DNA of 40,341 nucleotides, taken from positions 1 through 40,341 of IMG/VR virus record IMGVR_UViG_3300028835_002564; one strand, given 5' to 3'. Under the pieces are notes generated by a model. The model ran no database searches. It saw only the letters and a list, made by a program, of their open reading frames with translations, and was not told the DNA's origin. Within the stretch, counting starts at the first letter, position 1; each line of letters begins with the position of its first letter. The translations under genes and the position numbers were made by a program. Origin of the DNA: a virus. Below are positions 1 through 40,341 of the stretch, one piece after another.

Positions 1-8
1 ACACCCCT

Positions 9-569
9 TCAGTCGTCCGGTGCTGCTACGTTTATCGTTACGCCCCGTATGGTGAGCAATGAATGGAATCCGTCACAAGGGCGGTTTGCCTGGCCTGTCG
101 AGGTCTTCACAGCTACAAATTGGACACTCTCATGGGAGTATCTAGTGATGCCTCCCCGTCGCTCCAGGCCCCTCGATGCTGTTACAAGTGCCTTGGCATG
201 CCGGACGCAAGGGACATATAAGACCGGATAGTCCCATAGTCCTGGTACTTGAGTAGACCTCCACCAGTAGATTTTGTGCTCTCCCCGTATATGGTCGAGA
301 AGATACTCCGTTATGCAGCATAAAGGGTAGCCTTCCGATAGACCATCAGTAAATATCTCCCGGATTGACATACGCCGAGCAACGGTAGGCCAGGTTACAA
401 CCTGGAGCCCAAGTTTGGCCGCGATCCCAACTAAGGCGAGGGTCGCTGCTGAAATCATTGTGACCGTTTCAACAGGGTTATCGTCGACAACACCAAGCAG
501 AACCAGGGCTCCAAAGACGATTGCCATCAATGCGGCTAGACCGATAATGATAATCCCTGCGGTTTTCAT
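9..569 (-). CDS. Membrane protein with CC...C..H motif
   Basis: A 186-residue protein of unknown function. The start is the ATG at 569, preceded by GAGGAGG; an in-frame start at 596 lacks such a site. Residues about 5-27 and 37-55 are hydrophobic and look like two membrane spans, placing the C-terminal domain on one face of the membrane. That domain holds a Cys-Cys pair (YPLCCI) and a later VPCVRHA motif, a spacing that could bind a metal. A GATACTC-type palindrome (599-616) sits 29 nt upstream, so it probably belongs to that regulon. A second copy (123-142) lies inside the coding region. Confidence 0.6.
   Translation of the reverse strand: MKTAGIIIIGLAALMAIVFGALVLLGVVDDNPVETVTMISAATLALVGIAAKLGLQVVTWPTVARRMSIREIFTDGLSEGYPLCCITEYLLDHIRGEHKIYWWRSTQVPGLWDYPVLYVPCVRHAKALVTASRGLERRGGITRYSHESVQFVAVKTSTGQANRPCDGFHSLLTIRGVTINVAAPDD
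123..142. promoter_or_regulatory. Operator-like palindrome (copy a)
   Basis: GACACTC-TCATGG-GAGTATC, a hyphenated inverted repeat with one G:T-type arm difference. It lies inside the 9-569 gene, so it may control a gene beyond the left edge or be an auxiliary site. Five related copies exist at 599, 9658, 39206, 39730 and 40195. Confidence 0.45.
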
Positions 570-598
570 TCGACCTCCTCGAATCTTCCCCTTCACTG

Positions 599-616
599 GA
601 CACTCCTGCGAGTATC
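599..616. promoter_or_regulatory. Operator-like palindrome (copy b)
   Basis: GACACTC-CTGC-GAGTATC, the only copy with a 4-nt spacer. It lies 29 nt upstream of the ATG at 569, matching the 25-32 nt placement of three other copies. Confidence 0.55.
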
Positions 617-918
617 TAGTGCACCCTGGGCCTGGGGAGCCTTTCTCGGTCTTCCTTCAACGGGTCCAAGACCTCCCAGCCCTCGATCTGAGCCCGGAAG
701 ATATCCCGGGCAGTGAAGCGACCCGACGCGATGATATGCCAACCTTTTTCCTCCACGAGGCGCCGGCGTCGCTCCATCCCATCCTCAGAGCAGAAGAAAT
801 GGAAGAGGGTCTCCGGCCCCCAGACACCATCAGCCAGGATCCACCTCCTTAGGTAACCGGTCCCGGGGCACCACACGAGTAGCCAGAATGGCCGGTCAAG
901 GTTTCCATGGGTAAACAT
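616..918 (-). CDS. Small protein of unknown function
   Basis: A 100-residue protein I do not recognise. It starts at an ATG 6 nt after a strong AAGGAGG and lies 18 nt downstream of the methyltransferase gene, so the two are probably cotranscribed. It is rich in Trp, Phe and Arg, with a hydrophobic aromatic N-terminal third (WLLVW, RRWILADGVW) and a charged C-terminus. It is too polar for a membrane span. The N-terminal pattern suggests a small beta-sheet protein, but no family can be named. Confidence 0.55.
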   Translation of the reverse strand: MFTHGNLDRPFWLLVWCPGTGYLRRWILADGVWGPETLFHFFCSEDGMERRRRLVEEKGWHIIASGRFTARDIFRAQIEGWEVLDPLKEDRERLPRPRVH

Positions 919-936
919 TGAATTCCTCCTTGCCTT

Positions 937-2202
937 TCATTGCTCTGTAGACACCCGGTGCCGAGCGATCTCGCAACTATTGGCGTCATTATCTATTCCG
1001 ATCACGCGGAACCCTTCTTGTAATCCAGCGACCAGGGTTGTGCCAGAGCCGCAGAATACATCCAGGATGAGGCCGCCTGGTGGGGTTATGAGGCGACAGA
1101 GGTAGCGCATGAGGGCAAGCGACTTGACCGTTGGGTGGTTGTTCTCTATCCCTTCCGGGAGTCCTGCGTTGCGCTCGGACCGAGAGGCTTTGGGGGTGTA
1201 GAAGAAGCGAGATGCACCACCTGAGTCGCCGTATTCCAAGTTCGGTGTTCCTTCGGATCGGCTTTCTTTCCCGTAAGCAGGTCCTTGGTAGCCTGCTGCA
1301 GACTTCCACTTCTTGGCCCCCGTCCCGCTCTTGAGCTGGCCACTCTGCTCATCCAGGAGCCTCACTGGGCAATCCGCTACGCAGGCCCAGACTTCCACTA
1401 TGTCGTTATCCTGTTTCTCACTGGTATAAGGATGCCCTGCGCCTCCTCCGAATGGCTTTGCACCGTCATCCCAGCGGTTTATTGTTCGGCCCTCGACTTC
1501 CCTCTCCCCTACCAGCACACATTCCTGAGAGTGGGAGAGGATGAAGTTTGCTGGGCAGCGCCCGAATGAGTGTTGCTGTGTCTTATATTGAGAATTGCTT
1601 GGAGAAGCATTGAAGGCACTTTGGCAATTCAGTTGGTTCGTCCCCCATACACCATCACCCTTTGCCCCTTGAATTCGACACCTGTCTATCCACAGTCCTC
1701 CCGTCCCCCATCTAAGCACATTCTCCGCGATATTCCTCTCGGATATGGGCTTGCGGGCAAGGACTATTGGCTCCCAAGCTGGTTTTAGAGTGGCACCTTT
1801 TGGGAAGCCCTGGCCGTACAGCCACATCAGACAATCCCTTATCTCAAACCTGGCATCCTCTAACGCGGAGGTCATCCGGTGGTAGGTCCTCGTTCCTCCC
1901 AGCGCAAGCATATGCCCGCCCGGCTTGAGGACTCGGAGGGCTTCGAGGGCCCAGGTGTAGTGCCAGTGCTGCATTGCAGGTAGGTGATTGCGGACCCGGT
2001 AGAACGAATGCTTGTTGCCATCTGCGGACCCACCGAGGTTCTCTGGCTTGGCTAACTTGTCCCATTCTTTACCCATGAACTCCAATCCATAGGGTGGGTC
2101 GGTCACGATGGCATCCACCGAGTGCCTCGGCATCCGCTTCATGACCTCTCGGCAGTCTCCAAGGATGACCAGCGCTTGCTCATTTCCCAACATCGCGTTC
2201 AT
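937..2202 (-). CDS. DNA N6-adenine/N4-cytosine methyltransferase
   Basis: A 421-residue amino-methyltransferase that transfers a methyl group from S-adenosylmethionine to an exocyclic base nitrogen. The catalytic motif IV DPPY is at residues 35-38. The SAM-binding motif I (DVFCGSGTT) starts at about residue 381, near the C-terminus. Catalytic motif before SAM motif is the beta-type order, with the target-recognition region in between. No restriction endonuclease lies beside it, so it looks like an orphan phage enzyme that marks or protects viral DNA. The start ATG overlaps the previous stop (ATGA), indicating translational coupling. Target sequence and base cannot be told from this. Confidence 0.9.
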   Translation of the reverse strand: MNAMLGNEQALVILGDCREVMKRMPRHSVDAIVTDPPYGLEFMGKEWDKLAKPENLGGSADGNKHSFYRVRNHLPAMQHWHYTWALEALRVLKPGGHMLALGGTRTYHRMTSALEDARFEIRDCLMWLYGQGFPKGATLKPAWEPIVLARKPISERNIAENVLRWGTGGLWIDRCRIQGAKGDGVWGTNQLNCQSAFNASPSNSQYKTQQHSFGRCPANFILSHSQECVLVGEREVEGRTINRWDDGAKPFGGGAGHPYTSEKQDNDIVEVWACVADCPVRLLDEQSGQLKSGTGAKKWKSAAGYQGPAYGKESRSEGTPNLEYGDSGGASRFFYTPKASRSERNAGLPEGIENNHPTVKSLALMRYLCRLITPPGGLILDVFCGSGTTLVAGLQEGFRVIGIDNDANSCEIARHRVSTEQ

Positions 2203-2405
2203 CTAGAATATCCCCGGATCTCCTCGTGGCTAATGGTATCTTCATGGCCACATGCCAGCACGTCACGGTAGGTGACCAGGACCCAGCGCTTGTCCGGCTG
2301 ACCCATGAGGCGGCTGACACAGACCTGCTCATGTTTGACCAAGCCCTTCATGGCCCCACAATGGAAACAGTAGCGGCGCATTGCATAGTGAAACGTCCGT
2401 TCCAT
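2199..2405 (-). CDS. Small Cys/His zinc-finger-like protein
   Basis: A 68-residue protein with a CFHC pair near residue 13, a further Cys at about 29 and a CGHE motif near 52, consistent with one zinc site. A GGGAGG site lies 7 nt before its ATG and its stop overlaps the methyltransferase start. Such small zinc-ribbon proteins recur throughout this window. Specific function unknown. Confidence 0.55.
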   Translation of the reverse strand: MERTFHYAMRRYCFHCGAMKGLVKHEQVCVSRLMGQPDKRWVLVTYRDVLACGHEDTISHEEIRGYSR

Positions 2406-2426
2406 GAGTCATCCTCCCGGCGCAGT

Positions 2427-2783
2427 CTAGTGATGATCGACAATGGCATCCCAGTGTTGGGCGCGATGCGTTCTAGGCATGGATGACCCGAGTTTGGGGA
2501 AAGCCCGCTGGCTAACGGCTTCTTCGTCAGCATGTAACCACAGACATAGAGCGATCACTTGGTCAGCGAAGGGGATTTTCCCCTTGAAGCCCCAAGCGGC
2601 CCCCACGCAGTGATACATTGCACCGTTGAAGATCCCTAATGGGCGAGTACTCCCCCTCCTCTTTTGTATGAACCATGTACCTATCTGTATCCGGCCCGTC
2701 TCTTCCCAAACAGCGTAGGCTTGTTCGCCGATCAGGTGGCGCAGTTGCGCTTCCGCTCTTTGCTCTTCGTCTTTCCTAATCAC
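2427..2783 (-). CDS. Conserved phage-type small protein
   Basis: About 118 residues if translation starts at the GTG at 2783, whose reading overlaps the preceding stop (GTGATTAG). A longer open frame to 2864 would overlap the upstream gene deeply and has no ribosome site. The protein begins with a charged helix and has a Cys-containing centre followed by a helical end (PFADQVIALCLWLHADEE). I recognise the general pattern from phage hypothetical proteins but no function. The start choice is uncertain. Confidence 0.5.
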   Translation of the reverse strand: MIRKDEEQRAEAQLRHLIGEQAYAVWEETGRIQIGTWFIQKRRGSTRPLGIFNGAMYHCVGAAWGFKGKIPFADQVIALCLWLHADEEAVSQRAFPKLGSSMPRTHRAQHWDAIVDHH

Positions 2784-3003
2784 CGCCAGCCACCGGGAAG
2801 ACGAGATGGATTTCTTGGGCCTCGGGGTCGAACTCGGTGATGCGCTCGGACGTCTCAACACCACCGTTTAGCCTGAACGCAGCGCCGCCCTGGGCCAACA
2901 CCTCCTCGAAGATCCGTTGAACTTCCTTTACGGCCGCCTCCTCCTCCGTCTCCCAAGTAACGTCCGTGTGGCCTCCCCCTCCGTAGAATACGAGCTTGTG
3001 CAT
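2776..3003 (-). CDS. Small conserved phage hypothetical
   Basis: A 75-residue protein. The ATG at 3003 follows GAAGGAGG at proper spacing and is preferred over the upstream in-frame start at 3060. The order of a short strand, a helix with many Glu (EEEAAVKEVQRIFEEVLAQGG) and a final FDP...EIHLVFPV segment resembles a small alpha/beta protein widespread in phage genomes. Function unknown. Overlaps the next gene by 8 nt. Confidence 0.6.
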   Translation of the reverse strand: MHKLVFYGGGGHTDVTWETEEEAAVKEVQRIFEEVLAQGGAAFRLNGGVETSERITEFDPEAQEIHLVFPVAGGD

Positions 3004-3077
3004 GATAGCCTCCTTCAATTCCAACGCTACCAACTCATCCAACGATTCCAACGATTCCATTCAATGATCGGCATCTC

Positions 3078-3422
3078 TCAGCCCTGGCTCAGTCTAGAAA
3101 CGATATCATCGACCGAGGTGAAGCCGAACTTTTGGAGTGATTCATAGACGGCCCCCCCCTTCAATACCACCTCTACGACCTCCGCTATCAAAAAGTTGGA
3201 CTTCGCATGGTGGCGGAGGTAGGCCTTATAGTTGCCCATCTTGAAGCCGCGCCCTCTCATATAGGCCTTCACCAAGGAGCAGAGGATTTTGATCGCGAGT
3301 TTTGTTGTGCAGTAGTCCAAGCTAAGCACAAGAGCCTCCCATTCCCAGGCCAACTCCTTAACGTCGGCCTTCAGGGTGGACTGGCTGAGCCCAAGCTGCT
3401 TTGCGAATATCTCTGTGGTCAT
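3078..3422 (-). CDS. Helix-turn-helix-like protein
   Basis: A 114-residue protein. The first 25 residues (FAKQLGLSQSTLKADVKELA) fit a helix-turn-helix, and the rest is helical and basic. It could be a transcription regulator, but the HTH call rests on pattern alone. It begins 7 nt after the preceding stop, behind a G-rich stretch that may be its ribosome site. No operator could be assigned to it. Confidence 0.5.
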   Translation of the reverse strand: MTTEIFAKQLGLSQSTLKADVKELAWEWEALVLSLDYCTTKLAIKILCSLVKAYMRGRGFKMGNYKAYLRHHAKSNFLIAEVVEVVLKGGAVYESLQKFGFTSVDDIVSRLSQG

Positions 3423-3429
3423 ACCGGCT

Positions 3430-3804
3430 CTAGACCCCCCACTCTTGCTTTACCCAGCCTTCCGCCATGATCTCCATGGCTTCGTACTGGGCTTTCATGC
3501 CGGCTGCCTCCCACCACCCCTTTCCTGCCATAGACTCCCAGAGCTCGGAGCTGCCGGGCAGCCTGTGGCCGTCGTCGCCATCACGGGCCCTGTAGAACGA
3601 GATCGTGTTGTCCCCACCCTCCGAGTACATACGGAGAGACTTCATCGACCTGGGCGGCGCCATCTTCGACTGCTTAAGCGTGAAAAGAGCAAGTTGGTAA
3701 ACCCACCACAGATCGCCGCTCTCCACACTCATGTAGAAGGTCCCCTTCTCGTGCTCTATCTTGACCAGGCACCAGTCTCTACCGTGGCCATACTTGTCCT
3801 TCAT
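3430..3804 (-). CDS. Hypothetical protein, W/Y-rich
   Basis: A 124-residue protein with no family recognised. It is rich in Trp and Tyr, with an N-terminal part that looks like beta strands (WCLVKIEHEKGTFYMSV) and a helical C-terminus. The ATG lies only 1 nt after the upstream gene's stop and no clear ribosome site is visible, so it is probably translated by coupling. Confidence 0.5.
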   Translation of the reverse strand: MKDKYGHGRDWCLVKIEHEKGTFYMSVESGDLWWVYQLALFTLKQSKMAPPRSMKSLRMYSEGGDNTISFYRARDGDDGHRLPGSSELWESMAGKGWWEAAGMKAQYEAMEIMAEGWVKQEWGV

Positions 3805-3805
3805 G

Positions 3806-4045
3806 TCAACTCAGATGCCTGCGCCCCGTAAGTTCAGCTTCATACAGGGTCATGGACCAATCCTCGATCTGCTTTACCGTGAAACCCGACCTCTTGGCCA
3901 GGCGCTCGATGCGCTCCATGTGGTCTGCGGTTTGCCTCATCACCTTGTCGACCGACATGCCGGGGGCATCGACCATCCTCTGGAGGATGTTGTACAGCCG
4001 CTTCCCTTCCTGGGACGCCATAAGTCGTGCGAGCTCAATAATCAT
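3806..4045 (-). CDS. Small helical protein
   Basis: A 79-residue, almost wholly helical protein. The start is taken as the ATG at 4045, after a GGAGAGAGG stretch; an in-frame GTG at 4069 lacks a ribosome site. Alternating charged and hydrophobic residues suggest a helical bundle or a DNA- or protein-binding adaptor. No family recognised. Confidence 0.5.
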   Translation of the reverse strand: MIIELARLMASQEGKRLYNILQRMVDAPGMSVDKVMRQTADHMERIERLAKRSGFTVKQIEDWSMTLYEAELTGRRHLS

Positions 4046-4092
4046 CGCCCTCTCACCTCTCTCCTTCACCCGGAGGTGTCATTATGGGGTCT

Positions 4093-4281
4093 TTACTCAC
4101 CCTGTAGCACCGCGATAGCGCCCTTCAACCGTCGAATATACTCTTCGCTCTGCTGAATGGCCTCGCGTTGAGATTCTTTTTCGGCCCAGGCTGTAGCGAG
4201 CTCCCATTCTGCTTCCATCAAGGCCACAAGGAATACCGTTGTGGCATTGGAGTGTGGTTGTTTTACTGGATGGGCTTGCAA
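4093..4281 (-). CDS. Small coiled-coil protein
   Basis: A 62-residue protein starting at a TTG 8 nt after AGGAGG. The C-terminal two thirds (ALMEAEWELATAWAEKESQ and beyond) are heptad-like and likely form a coiled coil. Function unknown; the TTG start is an inference from the ribosome site. Confidence 0.45.
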   Translation of the reverse strand: MQAHPVKQPHSNATTVFLVALMEAEWELATAWAEKESQREAIQQSEEYIRRLKGAIAVLQGE

Positions 4282-4324
4282 TTCAAGGCCCTCCTAAGGC
4301 TGCGGCATGATGCCGCGCCCTTAG

Positions 4325-4963
4325 CTACCAGCTAAAGTCGAGCCCCTCAAGGGCCTCCCGAGACTCCTGGATCTGTGTCAGGCCGCTATCCAAGGCCTCT
4401 GCTACCTCAGAGGCACTCTCAAATCGTTCTGTCTCAGGGAAGTGCTCCTCCAGACTCTCCACGAGTGCCTCGATCTCCTTCTTGAGGGGTTCCAGTTCAG
4501 ATTCCGCCGCAGAGAGAGCTGTGGTTACCTTTGTGAGGGCTTCTTGCCGTCGTCCTGCCACCGTCCTTGGCCGCGGTGCCCTGGCTGGAGAGGGTGGAGC
4601 CACTGCCTGGGGTGTTGGTCTTATGGGCAGGGGTGTGACCGTTAGAATGGGCTGGAGGTCCTGGTCTGTGATCCAGCCCTTCTCGCGCCATTCATGCAAA
4701 GCAGCCAAGAGGTTGTGCTTGACCAGAGGGAAGTACACATCCGGGTCATTATCGGGGCCGAACTCACCGATCCGCTCCAGCGTGCCTTTGCCCATGGTGG
4801 AGAAGATGTAACCAAAAGGGCGCTCTTCTCTCTTGAAGGCCCAGGCGTTGCGCCGACTAAGAACCTGGGCACCAGCAACATCTCGTACCATACCGCGCTG
4901 GAGGCCACAACAAGGACATATGGCCTGGCGGAATACAGTAGGTTCATATGCTCGTGTCGTCAT
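4325..4963 (-). CDS. Zinc-finger and coiled-coil protein
   Basis: A 212-residue protein beginning at an ATG after GAGGAG. An N-terminal CPCC pair near residue 17 may be half a zinc site. The middle (about 108-138) is Pro/Ala/Arg-rich and probably disordered. Residues about 140-210 are strongly heptad-like, rich in Glu and Leu, and predict a coiled coil. The layout (binding head, linker, oligomerising tail) suggests a structural or DNA-associated adaptor, but no family is recognised. Confidence 0.55.
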   Translation of the reverse strand: MTTRAYEPTVFRQAICPCCGLQRGMVRDVAGAQVLSRRNAWAFKREERPFGYIFSTMGKGTLERIGEFGPDNDPDVYFPLVKHNLLAALHEWREKGWITDQDLQPILTVTPLPIRPTPQAVAPPSPARAPRPRTVAGRRQEALTKVTTALSAAESELEPLKKEIEALVESLEEHFPETERFESASEVAEALDSGLTQIQESREALEGLDFSW

Positions 4964-4973
4964 CTTCTACTCC

Positions 4974-5333
4974 TCAATCACGGCGCCTTGAGAACCACGG
5001 CCTGGCCACCTGTCGGTTCTGGGCAAGGTTGTCGGCGTCCCCATACAGTGCCACTCTCCGGACCGACTCGGGGGTGATCCTCTGGGTAGTCTTGAATCCC
5101 CACTTTTTCGCCAGCGATGGGAGTCTCCGGACCTCATTGAGAATATAGATGAGCTCATCATCGTCGAGAGACCCTGCCCAGCCCGGCATGAGGAGTTCCA
5201 CCTGACCGTTTTTATGCCCGTTTCGGCCCCGTTTTGTCTGTATTCCTATCTGCGGGAAATCATCCAAGGGCACAGCGGTACCCTGGGACGCCGAAGGGTT
5301 CTGCTCAACTTGTTTACTAGAATTCCTGGTCAT
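4974..5333 (-). CDS. Hypothetical protein
   Basis: A 119-residue protein. The ATG lies 17 nt inside the end of the upstream gene, so it is probably translated by coupling. The N-terminal 40 residues are polar and likely disordered; the rest (DDDELIYILNEVRRLPSLAKKW) is helical. No family recognised. Confidence 0.5.
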   Translation of the reverse strand: MTRNSSKQVEQNPSASQGTAVPLDDFPQIGIQTKRGRNGHKNGQVELLMPGWAGSLDDDELIYILNEVRRLPSLAKKWGFKTTQRITPESVRRVALYGDADNLAQNRQVARPWFSRRRD

Positions 5334-5781
5334 CTTTTTGCCCCGGGTTCAGGGCTTTGAAACCACGATCGATCATCATCTGGTAAAGGGTCTCTTCCGA
5401 GCCGGTGAGCATGTAGGGGAGGAAGATCTCCTCAAACTCAACCATCCCAGTTTCCAGGATGGCCATCTGGGCCTCGACCCAGTCCTTGACAATCCGCCAG
5501 GCCACACGGGCCGCCTGGCCTTCACGTACAGCGTTGGCGTCTACCTGCCGGAGACTGTGCTGCTCCCTGAGCGTCCTCTCGACGGCCGGGACGTTCGCCG
5601 GCAGTCGGAAGGAGAGATCACCGTTCTTGGTCGTAACTCTCCATGCCACCGCAGTCAGCTCATGGGTGTCGGGGTCATAGTCCATAATGACCCGTCGGCC
5701 ACCGTGCTTGACCAGGCTCTTGATGATCTCGGCGGCCGTATTATCCACCGGCACCTTTGTGGTGTAGTTCATCAGTCCCAT
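5317..5781 (-). CDS. Conserved phage hypothetical protein
   Basis: A 154-residue protein. The ATG at 5781 follows GAGAGGAGG; the open frame extends to 5856 without a better site. An alpha/beta N-terminal part opens with NYTTKVPV and AEIIKSLVKHG, followed by strands and a conserved helical core with AARVAWRIVKDWVEAQMA. I recognise this architecture as a recurrent phage protein usually left as hypothetical, often in early or replication neighbourhoods. Biochemical role unknown. It overlaps both flanking genes. Confidence 0.65.
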   Translation of the reverse strand: MGLMNYTTKVPVDNTAAEIIKSLVKHGGRRVIMDYDPDTHELTAVAWRVTTKNGDLSFRLPANVPAVERTLREQHSLRQVDANAVREGQAARVAWRIVKDWVEAQMAILETGMVEFEEIFLPYMLTGSEETLYQMMIDRGFKALNPGQKDDQEF

Positions 5782-6067
5782 GGCGTTGCCTCCTCTCGCG
5801 TGACCTTGCCATGAAGAGGGTCGCAGCTTCCCGTATTGTCTGCGGCATCGCTCCAAGTTTGACCGCCAGTCTCCGTTTGTTAGCAGTCAGGTCATAGTGG
5901 TCCAAGCCTGTATCTTCCTCCTTCTGGAACCATGCCCGTTTCAGGCCGAGCTGTGCAGCAAACGAGTCCAGTTCGTCAAGGGTGTCCGCATACAGATGGC
6001 AGGAGGCGCTGAACGGCCACTGGCGAGTCCGCTTTGTAGGCATCATGGGATCCACGTAAATGGCCAT
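5741..6067 (-). CDS. DUF4031 domain protein
   Basis: About 108 residues matching the DUF4031 family by its hallmarks: an N-terminal IYVDPMMPTKR, a HLYADTLDELDSFAAQLGL segment, and HYDLTANKRRLAVKLGA. The family is common in phages and actinobacteria, with no established activity. The start is set at 6067 because family members open with M-x-x-YVDP; an in-frame ATG at 6085 sits directly after the upstream stop and is a possible alternative. The end overlaps the next gene by about 40 nt. Confidence 0.8.
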   Translation of the reverse strand: MAIYVDPMMPTKRTRQWPFSASCHLYADTLDELDSFAAQLGLKRAWFQKEEDTGLDHYDLTANKRRLAVKLGAMPQTIREAATLFMARSRERRQRHGTDELHHKGAGG

Positions 6068-6085
6068 CGGCTCTATCATCCTCAT

Positions 6086-7051
6086 TCAAATCGGCAACTC
6101 CCTCCACTCGCGTCCGTCCAGCAGTGCACCGGCGGCTCGGTGACCGACACGGCGCATGTAACAGTCACCACGTCGAAAGTGTCCGTCATGCTCTCGGCCA
6201 TCACCATTCACCTGGTCAACTATCCCACGCCGCATGTCCCCACCAAGGTCGCCTCCAGCAAATGGCTCCCATGGCCCCCACCCCCCCCATCCCTTGAAGA
6301 AGAACGGCACCCTGGCTTTGACACAGTCATCCCGGGTCTTGCGAAACCAGTCTGGATGCGATGGCCTGGCCTCAGGGCCGGACTCGCCGCTGGCCACAAT
6401 CAGGTCTACAAACCGGCCTTTACCATCGCAGTCAGGGCAAGGTGTCCATTCAGCATCCTCGTCGGGTTCTATGCTTATTCGGTACCCGCCTTCGCCGCCA
6501 CAGCTTTCACAGTATAGGTATGGGCTGAAATCGACAGCACCCAATGCTGGCTCATACGAGACCCACAGCACAGGGGCGATCCCTCGCAGGTTCGCCAGCG
6601 CGTCGATTCGACAGGCCCAATCCTGGCTCTCGACCGATACTCCTGGCCAGACATTCTGTGGCCAGACCTCTTTGGGGAAGCCGGTATCCCTCTTGCTCAT
6701 TTGGCGTTGCTCCACGTGGTGGACCATAAGCCCTGGCCGCTTGGTGAGGAGAAAGAAGGTGTGGCGCTCCTCGGCGGCCATGACGTCAAAGACCTGGTCT
6801 CTGTAATACGTCGGCACAAGCGGGTGATAGAGGTCCCCCATGGAGGGGAGTAGGATCTTCTTTGATTTGCGCCAAGTCCCTGGCTCGCCCAGACGGCTCT
6901 CGTGGATATGTATGGTGTCAAAGGGACCTCGCTTCCAGCGCAGAGTCTCACGCTCCGCAAAGCAGTGCTGACACCCCGGGCTGATCTTGGTGCAGCCAGA
7001 TACTGGGTTCCAGGTAGCGTCAACATAAGGTATCGCAGTTTTGGCGCCCAT
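6086..7051 (-). CDS. DUF5131 (phage Gp37/Gp68) family protein
   Basis: About 321 residues matching the Gp37/Gp68-like DUF5131 family. The N-terminus has NPVSGCTKISPGCQHCFAE, a three-Cys cluster resembling those of radical SAM enzymes. Further hallmarks are LLTKRPG, WPGVSVESQ, WVSYEPALG and ESGPEARP, in family order. Activity is not established; the Cys motif suggests an iron-sulfur cluster. Unusually, a CESCGGEGG...CPDCDGKG insertion, like a DnaJ-type zinc ribbon, interrupts the segment between the EPALG and ESGPEARP motifs. The ATG at 7051 is preferred; a TTG at 7069 overlaps the integrase stop. Confidence 0.85.
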   Translation of the reverse strand: MGAKTAIPYVDATWNPVSGCTKISPGCQHCFAERETLRWKRGPFDTIHIHESRLGEPGTWRKSKKILLPSMGDLYHPLVPTYYRDQVFDVMAAEERHTFFLLTKRPGLMVHHVEQRQMSKRDTGFPKEVWPQNVWPGVSVESQDWACRIDALANLRGIAPVLWVSYEPALGAVDFSPYLYCESCGGEGGYRISIEPDEDAEWTPCPDCDGKGRFVDLIVASGESGPEARPSHPDWFRKTRDDCVKARVPFFFKGWGGWGPWEPFAGGDLGGDMRRGIVDQVNGDGREHDGHFRRGDCYMRRVGHRAAGALLDGREWRELPI

Positions 7052-7065
7052 TTTGCTTCCCCATC

Positions 7066-7938
7066 TCAAACGTTTGAGTCAACAGGTATTTCCTTCCAGA
7101 TAGCCAGCCAGGGGAGTGTTGAAAAAGCTATCTTGTCGAGGTCCACGTCCGAGGCCCCGGCCTCCACTCTTTTCCCATCCAGGTGGATCACCGTCGTCGG
7201 CGACGCATACCTCTCGGCGATATCCCGCGTCGAGGCCTTCCACCTCATGAAGTTGTGCGCGTCGACACTATTCAGGCCACCACGCATAAGGGTTTGTGTG
7301 ATCGTATGTCGGATCGCGTGCCAGGCAGCTCCCTTCCCCGAGGGGCCGAGCAGCCCTGCAGCAGCCTTCAACTCCGCGAATACCTTGGAAATGCTTGCTG
7401 GAGAGATGCGACGCCATCTGTAGGCACGCAGGTGCGGCAAGATCTCATCCGGTATCAGATGGTAGCGTTGCCGGCCGCCCTTATGAGTCTCAACGTAAAT
7501 CAGCCCACTCTCCCACTCGAAGTCCTCATCGCCGATTTCCCCGATCTCCACTCTGCGTATGCCGTAGGTGGTCGAGACGGCCAGAAAGGCCCGGTGTCGG
7601 TCCGTCATGCTGGCGGATGCCCTTATCAGGGCGGTGATTACGTCTTCACCTAGCGCAAGTCTGCTTTCGTCCCGTTCGCTGATAGTGGGACCTTCCCCTT
7701 TATTGAAAGGCCACGGGACCCCGTTGGCCTCAAAGATCCTCTTCAACACGCCGAAGTTAAACTTCAATGTTCCAGGCTTGCAGTGTCGCCTAGCCCGATA
7801 CTGTAACCAGGCCTCCACTGCCTCCCGGTCCAGCTCCCGGTCTCCTAACCAGGCGCAAAAGGCCCGGGCGTGGCCGATTATTGACCTGGATACACCGGGC
7901 TTAAGTTTACTCAAGTATGTTTCCAGTACGTCAGGCAT
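7066..7938 (-). CDS. Tyrosine recombinase (integrase)
   Basis: A 290-residue phage-type site-specific recombinase of the XerC/XerD fold. The N-terminal SAM-like core-binding domain covers about 1-85. All catalytic positions are visible: Arg128 (YGIRRVEI), Lys153 (THKGG), His207-x-x-Arg210 (WHAIRH), Trp233 (FMRWK) and the nucleophile Tyr244 (AERY). It would cut and rejoin attP and attB by a 3'-phosphotyrosine intermediate, giving integration and excision. The ATG follows AAGGAG. No attP core or tRNA fragment could be identified beside it. Presence implies a temperate or integrative lifestyle. Confidence 0.92.
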   Translation of the reverse strand: MPDVLETYLSKLKPGVSRSIIGHARAFCAWLGDRELDREAVEAWLQYRARRHCKPGTLKFNFGVLKRIFEANGVPWPFNKGEGPTISERDESRLALGEDVITALIRASASMTDRHRAFLAVSTTYGIRRVEIGEIGDEDFEWESGLIYVETHKGGRQRYHLIPDEILPHLRAYRWRRISPASISKVFAELKAAAGLLGPSGKGAAWHAIRHTITQTLMRGGLNSVDAHNFMRWKASTRDIAERYASPTTVIHLDGKRVEAGASDVDLDKIAFSTLPWLAIWKEIPVDSNV

Positions 7939-7986
7939 GTCAGCCTTGCTCCTTGGCCAAGCAACTATTCAGGGCGTTGCGACTTC

Positions 7987-8367
7987 CTAATTGAGCGCGG
8001 GTGGTTCATGGTTAACTCGTCTCATTTCGATAACGAGGGTGGCAGCAGCCTGGGCAAACTTGTCCACCATCTCCTCAAGAAACCTTGCTGCCTCCATTTG
8101 AAAGCCTACCCCATCTCCTTCAGACAACTGCTGCAAGGCATGTAAGGATCCATGCCCGTCTTGAGAGGCCGAGATTGTTTTTGGCTCAATCTCAAGCTCA
8201 GCGAAGGAGTCCGACAGTCGACGATAAGCATTTTTGAATGCTCCCAGCATAGTCCCTACGTAGGACCACTCAGGGACACCTCTCTGTTGGCCCACTGTGG
8301 CCTTTGCCAGTTCCCAAGCCATATCAATCTTGCGTAGGGTCACCTGATTGTGTTCGTCGGTCGACAT
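7987..8367 (-). CDS. Helical hypothetical protein beside integrase
   Basis: A 126-residue protein starting at an ATG after AAAGGAG. Predicted all-helical and acidic, with heptad-like stretches near the C-terminus (ARFLEEMVDKFAQAAATLV). It sits 48 nt upstream of the integrase. It could be an accessory factor, but no family is recognised. The 8324-8791 gene overlaps its start by 44 nt. Confidence 0.5.
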   Translation of the reverse strand: MSTDEHNQVTLRKIDMAWELAKATVGQQRGVPEWSYVGTMLGAFKNAYRRLSDSFAELEIEPKTISASQDGHGSLHALQQLSEGDGVGFQMEAARFLEEMVDKFAQAAATLVIEMRRVNHEPPALN

Positions 8368-8791
8368 CTTCACTCCTTTCCGGGCTGACCCAGGGTTCGG
8401 TACTGGGTGTTTCTGTTGTCACATTGGGTATTGTGATGTGAGCATCAAGTATCACAGCACCTTGGGGAATCTCAACCGATGCTTTACCATCTATGAAGAA
8501 AACGGTAACTGACTCTGTAAGCTGCGAAGACTTCAACTCTGCCATTATGAGGCTAATCCGCTTTGATACCTCCTCATCTCCTCCGCGACTCCCCTCCCTT
8601 AACTGGTCCCGGAGCCTGCTTAGCCGGGCTAGCATTCCCTCGCCCCATGCCCTGTTGTCCACCAAGTAGCCAGCATCCAAGGCGTGGTGGATAACGGACT
8701 CCAATCCCCACAAGTCAGCGTCCTCCAAGGTGTATCCTTGTCCCCCATCCAGCGTGATAATGATGACCTTTTTCACACCTTCACCAACCAT
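8324..8791 (-). CDS. Hypothetical protein
   Basis: A 155-residue protein whose ATG at 8791 follows AAGGAG; the open frame runs on to 8944 over another gene and is rejected. An N-terminal strand (KKVIIITLDGG) and a central helical region are followed by a polar C-terminal tail in the overlap with the next gene. No family recognised. Confidence 0.5.
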   Translation of the reverse strand: MVGEGVKKVIIITLDGGQGYTLEDADLWGLESVIHHALDAGYLVDNRAWGEGMLARLSRLRDQLREGSRGGDEEVSKRISLIMAELKSSQLTESVTVFFIDGKASVEIPQGAVILDAHITIPNVTTETPSTEPWVSPERSEDVDRRTQSGDPTQD

Positions 8792-9056
8792 TCTCGTTGT
8801 CTCCTTCATCCATGTACCGTCTGATCTTCTCCACTTCCTCCCGGAATACCTGGGTGGTGGTGGTAACCCGAATGCCCGCGATGACGGCCTTCGCCTGCTG
8901 AAGGGATGCGTACTCCTGGGGATCCACGGCCGCAAGCTCGTCACCCATCATGACCACTCGATAAACATCTCGTATCTGATAGACGCAGGCCGTGGTTGGC
9001 CCCACGTTCTCCTCGTGGACCGGGAGTCCCAGCCTCTCGTCAAATTGCTTCCTCAT
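8781..9056 (-). CDS. Small hypothetical protein
   Basis: A 91-residue protein. Its ATG shares a base with the upstream stop (TGATG) behind GGAG, so the start is secure and translation is coupled. The N-terminal half is strand-like, the C-terminal half helical. No family recognised. Confidence 0.55.
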   Translation of the reverse strand: MRKQFDERLGLPVHEENVGPTTACVYQIRDVYRVVMMGDELAAVDPQEYASLQQAKAVIAGIRVTTTTQVFREEVEKIRRYMDEGDNENGW

Positions 9057-9241
9057 CACTCCTGCTCTTTTGCCCAAGCCAGGACAGCTTCCTTTGGAGA
9101 CAGACCTTTTGGCCAAGGTATGACTATCCCTGCTAATTTCCAAACTATCACAGAGATCTCGTCAAAGTCCTCGTCCTTTGGTGGACGCACCAACGTCATC
9201 GGATCATCGCTTGTGATCTCAACAGCTCTAAATATCCTCAA
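9056..9241 (-). CDS. Small hypothetical protein
   Basis: A 61-residue protein starting at TTG, behind GGAGGTG. The parS-like palindrome at 9253-9266 lies directly upstream of this ribosome site, 11 nt before the start codon. A pattern of acidic then hydrophobic residues (FDEISVIVWKLAGIVIPW) is visible, with no recognisable family. Confidence 0.45.
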   Translation of the reverse strand: MRIFRAVEITSDDPMTLVRPPKDEDFDEISVIVWKLAGIVIPWPKGLSPKEAVLAWAKEQE

Positions 9242-9252
9242 GCATCACCTCC

Positions 9253-9266
9253 GTTTCCGCGGAAAC
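9253..9266. promoter_or_regulatory. parS-like palindrome 1
   Basis: GTTTCCGCGGAAAC, a perfect 14-bp palindrome in a 29-bp intergenic gap. It has the same GTTTC/GAAAC arms as the bacterial parS site (GTTTCACGTGAAAC) with CGCG at the centre. Four more copies occur at 17939, 23272, 30809 and 36442; a ParB-like protein is encoded at 35259-37454. Confidence 0.65.
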
Positions 9267-9270
9267 CGAC

Positions 9271-9444
9271 CTATTTAACAGCTACGATGCCGCTCTCCTT
9301 GGTGCCACTTTTCAGATACTCTTTAACCGTCCCCTGACCTCGGCGGATCCACCGTAATAAGCCCAGTGCTGTCTTCCGGTCCATGAATCCACCTTTCCAC
9401 AACCAATAGGCTGTCCTCACTTGGTAAGTCCGCTGGCTCAACAT
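9271..9444 (-). CDS. Small basic protein
   Basis: A 57-residue, Lys/Arg-rich protein. Its ATG overlaps the stop of the ribbon-helix-helix gene (TGATG) behind a GGGGGTGG stretch. It may act with that regulator or be a small nucleic-acid-binding protein; no family recognised. Confidence 0.5.
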   Translation of the reverse strand: MLSQRTYQVRTAYWLWKGGFMDRKTALGLLRWIRRGQGTVKEYLKSGTKESGIVAVK

Positions 9445-9632
9445 CAGGACCCACCCCCTTTTTCCTTCGGTGGGAGACCCAAGAATGCGTCCATGACACC
9501 CTCTCCATATCCCCGGCAAAAGCCCCTAATCCAGTTCTCAAACCATTCCTCTGGCGTCTGGGCCTTGCGAGAGGCGATTCGGGTAATAAGCTGGAGATCC
9601 TCCTCTTCGAGTGTGAGAGTAATTTCTGGCAT
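9444..9632 (-). CDS. Ribbon-helix-helix-like regulator
   Basis: A 62-residue protein. An N-terminal strand (PEITLTL) followed by two helices (EEDLQLITRIASRKAQ, then TPEEWFENWIRGF) fits the ribbon-helix-helix fold used by small dimeric repressors. Its promoter (9672-9699) has TTGACA spaced 16 nt from a GATACT -10 that forms one arm of the palindrome at 9658-9677. A repressor bound there would block its own transcription. I infer that it controls the other GATACTC sites; DNA binding has not been shown. Confidence 0.55.
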   Translation of the reverse strand: MPEITLTLEEEDLQLITRIASRKAQTPEEWFENWIRGFCRGYGEGVMDAFLGLPPKEKGGGS

Positions 9633-9657
9633 CCGGCCCCCTCATCTGCTGCTGTCA

Positions 9658-9677
9658 GATACTCCAATAAGAGTATC
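9658..9677. promoter_or_regulatory. Operator-like palindrome (copy e)
   Basis: GATACTC-CAATAA-GAGTATC with perfect 7-bp arms (8 bp counting flanking bases). It is 25 nt upstream of the ribbon-helix-helix start codon and overlaps the -10 element of its promoter. Confidence 0.65.
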
Positions 9678-9699
9678 TTACCCAGATATGATTTGTCAA
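9672..9699 (-). promoter_or_regulatory. Promoter of the RHH-like gene
   Basis: On the minus strand: TTGACA, a 16-nt spacer, then GATACT, a sigma70-like promoter. The -10 lies inside the operator palindrome. Confidence 0.6.
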
Positions 9700-9730
9700 T
9701 CAGAGAATCAGCCAAAGTCCGGGGGTTCCA

Positions 9731-9764
9731 GATAACAAAATACCCCCGCCTTAGAAGGGGGGGG
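9731..9764 (-). terminator. Rho-independent terminator of virion operon
   Basis: GC-rich hairpin with arms 9743-9752 and 9755-9764 (CCCCC/GGGGG and CCTT/AAGG with one mismatch). On the minus strand it is followed by the T-rich TATTTTGTTAT. It lies 45 nt after the last gene of the structural operon. Confidence 0.75.
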
Positions 9765-9808
9765 CTCCCGGAGAAACTTGGTGGAACACCGAGGCATGGG
9801 GTAAAGGG

Positions 9809-11692
9809 CTAGACACCCATCAGACAGGCCATTACACTCACTGAACCCATATTACTCTCCCTTTCCCATTCAACGTGCAACTGGGCTGACTTGGGTGGGC
9901 TGCCAGTATAGTCCCAGGCATCCCGTGTCTTGTAACTCCAGCTACTAGCAAAGTTCCTCCACCTGAAGCCTAAAGCGTTCCCAGCATAGCCTGGGCGGTC
10001 AACAATTTCCTGAACAACGGGTGAAATATCGGGGCTGTTATACTCTTGGTCGAGCGTCCAGGCGAGAATGGCGTTCCAGAGGACGTAGGCGATTGTCTGG
10101 TCCATGCCCGAAACCTCCGCCTTGCTTGTAGGAGCCAGAGCGTCATCATAGTCGTAGCCATAGATTCTCGTGTTGATATACGTTTCATCATTGCTCACTT
10201 CGGCGGTAAACGTTAGGTAGGCTCGAATTATCTTGGCACCCTGAGGGATGTTGCAATTCAGGAAGCGAACAACGATGTCATGCTCATAATCGGGGCCCGT
10301 GGGATCGTCAAAGAACGTCCCAACATGTATGGCAGCGTCGGTCCTATGCAGGTCAATCGTGTGCGTCCAACCGTCATCGAGGGTGTTAACGATCTGTCGG
10401 TCTAGCGTTGCCCCGGGACCCACCCCCCATAATGAGGACTCGATGTGGAGCCTCCCCCCGCCATACGTTGTCAGGTCAAAGGTGTCAAAGACACGCCGCG
10501 CAGCGACGTCCGATTCCATGTCCTTATCTTCAATAAAGAATATCACTGCACCACCTATGCCACCATTGTCATCCACAACCTGCTGCAACGCAGATACACA
10601 TGATGGAAGCTGGTAGGCTATTCCTGTGGTCCATGGTGCGATGCCGTCATAGGCGATTGGAGTCGTTCTAGTACGCCCAACATGGTCAGCATAACTCGAG
10701 ATTTGCCCTGGATTCCTGCTGTTCTCGAAGCAGATATCTGAGCGGACTACAGCTCCAGCCAGGTCTAAAACAGCTACGACTGTCACGTATGCGGCGTTTA
10801 TTGTCGCTCCTGGCGGTAAGTACACACCAAGGTAGCGCATACTGCCCCCATAGCCGTAGTGCGTAGCGTCCCAGGAGCCAAAACCTATGTAAGACGTAGT
10901 GTTGTACCAGCGTTGATCTCCGGCGTAGAAGCGGATTACTCGGTCATCGTCAGCGCCTTCGGATATGAAAAAGTCGATTGGCGGGTCGATGGTCAACGGA
11001 TAGATTAGCCCTGAGTCATCCAGTTCAAGGACAATCTCACCCTGACCAAACGATACGTCCAGATACCGCTCCTCCTGGTCTGGGCCTAAATCTCTACCAC
11101 TGGCATCTCTCACCCAGGGTCGCTTCAGCACTGCTACGATCTTCCCATTGTGCAGCAGGTTGCAACCCTGCCGTGTCAGACCCCGACTCTCATACGGGAG
11201 ATGGATCTTCTTGAAGTCTTCTACGGGTCGTGGCAGGTAGATGGAGAACTTGACTTGGCTGGTCTGTAGATGGAGCCGAAAGGTGTACTGCGGGCGTTCC
11301 CACGTCCAGATTCCACCGACTTTGCTCGTGGGTACCCCCAGGGTCAACTCCTCCGGCTTGCGAAGCTGAAACCAGACCTGGTCGTTTCCAGGAACAGGGT
11401 AGACACGCTTCTTACCATCATCCCCAAAGCGTACCCATCTCGGAATGCGGGTGAACTGGGCTTGGAATCCCTCACCGTCCGGCTCGGAGTGGTCAGGGTC
11501 AGCTTCCCTGTAGTCGCCGTATATGTCCTGATAGTTCTGCGGCTTGATGGCCAGGTCATGGACATGGACATGGCGTCGGATCTGGCGCCACTCCGCAGGC
11601 GCCTGGATAGGGTAATGAGCTGGGGGGTAGTCCTCATCCTCCCTGCTGTACAGGCGAGAGGTGAAAGTCCACCTGTCGCGGAGTGCCTTCAT
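9809..11692 (-). CDS. Virion fibre/surface protein, DNRLRE-like repeats
   Basis: A 627-residue, strand-rich protein at the end of the virion operon. An N-terminal domain of about 230 residues ends in a YPLTIDPPIDFFIS segment. Two related beta domains follow (about 250-410 and 430-615). Each opens with a PPGA/PQGA-(T/K)I-x-x-AY(V/L) signature and has a later IV-type strand block, as in DNRLRE/CBM96-like domains of surface proteins. I infer an exposed fibre, spike or host-binding protein. No transmembrane segment or signal peptide is seen. No chaperone gene is evident beside it. Confidence 0.55.
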   Translation of the reverse strand: MKALRDRWTFTSRLYSREDEDYPPAHYPIQAPAEWRQIRRHVHVHDLAIKPQNYQDIYGDYREADPDHSEPDGEGFQAQFTRIPRWVRFGDDGKKRVYPVPGNDQVWFQLRKPEELTLGVPTSKVGGIWTWERPQYTFRLHLQTSQVKFSIYLPRPVEDFKKIHLPYESRGLTRQGCNLLHNGKIVAVLKRPWVRDASGRDLGPDQEERYLDVSFGQGEIVLELDDSGLIYPLTIDPPIDFFISEGADDDRVIRFYAGDQRWYNTTSYIGFGSWDATHYGYGGSMRYLGVYLPPGATINAAYVTVVAVLDLAGAVVRSDICFENSRNPGQISSYADHVGRTRTTPIAYDGIAPWTTGIAYQLPSCVSALQQVVDDNGGIGGAVIFFIEDKDMESDVAARRVFDTFDLTTYGGGRLHIESSLWGVGPGATLDRQIVNTLDDGWTHTIDLHRTDAAIHVGTFFDDPTGPDYEHDIVVRFLNCNIPQGAKIIRAYLTFTAEVSNDETYINTRIYGYDYDDALAPTSKAEVSGMDQTIAYVLWNAILAWTLDQEYNSPDISPVVQEIVDRPGYAGNALGFRWRNFASSWSYKTRDAWDYTGSPPKSAQLHVEWERESNMGSVSVMACLMGV

Positions 11693-11698
11693 CTGTAC

Positions 11699-12880
11699 CT
11701 ACATCAGCAGCTCGAATAGGCTGGGGTTGAGGCCACCAACAGAAGTGGGGAGGGCAGCCGAGATCTCAATCGAAAGGTCCTCGGTGGTCACGAGGCTATT
11801 CACATCGTCATTGAACCAGTTAGGCTCGAACCTTCCCCCATTGTCGTTTACACTCAAGGCCGTCCAGATCGCACGATGGTCATCAGCAACCACACTGTAC
11901 TGGGTTTGGGCACCCCAGCTCGTGAGCCCGTCGTCTGACACCCTACCGTAGGCGTGTTCGGTGGCCCCAAAGGTGCCGCCTAAGTAGCCGACGTAGATGT
12001 CGTCATTCTGCTGATTCACCATCACCGCTGGCATCGGCACATGGCCGCCCTCAGCCGTAAAGAGATCGTCTCCCGCCGTTACGGTTCCCGAGCCGTCAAC
12101 CACGAAAGACCTCATGGTCGCTGCGCCAGCGTAGGTCGTGCATGTGACTAGGATGACCAGATTATCAGAGTGTCGCGGAGCCGCGCCAAAGTGCAGGTAG
12201 TTGAACATATTGACCGACGCGAGCGTGGTAACAACACCGGACTCAGACCAAGAGTTTCCTGTGTCGTCATAGGTCTTGACGGTGATCTCCTGAGTGCTGA
12301 TATCCCCGTAGATACACCAGATGTCGTTGTCGTCGGCCTCGTTACCCGGCATCAACAGGATGTGGTCTTGGGCAGCACCGTCTGCCATCGTAGCTCGGGC
12401 CCCCCAGGCCGCCCCTCCATTGGTAGAGCGATAAAAGTAGTTCGAGCCGACATTTGTAAAGAAACCCGCATAGAGGTTGCCACCCCTGGCCTTTACCAGG
12501 CTCAGGATCGAAGTGGTGGGAGCAGGACCGGCGCGAATCGCGACCTCTCCCCCGAAGGAGTCATCAGAGGTATCGAGCTGCCGGTACGCGACGTTTCCCG
12601 AGGGCGTCTTTATGAAGACAATGTGTATGATCGTCCCGGCATCGGAAGCCTGGGTCCACTGGTCGAACCAGATCGCCACCCTGAGATTGGCGACGCCAGA
12701 GACCACCACACGCGCGGACCAGGCAGCACCGCCGTTGGTGGTCTTGCGATAAACCACGAAGTCGTCCGAGTCGATATAAAAAGCATAGCCCGTATCGGGA
12801 TCCACCCAGACGAGATTGCTGCTATACGTGGTCTGCCAGGAAGTGCCCTGTATGAACGCATCTATGTTTACATCAGACAT
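11699..12880 (-). CDS. BNR/Asp-box-like beta-propeller protein
   Basis: A 393-residue protein with repeated Asp-box-like motifs: TTNGGAAW near residue 48, STNGGAAW near 155, and SDDGLTSW near 320. These, with alternating strands throughout, indicate a sialidase-like beta-propeller. In viruses such propellers serve in receptor binding or glycan cleavage; the catalytic Arg triad of sialidases is not identifiable, so binding is more likely than hydrolysis. Its ATG overlaps the end of the activase gene by 13 nt, so their translation is coupled. Confidence 0.6.
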   Translation of the reverse strand: MSDVNIDAFIQGTSWQTTYSSNLVWVDPDTGYAFYIDSDDFVVYRKTTNGGAAWSARVVVSGVANLRVAIWFDQWTQASDAGTIIHIVFIKTPSGNVAYRQLDTSDDSFGGEVAIRAGPAPTTSILSLVKARGGNLYAGFFTNVGSNYFYRSTNGGAAWGARATMADGAAQDHILLMPGNEADDNDIWCIYGDISTQEITVKTYDDTGNSWSESGVVTTLASVNMFNYLHFGAAPRHSDNLVILVTCTTYAGAATMRSFVVDGSGTVTAGDDLFTAEGGHVPMPAVMVNQQNDDIYVGYLGGTFGATEHAYGRVSDDGLTSWGAQTQYSVVADDHRAIWTALSVNDNGGRFEPNWFNDDVNSLVTTEDLSIEISAALPTSVGGLNPSLFELLM

Positions 12881-14949
12881 CTCTCGGGCCGCTCCCCAGC
12901 CTCCTTACCTACAAGCGCCTCCCACTTCCCGCAGCGGCTCCCGAAAGCGGCCGCCACCTCTTTTTCTCGTAACAATAGGGCGACATCGCACTCGTTACTG
13001 CAATCGTGACACTGGATTCCCTTCGTGGAGAAATCGACACCAACAACCGTACTCATCTCCCACATACCAGTAGGCTTGCTGGCCGCAGCCATTATGGCCG
13101 CTCCGATGGCCCCTGTCGTCTCATGGTGGGGCGGTACGATTATGTCGGTAGCCAGGGTCCGCTTGAATCCCTCCACCACTGCGGCATTGCCAGCCACTCC
13201 ACCGGTGAAGACCACCGGCTCCTGGAGGCGACGGTTGCGGGCCACGTTATTGATATAGTTGCGAGGAAGAGAGAAACAGAGACCCCGTATCAATGACGGA
13301 ATGTCGTGGCCCTGCTGCTGCTTGGTCACCACATCGGACTCGGCGAAGACCCCGCACCTCCCCGCGATCCGGATCTCCTCCCCACAGGCCAGGGCTGTAG
13401 GACCCATCTCCTCGACCGGGATCCCAAACTCCCGCGACGCTCCGGCCAGGAAGCTCCCAGTACCCGCGCTACAGATCGTGTTCATGTTGTACCAGGTCGG
13501 GACACCCCTCGAGTCGAGCTGTATCAACTTCGAGTCCTGGCCACCGATCTCTATTATGCTTCTGGCATTCGGGACGTACTGAAGGACGCCCAGTGCTTGG
13601 CACGTTATCTCATCCGCTATCACTTCAGTTCCCAGCATGGCCGCAGCGAGGTGCCGCCCTGACCCTGTGACACCCACGGCCGTGATCCCCTGCCCGTCGA
13701 TCTGTCGCCTGAGCTGGTCAAGGCAGAGACCGACCGCCCTTACCGGGTTCCTCGATGTTGCCAGGTAGGCCTCTGCCAATATCTCCAGTTCGCCATTCAG
13801 GACCACGGCCTTGGTGGACACAGAGCCTACGTCGACACCCAGGAACAGGCCCGACACCCTTTCAGAAAGCACCGCCCTTGAAAGCGACCCTCCTCCCTCC
13901 TGGCGGAGCTTCCGCCGCAGGCGGAGGATGTTCACCAGGGCCTCGACCCGGGTCTGGAGATTGGCCTCGGCAAAATGTGCGTCAAAGGTCAGGTGAATGA
14001 GGGGAATCCCGTAGTCCTGGCTCACCTGGTCCAGGAAGGCCGAGACGGTGCTCTCTGGTGCGCAGGGAAAGGGAGCCACATGAACCACGCCGTCGAAGCC
14101 CGCCAGGGCGTAGTAGATGGACCAGATTATGCTCTCCTTGCCATGACCGCCGACGTCGTAGTGTGGCAGGTACCGCTCGGCCTCCCTGCGGGCCCGCCGA
14201 AGGAGGTTATTATCCACGTCGGACCTCTTCAGGCCGCGGAGATAGACAAGTGCGCGTTCAGGAAAGATGAAAAGGTGGCGCACCATTCGGCTTAACCGAT
14301 CTCGTAGTGGCCATGCTGCCCACAGGTGGCTGTAGAGAAACGCACTCAGCGGCAGGGCCACGTGGACCTGTGCCCCAGCCTTCCTGAGCCGCTCCAGGAC
14401 GCCGAGATTGGCATCCGGATCCAGCAATGTGAATATCTCTCCACAGACCCCCACGCATGGCCCGCCATGACTTGGATCTGCCTGGTAAGGTAGTACATGG
14501 GTCTTATCGTATTCTTCAACGGCTCTGAAGCCCCGACGAAAGGCCTTGAAGATGACCCGTAGAGGCACACCCATTTCCCTGAGCCGCTGGATACCCCTCA
14601 CCGACATCGATATACCATACATGGGTAGGTCATGGCCGATGCGGTTGAGAACAGACCCCAGAAGGATGTGGTAGACCTTGAAGCGGCAGGAATTGCAGGT
14701 ATCCCACTGGGCCAGACCATCGACTGGCCCTTTATCAATGGCGTCCAGGTAGTTGCCGAGGTTGATCTTGGCTGGCAGGCACATATTCTCATCGAGGAGC
14801 TGCCAGCCGCGAAGAATTGTGCCCCTCGTGGTACGTGGGGGGCTCTTCAACCTGATGGGGAGTTGGTGTTTTCGTAATACTTGATTGATCGCTCTACAGA
14901 TAACGGCTGCGTAGGGTCCCATGTTGGGAACGACAAAGTAGCGTTTCAT
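12868..14949 (-). CDS. 2-hydroxyacyl-CoA dehydratase activase fusion
   Basis: A 693-residue protein of the BcrA/BadF/BadG/HgdC activase family. Residues about 1-345 resemble the DUF2229/HgdB-like domain (ENMCLPAKINLGNY, DTCNSC, GPCVGVCGE). Residues about 368-625 form the ASKHA ATPase: GVDVGSVSTK at 371, GGQDSK at 469, TICSAGTGSF at 491, RCGVFAESDV at 531, GGVAGN at 583. Cys493 and Cys532 match the two iron-sulfur ligands of HgdC with the same 39-residue spacing. The C-terminus adds a Cys cluster (647-673). Family members use ATP to inject a low-potential electron into radical dehydratases or benzoyl-CoA reductase. No dehydratase is encoded here. It overlaps the downstream virion gene by 13 nt. 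Confidence 0.92.
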   Translation of the reverse strand: MKRYFVVPNMGPYAAVICRAINQVLRKHQLPIRLKSPPRTTRGTILRGWQLLDENMCLPAKINLGNYLDAIDKGPVDGLAQWDTCNSCRFKVYHILLGSVLNRIGHDLPMYGISMSVRGIQRLREMGVPLRVIFKAFRRGFRAVEEYDKTHVLPYQADPSHGGPCVGVCGEIFTLLDPDANLGVLERLRKAGAQVHVALPLSAFLYSHLWAAWPLRDRLSRMVRHLFIFPERALVYLRGLKRSDVDNNLLRRARREAERYLPHYDVGGHGKESIIWSIYYALAGFDGVVHVAPFPCAPESTVSAFLDQVSQDYGIPLIHLTFDAHFAEANLQTRVEALVNILRLRRKLRQEGGGSLSRAVLSERVSGLFLGVDVGSVSTKAVVLNGELEILAEAYLATSRNPVRAVGLCLDQLRRQIDGQGITAVGVTGSGRHLAAAMLGTEVIADEITCQALGVLQYVPNARSIIEIGGQDSKLIQLDSRGVPTWYNMNTICSAGTGSFLAGASREFGIPVEEMGPTALACGEEIRIAGRCGVFAESDVVTKQQQGHDIPSLIRGLCFSLPRNYINNVARNRRLQEPVVFTGGVAGNAAVVEGFKRTLATDIIVPPHHETTGAIGAAIMAAASKPTGMWEMSTVVGVDFSTKGIQCHDCSNECDVALLLREKEVAAAFGSRCGKWEALVGKEAGERPERCLM

Positions 14950-14961
14950 CCCGTTTGGCCC

Positions 14962-15222
14962 TCACAGCATCTGAAGGATCTGATCGATTACGGCAGCCTC
15001 CACGTCAAACGTGAGTTCCTTCTTCGTAATCGCACCGAATTTTAAGTCGGTGGTAAGGGCGTTCGCCGTTAAAGCAAGGGATGTCGATGACCTGGCCTTT
15101 CCAGTTAGGTCTCGAACCTCCTGAAAGATTCCGGTGACATCGTGCTCAACGCCGCCGCTGTCCCAGACTCGGCATGTTGCCGCTCCGTCTTCAAACTCTA
15201 TTTGGATCCGGTTCGTAGGCAT
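14962..15222 (-). CDS. Small virion-operon protein
   Basis: An 86-residue protein after GGAGG. The N-terminal half has strand pattern (RIQIEFEDGAATCRVWDSGG), the C-terminal half is helical and ends IDQILQML. It lies between beta-rich structural genes and the activase. Probably a minor structural or assembly protein, judged only by position. Confidence 0.5.
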   Translation of the reverse strand: MPTNRIQIEFEDGAATCRVWDSGGVEHDVTGIFQEVRDLTGKARSSTSLALTANALTTDLKFGAITKKELTFDVEAAVIDQILQML

Positions 15223-15232
15223 CCAGGGCCTC

Positions 15233-15775
15233 CTAAGAGGTGTTGAAGTAGAACCTGAGCCCCACTAGGGCATCGTTTAGTCTGAGTACGTCAAGGTCTA
15301 CAACCTGGTTCTCAAAGCGTAGGTTGTAGGTTGCATCTCCGTCTACCTCCCCCTTCACGTCGTTGTCTCCTACCAGCACATCACCTGACTCCCTGGTAGA
15401 CGCGGCCACGGTCCAGAGGTTGTCCGGGAGGTTGATGGCCGCCAGGTCGTCTACGCCCCAAGCGCCGGTGGACTTCTTGACGCGGATCGCCTGGGCGCCG
15501 TCGATGGCGTTTGCACCGCCCCCTGCGGTGTTCTCGATGGCCCGGACCTTGAGTATCGCCACGACCCTGGCCAAAGACACCCCGGTTGGCAGACCGCTCA
15601 CCACGACGTTCGGAAGGTTGACATCGGCGGCCTCTCCAGGTCCCAGGTCGATGACGTCGTCCGAGTCCGACCAGAAGTCGAAATAGTTAATGGCCTTCTC
15701 GCCCTCGCTGGTGACGGCGCTCTCCAACGCAGCCTGCAAGGCCGCTATATCTGCTGGGCTGATGCCAAATCCCAT
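15233..15775 (-). CDS. Putative virion structural protein
   Basis: A 180-residue protein. The ATG at 15775 sits behind GGAG, just after the upstream stop; a longer frame to 15889 is rejected. An N-terminal helix (SPADIAALQAALESAV) precedes a strand-rich, acidic body with DLGPGEAADVNLPNVVVSG and late DLDVLRLNDALVG strands. The pattern fits a beta-sandwich surface protein. No family named. Confidence 0.5.
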   Translation of the reverse strand: MGFGISPADIAALQAALESAVTSEGEKAINYFDFWSDSDDVIDLGPGEAADVNLPNVVVSGLPTGVSLARVVAILKVRAIENTAGGGANAIDGAQAIRVKKSTGAWGVDDLAAINLPDNLWTVAASTRESGDVLVGDNDVKGEVDGDATYNLRFENQVVDLDVLRLNDALVGLRFYFNTS

Positions 15776-15777
15776 AG

Positions 15778-16461
15778 CTATCGCTCCGTACCTGTAATCA
15801 AACCATCTACGGTGACACCCGTGCCATCCGTCGAGAGCACCTCTATGACGACAGAAGTCCCCGCTGCCAGGACGTTTCCTGTTGCCCAAGGGATTCTAAC
15901 AAGCGAAGCGAGCTGCACGTCAGGGACATTTTGGTCTACGCCGGCGATAGTTACCCTGTAGCGCGTCTTGGCAGCATTATCTGTCGCCAGTGAGATCTCG
16001 CCGAGGTCGCCGGTGGAACCGGCTGGTATGTCCCAGCGCACCAGTTCCGTCCAGACCAACGCTCCAATGGTTTGCCGGTCCCACCTGAAGATCGGCAAAC
16101 CAACGAGTGTTGCCTCGGCCTCACTGGGGTAGACCATGTACTCCGAGGTTTCGTCCGGCGCCGTCGAGAAGGCATTTACGGGAACGATCCCTGTGGCTAT
16201 GTTGCTTAAGATCCTGCGGGCCTGGCCCACCCCCGTGCCACCTATAATACGGACGTAGGAGCCCGCCCATATATTTACAGCCCAATCCTTCGACGAATCG
16301 TCCAGCCTATTTATCGTAGATGTTTCGTCGGCAATGCCCCGGTCCACATCACCTACACTGGGCTGAACAGACACCTCCACCGGCACGGTCGCGGTTATAT
16401 CGTGGGTGTAGTCGGCTACTCCAGTTCCAGTTATCGGGACTGTGTAGGTTTCGACTCTCAT
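15778..16461 (-). CDS. Putative virion structural protein
   Basis: A 227-residue beta-rich protein with a good GAAGGAG start. Residues about 60-110 carry a segment with GGTGVGQARRILSN and PDETSEYMVYP. I recognise this G-x-GQ-x-R-x-I...P-TS-Y pattern from phage virion and fibre proteins. The rest is strand-rich and Thr/Val-heavy. Likely exposed on the virion; role inferred from pattern and position. Confidence 0.55.
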   Translation of the reverse strand: MRVETYTVPITGTGVADYTHDITATVPVEVSVQPSVGDVDRGIADETSTINRLDDSSKDWAVNIWAGSYVRIIGGTGVGQARRILSNIATGIVPVNAFSTAPDETSEYMVYPSEAEATLVGLPIFRWDRQTIGALVWTELVRWDIPAGSTGDLGEISLATDNAAKTRYRVTIAGVDQNVPDVQLASLVRIPWATGNVLAAGTSVVIEVLSTDGTGVTVDGLITGTER

Positions 16462-16463
16462 GG

Positions 16464-17039
16464 TTACGTCTCCTTCACCGAAACCGTGGCGGTGATCCTA
16501 TGCGCTCCTACAGCATGGTTCTCGATGTTCACCCAGATCTCCTCGTTCATATCCACAGGCTCGTTGAAGTAGTAAGTTGGCGTGACATCGTTAAGAGCCA
16601 GGAACCCATCCCTCGGGCATAACTGGGACGTACCATGCCACACAGCGACACCAACCAGGCCCCAGCAGCCGGCAGGCCAATGGATGATAACTGAAGTTAT
16701 CAGGCCGGGGAACGGGGAGGTTTCGTACATCCTGATGGCGGCACCACCGATGAGGTTCCGCTCAAACGGGATGAGTTCTATCCTCTTTGCTGGCAATTGT
16801 ACCCCAACTGTTTCGGCCATGGCGCCAATGTTCGCAGAAACTGCGTCGAGCTTTCTACCATTGTTTTGAATCCCTTGAACCACCTCCCGGGTGAGGGAAT
16901 TCAGGCCATGTATGGCCTCCCGATTCCTGCGGACCTCGGTGATTACTCCAGTGAAGTCGGCGGTAACTGGTGGAAACTCCTCAGCTTCCTCCTCCTCCAT
17001 GTACACCCGGTATCCTGGCCCTCTATCTCTGCTCAGCAT
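16464..17039 (-). CDS. Putative virion protein, coiled-coil plus beta domain
   Basis: A 191-residue protein whose ATG overlaps the previous stop (TAATG) behind GGAGAG. Residues about 25-75 are helical with heptads (TEVRRNREAIHGLNSL), suggesting an oligomerising stalk. The C-terminal 110 residues are beta-rich with aromatic strands (VIIHWPAGCWGLVGVAVW). A stalk-plus-head arrangement fits a trimeric virion attachment protein. No homolog named. Confidence 0.5.
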   Translation of the reverse strand: MLSRDRGPGYRVYMEEEEAEEFPPVTADFTGVITEVRRNREAIHGLNSLTREVVQGIQNNGRKLDAVSANIGAMAETVGVQLPAKRIELIPFERNLIGGAAIRMYETSPFPGLITSVIIHWPAGCWGLVGVAVWHGTSQLCPRDGFLALNDVTPTYYFNEPVDMNEEIWVNIENHAVGAHRITATVSVKET

Positions 17040-17851
17040 TAGATCTCTCCAGAATCGAATATGAGGCGGAAGTCGTGAAGGTGCAGGTCCCTCTGTGCGG
17101 CTATCCTGCTACCGACCATAGCCAGAGGCTTCAACTGGGTTGTTGGAAGGTTTGTTGTGTGTGTCGCAACGAGTGTACCATCGAGGACAAGTCTTGCATC
17201 GTCCCCAGCGTCACTGACACACATATTGATGCAGACGTGGCCGGTGGGTGGAGCACCAAGGGGGGTGCTGGTTGATACCCCACCCGACCGAGTAACGAAG
17301 CGCAGGTTGCCGTCTACGCTACTGTCGTATTCGATCCAGATACCGTCGTCGGGGGTTGCCCAGGCAGCCCCGTCGCCTGTTTCAAGGTTTGCCGCTCCCA
17401 CCAGACCGCGAATGGTATAAAGATTGGCGGTGTTAGGAATTGCTAGGACCAGGTGAAGGTGGGGGCTGACCGCCACGGACACGGGATAGTTACCGCCAGT
17501 GTGGAGGGCTACCCAGTCGTCGATATTTGCTCCGAGCCCACATAGCTGGAGGCCTCCGCCTATCTCGTTGGCGACGACGAAGTTCCCCACTGCTGGAGCC
17601 GGGTTCCCGTTTGTGTCCCAGGACCGGGAAAGCGAAATTCCGAGGATCGCAGGTACGAACTGCGCGGGGCCGACATAGTCCTCTTTGATTGACCTTCCAG
17701 GCATGGCGTCGAAGAGCACCCACTCCGCGTCGCCTTCGTCGCACCGGTTCCATATCTCCCGGCGGTTCTTGGTGGGATTATAGGTGTACCTCACCCTCTC
17801 CCCTGCGTAGAGGGAGTCTATCAGTTGCATACCTATCCGTGGTATGGGCAT
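17039..17851 (-). CDS. Lectin-fold-like virion protein
   Basis: A 270-residue protein. From about residue 65 the strand pattern (DGIWIEYDSSVDGNLRFVTR, and a later ARLVLDGTLVATHTT) fits a concanavalin-like jelly-roll seen in viral adhesins. N-terminal residues are polar with a YTYNPTKNRREIWNR stretch. It follows a strong terminator-like hairpin at 17867-17903, so its expression may be lowered relative to upstream genes. Fold call is by pattern only. Confidence 0.5.
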   Translation of the reverse strand: MPIPRIGMQLIDSLYAGERVRYTYNPTKNRREIWNRCDEGDAEWVLFDAMPGRSIKEDYVGPAQFVPAILGISLSRSWDTNGNPAPAVGNFVVANEIGGGLQLCGLGANIDDWVALHTGGNYPVSVAVSPHLHLVLAIPNTANLYTIRGLVGAANLETGDGAAWATPDDGIWIEYDSSVDGNLRFVTRSGGVSTSTPLGAPPTGHVCINMCVSDAGDDARLVLDGTLVATHTTNLPTTQLKPLAMVGSRIAAQRDLHLHDFRLIFDSGEI

Positions 17852-17866
17852 CCTGGTTCGCCTTCC

Positions 17867-17903
17867 CTAAAAGATATGGGAGAGGAGCGAACCCCTCTCC
17901 CAT
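17867..17903 (-). terminator. Terminator-like hairpin with UUCG loop
   Basis: Arms 17876-17887 and 17892-17903 form a 12-bp stem (one G:U) around a UUCG tetraloop on the minus-strand RNA, then ATCTTTTAGG. It separates the SAP/zinc-ribbon gene from the lectin-like gene. Confidence 0.65.
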
Positions 17904-17938
17904 TTCGTATTGCTCGGAGCCGAGGGCCATCCCGCTCC

Positions 17939-17952
17939 GTTTCCGTGGAAAC
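17939..17952. promoter_or_regulatory. parS-like palindrome 2
   Basis: GTTTCCGTGGAAAC: one central base differs from the perfect copy. It lies in the 115-bp gap between two virion-operon genes. Confidence 0.6.
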
Positions 17953-17966
17953 GGCCCCTGGAAGGC

Positions 17967-18404
17967 TTATTCCGTTTCGCTTCGTCCAGCGTCGTAGCAG
18001 TTGCGGCAGACGTTTGCACCAGGGCTCTTGGCCCCTCCACATTTAGGGCAGACCGTGGGGTCTGGCTCAGTATGAGATGCACCAGGTGGCGACTCTACCT
18101 CCTCAGATGCCTCGGTAGCCTCCGCGGTCTCCGGTTCCTCTGCAACCTCGGTTGTCTCGGTTGGCTGGCCTTCCTCAGCGGGCTCGGCAGGCGCGCCTGC
18201 GTCAGCGGCGGGCGCTCCCTCGGCCGGCTCCGTGGTCTCGGTTGCCGCAGCGTCAGCGGGCGCAGACTCGGCGCCCTCGCCCTCGGCGGCCAGCAACCTG
18301 TCGATCAATTCTTCCTTGCTGCCGCTTCTATCTAAGCCAGCTCTCTCACACAGGGTTGTGAGATAGTATCCACCATGGGCTTCAAGCTCCTCGCGCCGTG
18401 TCAT
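17967..18404 (-). CDS. SAP-like / acidic linker / zinc-ribbon protein
   Basis: A 145-residue modular protein starting after GGGAGG. Residues about 13-40 (LTTLCERAGLDRSGSKEELI) match the SAP-type helix-extension-helix used for DNA binding. Residues about 45-112 are almost only Ala, Glu, Pro and Thr, a disordered acidic linker. The C-terminus has CPKCG...CRNC, a zinc ribbon. Within a virion operon this suggests a protein bridging DNA and capsid or assembly factors; that role is inference. Confidence 0.55.
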   Translation of the reverse strand: MTRREELEAHGGYYLTTLCERAGLDRSGSKEELIDRLLAAEGEGAESAPADAAATETTEPAEGAPAADAGAPAEPAEEGQPTETTEVAEEPETAEATEASEEVESPPGASHTEPDPTVCPKCGGAKSPGANVCRNCYDAGRSETE

Positions 18405-18414
18405 AGGTTCCTCC

Positions 18415-19186
18415 CTATGGACTTAGCATGAGCTGGACGAAGGGCGCACCCTGTCCCCCACCACGAGCATTGCACAGGACATATCCTGCGAACTGCTGAT
18501 GCATGACGCCGGGGTCAGCGGGTTCATACACGAAGATGCCGCCATTCGAGCCGAACACGCACGATCTATTGTGGTCTCCAACACTGACATCTCCCGCTGG
18601 CACTATCCAGACCGGCCCCCAGGTCTGGATCCAGATGTACTGGTTGACGGTTGCAATTTGTGTTGGCATCCCCATAACCGATGCGACAGGGTTGTGGCCA
18701 GTCTGAACGTTCAGGTAGGGGCTGGCCATGATCTCGGCGTGCTCGGTCCCGGCGGTTGATAGCGTTGTTTCCCGGTGTAAAGATGACGAGATAGCCGCCT
18801 TCCAGCTCATCCTCACCGATAACGCCGTCGCCGAGGATACCATCGGTGCCCCCCACAGTTACGACAACGGTGTATTCGCCCTCCGTACACCCGCCGATGG
18901 CGGCAAAGCCAACGTGCTGGGGAATGGTATTCTTCGCCCCGTAGCCAGGACAAAGAGTATCACCGGCCATAGCGTAGCGGAACACCCTGTCATCCAGCAT
19001 CATGCGGCTCCCGATGCGGTAGTTCTGGGTGTTGCTGGCCTCGTCGTAGGACTGCGAGGGACGCTCAGCGATCCTGGCACCCGGGCCTATAATGGCACCA
19101 AACAGCCCCGTTTCGGGATCCAGGTCCATCTCCATGTCTCCACGTATCCGTCTCCCAAGAATGTAGCCTATCTTCTTAATGCCCAT
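18415..19186 (-). pseudogene. Structural protein gene with internal frameshift
   Basis: Two overlapping reading frames appear to be one protein. Frame 1 runs from the ATG at 19186 (after AAGGAG) and is sensible through GGYLVIFTPGNNAIN, then becomes Arg-rich and unlike a structural protein. A second frame resumes with AGTEHAEIMASPYL and continues beta-rich (IWIQTWGPVWIVPAGDV) to 18415. The switch lies near 18745-18760 and is a +1 (or -2) shift. The joined product would be about 255 residues, like capsid-surface proteins of metagenomic phages. It could be a sequencing or assembly error, a real mutation, or programmed frameshifting. Confidence 0.55.
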
Positions 19187-19203
19187 GTCTCGGTTCTCCT
19201 TCT

Positions 19204-19246
19204 GGGCTGCTTCCCCCTACTCAGGGGCATATCTTTCGGGCAGCCC
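19204..19246 (-). promoter_or_regulatory. Leader hairpin before 18415-19186 gene
   Basis: GGGCTGC (19204-19210) pairs with GCAGCCC (19240-19246), with an inner CCCCT/AGGGG stem. It lies 17 nt upstream of the start codon at 19186 and may stabilise mRNA or tune translation. Confidence 0.4.
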
Positions 19247-19289
19247 GCCGTATAGTCACTGAGCCGCATTTGGCCCTTGTGCCCTGAGT

Positions 19290-19628
19290 TTATTCCACCG
19301 CATCCTCAAAGATTATCCGCACAAAGCAGTTGCCAGCACTTGAAACTCCCAGTAGCTGTTCGCCGGCGTCCAGTATGTAAATCGGCAGAGAGTCCTCCCT
19401 TGGATCGTCGGGCATGACCACCATATCCCCTCCCGCAATATGGTGTAGGGTGTCCACATCGGTGCCATTGCGGGTTAGAACTACGTCGTTCGCACCAGCA
19501 AAGGCGTTCCACGTTTTGATGGAGTAGATGAAGCGTCGGTGGTTCGCCGGGACTACGGTTCCGATGTTCGTGCCTGGTGCTATTGCTACAGTAGCAACAG
19601 CCGGGAAAAGGCCCGCTCTTTCTGGCAT
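19290..19628 (-). CDS. Small beta-rich virion protein
   Basis: A 112-residue protein after GGGAGG, one base beyond the upstream stop. It is nearly all beta strands (GTNIGTVVPANHRRFIYSIKT, then strands ending CFVRIIFEDA), typical of a decoration or minor capsid protein. It follows the 239-residue capsid candidate, so high expression is likely. No family named. Confidence 0.5.
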   Translation of the reverse strand: MPERAGLFPAVATVAIAPGTNIGTVVPANHRRFIYSIKTWNAFAGANDVVLTRNGTDVDTLHHIAGGDMVVMPDDPREDSLPIYILDAGEQLLGVSSAGNCFVRIIFEDAVE

Positions 19629-19630
19629 TG

Positions 19631-20350
19631 CTAAGCCCTCCCTTCCATGACTTTAAGGGTCCAATCCATCAGCTTTTCTGGTTTTCCCCCTACTACCAGG
19701 TCAACATCCGCTAAGGTCCTAAGCCACTGTGGTACTTCGGCGGGGTTCGGGTCTATTCCCGCCATCGTGTACAGCCTTCGTTGCCGCTTTCCGAGGAGGA
19801 TTGCCTTGACCTCCTCGGGGTCGGTGAGAATCTCGTAGGTGTACCGCATGACATCGAGGTTCAGGGCGACCAGCGGCATGGCGTCTGCAAGTGGATTGTG
19901 AGCCTGGAATGCGGTGTAGAGCTCCTTGACCGTGAAGAACTCGGTCTTGGCCGAGAAGGGTCCCTGATAGGGGCTCATGTTGCCGTCAACGTAGCCAACA
20001 TCACCGCCGACGGCACGCTGTATTGCTACCAGGGCGTTCCTGTCCTGCCTGGAGGGGTACTGGAAGTAGATACGGACGGCAGGCTTGTTCACCCCCCAGA
20101 AATAGTGGTGGATGAACCTGTTAGCTGGGGGCTCCGTGTACCGCCGATTGGAAGCATCCAGCAGATCGTCCCATGCAGCCAATGCGGTGCCAGCGGCAAG
20201 GCTGGCAGACAGTACGTAGGGTTTGACGTTGGAGCCTTCCAGTCCAAGGATGCGCACACAGACCCAACCCTGGAGGAACTGCATACTGAGGAGGTGCCCT
20301 TCGCGGAGCCACATGTCCTCGTGGCTCTGCTTGAGCAACGAAACTTTCAT
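19631..20350 (-). CDS. Capsid protein candidate (239 aa)
   Basis: The ATG at 20350 lies 5 nt after AAGGAGG, so the start is clear; the frame extends to 20398 without a site. The 239-residue product has an N-terminal strand-rich half and PPANRFIHHYFWGVNKPAVR, then NP- and Y-rich segments (FQAHNPLADAMPLVALN). It sits next to a 237-residue protein between perfect hairpins. Paired single jelly-roll capsid proteins of similar size occur in Thermus phage P23-77 and halosphaeroviruses, but I cannot confirm a jelly-roll from sequence. It may equally be a penton or minor capsid protein. Confidence 0.4.
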   Translation of the reverse strand: MKVSLLKQSHEDMWLREGHLLSMQFLQGWVCVRILGLEGSNVKPYVLSASLAAGTALAAWDDLLDASNRRYTEPPANRFIHHYFWGVNKPAVRIYFQYPSRQDRNALVAIQRAVGGDVGYVDGNMSPYQGPFSAKTEFFTVKELYTAFQAHNPLADAMPLVALNLDVMRYTYEILTDPEEVKAILLGKRQRRLYTMAGIDPNPAEVPQWLRTLADVDLVVGGKPEKLMDWTLKVMEGRA

Positions 20351-20398
20351 ATTGGCCTCCTTCTCAACCTTCTCTTGCGGGTTGGCTGCCAATGACAA

Positions 20399-20427
20399 CT
20401 GCTGGGCAGGTTGGCCCTGCCCAGCAG
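20399..20427 (-). terminator. 12-bp perfect hairpin between capsid candidates
   Basis: CTGCTGGGCAGG (20399-20410) and CCTGCCCAGCAG (20416-20427) form a perfect stem with a 5-nt loop. The downstream minus-strand sequence (TTGTCATT) is only mildly T-rich, so it may be a partial terminator or mRNA-stability element. Confidence 0.6.
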
Positions 20428-20441
20428 TATTTCATATTCTA

Positions 20442-21155
20442 TTACCAGGCCGCTGCGACCTCGTTCAGCCTGCGGCCGAGGCCGATGACAAGGCCACCGG
20501 GCTGTAGATCCAGGTTCCCTCCGCTGTCGCTCAGGATCCGCATGAACCAGGTGTCATCGGGGAGCAGCAGTAGCGTAGGTATCGGGTACACGGAAACGCC
20601 GTTGAGGTTGTCTCCGATAACCATGTCCCGTAGGTTGATTGGAACCAGGTTTGTCCTCCCCATGTCAGTCTGCATCTCGGAGACCAATGGCGTTGGGGTG
20701 ACCAGGCTGGTGAGGTGGGTCACCACTATGCCGAATTCACGCGGCAAGGCGTAGGATGCGGCAGCACCGTCCCCGATGAAGGCCGTCCAGGTGGCGGCCA
20801 CTACACCCGGCTCTCGCCAGTTCGCGCGATAAGTCGCCGTTGCGGGGTCGTGTGTGAACTGCGGACGGATCGGCTGGAATCCCAGCTCGGTGTCCGTGGG
20901 GTTCAGGCCCCGGAAGGCTATACCGTTGAGCGCCTGCTTTATCGCCCGGATGGCCGAGACGTAGGCCTCAACCCTCTGGAGCTGGATCTGGCGCGTGATG
21001 CTCGTTGGCGCTGCCAGCAGCGTCGGGAACTGGGCGTTGAAGATCGCAAGTTCTTGAGCATCCAGGGGGTGCAACTGGAAGTCTGTGCGGTACAACCGTA
21101 ATGACTCTCGCGTAAGCGCGGGGTCCTCCATCGTTAGCGGGCGATATTCGTCCAT
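20442..21155 (-). CDS. Major capsid protein candidate (237 aa)
   Basis: A 237-residue protein with a consensus GGGAGG start. The first 85 residues are helical and polar (LRLYRTDFQLHPLDAQEL). From about 115 it is beta-rich: REFGIVVTHLTSLVTPTP, then TNLVPINLRDMVIGDN and VYPIPTLLLLPDD. Strong ribosome site, its own hairpin-bounded segment and location beside the membrane proteins argue for the main coat protein. I do not recognise an HK97-fold signature or a matching scaffold/protease gene. A jelly-roll fold is a hypothesis. Confidence 0.45.
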   Translation of the reverse strand: MDEYRPLTMEDPALTRESLRLYRTDFQLHPLDAQELAIFNAQFPTLLAAPTSITRQIQLQRVEAYVSAIRAIKQALNGIAFRGLNPTDTELGFQPIRPQFTHDPATATYRANWREPGVVAATWTAFIGDGAAASYALPREFGIVVTHLTSLVTPTPLVSEMQTDMGRTNLVPINLRDMVIGDNLNGVSVYPIPTLLLLPDDTWFMRILSDSGGNLDLQPGGLVIGLGRRLNEVAAAW

Positions 21156-21194
21156 GGTTTACCTCCCTGTTTGGCGGGATAGGCTTATTAACCC

Positions 21195-21229
21195 AACGAC
21201 GAACCTATCTACACGATAAGTTCGTCGTT
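21195..21229 (-). terminator. 15-bp hairpin over a stop codon
   Basis: Arms 21195-21209 and 21215-21229 pair over 15 bp with one G:U and a 5-nt loop. The hairpin contains the stop codon of the 21209-21604 gene and precedes the capsid candidate. It is followed by GGGTTAATAAG on the minus strand. Confidence 0.55.
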
Positions 21230-21604
21230 CTTCGTCTCTCTTGCCCCGGGGTTGCCGGGATTACCGGGGTTGCCCCTCTTCCCTGCGATCTCCCTTGGGT
21301 TACCGCCGCCGAGGGGTCGCCGACCGTTCCCACCTCCAGACCCTCTCCGGGCTGGCCACACCGACTTGACGGCGAAGTGCCCGAGCGACCCGGCGCTTGA
21401 GGACGCGACCCCCTCCGCTACCTGCGCCATCCGAGGGCCCAAGGTCATTGCGCCCAACAACCCGATCATCCCACCTCCGAAGGTGACGATGGTGCCCAGA
21501 GTCGGGTTAAACCTGTAGCTGGCCGCCTCGATCAGGCCTGCGCCAAAGGCGGACCCTATCGTGGTCGCCTTATCCATCATTGGGACCGGAATTGCCCTTG
21601 CCAC
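21209..21604 (-). CDS. Small membrane protein, virion block
   Basis: A 131-residue protein starting at a GTG behind GGAGGTG; an in-frame ATG at 21679 lies inside the structured leader and is rejected. Residues about 10-55 contain two hydrophobic, Gly-rich spans (TIGSAFGAGLIEAAS, then IVTFGGGMIGLLGAMTLG). The C-terminal 60 residues are Gly/Arg/Asn/Pro-rich, with GNPGNPGNPG repeats, and basic. A membrane anchor with a basic low-complexity tail suits a virion membrane protein contacting DNA. Confidence 0.6.
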   Translation of the reverse strand: MARAIPVPMMDKATTIGSAFGAGLIEAASYRFNPTLGTIVTFGGGMIGLLGAMTLGPRMAQVAEGVASSSAGSLGHFAVKSVWPARRGSGGGNGRRPLGGGNPREIAGKRGNPGNPGNPGARETKNDELIV

Positions 21605-21628
21605 GGCTTCACCTCCATATGTTTCTTG

Positions 21629-21698
21629 TGGGAGCGCCTGGCTTGCAAAGTAAAAGCCTGGGAGCTTGAACTTCCACAAGCTCCAGGCGCTCCCAGGC
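21629..21698 (-). promoter_or_regulatory. Structured leader with exclusive hairpins
   Basis: Two mutually exclusive RNA pairings on the minus strand. Pairing 1: TGGGAGCGCCTGG arms at 21629-21641 and 21683-21695 match perfectly over 13 bp. Pairing 2: a local hairpin over 21656-21688 (GGAGCTTG with CAAGCTCC, extended to 12 bp with one bulge), followed by TTTTACTTT, as in an intrinsic terminator. They share 21683-21688, so only one can form. This resembles an attenuator between the promoter at 21712-21739 and the GTG at 21604. Confidence 0.6.
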
Positions 21699-21711
21699 TA
21701 CCGCCACCAAT

Positions 21712-21739
21712 CTTATACACCCTTTTTGCCGATTGTCAA
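21712..21739 (-). promoter_or_regulatory. Near-consensus promoter of capsid block
   Basis: On the minus strand: TTGACA, a 16-nt spacer, then TATAAG (5 of 6 matches to TATAAT). The start point near 21704 would yield a roughly 100-nt leader that contains the 21629-21698 hairpins. Confidence 0.75.
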
Positions 21740-21756
21740 CCTCCTGAAGGTGATCC

Positions 21757-22380
21757 TCATTTCTTCAACCTACTCAGCTCCACGCGCCATCGCGGCCTAG
21801 CACCCGCCAGAAGTCCACTCCTGATCTCCCGAAAGGAGACGTCATTGAACCGCAAGTAGGGTACATAAGCTGGAGCCTCCAGCCGCAGAGGCCACTGCGG
21901 GTCCCGTGTAGGCTCCACGACAAGAGCCTGACCATTCTTGAAGACTGTAATCCAGGCGTGGCCATAGCCCTCCCAGAGTCCGATAGTGGCGAATACTTCA
22001 TCGTCAGAGAGCCGGTTGCGCAGGACTGAAACACCCACAAACGTCATGTCCTCACAGTCCCCGGTCCCTTGCGCCAGTGTCTCTGCCGGCATTTGCCAGT
22101 AATCGTATCTGGTCTCGCTGAAAAGGGCCACACGGGGCTCAAAGACCTTCACACCCCCCGCCTGCTGTAGAAATGCCTCCTGGTAGCGATAGTCGTATGG
22201 CTCCACTGGTGGATAACTTATGTGCCGCGCGATGTATCTCCAGGTATCGAGTACCGCCTGGTCTTTGTCGGCAGGCAGTCCCTCGGCGACGTCCAAGACG
22301 GGGGCACTCAAGGGCTGTATGAACTCCCGGATGTCCCTCATCTCTCCGAAGAAGCGCACCTGCACCAGGTATTGATCCAA
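21757..22380 (-). CDS. Transglutaminase-like cysteine protease
   Basis: A 207-residue protein of the bacterial transglutaminase-like/papain superfamily. Cys109 in GTGDCEDMT and His141 in YGHAWITVF are in the right order and spacing. The third position is probably Glu156 (VVEPT), where Asp is usual. Such domains cut peptide or amide bonds, or crosslink. Here it lies directly upstream of the capsid block, so virion maturation or cell-wall entry are possible roles. No signal peptide is seen. The start is a TTG behind AAAGG; the ribosome site is weak, so the N-terminus is uncertain. Confidence 0.75.
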   Translation of the reverse strand: MDQYLVQVRFFGEMRDIREFIQPLSAPVLDVAEGLPADKDQAVLDTWRYIARHISYPPVEPYDYRYQEAFLQQAGGVKVFEPRVALFSETRYDYWQMPAETLAQGTGDCEDMTFVGVSVLRNRLSDDEVFATIGLWEGYGHAWITVFKNGQALVVEPTRDPQWPLRLEAPAYVPYLRFNDVSFREIRSGLLAGARPRWRVELSRLKK

Positions 22381-22390
22381 GGGGGAGCCT

Positions 22391-22777
22391 TTATCGGGTC
22401 CCTGCTTCTACAAGCGCCCGCCTGACACGGCCCGCTATGCTCGGCCTGCCGGCCCATGTCCCGCCATAGACGGACCCTTCCTCAAAGGTCACCGTATCTG
22501 AGCTGTCGATGGCATACCGCGATTCCGGGCTTACCATGTCCAAGATGACGATGGCGCTCATCGACCATCCGCCAAACACAATCACTGATACCTGAAGGCT
22601 TACTGGCGCTGAGGTCTGCCCCGGATCAAGGGTCACTGTAGCGACGTCCTCTACCCCAACGGCCTGGGGATCCCCCTCCCCATCGTAGGTGTTGACTAAC
22701 AACCTGGCCTCATAGGACGACCTGGCGTTCCCCGTGTTCGTTATGGTTCCTGTTGCGCTAGCTGTTCTGGTCGCCAT
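22391..22777 (-). CDS. CARDB-like beta-sandwich protein
   Basis: A 128-residue, strand-rich protein. An N-terminal TGTITNTGNARSSYEARL segment and a following VTLDPGQTSAPVSLQVSV fit a CARDB-like immunoglobulin-type beta-sandwich. The gene at 22950-23546 has the same opening pattern, so they may be paralogs on the virion surface. It lies 12 nt after the stop of the small membrane protein gene. Confidence 0.5.
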   Translation of the reverse strand: MATRTASATGTITNTGNARSSYEARLLVNTYDGEGDPQAVGVEDVATVTLDPGQTSAPVSLQVSVIVFGGWSMSAIVILDMVSPESRYAIDSSDTVTFEEGSVYGGTWAGRPSIAGRVRRALVEAGTR

Positions 22778-22789
22778 AGCGTGCTCCTG

Positions 22790-22939
22790 TTACTCAATGG
22801 TCAGTGTGAAGTCGATGCTTCCCGCTGGCTCTGGCTCTTCTGGCTCTTCGGCCTCCGCCTCCCTGGTCCAAAGCCAGTATACTCCGCCTGCCATAACAAG
22901 CGCACCGGCCCCCAGTACCAGCGCCTCTTCTGTTTTCAT
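22790..22939 (-). CDS. Small single-pass membrane protein (49 aa)
   Basis: A 49-residue protein with an ATG after GGAGGGG. The first half is a clear membrane span (ALVLGAGALVMAGGVYWLW), followed by an acidic EAEAEEPEEPEP tail. Small one-span proteins like this are typical of internal-membrane viruses. It lies between two beta-sandwich genes in the virion operon. Confidence 0.6.
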   Translation of the reverse strand: MKTEEALVLGAGALVMAGGVYWLWTREAEAEEPEEPEPAGSIDFTLTIE

Positions 22940-22949
22940 AGCACCCCTC

Positions 22950-23546
22950 CTAGAGCACGGACACTGTCAGTTCCGGTTGATCCTTGCCACCGTATGAAGC
23001 CATGGCCTCCAGTTTGCCCACGGCAATCGCCTCCTCCAAGCGGAAGGCATCGTCGAAGGTGCGGTCGCCCAGGCTCTCCACAAACTCGCCATAAGGATCC
23101 ACGTGAAGGACCTCGGCCACAACCTTGAAGGTTGCCCCGGCATGGTTCTTCCAGAAGTCCTCCAACCTGTCGGTGACGTCATAGCCGGGCAGGTACAGAG
23201 TGGTACGGGCAAGCAGGGTGAGGCCGGGTTCAAGAGTGACGATAGGGGCATCGTAGCTGGTGAAGAGGTCGGTTTCCGCAGAAACCAGGTCCACGTCCAG
23301 ACCCGGCCCTCCCTCTCTTGCGAGAGGAGTGAAAACCAACCATTCAACATCGTCCCTCCACGCCTTCGTCTCAATCACCCACACCTTGAGGGCAGCATGA
23401 GCGTCAGCATCCCCGACATTTCTGAGAGCCCATGAAAGTGAAATCGCCATCTGAATGGATGGTACTGGGATCGAACCAAGCTGCCCGATTCCCGGGGCTG
23501 GAATCTCCTCCTTCGGAGTATCGAAAATCCGACCAAATATACGCAT
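22950..23546 (-). CDS. Beta-sandwich virion protein
   Basis: A 198-residue protein after GGAGGG. Residues about 30-120 have WALRNVGDADAHAALKVWV and a VTLEPGLTLLARTTLYLP strand, a CARDB-like beta-sandwich similar to the 22391-22777 protein. The C-terminal third is helical (RLEEAIAVGKLEAM). A parS-like palindrome (23272-23285) is inside its coding sequence. Virion-surface location is inference. Confidence 0.5.
   Translation of the reverse strand: MRIFGRIFDTPKEEIPAPGIGQLGSIPVPSIQMAISLSWALRNVGDADAHAALKVWVIETKAWRDDVEWLVFTPLAREGGPGLDVDLVSAETDLFTSYDAPIVTLEPGLTLLARTTLYLPGYDVTDRLEDFWKNHAGATFKVVAEVLHVDPYGEFVESLGDRTFDDAFRLEEAIAVGKLEAMASYGGKDQPELTVSVL
23272..23285. promoter_or_regulatory. parS-like palindrome 3
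   Basis: GTTTCCGCAGAAAC: one central base differs from the perfect copy. It lies within a virion gene, so codon constraint may explain the change. Confidence 0.55.
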
Positions 23547-23559
23547 TCCCCCAACCCTC

Positions 23560-24123
23560 CTACGTTGACTCTACGGCAAGCACGGGCTGTCTGATACCTT
23601 CGTGCTCCTGGAGAGCCTGTAGCTTGCCCACTGGGACTGGCGGCTTCGGCGGGACAGGCTGCAATTCCCTGTACGCAAAATAGCCTCCGCCAGCCATGGC
23701 TGTTCCACCTGCCACAAGACTCGGCCATCTCCCCTTCCCCACCATCATTATAACGCCCCCGATCACCACAGCACCCAGCGGTATAACAATGCCCTTGATG
23801 GTCCTCAGCCACTGCTCCGCCGTTATCTTCGAGAGCTTCCAGGCAAGGAGGCCTATGGGCAATGCTCCAAGACCAAAAATGATTAGCGGAAGGAAGAAAA
23901 CGCCTACCTCGAATTGGATAGAAAGGACACCGTCATCGTCCTGGGTGAGTGGGGCGGTGATGATAAAGGCCTGCCCGTCCCAGGCCTGTTCAAGTGTCGC
24001 GAGCTCCTGCTTGGAGAGGAGATCGCTAAGTGTCAACTCCAGGAGCCCATGGTCGCCCTCATCGAATTGCTCCTCGAGCGCGGCAAGTTCTGCGGCGAAC
24101 TCTCTCAGGTCCAGGGGTACCAT
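23560..24123 (-). CDS. Membrane protein with three spans
   Basis: A 187-residue protein. The start is the ATG at 24123 behind GGAGGTG; the frame extends to 24210 without a site. The N-terminal 90 residues are acidic and helical (LREFAAELAALEEQF). Three hydrophobic segments follow: VFFLPLIIFGLGALPIGLLA, then IVIPLGAVVIGGVIMMVG, then SLVAGGTAMAGGGYFAY. The C-terminus is Pro-rich. Likely part of an internal virion membrane or the host-membrane assembly site. Confidence 0.6.
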   Translation of the reverse strand: MVPLDLREFAAELAALEEQFDEGDHGLLELTLSDLLSKQELATLEQAWDGQAFIITAPLTQDDDGVLSIQFEVGVFFLPLIIFGLGALPIGLLAWKLSKITAEQWLRTIKGIVIPLGAVVIGGVIMMVGKGRWPSLVAGGTAMAGGGYFAYRELQPVPPKPPVPVGKLQALQEHEGIRQPVLAVEST

Positions 24124-24137
24124 CTGCACCTCCAGCG

Positions 24138-24569
24138 TCAACGCACCGGATGGTATGGGGCGACACGTAGAAAGGTGTCCACGGCACGCTTGGCTTCGCC
24201 AGCATACCATTGAGGATATCGCTTGACAACAGCAACTTGCTCGGGCAACTTCTCGGCCACCACTTCCAGCACCTGGTCCCAGTTCAGGGACCTGGTCATG
24301 GTAGGGACGTCCACGTCGACCTCCTTGAGGTCGAAAAGGGCCACGGTCTTGAGTTCATCTGGAATCAGGTTCAGCCAGAGGTCGGTTATCGAGCCTCCAG
24401 ACTGGATGTAGTGCTCGAGGGCTGCGGGCTTGAACTCTTGGAGAACAAAACAAATGCCGGGCACATAGCTCCCCCTATGTCTGAAGCCATGGGCTATCTT
24501 CCGCTGAGTCCGCCGACGTATGAACTCAGTGCCTAGCTTTCCGGCGTAATCGCTGACCTTTTTCAGCAA
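24138..24569 (-). CDS. Hypothetical protein, basic N-terminus
   Basis: A 143-residue protein starting at TTG behind GGAGG at 6-nt spacing. The N-terminal 30 residues are basic (EFIRRRTQRKIAHGFRHRG). The centre holds short hydrophobic helices and strands (LWLNLIPDELKTVALFDLKE). No signal or membrane span is clear. Function unknown; position suggests assembly. Confidence 0.5.
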   Translation of the reverse strand: MLKKVSDYAGKLGTEFIRRRTQRKIAHGFRHRGSYVPGICFVLQEFKPAALEHYIQSGGSITDLWLNLIPDELKTVALFDLKEVDVDVPTMTRSLNWDQVLEVVAEKLPEQVAVVKRYPQWYAGEAKRAVDTFLRVAPYHPVR

Positions 24570-24579
24570 AGCCGACCTC

Positions 24580-25734
24580 CTAGACCGAAAGCTCTTCTCC
24601 GCTTTCTCCTCGTGTGACCAGGCTGGCAGCCTCTATTGGCCGTTCATCCGTTGTTGTCTGCGCAGGGTTTGTATCCATGCCCTCCCCGCACCTTGGGCAC
24701 GTGTATCTTTCAAGCTCTTCCTCTATAGCGAACTGGTAGCCGCAATCCGAGCACTTCATACCCTTCAGCCCTGAGAGCCCACCCCGGCCGTTGCCCCGCG
24801 CAACATCCCGGCCAGCAGCCTGTTCGTGTTCTGACGCCAGGTCTCTTATGGCGGCAAACAAGTCGGGCAGGTTGTCCTTCATTGTTGTGCTCATCTGCCC
24901 AAAGATGTCTAGCCTCCTGTTCTCCCGGGCATCCTCTTTGTCGATCCTGGTCCTCTCCAGGTCGGCGTCCACCTCCACCTTCCTGAGGCCGAGAGCTAAT
25001 TCTATGGGTATACTTCCGGACTTAATATCATTCATGGTGACCAAGGATGCCGGCTGCTGGTGGTCGTCCCCCTCATTTCTCCGGCTAAACCCCATGGACT
25101 TAGCAAAACCTTCTATGTCTTGCTGTAGACCACCCCATTCCTTGAACCACTCACGCGAGAACACCGCCGGCTGCTTCGGCTCCCCGCCATCCGCGCGGGA
25201 CTGCCCGTCCAGCCTGAATGCCCGCTCCTGGATCTGCCTCTTCACGTCTGGGTCAAGCTCACCCAGCCCCAGCCCCGTGCCAAGGTCCCCGCCCCCACCC
25301 CTGCGTTCCGCAGCGGCATTCCTGATCCTCTCCTCCATCTCGGTGAGAGACCTCAGCCGCAGCTCGTGGATCTCGCGGTCCTTCGAGTCTGTTGCCTCGC
25401 GCAAAGCCCTCGTCTCGATGTCCTTTTGCTCCATCATTTGAGCGAAGTTAATCCCAAAAATCTGGGCCGCATCATTCAAATCCTGAAAAGGCCGTACCGC
25501 TGACCTCTCAGGGGTTTCGGGCGTCCCGCCCTTGGCCCCGTCCGAAGACATGCTGTAGGCCTTGCTGGCCCTTGCCGCACCCTCGAGCTGCATATTCTTC
25601 TTCAGGGTCTCCATGACCTCATTGAACATATCGTCGGTGGTCTTGGGCTTCCCTTGCTCTCCTCCAGTGGGGCTGCCGGGCCTCAGCGGTATCGGGTATA
25701 GCGCTGGCCCCTTAGGTCCTTCTTTTTCAGTCAT
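24580..25734 (-). CDS. Coiled-coil protein with C-terminal zinc ribbon
   Basis: A 384-residue protein. Residues 1-95 are polar and Pro/Gly-rich. A coiled coil runs over about 100-150, and more helix with charged repeats (EVDADLERTRIDKEDARENR) follows. The C-terminal part has KCSDCGY...YTCPRCGEG, a four-Cys zinc ribbon (about 325-350), then a disordered acidic tail. It could be a virion scaffold or DNA-organising protein. Its ATG overlaps the end of the upstream gene by 8 nt. Confidence 0.6.
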   Translation of the reverse strand: MTEKEGPKGPALYPIPLRPGSPTGGEQGKPKTTDDMFNEVMETLKKNMQLEGAARASKAYSMSSDGAKGGTPETPERSAVRPFQDLNDAAQIFGINFAQMMEQKDIETRALREATDSKDREIHELRLRSLTEMEERIRNAAAERRGGGGDLGTGLGLGELDPDVKRQIQERAFRLDGQSRADGGEPKQPAVFSREWFKEWGGLQQDIEGFAKSMGFSRRNEGDDHQQPASLVTMNDIKSGSIPIELALGLRKVEVDADLERTRIDKEDARENRRLDIFGQMSTTMKDNLPDLFAAIRDLASEHEQAAGRDVARGNGRGGLSGLKGMKCSDCGYQFAIEEELERYTCPRCGEGMDTNPAQTTTDERPIEAASLVTRGESGEELSV

Positions 25735-26425
25735 TGGCTGCCTCCACCTTTACGACGTCTGCGAATAACTGACCGAATCTCAACTCGTCTGAGTGCTCGA
25801 AATAATACTGTAAAATTGTCTGGAACATCCACTCTCCGATGGTTACCTGGTAGTCAGGGAAACACTGCCTCATTATGTCATAAAGGACCAGGAGGCGCCC
25901 GTCGAGCTCCACCTCCCGAGTGAAGAACCGCCCACGGATGGCCGCAACAGTTTGCTCTGCCGGTGGCTTGCCAGCAGTTGGTGCGTCACCGGGTGGTTCG
26001 TCACCGTTTTTTGACCCTGCGGGTGGTGGTACTACGGGTGATGATCGTAGGTATTCTGGGTGTTTCCCCCACCACTTCTCAGAGTAAGGGATCAGCCCGA
26101 CGGCCGTCGCCGTCTTGACGGCTTTTGCCAGTACCTCTCCGGTCTTGGTATCGACCAGCCCAATCCCCTGGTGGGTCTCTCCCGCGTCTCTACCATGCTT
26201 CACATGACTGGTCAATCTAAGGGCATCAGGCGGAGCGAACTTGGCACCGCATGTGCATTTCCAGGCTAGTGCCAGCTCAATTATTTCCCCAGTCACGGTA
26301 TCAAAAAGGCCAATCCCATTGTGGACCTTCCCCCTCACTCTACCCCGGTTCACATGACGGGCCATCTCAGTGGGATTATCTGGAGCGACCTCGAGACCGC
26401 ATGAGCATTTCCAGACCAGGGCCAT
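25727..26425 (-). CDS. Protein with duplicated zinc finger
   Basis: A 232-residue protein, first of the virion operon. Residues about 1-50 and 51-103 are tandem copies of one unit: (L/V)WKC-S/T-CG, a helix ending in H(V), a second His, and GIGL-x-DT-x-TGE. Each unit has Cys-x-Cys and two His, a compact zinc finger of probable nucleic-acid binding. A disordered Pro/Gly linker (about 130-165) and a helical domain follow. First position behind the operon promoter suggests a regulator or an early assembly factor. Confidence 0.6.
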   Translation of the reverse strand: MALVWKCSCGLEVAPDNPTEMARHVNRGRVRGKVHNGIGLFDTVTGEIIELALAWKCTCGAKFAPPDALRLTSHVKHGRDAGETHQGIGLVDTKTGEVLAKAVKTATAVGLIPYSEKWWGKHPEYLRSSPVVPPPAGSKNGDEPPGDAPTAGKPPAEQTVAAIRGRFFTREVELDGRLLVLYDIMRQCFPDYQVTIGEWMFQTILQYYFEHSDELRFGQLFADVVKVEAAND

Positions 26426-26465
26426 CTCCGCCCTCCCGAATAATGTTGACCGATGAACGTAGCGT

Positions 26466-26495
26466 ATTCTATGGATGCCAGCATGTCTTCGTCAA
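26466..26495 (-). promoter_or_regulatory. Promoter of the virion operon
   Basis: On the minus strand: TTGACG, an 18-nt spacer, then TAGAAT. The start point near 26459 gives a short leader with GGGAGGG before the ATG at 26425. Confidence 0.7.
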
Positions 26496-26604
26496 GTCTC
26501 CCTCCGTTTATCCTACCCATAACCCTTCAAGTGTTTCTGCCGTGGACCCGTCCATCTCCCCCGAGCGCCAGTTTTACAGGCCCATTTTATCTACGCACCC
26601 CGTC

Positions 26605-26634
26605 TTGACTCAGGACTGTTGGAGGGCCTAGACT
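26605..26634 (+). promoter_or_regulatory. Promoter of divergent plus-strand module
   Basis: TTGACT, an 18-nt spacer, then TAGACT. The ATG at 26641 is only 6 nt past the -10 box and has no ribosome site at normal spacing, consistent with a leaderless transcript. Confidence 0.5.
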
Positions 26635-26640
26635 GGCCCC

Positions 26641-27333
26641 ATGCACCCGATCATCACCATTGTCGGTGAGCGCCTCGTCAACGCAGTCTTCAACGTAGTG
26701 ACAAAGCCGCGAGACAGATTCGCGGCCCGCGAGGACCGTTTGAACCGTGAGTTGGCCGCTGTAACCGAGATGGAGAAACGCCTGCCCCCCACAGATCTCT
26801 CACCGCCAGTGCCCCCCCAGGAGGATGAAAACAGCACCCCCAGTGACGTGTCGTCAATATCACAGGTCACAGCCGAGGGTAAAGGCTGTGTGCCATGCGC
26901 CGCCGACCACTTCAGCACCGTCGCCGGTGCTCTCACTGAGGCCTTGCGCTTCGCCCGCACCGAGGGCTTAGACCACCAGGAGGTCTTGGAACGAATAGCC
27001 CTCTCCTTCGACGAGCTGAACATCATGGAGCGCATTGACGCGGCTCCGGAGAAGATAGAACGTCTCTCCGAAGAAGAGCAGGCCTTGATGCGCAACGCCA
27101 CAGTGAGCTCTCGGGATCTCCGGCATAGCCTAAGTGATCTCACGAGCGTCGAGGACCTTGAGGCAGTAGCAGCCATGGCTCAGAAGGCGAGGACCGATTT
27201 CAGGAGCGGCCTCTTTCGCCTTCAGTTGGGCCAATTGCAGCCAGAGGAACGGCAAAGAGTCCAGGAGCGGGTCAGGGCAATGGTCGACGAGCAATTCGCG
27301 GACGACGATAAAGAAGCTGAATCCAACCCATAA
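26641..27333 (+). CDS. Cys-motif helical protein
   Basis: A 230-residue protein of unknown function. Residues about 1-75 are charged, then Pro-rich. The core begins with GCVPCAADHFSTVAGALTEA, a CxxC pair followed by a long helical region with repeated MER, SSRDLRHSL and SVEDLEAVAAM motifs. I have seen this CxxCA...SVEDLE arrangement in virus-like metagenomic contigs, never with a function. The gene is first in a plus-strand cluster opposite to the virion operon. The start at 26641 rests on its promoter spacing. Confidence 0.55.
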   Translation: MHPIITIVGERLVNAVFNVVTKPRDRFAAREDRLNRELAAVTEMEKRLPPTDLSPPVPPQEDENSTPSDVSSISQVTAEGKGCVPCAADHFSTVAGALTEALRFARTEGLDHQEVLERIALSFDELNIMERIDAAPEKIERLSEEEQALMRNATVSSRDLRHSLSDLTSVEDLEAVAAMAQKARTDFRSGLFRLQLGQLQPEERQRVQERVRAMVDEQFADDDKEAESNP

Positions 27334-27347
27334 GGGGGCGAGTCGCC

Positions 27348-27545
27348 GTGACGGATGGAATTGTCTTAACATTCACACGTGACCACACCTACCCAACCTT
27401 TGAGGAACAAGTGTACCGGTACGAGAAGCCCATAGCCCAAGCTCCTTGGAGCGAAACTATCGCCGCTTCGATTACCTTGGCCCCCGAAGTTTGGACACTG
27501 CTCGGCTCGCCTGAGCATATCCGGGCTGTGATTCGTGCTTTCTGA
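27348..27545 (+). CDS. Small hypothetical protein
   Basis: A 65-residue protein starting at GTG after AAGGGGGCGAG. No family recognised. It lies 14 nt after the preceding stop in the plus-strand module and 12 nt before the next gene, so it is probably cotranscribed with both. Confidence 0.45.
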   Translation: MTDGIVLTFTRDHTYPTFEEQVYRYEKPIAQAPWSETIAASITLAPEVWTLLGSPEHIRAVIRAF

Positions 27546-27557
27546 AGGAGGTGCGCT

Positions 27558-28181
27558 GTGGGCCTAACCAATGCGGAGATCGACCTTATCGCCACCCAGG
27601 TCGTGGAAAGGCTCGGCGAGGAGAACCTGCTTCTGCACTCCATCCCTTACATTCATGGCAGCCCGGGGCTGGTCGTCGACGAGGCCAGGGCCAGGGCCAC
27701 CCCCTGTAAGTGCGTTGAGTACGCGCCTGACAAGCGTCTTTGCTGGTCTGCGGGCATCATCGGGGCAATGACCGATGAGCAAGAGCTAGAATACTGCCCA
27801 ACGATCTACGACATCACCAGGCCCGGGACGGTGGAGCGGATGCGAAAGTGGCAGGAGTCTGTGAATTATTGCAAGGGCGAGCTCGCCAAGATTCCGAACG
27901 CCACCGGAGAGGAGCGCGTCACAACCTGGCTCCGTTGTATGAGCTCGGAACTATCAACCAGCAGCCCTGTTAACCCGGGTAACCCAAGCCCCCCCATATA
28001 TTTGACAGCCAAGATAACGACGAATCTTGCGGGTGAGCGTTGGAAGGTAATCACACAGACATTTCCTACCTTGGAAGCAGCAAAAGAGGCCGCAGCTCGT
28101 GGTCCAGAGAAACTTTACGGCTATGGATACATGGGAAGCGACGGAACAATCCAGATAGAGAGAACATACCAACATGCTTGA
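27558..28181 (+). CDS. Cys-rich helical protein
   Basis: A 207-residue protein starting at GTG after AAGGAGG. A helical N-terminus (AEIDLIATQVVERLG) is followed by a Cys-rich middle: CKC near residue 50, single Cys near 62, 79 and 104, and one more near 126. The C-terminal 60 residues carry strands ending in the pattern EKLYGYGYMG, like a small single-domain fold. The N-terminal helix resembles that of the next gene (EEMDRVADVVEEKL), suggesting duplication. Function unknown. Confidence 0.55.
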   Translation: MGLTNAEIDLIATQVVERLGEENLLLHSIPYIHGSPGLVVDEARARATPCKCVEYAPDKRLCWSAGIIGAMTDEQELEYCPTIYDITRPGTVERMRKWQESVNYCKGELAKIPNATGEERVTTWLRCMSSELSTSSPVNPGNPSPPIYLTAKITTNLAGERWKVITQTFPTLEAAKEAAARGPEKLYGYGYMGSDGTIQIERTYQHA

Positions 28182-28192
28182 GGTGCTACAAG

Positions 28193-28606
28193 ATGGTTAC
28201 CGAGGAAGAAATGGACCGCGTAGCTGACGTTGTCGAAGAGAAGCTCGAATATGGCGGCCAGGAACTGACGAACGAGGAACTAGAGGTCTTCGTTGATAAT
28301 TCCACCGTTGCCCCAGCAGCTCACAAGGAATACTCTGAGCAAGCAGAGACAGTCGCAACCGCTATCCGTGAAGGGGATATGGATTCTGCTCTTTCACAGG
28401 CGATTTCTTTCAGAGACAAGGTTCAAGACTCCAGCAATTGTCCTGCCTGCGAGGAGCTAGCAAACAACCTTTTGGAGGACGTTGCTGTGGCAATGAGCTG
28501 TGCTCTCGCAGGAGGCGAGTGCCTTGAAGAGAAGGAGACCGCTCTGAAACAAGCCGAAAACGTGAGGGATATCTTTGCCCCCGAACCAGAAGCTGAACTC
28601 CAATGA
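28193..28606 (+). CDS. Cys-containing helical protein
   Basis: A 137-residue protein with ATG at 28193 after GAGGTG; an in-frame start at 28040 overlaps the previous gene by 142 nt and is rejected. All-helical and acidic. It has NCPACEELANNLLEDVAVAM with a later Cys pair (SCALAGGEC), comparable to the CxxC of the first gene in this module. Function unknown. Confidence 0.55.
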   Translation: MVTEEEMDRVADVVEEKLEYGGQELTNEELEVFVDNSTVAPAAHKEYSEQAETVATAIREGDMDSALSQAISFRDKVQDSSNCPACEELANNLLEDVAVAMSCALAGGECLEEKETALKQAENVRDIFAPEPEAELQ

Positions 28607-28784
28607 TAATGACGCCCCCGCCACTGTATACGAATTCAGCCCGCTTCACTGCTCAAACTGCGGCCGATTTCTTCTTCTGCACGACTTGAAGGTCGGTGCC
28701 TTACAGGTCAAATGCCGGCGCTGCAAATACTGGAACCTTTTGGAAACATTGCCCGAGGAGGACTTGACAACCCCCCCGAGATGA
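28575..28784 (+). CDS. Com-like zinc finger protein
   Basis: A 69-residue protein. CSNCGRFLLLHDLKVG followed by VKCRRCKYWN is the four-Cys arrangement of the phage Mu Com family, which activates translation of the mom DNA-modification gene by binding its mRNA. Only the finger is shared; no mom gene is present. The start is a TTG at 28575, 6 nt after GAGGG and 32 nt inside the previous gene; no better start exists before the finger. It may bind RNA, but its target is unknown. Confidence 0.6.
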   Translation: MPPNQKLNSNDNDAPATVYEFSPLHCSNCGRFLLLHDLKVGALQVKCRRCKYWNLLETLPEEDLTTPPR

Positions 28785-28836
28785 GCGAAACTCCATAATC
28801 GGTAAGTGGCTGCTAAGACCAACTTGGTCGTCAAGG

Positions 28837-28863
28837 CCCCCCAGAAGTGGGGGGTTTGCTTTT
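28837..28863 (+). terminator. Rho-independent terminator (plus strand)
   Basis: CCCCCC (28837-28842), loop AGAAGT, GGGGGG (28849-28854), then TTTGCTTTT. It ends the cluster after the Com-like gene. Confidence 0.75.
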
Positions 28864-28873
28864 GGGGTGATAG

Positions 28874-29170
28874 ATGGCGAAGCGCATCCCGGTTGATGGG
28901 AGCAACTGCCCGCTCCGAGATCCCCTCGCGAAATGGTGGCGCGGACAGGTACGGAGGAATGTCGCCGCAGCCAGGGAAGAGGGTAAGCCTATAAGAAAGG
29001 GCTTCTTCGTTACGGAGGAACAGGTCAACCGTAGACTGAAGCTGTTTGATCCAGACAGACTTCACCCCGGCAGCATCGCGGAGAAACTTGAGTCCTGTGG
29101 TCTAAAGTTGGTCAAGCAAGCCGGTTCTCCAGAGACTGGCTTGCTCTTGGGATGGAAGGGAATCTTGTGA
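28874..29170 (+). CDS. Small basic hypothetical protein
   Basis: A 98-residue protein with an ATG behind GGGGTG, 11 nt after a terminator. It is basic (about a fifth Lys/Arg), with a QVNRRLKLFDPDRLHPGSI stretch. No family recognised. Nucleic-acid binding is possible on charge alone. Confidence 0.5.
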   Translation: MAKRIPVDGSNCPLRDPLAKWWRGQVRRNVAAAREEGKPIRKGFFVTEEQVNRRLKLFDPDRLHPGSIAEKLESCGLKLVKQAGSPETGLLLGWKGIL

Positions 29171-29205
29171 ATACCCGGGCTTGAGCCCGGAGAAAGGAGA
29201 ATACC

Positions 29206-29466
29206 GTGGCAAAAGGTGGCGGACACATGATTAAGCTGAGTCCCAACATGCGGCCCTATGTGGCTCGCGTTATCCGGGGTGGCTTGTCCCAGAGAGCCTT
29301 CGCAAATGTGGTCGGTAGGCCGGCTGGTGCCTGCGTCAAGGCGGCAGGATCGCTGAGGGGCAAGAGCCAGACCGAGATCCGCAGGATAGTTGGCGACTGC
29401 GGGAGGGCGCAGGCTGGGGCAGGAAAGGTGCGCTCTGAGATCGCACGACTACGCGGAGCAGGCTAA
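29206..29466 (+). CDS. Small basic hypothetical protein
   Basis: An 86-residue, Arg/Gly/Ala-rich protein with a GTG start after AAGGAG. The pattern (RAFANVVGRPAGACVKAAGSL) is helical and positively charged. Its end abuts the convergent zinc-ribbon gene at 29463. Could be a virion or nucleoid-type protein; no family recognised. Confidence 0.5.
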   Translation: MAKGGGHMIKLSPNMRPYVARVIRGGLSQRAFANVVGRPAGACVKAAGSLRGKSQTEIRRIVGDCGRAQAGAGKVRSEIARLRGAG

Positions 29467-29696
29467 AGACCCAAGCGGATACGCGCAGAACGCCCTAGAA
29501 GTCGGCGCTGCGGTTTAAGCAGCTCCCTGACTTCTAGGGCGCGGTCTTTTAGATCACTCTTCTTCCTACAGCACTCAGGGCATACACCGTCTATGATGCG
29601 GAATGTGTCCTCCCCACACTTGGGGCAATGGGGTGGGTCCAGAGAGTCCCAATCGCTACCTGACAACCTGGGTCTTCCACAACTTTCTAAACCCAT
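29463..29696 (-). CDS. Small zinc-ribbon protein
   Basis: About 77 residues, with CPKCG and CPECC pairs forming a four-Cys zinc ribbon and a basic helical C-terminus. It overlaps the end of the glycosyltransferase gene by 41 nt; a TTG at about 29666 would give a shorter product. The C-terminal part is encoded by the 29491-29541 inverted repeat. Confidence 0.5.
   Translation of the reverse strand: MGLESCGRPRLSGSDWDSLDPPHCPKCGEDTFRIIDGVCPECCRKKSDLKDRALEVRELLKPQRRLLGRSARIRLGL
29491..29541. terminator. 13-bp inverted repeat at convergent gene ends
   Basis: CGCCCTAGAAGTC (29491-29503) and GACTTCTAGGGCG (29529-29541) match perfectly, with an inner GCTGC/GCAGC stem. On the plus strand CGGTCTTTTAG follows, so it may stop the plus-strand transcript. 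It lies inside the minus-strand zinc-ribbon gene. Confidence 0.55.
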
Positions 29697-30435
29697 AGAC
29701 CGCTTCGCGACGTGCCGATGTCCCCATCAGGGCGTGTCGCACAAGACCCACGCTCTCGGGGCCAAAGCGGGCGATGACTCTCCGCCCCAGATCCAGGTCC
29801 TCCCGGTAGCCCTCCATGGGATCACAGGCTTCATCGTAGCCACCCATCTCCCAGAAGTCCTCGCAACGCATGGCGATCCCCCGGCCGGTCGTGTAATTCG
29901 CAGGTTTGATTAGCTGCCAGGGGGTCCAGACCATAGCAATGGGAAGGTTGTCATAGATACACTCCACGCCGTGCGCAAGAACGGCTCCGTGGCCCAGTTC
30001 CCGCACCAGCAGCTCGGTGAAGTCGTGAGCCAGGATACAGTCGGCGTCACAGAACAGAAGGACCCTACCGGTCGCGGCCTCAGCGCCCTTGTTCCGGGCT
30101 ATTGACACCCCCAGCTTCGGAACGTCAACCATCTGGGCCCCGTAAGCGGCGGCAATCTCCTCTGTGGCCCGCTTCTCCTCGGGCGGCGACGAATCCACAA
30201 TCACGACCTCGATTGGCCAGTACGTCTGGTGTGCGATGCTCTCCAGGAGAGGGCCCAGGTAGTCCTGCTCCTCCAGCGCCGGGATGACCACCGAGACCAA
30301 TGGCCCCTTTATCCGGTACTCGGGATCTTGACCCAAGGCTCTTTCGACACGCGCACGGCTGCCAATCGTCCCGATCAGGTCCATGACAAAGACACCGAGC
30401 ACGGTCCAGCCAACTGACAGCAGGAGCTTTCTCAT
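29656..30435 (-). CDS. Membrane-anchored family 2 glycosyltransferase
   Basis: A 259-residue GT-A fold glycosyltransferase. An N-terminal hydrophobic segment (LLLSVGWTVLGVFVMDLIG) anchors it to the membrane. PLVSVVIPALEEQDYLGPLL begins the nucleotide-binding core, FCDADC near 130 carries the metal-binding D-x-D, and a later GYREDLDLGRRV region fits the ED acceptor-base motif. It transfers a sugar from a nucleotide sugar to an acceptor. In a phage it may alter host surface glycans or modify virion protein; the acceptor is unknown. Confidence 0.85.
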   Translation of the reverse strand: MRKLLLSVGWTVLGVFVMDLIGTIGSRARVERALGQDPEYRIKGPLVSVVIPALEEQDYLGPLLESIAHQTYWPIEVVIVDSSPPEEKRATEEIAAAYGAQMVDVPKLGVSIARNKGAEAATGRVLLFCDADCILAHDFTELLVRELGHGAVLAHGVECIYDNLPIAMVWTPWQLIKPANYTTGRGIAMRCEDFWEMGGYDEACDPMEGYREDLDLGRRVIARFGPESVGLVRHALMGTSARREAVYGFRKLWKTQVVR

Positions 30436-30786
30436 TTAGGATATCCCCCTGGCTTCACAGATCTTAGCATAGGCCTCGTTCAGCTTCTTTGCCATCTCCT
30501 CATCCCCGCCTACAACGTCAGGATGGTGCTGTTTCATCATGGCCCTGTAGGCTGCCTTCACTACCTCGTCGCTGGCACAGGGGACTAGGCCAAGAACCTC
30601 GTAATCCTCACCCAGGGGGTCCAGCAACCTTCCCTTCTGAAGTTCATCCAGAAAGTGCTTCCCGCTTTCTCGCCACAAGGTGGCAACATGCGACAACGCG
30701 GACTTGCCAGACAAGTCCGCGACAACTACGTCGACGTCCTTCAGGAACGCCACGAGTCCTATCAGCCGCTGTCTTTGGCTCGCCAT
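30436..30786 (-). CDS. J-domain protein
   Basis: A 116-residue protein with a C-terminal J-domain (about 60-114): DYEVLGLVPCASDEVV, then the invariant HPD in KQHHPDVVGG and a final helix. J-domains stimulate the ATPase of Hsp70/DnaK. The N-terminal 55 residues are helical and unique to this protein. It precedes dnaB in genome order and follows it in transcription, so it may recruit host DnaK to replication, as phage lambda does, or to assembly. That role is inference. Confidence 0.85.
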   Translation of the reverse strand: MASQRQRLIGLVAFLKDVDVVVADLSGKSALSHVATLWRESGKHFLDELQKGRLLDPLGEDYEVLGLVPCASDEVVKAAYRAMMKQHHPDVVGGDEEMAKKLNEAYAKICEARGIS

Positions 30787-30808
30787 TGGCCATCTCCATC
30801 CTAGCTCC

Positions 30809-30822
30809 GTTTCCGCGGAAAC
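30809..30822. promoter_or_regulatory. parS-like palindrome 4
   Basis: Perfect GTTTCCGCGGAAAC in the 122-bp gap between dnaB and the J-domain gene. Confidence 0.65.
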
Positions 30823-30908
30823 CGGCCGCAGCTATTCGGGCCGCTTCGTCCGCGGGCACTCACCAGCATTCTAGCATTCCTGACCCAGAAGTTGAACTCT
30901 TGCTCCCC

Positions 30909-32270
30909 CTATTCAAACTGTACCGGGGCCACCATACTCTCGAACCGGGCAAACCCAGCTCTAAAATACAGATTCGTACCACCTATGGGGCCGTTCCGAT
31001 GCTTGGCGACAATCACCTCGGCGACGTTCTTGGGGTAGGGGGTTGTTGGATGGATCCGTTGCCAGGTCTCTTCGTCATAGTACATTTCATCCCTGTAGAT
31101 GAAAGCGACGACATCGGCATCCTGCTCTATTGTGCCACTGTCCCGGAGGTCCGCGAGCTGGGGCCTATGCGTCGGCCTCTGCTCAACCGCCCGGCTCAGT
31201 TGGGAGATGGCGATCAACGGTATGTTCAGCTCCTGGGATAGCTCTTTGAGTCCCCCGGAGATCTCGCTCATCTCCATCACCCGGTTGTCATGGCGCCGCG
31301 TCCCATGGATGAGCTGAATGTAGTCCACAATGAGAAGGTCCAGCCCCCTCTCCATCTGAAGCCGCCGCGCACGCCCCCTGATCTCACTGATCGGCTGCCC
31401 AGGTGTGTCGTCAATGTATATCGGGAGCTCAGAGAGGGCGCCCACGGCGTCCACGATCCTTGTCTGTTCGCTGTCTGTAATCAGGCTCAGCCTTAGCCGC
31501 ATTCCATCCACCTCTGCCTCGGCTGACAGCAGGCGGTGGACCAGCTCCATCCGCCCCATCTCCAGGCTGGCGATTCCCACCTGGTGGCCAAGGCCGGCAG
31601 CATGGCGGCCTATATTCAGAGCCAGAGTGCTTTTCCCGAGCGAGGGCCGGGCGGCCAGGACAATAAGGCCGGGGCGTTGGAGTCCTCCCAGCAGCCTATC
31701 CAGATCAGGAAAGCCGGTCGCGACTGGACCACTTCCGGGGGCAGGCGCCTGTATCGATGCGCTCTCCTCCAGAAACTGGTCTAGAACGTCTCGCAGGGGG
31801 ACATAGTCCTTGATCGCCTGACGCCCCCGGACCTGGAAGAGGACGTCCTCCGCCTGTCGAAACACCCCCATGATATCGCCATCTTGGTCATACCCAAGGC
31901 TTACAATCTCTGTGCCTGCGCTAATCAAGCTCCTCATGGTAGCTGCTCGTAGGACAATGGTGGCGTAGTGTTCGGCGTGCACGGTGGTCGGTACTACGGC
32001 CACCAGGTGGCTGAGGAAAGCGGCTCCCCCGAATTCCTCCAAGCGGCCCTGACTACCCAGCTCATGGCTCACCGACACTTGATCTATCCCTTCACCTCGA
32101 GCGAAGATAGCCAGACAAGCCTCGTATGTGGCGCGGTTCCTCTCCCGGTAAAAGTCCGCCGCCTTGACGATGGGGGCGACTTTGACAATGACCTCCCCAT
32201 CTATAATCAGTGCGCCGAGGACCGCCTCCTCGGCCTCCTCGTCGTGTGGTGGGATCTTCTCAACGTACAC
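30909..32270 (-). CDS. dnaB: Replicative DNA helicase
   Basis: A 453-residue DnaB-family hexameric helicase, of normal family length. The N-terminal primase-interacting helical domain covers about 1-150. The RecA-like core has Walker A (ARPSLGKST at 207-215), Walker B near 300-312 (LLIVDYIQLI), and the downstream ISQLSRAVEQR and LRDSGTIEQDAD motifs typical of the family. It moves 5' to 3' on single-stranded DNA at the fork. The GTG start lies just after GGAGGAG. A loader gene sits 18 nt upstream, so the pair is a replisome unit. Confidence 0.95.
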   Translation of the reverse strand: MYVEKIPPHDEEAEEAVLGALIIDGEVIVKVAPIVKAADFYRERNRATYEACLAIFARGEGIDQVSVSHELGSQGRLEEFGGAAFLSHLVAVVPTTVHAEHYATIVLRAATMRSLISAGTEIVSLGYDQDGDIMGVFRQAEDVLFQVRGRQAIKDYVPLRDVLDQFLEESASIQAPAPGSGPVATGFPDLDRLLGGLQRPGLIVLAARPSLGKSTLALNIGRHAAGLGHQVGIASLEMGRMELVHRLLSAEAEVDGMRLRLSLITDSEQTRIVDAVGALSELPIYIDDTPGQPISEIRGRARRLQMERGLDLLIVDYIQLIHGTRRHDNRVMEMSEISGGLKELSQELNIPLIAISQLSRAVEQRPTHRPQLADLRDSGTIEQDADVVAFIYRDEMYYDEETWQRIHPTTPYPKNVAEVIVAKHRNGPIGGTNLYFRAGFARFESMVAPVQFE

Positions 32271-32288
32271 CCTTCTCCTCCTGCGCGA

Positions 32289-33152
32289 TCATACCAAGCC
32301 TTCACTCTCGATACTCCGAAACTTTATAATCTCACGATAGCTCTTGTCAGCAGTCAGTTCGTGGCCGATTCGGACCATCTCTCTGAGTCTGTCGACCGTC
32401 GCAGCCCCCATTACTTTCTCAAGGCCTTTCATGTCTACGTTGGAGCACAGAAACACCGGGAGGCCATCAGAGTACCGCTGGTCAATAATGTGGAAGTACA
32501 CTCGGCGGCTGTTATCTGATGCCGGCTCCTTTTGTGTGTCGCCCACGTCGTCCAGTACCAACAGGGGAACACCTCTCAGCGCATCATAGATGTCAGCCTC
32601 TGTCTCCTCCCAGACGTCCGGGTCCCGCAGCAGGTTGTAGGATCTCCTCACCCTCAACTGGAGGCTTGGGCCGGTTTCGTACCGTACTGGGCAGGCGGCT
32701 CCCTCGGGTTCCCCATTCCACCGTATGATGATCCGGTGCATTACGGCTGCCGCCATATGCGTCTTCCCAAGGCCACTCTTCTTCGAGTACAGCCACAAGC
32801 TGGGATGTTTGAATGGTATGCTGTCTACTGGGAAGCTGTCCGCATACGAAAGGCAGATTGCTACCTTCTCGCTTAGTTGACGCCGCGTCTCCCACGACTC
32901 AAACGTTTTGTCCCAGTAAAGGGGGTGCAGGCCGCATTCTTTGACCCACCGCTTTCTGAGAGCGTCTTGGAGGCCCTCTCTTTCTTGCCTCACGCTTTCA
33001 TCATCTTCCTGTGTAGCTGAGCACTCAGGACAATATGATGGACCGTACTTCCGGCCCATTACTGTAGCCATTCTTGCCTCAAAAACCTTGTGACATAGCT
33101 GGCATGTCCTGGTTTCTTCGTGGACTCCCATCTCCGGTCGTTGAAACTCCAT
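32289..33152 (-). CDS. DnaC/DnaI-type helicase loader
   Basis: A 287-residue AAA+ ATPase. The start is the ATG at 33152 behind AAGGAG. An N-terminal four-Cys zinc finger (CQLC at 17, CPEC at 41) precedes Walker A (SGLGKTH, about 126-132). Walker B LLVLDDVGD and a sensor-1 strand ending in FLCSNVD follow. This order is that of DnaC/DnaI-type loaders, which open the DnaB ring at the origin. Its place beside dnaB and the iteron region fits. It could instead be an IstB-like ATPase, but no transposase is present. Confidence 0.85.
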   Translation of the reverse strand: MEFQRPEMGVHEETRTCQLCHKVFEARMATVMGRKYGPSYCPECSATQEDDESVRQEREGLQDALRKRWVKECGLHPLYWDKTFESWETRRQLSEKVAICLSYADSFPVDSIPFKHPSLWLYSKKSGLGKTHMAAAVMHRIIIRWNGEPEGAACPVRYETGPSLQLRVRRSYNLLRDPDVWEETEADIYDALRGVPLLVLDDVGDTQKEPASDNSRRVYFHIIDQRYSDGLPVFLCSNVDMKGLEKVMGAATVDRLREMVRIGHELTADKSYREIIKFRSIESEGLV

Positions 33153-33214
33153 GCTGTATTCTCCTTCCCATGAAAAATGAGCCTGCACACTCCCCCCCTT
33201 GCATCCCCCCCTCA

Positions 33215-33238
33215 GGGGGGGGGGAGGGGGGAGGGGGA
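33215..33238. repeat. G-run track, quadruplex-prone
   Basis: Plus-strand runs G10-A-G6-A-G5-A, preceded by a complementary C-run at 33205-33211. This could form a G-quadruplex or a hairpin in single-stranded DNA beside the origin repeats. Confidence 0.55.
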
Positions 33239-33240
33239 GT

Positions 33241-33270
33241 TCTTATTCTTATTCTTATTCTTATTCTTAT
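33241..33270. repeat. AT-rich direct repeats (TCTTAT)x5
   Basis: Five perfect tandem TCTTAT hexamers, 80+ percent A/T, between the G-run and the iterons. Such a tract is a typical DNA unwinding element at a theta origin. Confidence 0.65.
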
Positions 33271-33276
33271 TGTAGC

Positions 33277-33430
33277 TTACCTAAGGCTTTAGGTAAGGCT
33301 TTAGCTAAAGGTTTTTGTAGCTGGGCGGCGGGCATTCTTTTACCTAGAGCTACAGGTAACCGTAGGCCAAAGGGATGGGTAAAGGATCAGGTAAGGGTAG
33401 GCTAAAGCGATAGGTAAGCCTTTACCTAAA
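33277..33430. repeat. Iteron array, candidate replication origin
   Basis: Multiple copies of a TTAGGTAA/TTACCTAA motif and variants (GGTAAAGG, GCTAAAG). Two are arranged as inverted pairs with 4-bp spacers (33277-33296 and 33411-33428), and others stand alone at 33301, 33340 and 33353. The array lies between the initiator gene and the helicase loader, as in the lambda O/ori region. It lacks a protein-coding signal over its whole length. Confidence 0.65.
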
Positions 33431-33446
33431 GAAAAGGGGCAAGTCA

Positions 33447-34046
33447 TCATGCTACGAAGGTGCCGGTGGGAGTAGGGGTAACCGGCTTCTTTCTGGAAGG
33501 AGGTGCGGCTTCTGTGAAAGGGGGGCCAAGAGCCTTCTGAATAGCGAAGGCCAAGGATCTGAAGGAAGGGCGGTTGATTGTGGAAGAGGAGAGATGATTG
33601 GAGAGCTCCGATAAGGAAACGGCCTGAGTGCCGTTGGATTTGTTTGGCCAGTTGAGGGTGATAACACGGCTCTGGTTGCGGAAACGTAACCTGTCATTCC
33701 AGCCATCAGGTGGCAGGTAATCGCTGGCGTAGGCCCACTGCATAGCTGACTGATCTAACCACCACAGTTGGAGCTGAAGGACGGTCTGATCTTCATCCTG
33801 ATAGACTCTGACCAGGGCCTCGTTCTCCATAGTCTCCAGGAGGACAGGTATCGCCGCTATGGTGATCTCCTCTACGTTGGGGCATACGCTCCACTTCAGC
33901 AGTTGCGGGTCAGCAGACAGCCGCCCCTGGTCATCGGCGTTGGCAATCAGAAGGGGGTAGAGGACTTTGGCGGCGAGCGGCAACCTCGAGAACGGCTGGG
34001 ATCTCGAGAGGTTGCTGGGCAACATGCGCCCTTTCCCAGAGCTCAT
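33447..34046 (-). CDS. Replication initiator / replisome organiser
   Basis: A 199-residue protein with a winged-helix N-terminal domain of phage replication initiators (DnaD/lambda-O-like). Signs are SRLPLAAKVLYPLLIANADD and GRLSADPQLLKW, then two helices and strands (IPVLLETMENEALVRVYQ). The C-terminal half is disordered and polar. It probably binds the iterons at 33277-33430 and recruits the loader and DnaB. The ATG at 34046 has GGAG upstream; one at 34025 is a possible alternative. Confidence 0.75.
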   Translation of the reverse strand: MSSGKGRMLPSNLSRSQPFSRLPLAAKVLYPLLIANADDQGRLSADPQLLKWSVCPNVEEITIAAIPVLLETMENEALVRVYQDEDQTVLQLQLWWLDQSAMQWAYASDYLPPDGWNDRLRFRNQSRVITLNWPNKSNGTQAVSLSELSNHLSSSTINRPSFRSLAFAIQKALGPPFTEAAPPSRKKPVTPTPTGTFVA

Positions 34047-34151
34047 GGGCAGAGCTCCATAGGATAGCCTTTGATGTTGGATCGGGGCTTACCCCGGCGG
34101 AGCATTAGGCCACCCCAGAAAGCATTTGTATGCGTGGCACTTCGGCCCCCC

Positions 34152-34370
34152 TTATTCTATTCGGTGGGTGATACCTTCCCGAGCCTCCAACCTTTTTGTG
34201 TGTTGGCAGCCATCGGGAGTGAACGTGCATGGGCCTGGCTTGTCCCAACGCCGGGATTGGCAGCAGCGGCGTGGGCATTGTCTCGGCGTGGCCGTCGTGC
34301 TTTCCCAGGCGTGGCCGCACTGTTGGCAGAAGTGGTCGTAGATAAGGACTGCCTTGGGGATGCTCGGCAT
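34152..34370 (-). CDS. Small zinc-ribbon protein
   Basis: A 72-residue protein. HFCQQCGHAWEST, then CPRRCCQSRRWDKPG, is a recurrent phage zinc-ribbon (CxxCGH-x-W...CPxxCxS-x-WD-P) with a zinc site of four Cys. It has no ribosome site, but a near-consensus promoter ends 9 nt before its ATG, so the mRNA is probably leaderless. It lies 105 nt upstream of the initiator. Probably a DNA- or RNA-binding regulator of unknown target. Confidence 0.65.
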   Translation of the reverse strand: MPSIPKAVLIYDHFCQQCGHAWESTTATPRQCPRRCCQSRRWDKPGPCTFTPDGCQHTKRLEAREGITHRIE

Positions 34371-34379
34371 GGCGGGGGG

Positions 34380-34408
34380 ACTATATCACGGGTGACGGGC
34401 CTCGTCAA
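34380..34408 (-). promoter_or_regulatory. Near-consensus promoter of replication cluster
   Basis: On the minus strand: TTGACG, 17-nt spacer, TATAGT. The -10 box ends 9 nt before the ATG at 34370, so the transcript would start at or near the start codon. It likely drives the zinc ribbon, initiator, loader and dnaB. Confidence 0.7.
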
Positions 34409-34446
34409 GGGGGGCGGGAATTGCACTGCGGCAGGATCGGCATCTC

Positions 34447-34578
34447 TCACCTCTTCTCAACCACGATGTAACCGCAGCGGCACTCCCATTGCCGGAGGAT
34501 CTCTTCGCTATGGGGTGCCCCCATGGTCACTATGGTTCGTTTGCATCTTGGGCATGTCGGGTAAATAAGTGGCAACAT
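34447..34578 (-). CDS. Very small zinc-ribbon protein (43 aa)
   Basis: A 43-residue protein with an ATG after AGGAG. CPRC near residue 9 and CRCG near 33 form a four-Cys zinc ribbon on a short scaffold. Too small to be an enzyme; it probably binds nucleic acid or a protein partner. Adjacent to a second zinc-ribbon gene. Confidence 0.6.
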   Translation of the reverse strand: MLPLIYPTCPRCKRTIVTMGAPHSEEILRQWECRCGYIVVEKR

Positions 34579-34655
34579 CTGTCTCGCTCCTCGTATCTGA
34601 ACTCATATCTATTAGCACATTTTCCGGGGTCCGCCTGGAGTTCAGCGAGGATCCG

Positions 34656-35153
34656 TCACTCCTCCTGGAAAACCCCCGCCCGGATCTCCAGGCCGAGCTC
34701 GGCGCAACCCTTCTTTAGTTCCTCGATGGCGAGGGTTTCATGCCGGGTTGCCTCCCCTTGGGAAGAGCCCGCTATCACCGTTCCACAATAGTGTTTCAGG
34801 ACCACGAGGTCATCCCCAACCTTGGCGGTGGCGACGACCTCAATGGCAAGAAAGTAGTACCCGTGGGGGCCGGCAGGGCTAGAGATCGTGGTTAGCCGCA
34901 CGATGCCGCGATCGACAAGGTCCCTGTCTTTAGAGAGCTCCCCCAGGAACGCAGGTACGCTGGTGAACTGGATGGTAGACATCGTTTCCCCCTTCCCGGT
35001 GGCCCGGGTCATGAGCAGGGTGGCCTCCCGCACAAGCAGGGTGCGCACCGCTTTCTCGGTGCCATGGTTGTGCCCCCTTTTGAGGAGCCGAGCAAAATCT
35101 GTGAGGCGTCTCGCCTGTTCTACAAGGCTTTGCGCGAGTTCTCTTGTCTCCAT
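34656..35153 (-). CDS. Conserved phage hypothetical protein
   Basis: A 165-residue protein with an ATG at 35153 behind AAGGAG; the frame extends to 35222 without a site. An N-terminal helical region (ELAQSLVEQARRLTDFARLL) is followed by a beta-rich core with VPAFLGELSKDRDLVDRG and EVVATAKVGDDLVVL and a C-terminal helix-strand. It lies just downstream of the ParB-like gene. No function assigned. Confidence 0.55.
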   Translation of the reverse strand: METRELAQSLVEQARRLTDFARLLKRGHNHGTEKAVRTLLVREATLLMTRATGKGETMSTIQFTSVPAFLGELSKDRDLVDRGIVRLTTISSPAGPHGYYFLAIEVVATAKVGDDLVVLKHYCGTVIAGSSQGEATRHETLAIEELKKGCAELGLEIRAGVFQEE

Positions 35154-35258
35154 GTTCTCCTTGCCCTTCTGGAGCCCCTGCCCGCCGGGGCCAAACGGCG
35201 GAGGTGTATCGCGCCAAAACACCCCGGCAGGACAGGGACATGAGTGAGAGGGACGTCT

Positions 35259-37454
35259 CTACTGGGGTTGGCTGTCACTTTCACGTGCCTGTTTGAGGAC
35301 CTTGTCCACGTAGGAATGGCGGACACCCACCTCCTCGGCTATTCGCCTTGTGCTAAGGCCCCGCTCGTGCAAAGCAAGGATGCGTACCTTGCGCGGGCCA
35401 GCTTCCTCGCTCGGGGCAGCCGCCCTGCTCGGGGCAGCCGCTTTGCCCAGGCTATCAGTGAGGGCTTTCACGGCCTTGGGGTCGTGGGATCGTAGCCCAT
35501 AGGCCAGGAGGTTGGCGACGACTTCCGTCGCCACGGCGTCATCGGCCTTGCCTATGGCGGACAGAGCCTTGTCCTTCGGTATGGTCTCATAGCCACCCCC
35601 AGTCTTCAGCCCAAGGAGGTCAACGACCTTCTCGATGCACGCTGGCACATAGGCGAACTCCTGGCCCTCCTGGTAGGTCAGGCCATCGGGGATTTCCTTT
35701 CTGATTCCAAGGTGGGCTAACAGCACCGTGGCGAATGTCTGAGGTATCGGTATCGGTTGCGCCACAAGGGTGGCACACAGTGCCTTGTCCTCCTGGGTGA
35801 TCTGGCCACGGCGTCGCTGGAGCTTCTCCTTGAGAGACTTGAGCCCGTTCTCGAGCTTCTCCTTGAAGCACTCCTCGTTCGTGCAGGCGATAAAGGCGGC
35901 ATCGTGCCTGGCCTTGACCCACACGGCACCGGTGGTGCAGGTCTTGAGACATCCCGGCAGGTCTTGGAAATAGGACGGCGGGTTGTCATGGTGGTAGCCG
36001 GGGCCATTGATGCCGTGATTCCAGCTCTTGATGGAGGAGGAGTCCTTGTAGACCTGGACCCTGGTTCCGAGAGCCGCCACCTGCTCCTCTGTCAACTGCC
36101 GCGCAGTTGGTTGCGCTGCGGCCTCGGCGTTGTCTTGCTTGAAGTTCTCCACAAGGGCCCTGATGATGGAGGCTGTCTCCTCCAGACTGATGTTGGCCTC
36201 GTCGAGGTGGAGGCGCTGGTGTATGTCCTGGATGTACGCTTCCTCGAGCAGGCTATCCACCTGTGTTGGCTTGGCCTTGAGAGCGGTGGCCATGATCTCC
36301 CCGACCCGCTGGTAGCCCTTGGCGATCTTCTCTTCGCCATCGGCCTCTTCCGCGTCCGTGTACTCGTGGATGTCGGCGGCGAGCTCACGGGCCTCTCCAA
36401 GGGTGGGAGGCTCAAGGCGTCCCGCCACCTCCTTGGCGATGGTTTCCGCGGAAACCCCCACGAGTTTCTTCAACACAGGGTCCCGGGCGAGGACTTCGTC
36501 TCGGTCGGTGCGCTTGGCTCCTGGGGCCGGTGTGCCCGTCGCCTCCGCCTCCTTGTTCTGCGCCCTGGTGGCTGCGCTCTGCCAGCGGCGCCACTCCTTC
36601 GAGTCGCAGGTCCATGTCCTGGTTCCATCTCCGCGCTCGAGAGGGATCTGGTGGAAGGCCATGGGGAACTGGGCTTTGAACGCCGTGACGTCGAAGGTTG
36701 GCCTCCTGCCGATAGCCGGGCCTGTGAACCCGAGATCATCCTGATCCCCTGTGACGTCAGCCAGTGGCCGCCAGTGTTCCTGAAAGCGGCCAGTGACGAG
36801 CTCGCGGATCAGTCGGCGAATGTTGGGCCCCCGCCAGTCGGGAGCGCGGCCAATGGCGGTCAGCGTTATGTCCTTGACGATCTGCTCCATGATATCCACG
36901 TGGGCGTGGTCGGAGTTCTGGAGCACCAGGAACTCCCTGGCGGCCCTGGGGGACAGTTCGCCGGTGTCCAGCTTCTCTAGGACCACATCGGGCAGGTCCA
37001 GGAGGCGAAGGTTGTTTGAGACGGTGGAGTGGTCCAGACCCAGGGAGTCGGCGAGCTTGCCGACCGTCATACCCTCGATCTCCAGGGCCCTTTTCCAGGC
37101 CCGGTACTCCTCGAAGGGGGTGAGGTTCTTGCGCTTTACGTTTTCTGTGAGAGCGATGATGGCCATGTCGGTGTCGGTGAGGTCCCGGAGTTCCACCGGC
37201 ACTCCCCCCTCCCACTTGCCTTCCTGGATCAGCACCTTGATGGCCTCCACCCGCAGATGGCCGAAGGCCATCTCGTATACTCCTTCATCCTTGACTAGAC
37301 GGACCAGCGGATTCTGGAGAAGGCCGATATTCGGGTCTCCGATGCTGTCCGCCAACTCTCTGATGTAGGCCTCATCCAGGACGGCCCTGGGCTGATAGGG
37401 GTTCGCCCTGAGCTTGTCGGCTGCCACCGTCATAGTCTGGGTAGCTGTGGTCAT
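35259..37454 (-). CDS. parB: ParB-like DNA-binding protein, multi-domain
   Basis: A 731-residue protein. The N-terminal third is ParB: box I NPYQPR at 18-23, box II GHLRVEA at 65-71 (canonical GERRxRA, so altered), ENVKRKNLTP at 104-113, and an HTH at 130-155 (VGKLADSLGLDHSTVSNN). A long central region (about 200-650) holds two Cys groups and no known domain. A second HTH (LSTRRIAEEVGVRHSYVDK) closes the C-terminus. ParB proteins bind parS, load as CTP-dependent clamps and segregate DNA with ParA. No ParA is encoded here. Five parS-like palindromes are spread over the window, one inside this gene. Confidence 0.85.
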   Translation of the reverse strand: MTTATQTMTVAADKLRANPYQPRAVLDEAYIRELADSIGDPNIGLLQNPLVRLVKDEGVYEMAFGHLRVEAIKVLIQEGKWEGGVPVELRDLTDTDMAIIALTENVKRKNLTPFEEYRAWKRALEIEGMTVGKLADSLGLDHSTVSNNLRLLDLPDVVLEKLDTGELSPRAAREFLVLQNSDHAHVDIMEQIVKDITLTAIGRAPDWRGPNIRRLIRELVTGRFQEHWRPLADVTGDQDDLGFTGPAIGRRPTFDVTAFKAQFPMAFHQIPLERGDGTRTWTCDSKEWRRWQSAATRAQNKEAEATGTPAPGAKRTDRDEVLARDPVLKKLVGVSAETIAKEVAGRLEPPTLGEARELAADIHEYTDAEEADGEEKIAKGYQRVGEIMATALKAKPTQVDSLLEEAYIQDIHQRLHLDEANISLEETASIIRALVENFKQDNAEAAAQPTARQLTEEQVAALGTRVQVYKDSSSIKSWNHGINGPGYHHDNPPSYFQDLPGCLKTCTTGAVWVKARHDAAFIACTNEECFKEKLENGLKSLKEKLQRRRGQITQEDKALCATLVAQPIPIPQTFATVLLAHLGIRKEIPDGLTYQEGQEFAYVPACIEKVVDLLGLKTGGGYETIPKDKALSAIGKADDAVATEVVANLLAYGLRSHDPKAVKALTDSLGKAAAPSRAAAPSEEAGPRKVRILALHERGLSTRRIAEEVGVRHSYVDKVLKQARESDSQPQ
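36442..36455. promoter_or_regulatory. parS-like palindrome 5
   Basis: Perfect GTTTCCGCGGAAAC inside the ParB-like gene. Native parS is likewise often intragenic near parB. Confidence 0.6.
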
Positions 37455-37789
37455 GGTTCCCTCCTTGGCTGGTATGTTTTTCTAACGACCTCGTGGGAGT
37501 CCAAGAGGTTTCCCGCAAGGTGCTGGGCCAGGTGTTCCAGTTCCTCGTCGTTGATTGGCCAGTGTGCGAGGTAGGACTTGCAGTGGCGCACGAGAAAGGA
37601 GGCCAGGTCGTCCTCAGTCATGCTGACGCCTGTCTGTGGCGTCGAGTTTGGGTTTGCCTGACTGTGGAGTGTCAGGTGGACCTCGTATGCGGGCTGGTCG
37701 GTGGTCTCGTAGGAGCAGTGGGGGCAGTCGAGGCGGGCCTCCTCACTGTCCCCGGCCGGGGCAGTTTCCTGTAGCGGTTGGTGGGTCAT
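37451..37789 (-). CDS. C2H2-type zinc finger protein
   Basis: A 112-residue protein with a good GGAG start. DCPHCSYETTDQPAYEVH then LH is a C2H2 finger (CxxC, His-x3-His) at about 21-41. The C-terminal helices (EDDLASFLVRHCKSYLAHW) are of unknown type. It overlaps the ParB gene by four bases (ATGA), so they are translated together and it may be a cofactor of ParB; that is inference. Confidence 0.6.
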   Translation of the reverse strand: MTHQPLQETAPAGDSEEARLDCPHCSYETTDQPAYEVHLTLHSQANPNSTPQTGVSMTEDDLASFLVRHCKSYLAHWPINDEELEHLAQHLAGNLLDSHEVVRKTYQPRREP

Positions 37790-38097
37790 GTGGGCTCCTT
37801 TCTGCGTGTAAGCCCTACGAGCCTCGGCTGGAGGGCTTCACCGGTACCTAGATAGTAGAAGTCGGCGTGCAGGTAGAAGCGGTTGACGTCACCGCCGGCG
37901 TCGCGGGCCCGATTGAACTGCCAGGGAGCCAGCGACAGATTGATGAGGCAGAACAGGCAGTTGGGGCAGGCTACATAGACCTCACCCCTGCGCACGGTCG
38001 AGAAGGAGGACCTTGGGTGACATGAGAGGACCAGCATGGCCATGCCTTCCCCACAGAACTCGCAGGCCTCCGGAATCTGGTCCAGGGTGTTCGTCAT
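37786..38097 (-). CDS. Four-Cys zinc-ribbon protein
   Basis: A 103-residue protein. CEFCG at 12 and CPNC at 44, with a further Cys at 50, form a zinc ribbon. The rest has short strands. The start overlaps the downstream gene by ATGA. No family recognised. Confidence 0.55.
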   Translation of the reverse strand: MTNTLDQIPEACEFCGEGMAMLVLSCHPRSSFSTVRRGEVYVACPNCLFCLINLSLAPWQFNRARDAGGDVNRFYLHADFYYLGTGEALQPRLVGLTRRKEPT

Positions 38098-38111
38098 TGT
38101 TGCTCTTTCTC

Positions 38112-38390
38112 CTAGCCGCCATTTTTGCTTAGCGATGACGAGCGCGGTTCAGCCTGGACTACGAAGCCATAGGCGAATCGCTCTCCGTCAAAGTAGAGGT
38201 GAAGGTAACCGTAATGGGAAAGGTCCTTCGTGTCCATTCCGAAGTCGACCGTCAGGACGGTATAACCATCTTCGTCTTGTTGTTGGGAGAATACAGGGAT
38301 CGCGTTTGACTCTGTTGCCGACGGCCGGGCGCTCTCGCACAGGCGACCGAGAAATTCGCGGGCCTCTTCCAGGGTGATAGGTCTGCTCAC
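38112..38390 (-). CDS. Hypothetical protein beside packaging ATPase
   Basis: A 92-residue protein starting at GTG after AAGGAGG; the frame extends to 38540 over the next gene and is rejected. N-terminal helix (LEEAREFLGRLCESARP), then four strands (DGYTVLTVDFGM..., YGYLHLYFDGERFAYGF). It overlaps the ATPase stop by four bases, so they are coupled. No family recognised. Confidence 0.55.
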   Translation of the reverse strand: MSRPITLEEAREFLGRLCESARPSATESNAIPVFSQQQDEDGYTVLTVDFGMDTKDLSHYGYLHLYFDGERFAYGFVVQAEPRSSSLSKNGG

Positions 38391-39115
38391 TGTGCCCTCC
38401 TTCTCGTTCGATATCCGGTTCCACGGGTTTTCGGTTGAGGAACATCCATGTCGTCGAAGTCCACGGCCGCAAACGCCCTCGAGAGCTTGTCGCTCCAGAA
38501 GGTCGGGAGTCCGTTGGACAACATGCCCTCCCTGGCCCATCTGTAGTCGACGACGTATGCCTTCTTCTTGCGGGCCTTGTCACCACGGATATTATCGAAG
38601 GCCTCGAAGGCTCTCTCAAGCTCTGGACGGAGCTCCGGTCGGCTGAAACGCAGGTGGAGCTGCGACGGCCGCTTCATCACCACCAGGTTGGCGCCGGTGA
38701 TGAGCGCGGGGTCCACCTGCCTGGCGTGCTGGGCGATGTAGATCAGGAGATGGCCCTTGTGCCGGACGATGGCGGCGAGCTTCGTCCAGTCTACGTTGCC
38801 CTCGCTCATGGCCCTTCGGGCATTGGCGTTGATTGCTGTCTCGTCTACGATCACCACACAGGGCATGAGCCTCGCCACGTCTCGCACCGTGTTGGCTGTC
38901 TTGACGACCCACTTTGGCAGGGCCCGCTTGGCCTGTGGGGTAAAGGCGTAGCAGGCTACCCGCCTACCCTGATTGTGGAGCTGCTCTGCCAGCCACCAGG
39001 CTGTGGCAGACTTTCCTTCGCCAACCTCCCCGGTGACCACAATGATCCCCTCTTGGGGCAGGACATTCCAGCTCCTGATCGGCTTGGGCTCCTTGGCTCC
39101 ATTTCCGTGTGACAT
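38387..39115 (-). CDS. FtsK/HerA/Zot-like ATPase, candidate packaging motor
   Basis: A 242-residue P-loop ATPase. Walker A is GEVGEGKS (29-36), Walker B VVIVDET near 87-93, then RHKGHLLIYIAQHARQVD (118-135), where the Gln is the sensor position shared by Zot, HerA and viral packaging ATPases. A C-terminal FWSDKLSRA follows. This order matches genome-packaging ATPases of tailless viruses and inovirus Zot, not terminases, RecA or DnaB. I infer a packaging role because no terminase is seen; a DNA-translocating or secretion ATPase is also possible. A GATACTC palindrome lies 90 nt upstream. Confidence 0.7.
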   Translation of the reverse strand: MSHGNGAKEPKPIRSWNVLPQEGIIVVTGEVGEGKSATAWWLAEQLHNQGRRVACYAFTPQAKRALPKWVVKTANTVRDVARLMPCVVIVDETAINANARRAMSEGNVDWTKLAAIVRHKGHLLIYIAQHARQVDPALITGANLVVMKRPSQLHLRFSRPELRPELERAFEAFDNIRGDKARKKKAYVVDYRWAREGMLSNGLPTFWSDKLSRAFAAVDFDDMDVPQPKTRGTGYRTRRRAQ

Positions 39116-39205
39116 CTACACCTCCTTTGAGTTTGGAATCCACGGCGAACACCTCTACCTAGATTTACGATTCAGCTTCTCGGAGTGTGACATGGCTTCT
39201 GCGGC

Positions 39206-39225
39206 GATACTCTGGGAAGAGTGTC
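39206..39225. promoter_or_regulatory. Operator-like palindrome (copy f)
   Basis: GATACTC-TGGGAA-GAGTGTC, one G:A arm difference. It lies in the gap between the ATPase gene and the 39290-39700 gene, 90 nt before the ATPase start. Confidence 0.5.
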
Positions 39226-39289
39226 TACTCTGTATCTCATAACAGATCCCTGAAACAGGGTTAGGGACCTGCTGAGTAAAGAAGGGAGG

Positions 39290-39700
39290 CTACGTGACCT
39301 TAACCTCCCCGGTGACCACTACCATCGCAAGCGCAGCTTGCACAACCTGCCGCACCGACACTGGCTTGATTCCCATATCTATGCCCACGAAAGAGCTTGG
39401 CTTAGTAGGTAGGCTTCCCCAAGTTAGAGCTATATCCAGTGCCTTCATCAGTGGCATGATTGGGTGTTTCTTGCAGGTATAGATGTGCTCCGTAACAGCC
39501 TTCTTTGCCGCCTCTGGGTCTGTAAGCGCAAAGCATTCCCCGCAGTAGGCGCAGTAGGTCATGGCCAGTATCTTCCGCAGTTCACCGCAAAGCCAACCGG
39601 CGTCCTCAACCAAACAGGGTATACCTTCGAGGTGTTGTTCTGGCGAACAATCAGTCACCGCTAAGGCCGCCTCAATCCTAGCTAGCCGTTCTATATCCAT
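39290..39700 (-). CDS. Zinc-finger protein (C3H/C2H2-like)
   Basis: A 136-residue protein. YCAYCGECF near 50-57 with a later EHIYTCKKHP near 72-81 makes a Cys/His zinc site. The flanks are helical (ALAVTDCSPEQHLEGIPCLV). A GATACTC palindrome lies 29 nt upstream of the ATG (39730-39749). Probably a small regulator of unknown target. Confidence 0.55.
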   Translation of the reverse strand: MDIERLARIEAALAVTDCSPEQHLEGIPCLVEDAGWLCGELRKILAMTYCAYCGECFALTDPEAAKKAVTEHIYTCKKHPIMPLMKALDIALTWGSLPTKPSSFVGIDMGIKPVSVRQVVQAALAMVVVTGEVKVT

Positions 39701-39729
39701 CGTTTACCATCCCCTTTCGCATAGAATTG

Positions 39730-39749
39730 AATACTCTCCTGAGAGTATC
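39730..39749. promoter_or_regulatory. Operator-like palindrome (copy c)
   Basis: AATACTC-TCCTGA-GAGTATC, a near-perfect 18-bp palindrome core. It lies 29 nt upstream of the 39290-39700 ATG and overlaps the preceding stop codon. Confidence 0.6.
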
Positions 39750-40162
39750 TAGCTATTCTGAAGCTCCCTCGTGAGACCATTGATGTAGGGTGGAATTAGC
39801 ATTTCAACCGACCCTCCACCGGCACTGGGATGAACTTCGACTTGGATTCGTGTGTAGCCCTTGAGAGGGCCCCAGGCAACACCCTCTATAACCTTGGCCC
39901 TTACCCAGCTTGGGTCTTGGTCTGGATGCTGGGCTACGTTCACTTCGATGTGTGTTCCGGGGACAAGGGTCATTTGCGGCCGTGGCTGGATGCCGAGGGA
40001 GGCATTGGTTGAGCAGGTGAGGCAGGCATAGACTACGCAGGTATGGTCTGCGCAACTACTTTCGTCAGCATCGTGGTCTTCGCATTCCTGGCAAAAGGCC
40101 ACAATTAGTTCGTCACGTACCTTGTCATTCAATCCTTCGATCTTCTCGGTTTTCGTCCTCAA
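39749..40162 (-). CDS. Cys-rich zinc-binding-like protein
   Basis: A 137-residue protein starting at TTG after AGGAG. Residues about 24-52 hold clustered Cys and His (FCQECEDHDADESSC...CADHTCVVYACLTC), a likely bimetal site. The C-terminal part is a beta-rich domain ending in MLIPPYINGL. A GATACTC palindrome lies 32 nt upstream. Function unknown. Confidence 0.5.
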   Translation of the reverse strand: MRTKTEKIEGLNDKVRDELIVAFCQECEDHDADESSCADHTCVVYACLTCSTNASLGIQPRPQMTLVPGTHIEVNVAQHPDQDPSWVRAKVIEGVAWGPLKGYTRIQVEVHPSAGGGSVEMLIPPYINGLTRELQNS

Positions 40163-40194
40163 CTTACGTTCTCCTCTCTACCCATATCTGTTTG

Positions 40195-40214
40195 GATACT
40201 CCTCACAGAGTATC
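40195..40214. promoter_or_regulatory. Operator-like palindrome (copy d)
   Basis: GATACTC-CTCACA-GAGTATC with perfect 8-bp arms counting flanking G/C. It sits between the HNH gene and the 39749-40162 gene, 32 nt before the latter's TTG. Confidence 0.65.
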
Positions 40215-40223
40215 CATTTTGAG

Positions 40224-40341
40224 TTAAGTACCCACTTCAGTAGTAGTATTACCTTTTCGCTGGTTGCAGGTGTGACATAGTGTTTGAAGGTTTTGCTTGT
40301 CCGTTGGGCCTCCTAATGAAAACGGCACTATGTGGTCCATG
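40224..40341 (-). CDS. HNH endonuclease, C-terminal part
   Basis: The last 38 residues of a protein cut by the right edge. The motif is [11 protein letters not shown], then [10 protein letters not shown] and a basic end, which is the HNH nuclease signature: catalytic His in DHIVP, Asn in NL, and a CxxCN end. HNH nucleases nick or cut DNA. The protein's N-terminus is not in the window, so its full domain make-up is unknown. Confidence 0.8.

Follow-up and report, generated by a model that had tools for sequence, protein, structure and literature searches.

A virus-like element encodes a fusion of a B-type reductase subunit and its activase, a candidate single-chain BCR/HAD reductase

The window, that is, the whole stretch of DNA analysed (40,341 nucleotides), is an IMG/VR record whose minus strand carries, amidst fibre- and propeller-like genes, a long ORF that joins a reductase-type domain to an activase. 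In the following list B and C denote the reductase-type subunit and the activase of a cellular A-B-C module, and the sister is a second element with the same gene; both are taken up below.

9809..11692, minus strand: 627-aa fibre-like ORF, absent at the same place in the sister
11699..12880, minus strand: 393-aa propeller-like ORF, absent at the same place in the sister
12868..12880, minus strand: 13-nt overlap of the activase stop and the start of the next ORF, ATGTCTGATGTAA
12868..14949, minus strand: 693-aa B-C fusion of a reductase-type subunit and an acyl-CoA dehydratase-type activase (uninterrupted ORF, profile matches)
12931..13011, minus strand: C-terminal Cys motif (C647, C650, C654, C673), kept in the activases of the A-B-C module
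13081..13848, minus strand: ASKHA ATPase domain, about residues 368-623, with the HgdC/HadI/MbdQ/DCCP-R fold (profiles, structure match)
13354..13356, minus strand: C532 codon, second ligand of the predicted cluster, 39 residues after C493 (invariant)
13471..13473, minus strand: C493 codon, ligand of a predicted inter-subunit [4Fe-4S] cluster (invariant)
13900..14949, minus strand: N-domain, residues 1-350, B-type BCR/HAD reductase subunit with three invariant Cys
14062..14064, minus strand: C296 codon, predicted [4Fe-4S] ligand, in a stretch aligning with DCCP and HadC (invariant in 16/16 sequences)
14686..14688, minus strand: C88 codon, predicted [4Fe-4S] ligand (invariant in 16/16 sequences)
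14779..14781, minus strand: C57 codon, predicted [4Fe-4S] ligand (invariant in 16/16 sequences)
14962..15222, minus strand: 86-aa ORF immediately upstream of the fusion, conserved in the sister
15233..17851, minus strand: upstream fibre-like genes, colinear in the sister contigs

Elsewhere the element encodes DnaB, a DnaC-like loader, ParB, a phage-type integrase, a DNA methylase and a DUF5131 protein (window 6086-7069).

Examination of the C-terminal half reveals a complete BcrAD_BadFG activase at residues 369-622 (E 3e-47, 161.8 bits, far above the Pfam cut-off of 31.5 bits), which also passes the cut-off of TIGR00241 (CoA_E_activ; 154.8 versus 125.4 bits). With the intact ORF this bears out the preliminary description of the DNA, which had reported a complete activase at 12868-14949 with two Fe-S cysteines at the 39-residue spacing of HgdC, intact ATP-binding motifs and a 13-nt overlap with the propeller start: the overlap is present in the sequence, both cysteines are invariant, and the ATP site keeps its glycine and acidic motifs unchanged relative to cellular relatives. 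The CxxCx3C...C motif lying 3' of the ATPase domain is likewise common to those relatives. In the predicted model of the fusion (pLDDT 79.5, pTM 0.80) the ATPase matches the ASKHA fold of HadI, HgdC and MbdQ with Z-scores of 31-33 at 30-33% identity and that of DCCP-R at Z 26, for example 33.5 to 9gai_D and 30.9 to 1hux_A; a fold search with the whole model tests the ATPase only, and the N-domain is assigned from sequence profiles. Together these features indicate that the activase is complete and probably functional.

The N-terminal half had been described as an HgdB/DUF2229-like domain placed before the ATPase. The likeness is there, but it falls below the gathering scores of Pfam DUF2229 (PF09989; 22.1 versus 29.4 bits) and HGD-D (PF06050; 20.5 versus 28.4 bits), and profiles built from cellular relatives give a B-type assignment instead. 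Residues 1-350 can be aligned from end to end with the B proteins encoded in cellular operons; a profile of the B-type proteins matches DCCP (2e-4) and HadC (2e-3) around the third cysteine, C296. A tree built from reductase domains groups the viral N-half with B proteins and the Red2 domains of PlsA-type proteins (100/100), apart from A/Red1. It is without about 45 residues that are present in cellular B proteins and has an extra insert of about 30 residues that is poorly modelled. Judged by these profiles and alignments the N-half is a B-type reductase subunit of the cellular A-B-C module and, going by BCR/HAD family architecture, we take its three cysteines to fit a [4Fe-4S] reductase/dehydratase subunit. 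The earlier remark that no dehydratase or reductase is encoded nearby is therefore misleading, since one half of the reductase is joined to the activase, and we regard the viral protein as a reductase that comes with its own activase. In a profile search neither the window nor the available sister contigs yielded a separate A gene.

The cellular module to which both halves belong is carried by Chloroflexota genomes and consists of A (~300-350 aa), B (~360-400 aa) and C (~320 aa), with three invariant cysteines each in A and B, which are fused in some cases and vary in order. It also occurs in Bacillota, and on a Monoglobus plasmid the genes stand in the order A-B-C with annotated products, those of the module being an acyl-CoA dehydratase activase-related protein, a 2-hydroxyacyl-CoA dehydratase and an acyl-CoA dehydratase activase. 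A is present beside B in every module examined whole, and the neighbours of the modules gave no consistent functional hint. The virus shares with the module the B and C domains, the Cys positions, the C-terminal Cys motif and the order B then C; it differs in having B fused to C and no A, and in its location in a virus-like element. In one cellular locus (L095, G413:C27) B and C lie in one frame with a single stop between them, likely an intermediate form of the B-C fusion, so that the viral fusion corresponds to this operon order minus the stop. The reductase-first arrangement, earlier held to be unusual, is thus unusual beside the large PlsA-type fusions but is the plain operon order of this module.

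Several known systems are assembled from the same kinds of domains. The PlsA/PlsR plasmalogen synthase and the glycerol ester reductase GER share the activase, A-type and B-type domains, but PlsA-type proteins are built as C-C-A-B with two ATPases first, whereas the viral protein is one B followed by one C. Among them is a 1416-aa protein on an Enterococcus faecalis-type contig (L092), which matches the single-gene plsA architecture already described (PMC12838417); as a phage carrier of an activase this contig, with its full-length PlsA-type gene, was rejected, since it looks like bacterial DNA. The double-cubane cluster protein, named for its [8Fe-9S] cluster, and its reductase (DCCP:DCCP-R; YjiM-YjiL) likewise have a reductase directly before an activase, and one type of each, but in separate genes and with an ATPase in another clade than the viral one. 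HgdC and HadI have the ASKHA fold and the two cluster cysteines 39 apart, but are stand-alone activators in a clade apart from the viral ATPase. Methanogenesis marker 15 (TIGR03286) has a sequence like the end of the viral N-half before its activase, with a match over viral residues 284-622, but the fusion scores 128 against an equivalog cut-off of 455.75. The domains themselves are already known, while the B-C fusion and its placement in a virus-like element appear to be new.

Phylogenetic analysis places the viral ATPases on a long, deep branch as sister to the activases of the A-B-C module (88/83). This position is not decisive: the best tree prefers it, but the AU test does not reject kinship with the second activase domain of PlsA (act2; p-AU 0.26). 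The 25 stand-alone HgdC-like activases in the sample all fall together in a single clade (support 100), with the virus outside it. Leaving aside the sister copy, the nearest sampled cellular genes are 42-46% identical, with a maximum of 47% for a fragment, a ceiling that rests on Chloroflexota-relative genomes, other phyla being barely sampled. No close host copy turned up, and the composition of the gene fits the element. On this sampling the fusion is best placed as a deep viral branch with no recent host copy.

The sister is a 12.1-kb contig (L002) of the Chloroflexota MAG CSMAG_2717 and encodes the same fusion at 86% amino acid and 84% nucleotide identity. The same upstream genes adjoin it, the remaining locus is largely colinear, and two other contigs of this MAG hold much of the remaining sister genome. 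The window and the sister are the only two elements known to carry the B-C fusion. A Chloroflexota host is suggested, from co-binning only. The propeller/627-aa fibre cassette (9809-12880) is absent at the corresponding place in the sister, and an LVIVD-repeat propeller occurs elsewhere on the contig, the sister loci compared being L002:4541-4848 and L002:11516-12118; surface proteins have apparently been swapped. The sister further encodes a 263-aa protein (L002:10198-10989) that is PAPS-reductase-like by eye, with no Pfam match.

Comparison of the two copies gives a dN/dS of 0.153 for the whole gene and 0.075 for the ATPase, the lowest among 12 genes compared (other genes, 0.195-0.58); the fusion is under strong purifying selection. 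Identity drops from ~0.92 to 0.76 near position 13,960, at the linker between the B and C domains, and synonymous change jumps at the same point (pS 0.19 versus 0.58). The two halves of the gene therefore differ in recent history, which suggests recombination inside the fusion gene at the B/C linker (~13960).

In light of the above, we propose, with a probability of about 0.6, that the fusion is an auxiliary metabolic enzyme of the virus-like element, namely a single-chain, ATP-dependent, low-potential BCR/HAD reductase. Enzymes of this type are known from anaerobic microbes; their reactions are among those of lowest potential in biology, and they are linked to strict anaerobes. For the clusters, the dimer, the electron flow and a role in infection we infer the following scheme. 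Two fusion chains would pair such that a single [4Fe-4S] cluster is held between the two C-terminal ATPase domains by C493 and C532, and a host ferredoxin or flavodoxin would donate an electron to it. ATP binding and hydrolysis would lower the potential of this shared cluster, from which the electron could move on to the N-domain [4Fe-4S] cluster (C57/C88/C296), which in turn would reduce a substrate beyond the reach of ordinary carriers. Such a homodimer would be Act2-Red2 and so match DCCP:DCCP-R, or one PlsA chain, in its number of domains. Since subunit A is missing, the fusion may form this homodimer, as is the case for DCCP, or recruit an A subunit from the host, which would join in place of the second N-domain; B alone may not suffice, given that A accompanied B in each of the cellular modules examined whole. 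A counterpoint to the metabolic reading is that the gene sits among structural-looking genes rather than metabolic ones. If the proposal holds, a virus keeping such a reductase under strong selection implies that its chemistry limits infection of the host, and the single-chain B-C form would represent, at its smallest, the machinery that underlies the synthesis of plasmalogens and ether lipids, convenient for testing the electron hand-over from activase to reductase.

A more specific reading, tentative and clearly less probable, is that the fusion is an ether-lipid enzyme which, in the manner of PlsA-PlsR and GER, turns acyl-ester lipids into vinyl or alkyl ethers, whether in the host or in a virion membrane. 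These systems take ester-bound to ether-bound lipids (PMC9702350, PMC13274423) and have been tied by experiment to plasmalogen and alkyl-ether formation (PMC12838417, PMC9702350, PMC13274423). PlsA-type fusions consist of the same parts, and both the clustering of the viral N-domain with B and Red2 domains and the unrejected kinship with PlsA act2 point in the same direction. However, the domain set of PlsA and GER comprises two activases, Red1 and Red2, whereas the viral fusion has one activase and one reductase domain, without A/Red1. Moreover, the tree favours the A-B-C module, itself without an assigned function, no further lipid gene was recognised in the window, and a virion membrane is hypothetical. 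Lipid esters are nevertheless our best specific guess for the substrate, by analogy, since they are what the best-studied assemblies built from these domain types work on. That the virus rewrites the membrane lipids of an anaerobic host from ester to ether with a self-contained BCR/HAD reductase, thereby remodelling the host cell or the virion membrane, seems to us a still longer shot.

The preliminary description had proposed an ATP-driven electron injector, lacking a reductase, that recharges 2-hydroxyacyl-CoA dehydratases or similar fermentation enzymes of the host. A complete HgdC-like ATPase with its cluster cysteines is what such an activator would need, but the ATPase lies outside the HgdC-type clade, the protein has kept its own B-type domain with cluster cysteines, and activases are usually partner-specific; we consider this proposal improbable. 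Recruitment as a structural or scaffold protein of the virion, to which the position between fibre-like genes and the overlap with the next one might point, is more doubtful still: the catalytic and cluster residues are preserved without exception, the ATPase is the part under the strongest selection, and the sister retains the fusion without the neighbouring propeller/fibre cassette. An assembly chimera or stray host gene, a suspicion raised by two other IMG/VR contigs with chimeric-looking activase pieces and already thought unlikely in the preliminary description, is for practical purposes refuted by the sister contig, a separate, independent record at 84% nucleotide identity with the same upstream junction, and by the composition of the gene, its selection and its distance from the nearest sampled cellular genes.

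These two contigs were the yield of an activase profile in IMG/VR; both are short, with activase sequence beside or inside phage ORFs (L093:2985-4379, L094:1-1392) that breaks off at phage genes, so that they appear to be assembly chimeras and were set aside as viral activase carriers. No further relatives were recovered from IMG/VR with queries for P0001, P0001+P0002, the neighbouring genes or the B profile, a search that needs exact short peptides. A BFVD fold search gave only Kae1, Hsp70 and actin-like viral proteins as named strong matches. The INPHARED records matching activases (OR84/MT83) are short, unannotated contigs; the one that was inspected is the bacterial-looking L092 mentioned above. 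Curated sources and the open-access literature yielded no earlier report of a B-C fusion in a virus, the database scans being limited to peptide patterns; within this scope the earlier impression that a viral ATP-driven electron injector is undescribed holds.

The neighbourhood had also been called a virion operon. The fusion does overlap the next ORF, but profile and structure attempts gave no convincing match of the propeller/fibre ORFs or the capsid-like module to a known virion family. The term remains a guess, because among the proteins scanned none could be recognised as a capsid, portal or terminase (weak matches only); the AF2 model of the capsid candidate has a pLDDT of 32. The module at 19631-25734 may hold the capsid genes and possibly points to an undescribed virus family; it recurs at ~45% identity in another Chloroflexota-relative MAG (L049). 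This module, seen also in L044, includes a transglutaminase-like protein without a known capsid match.
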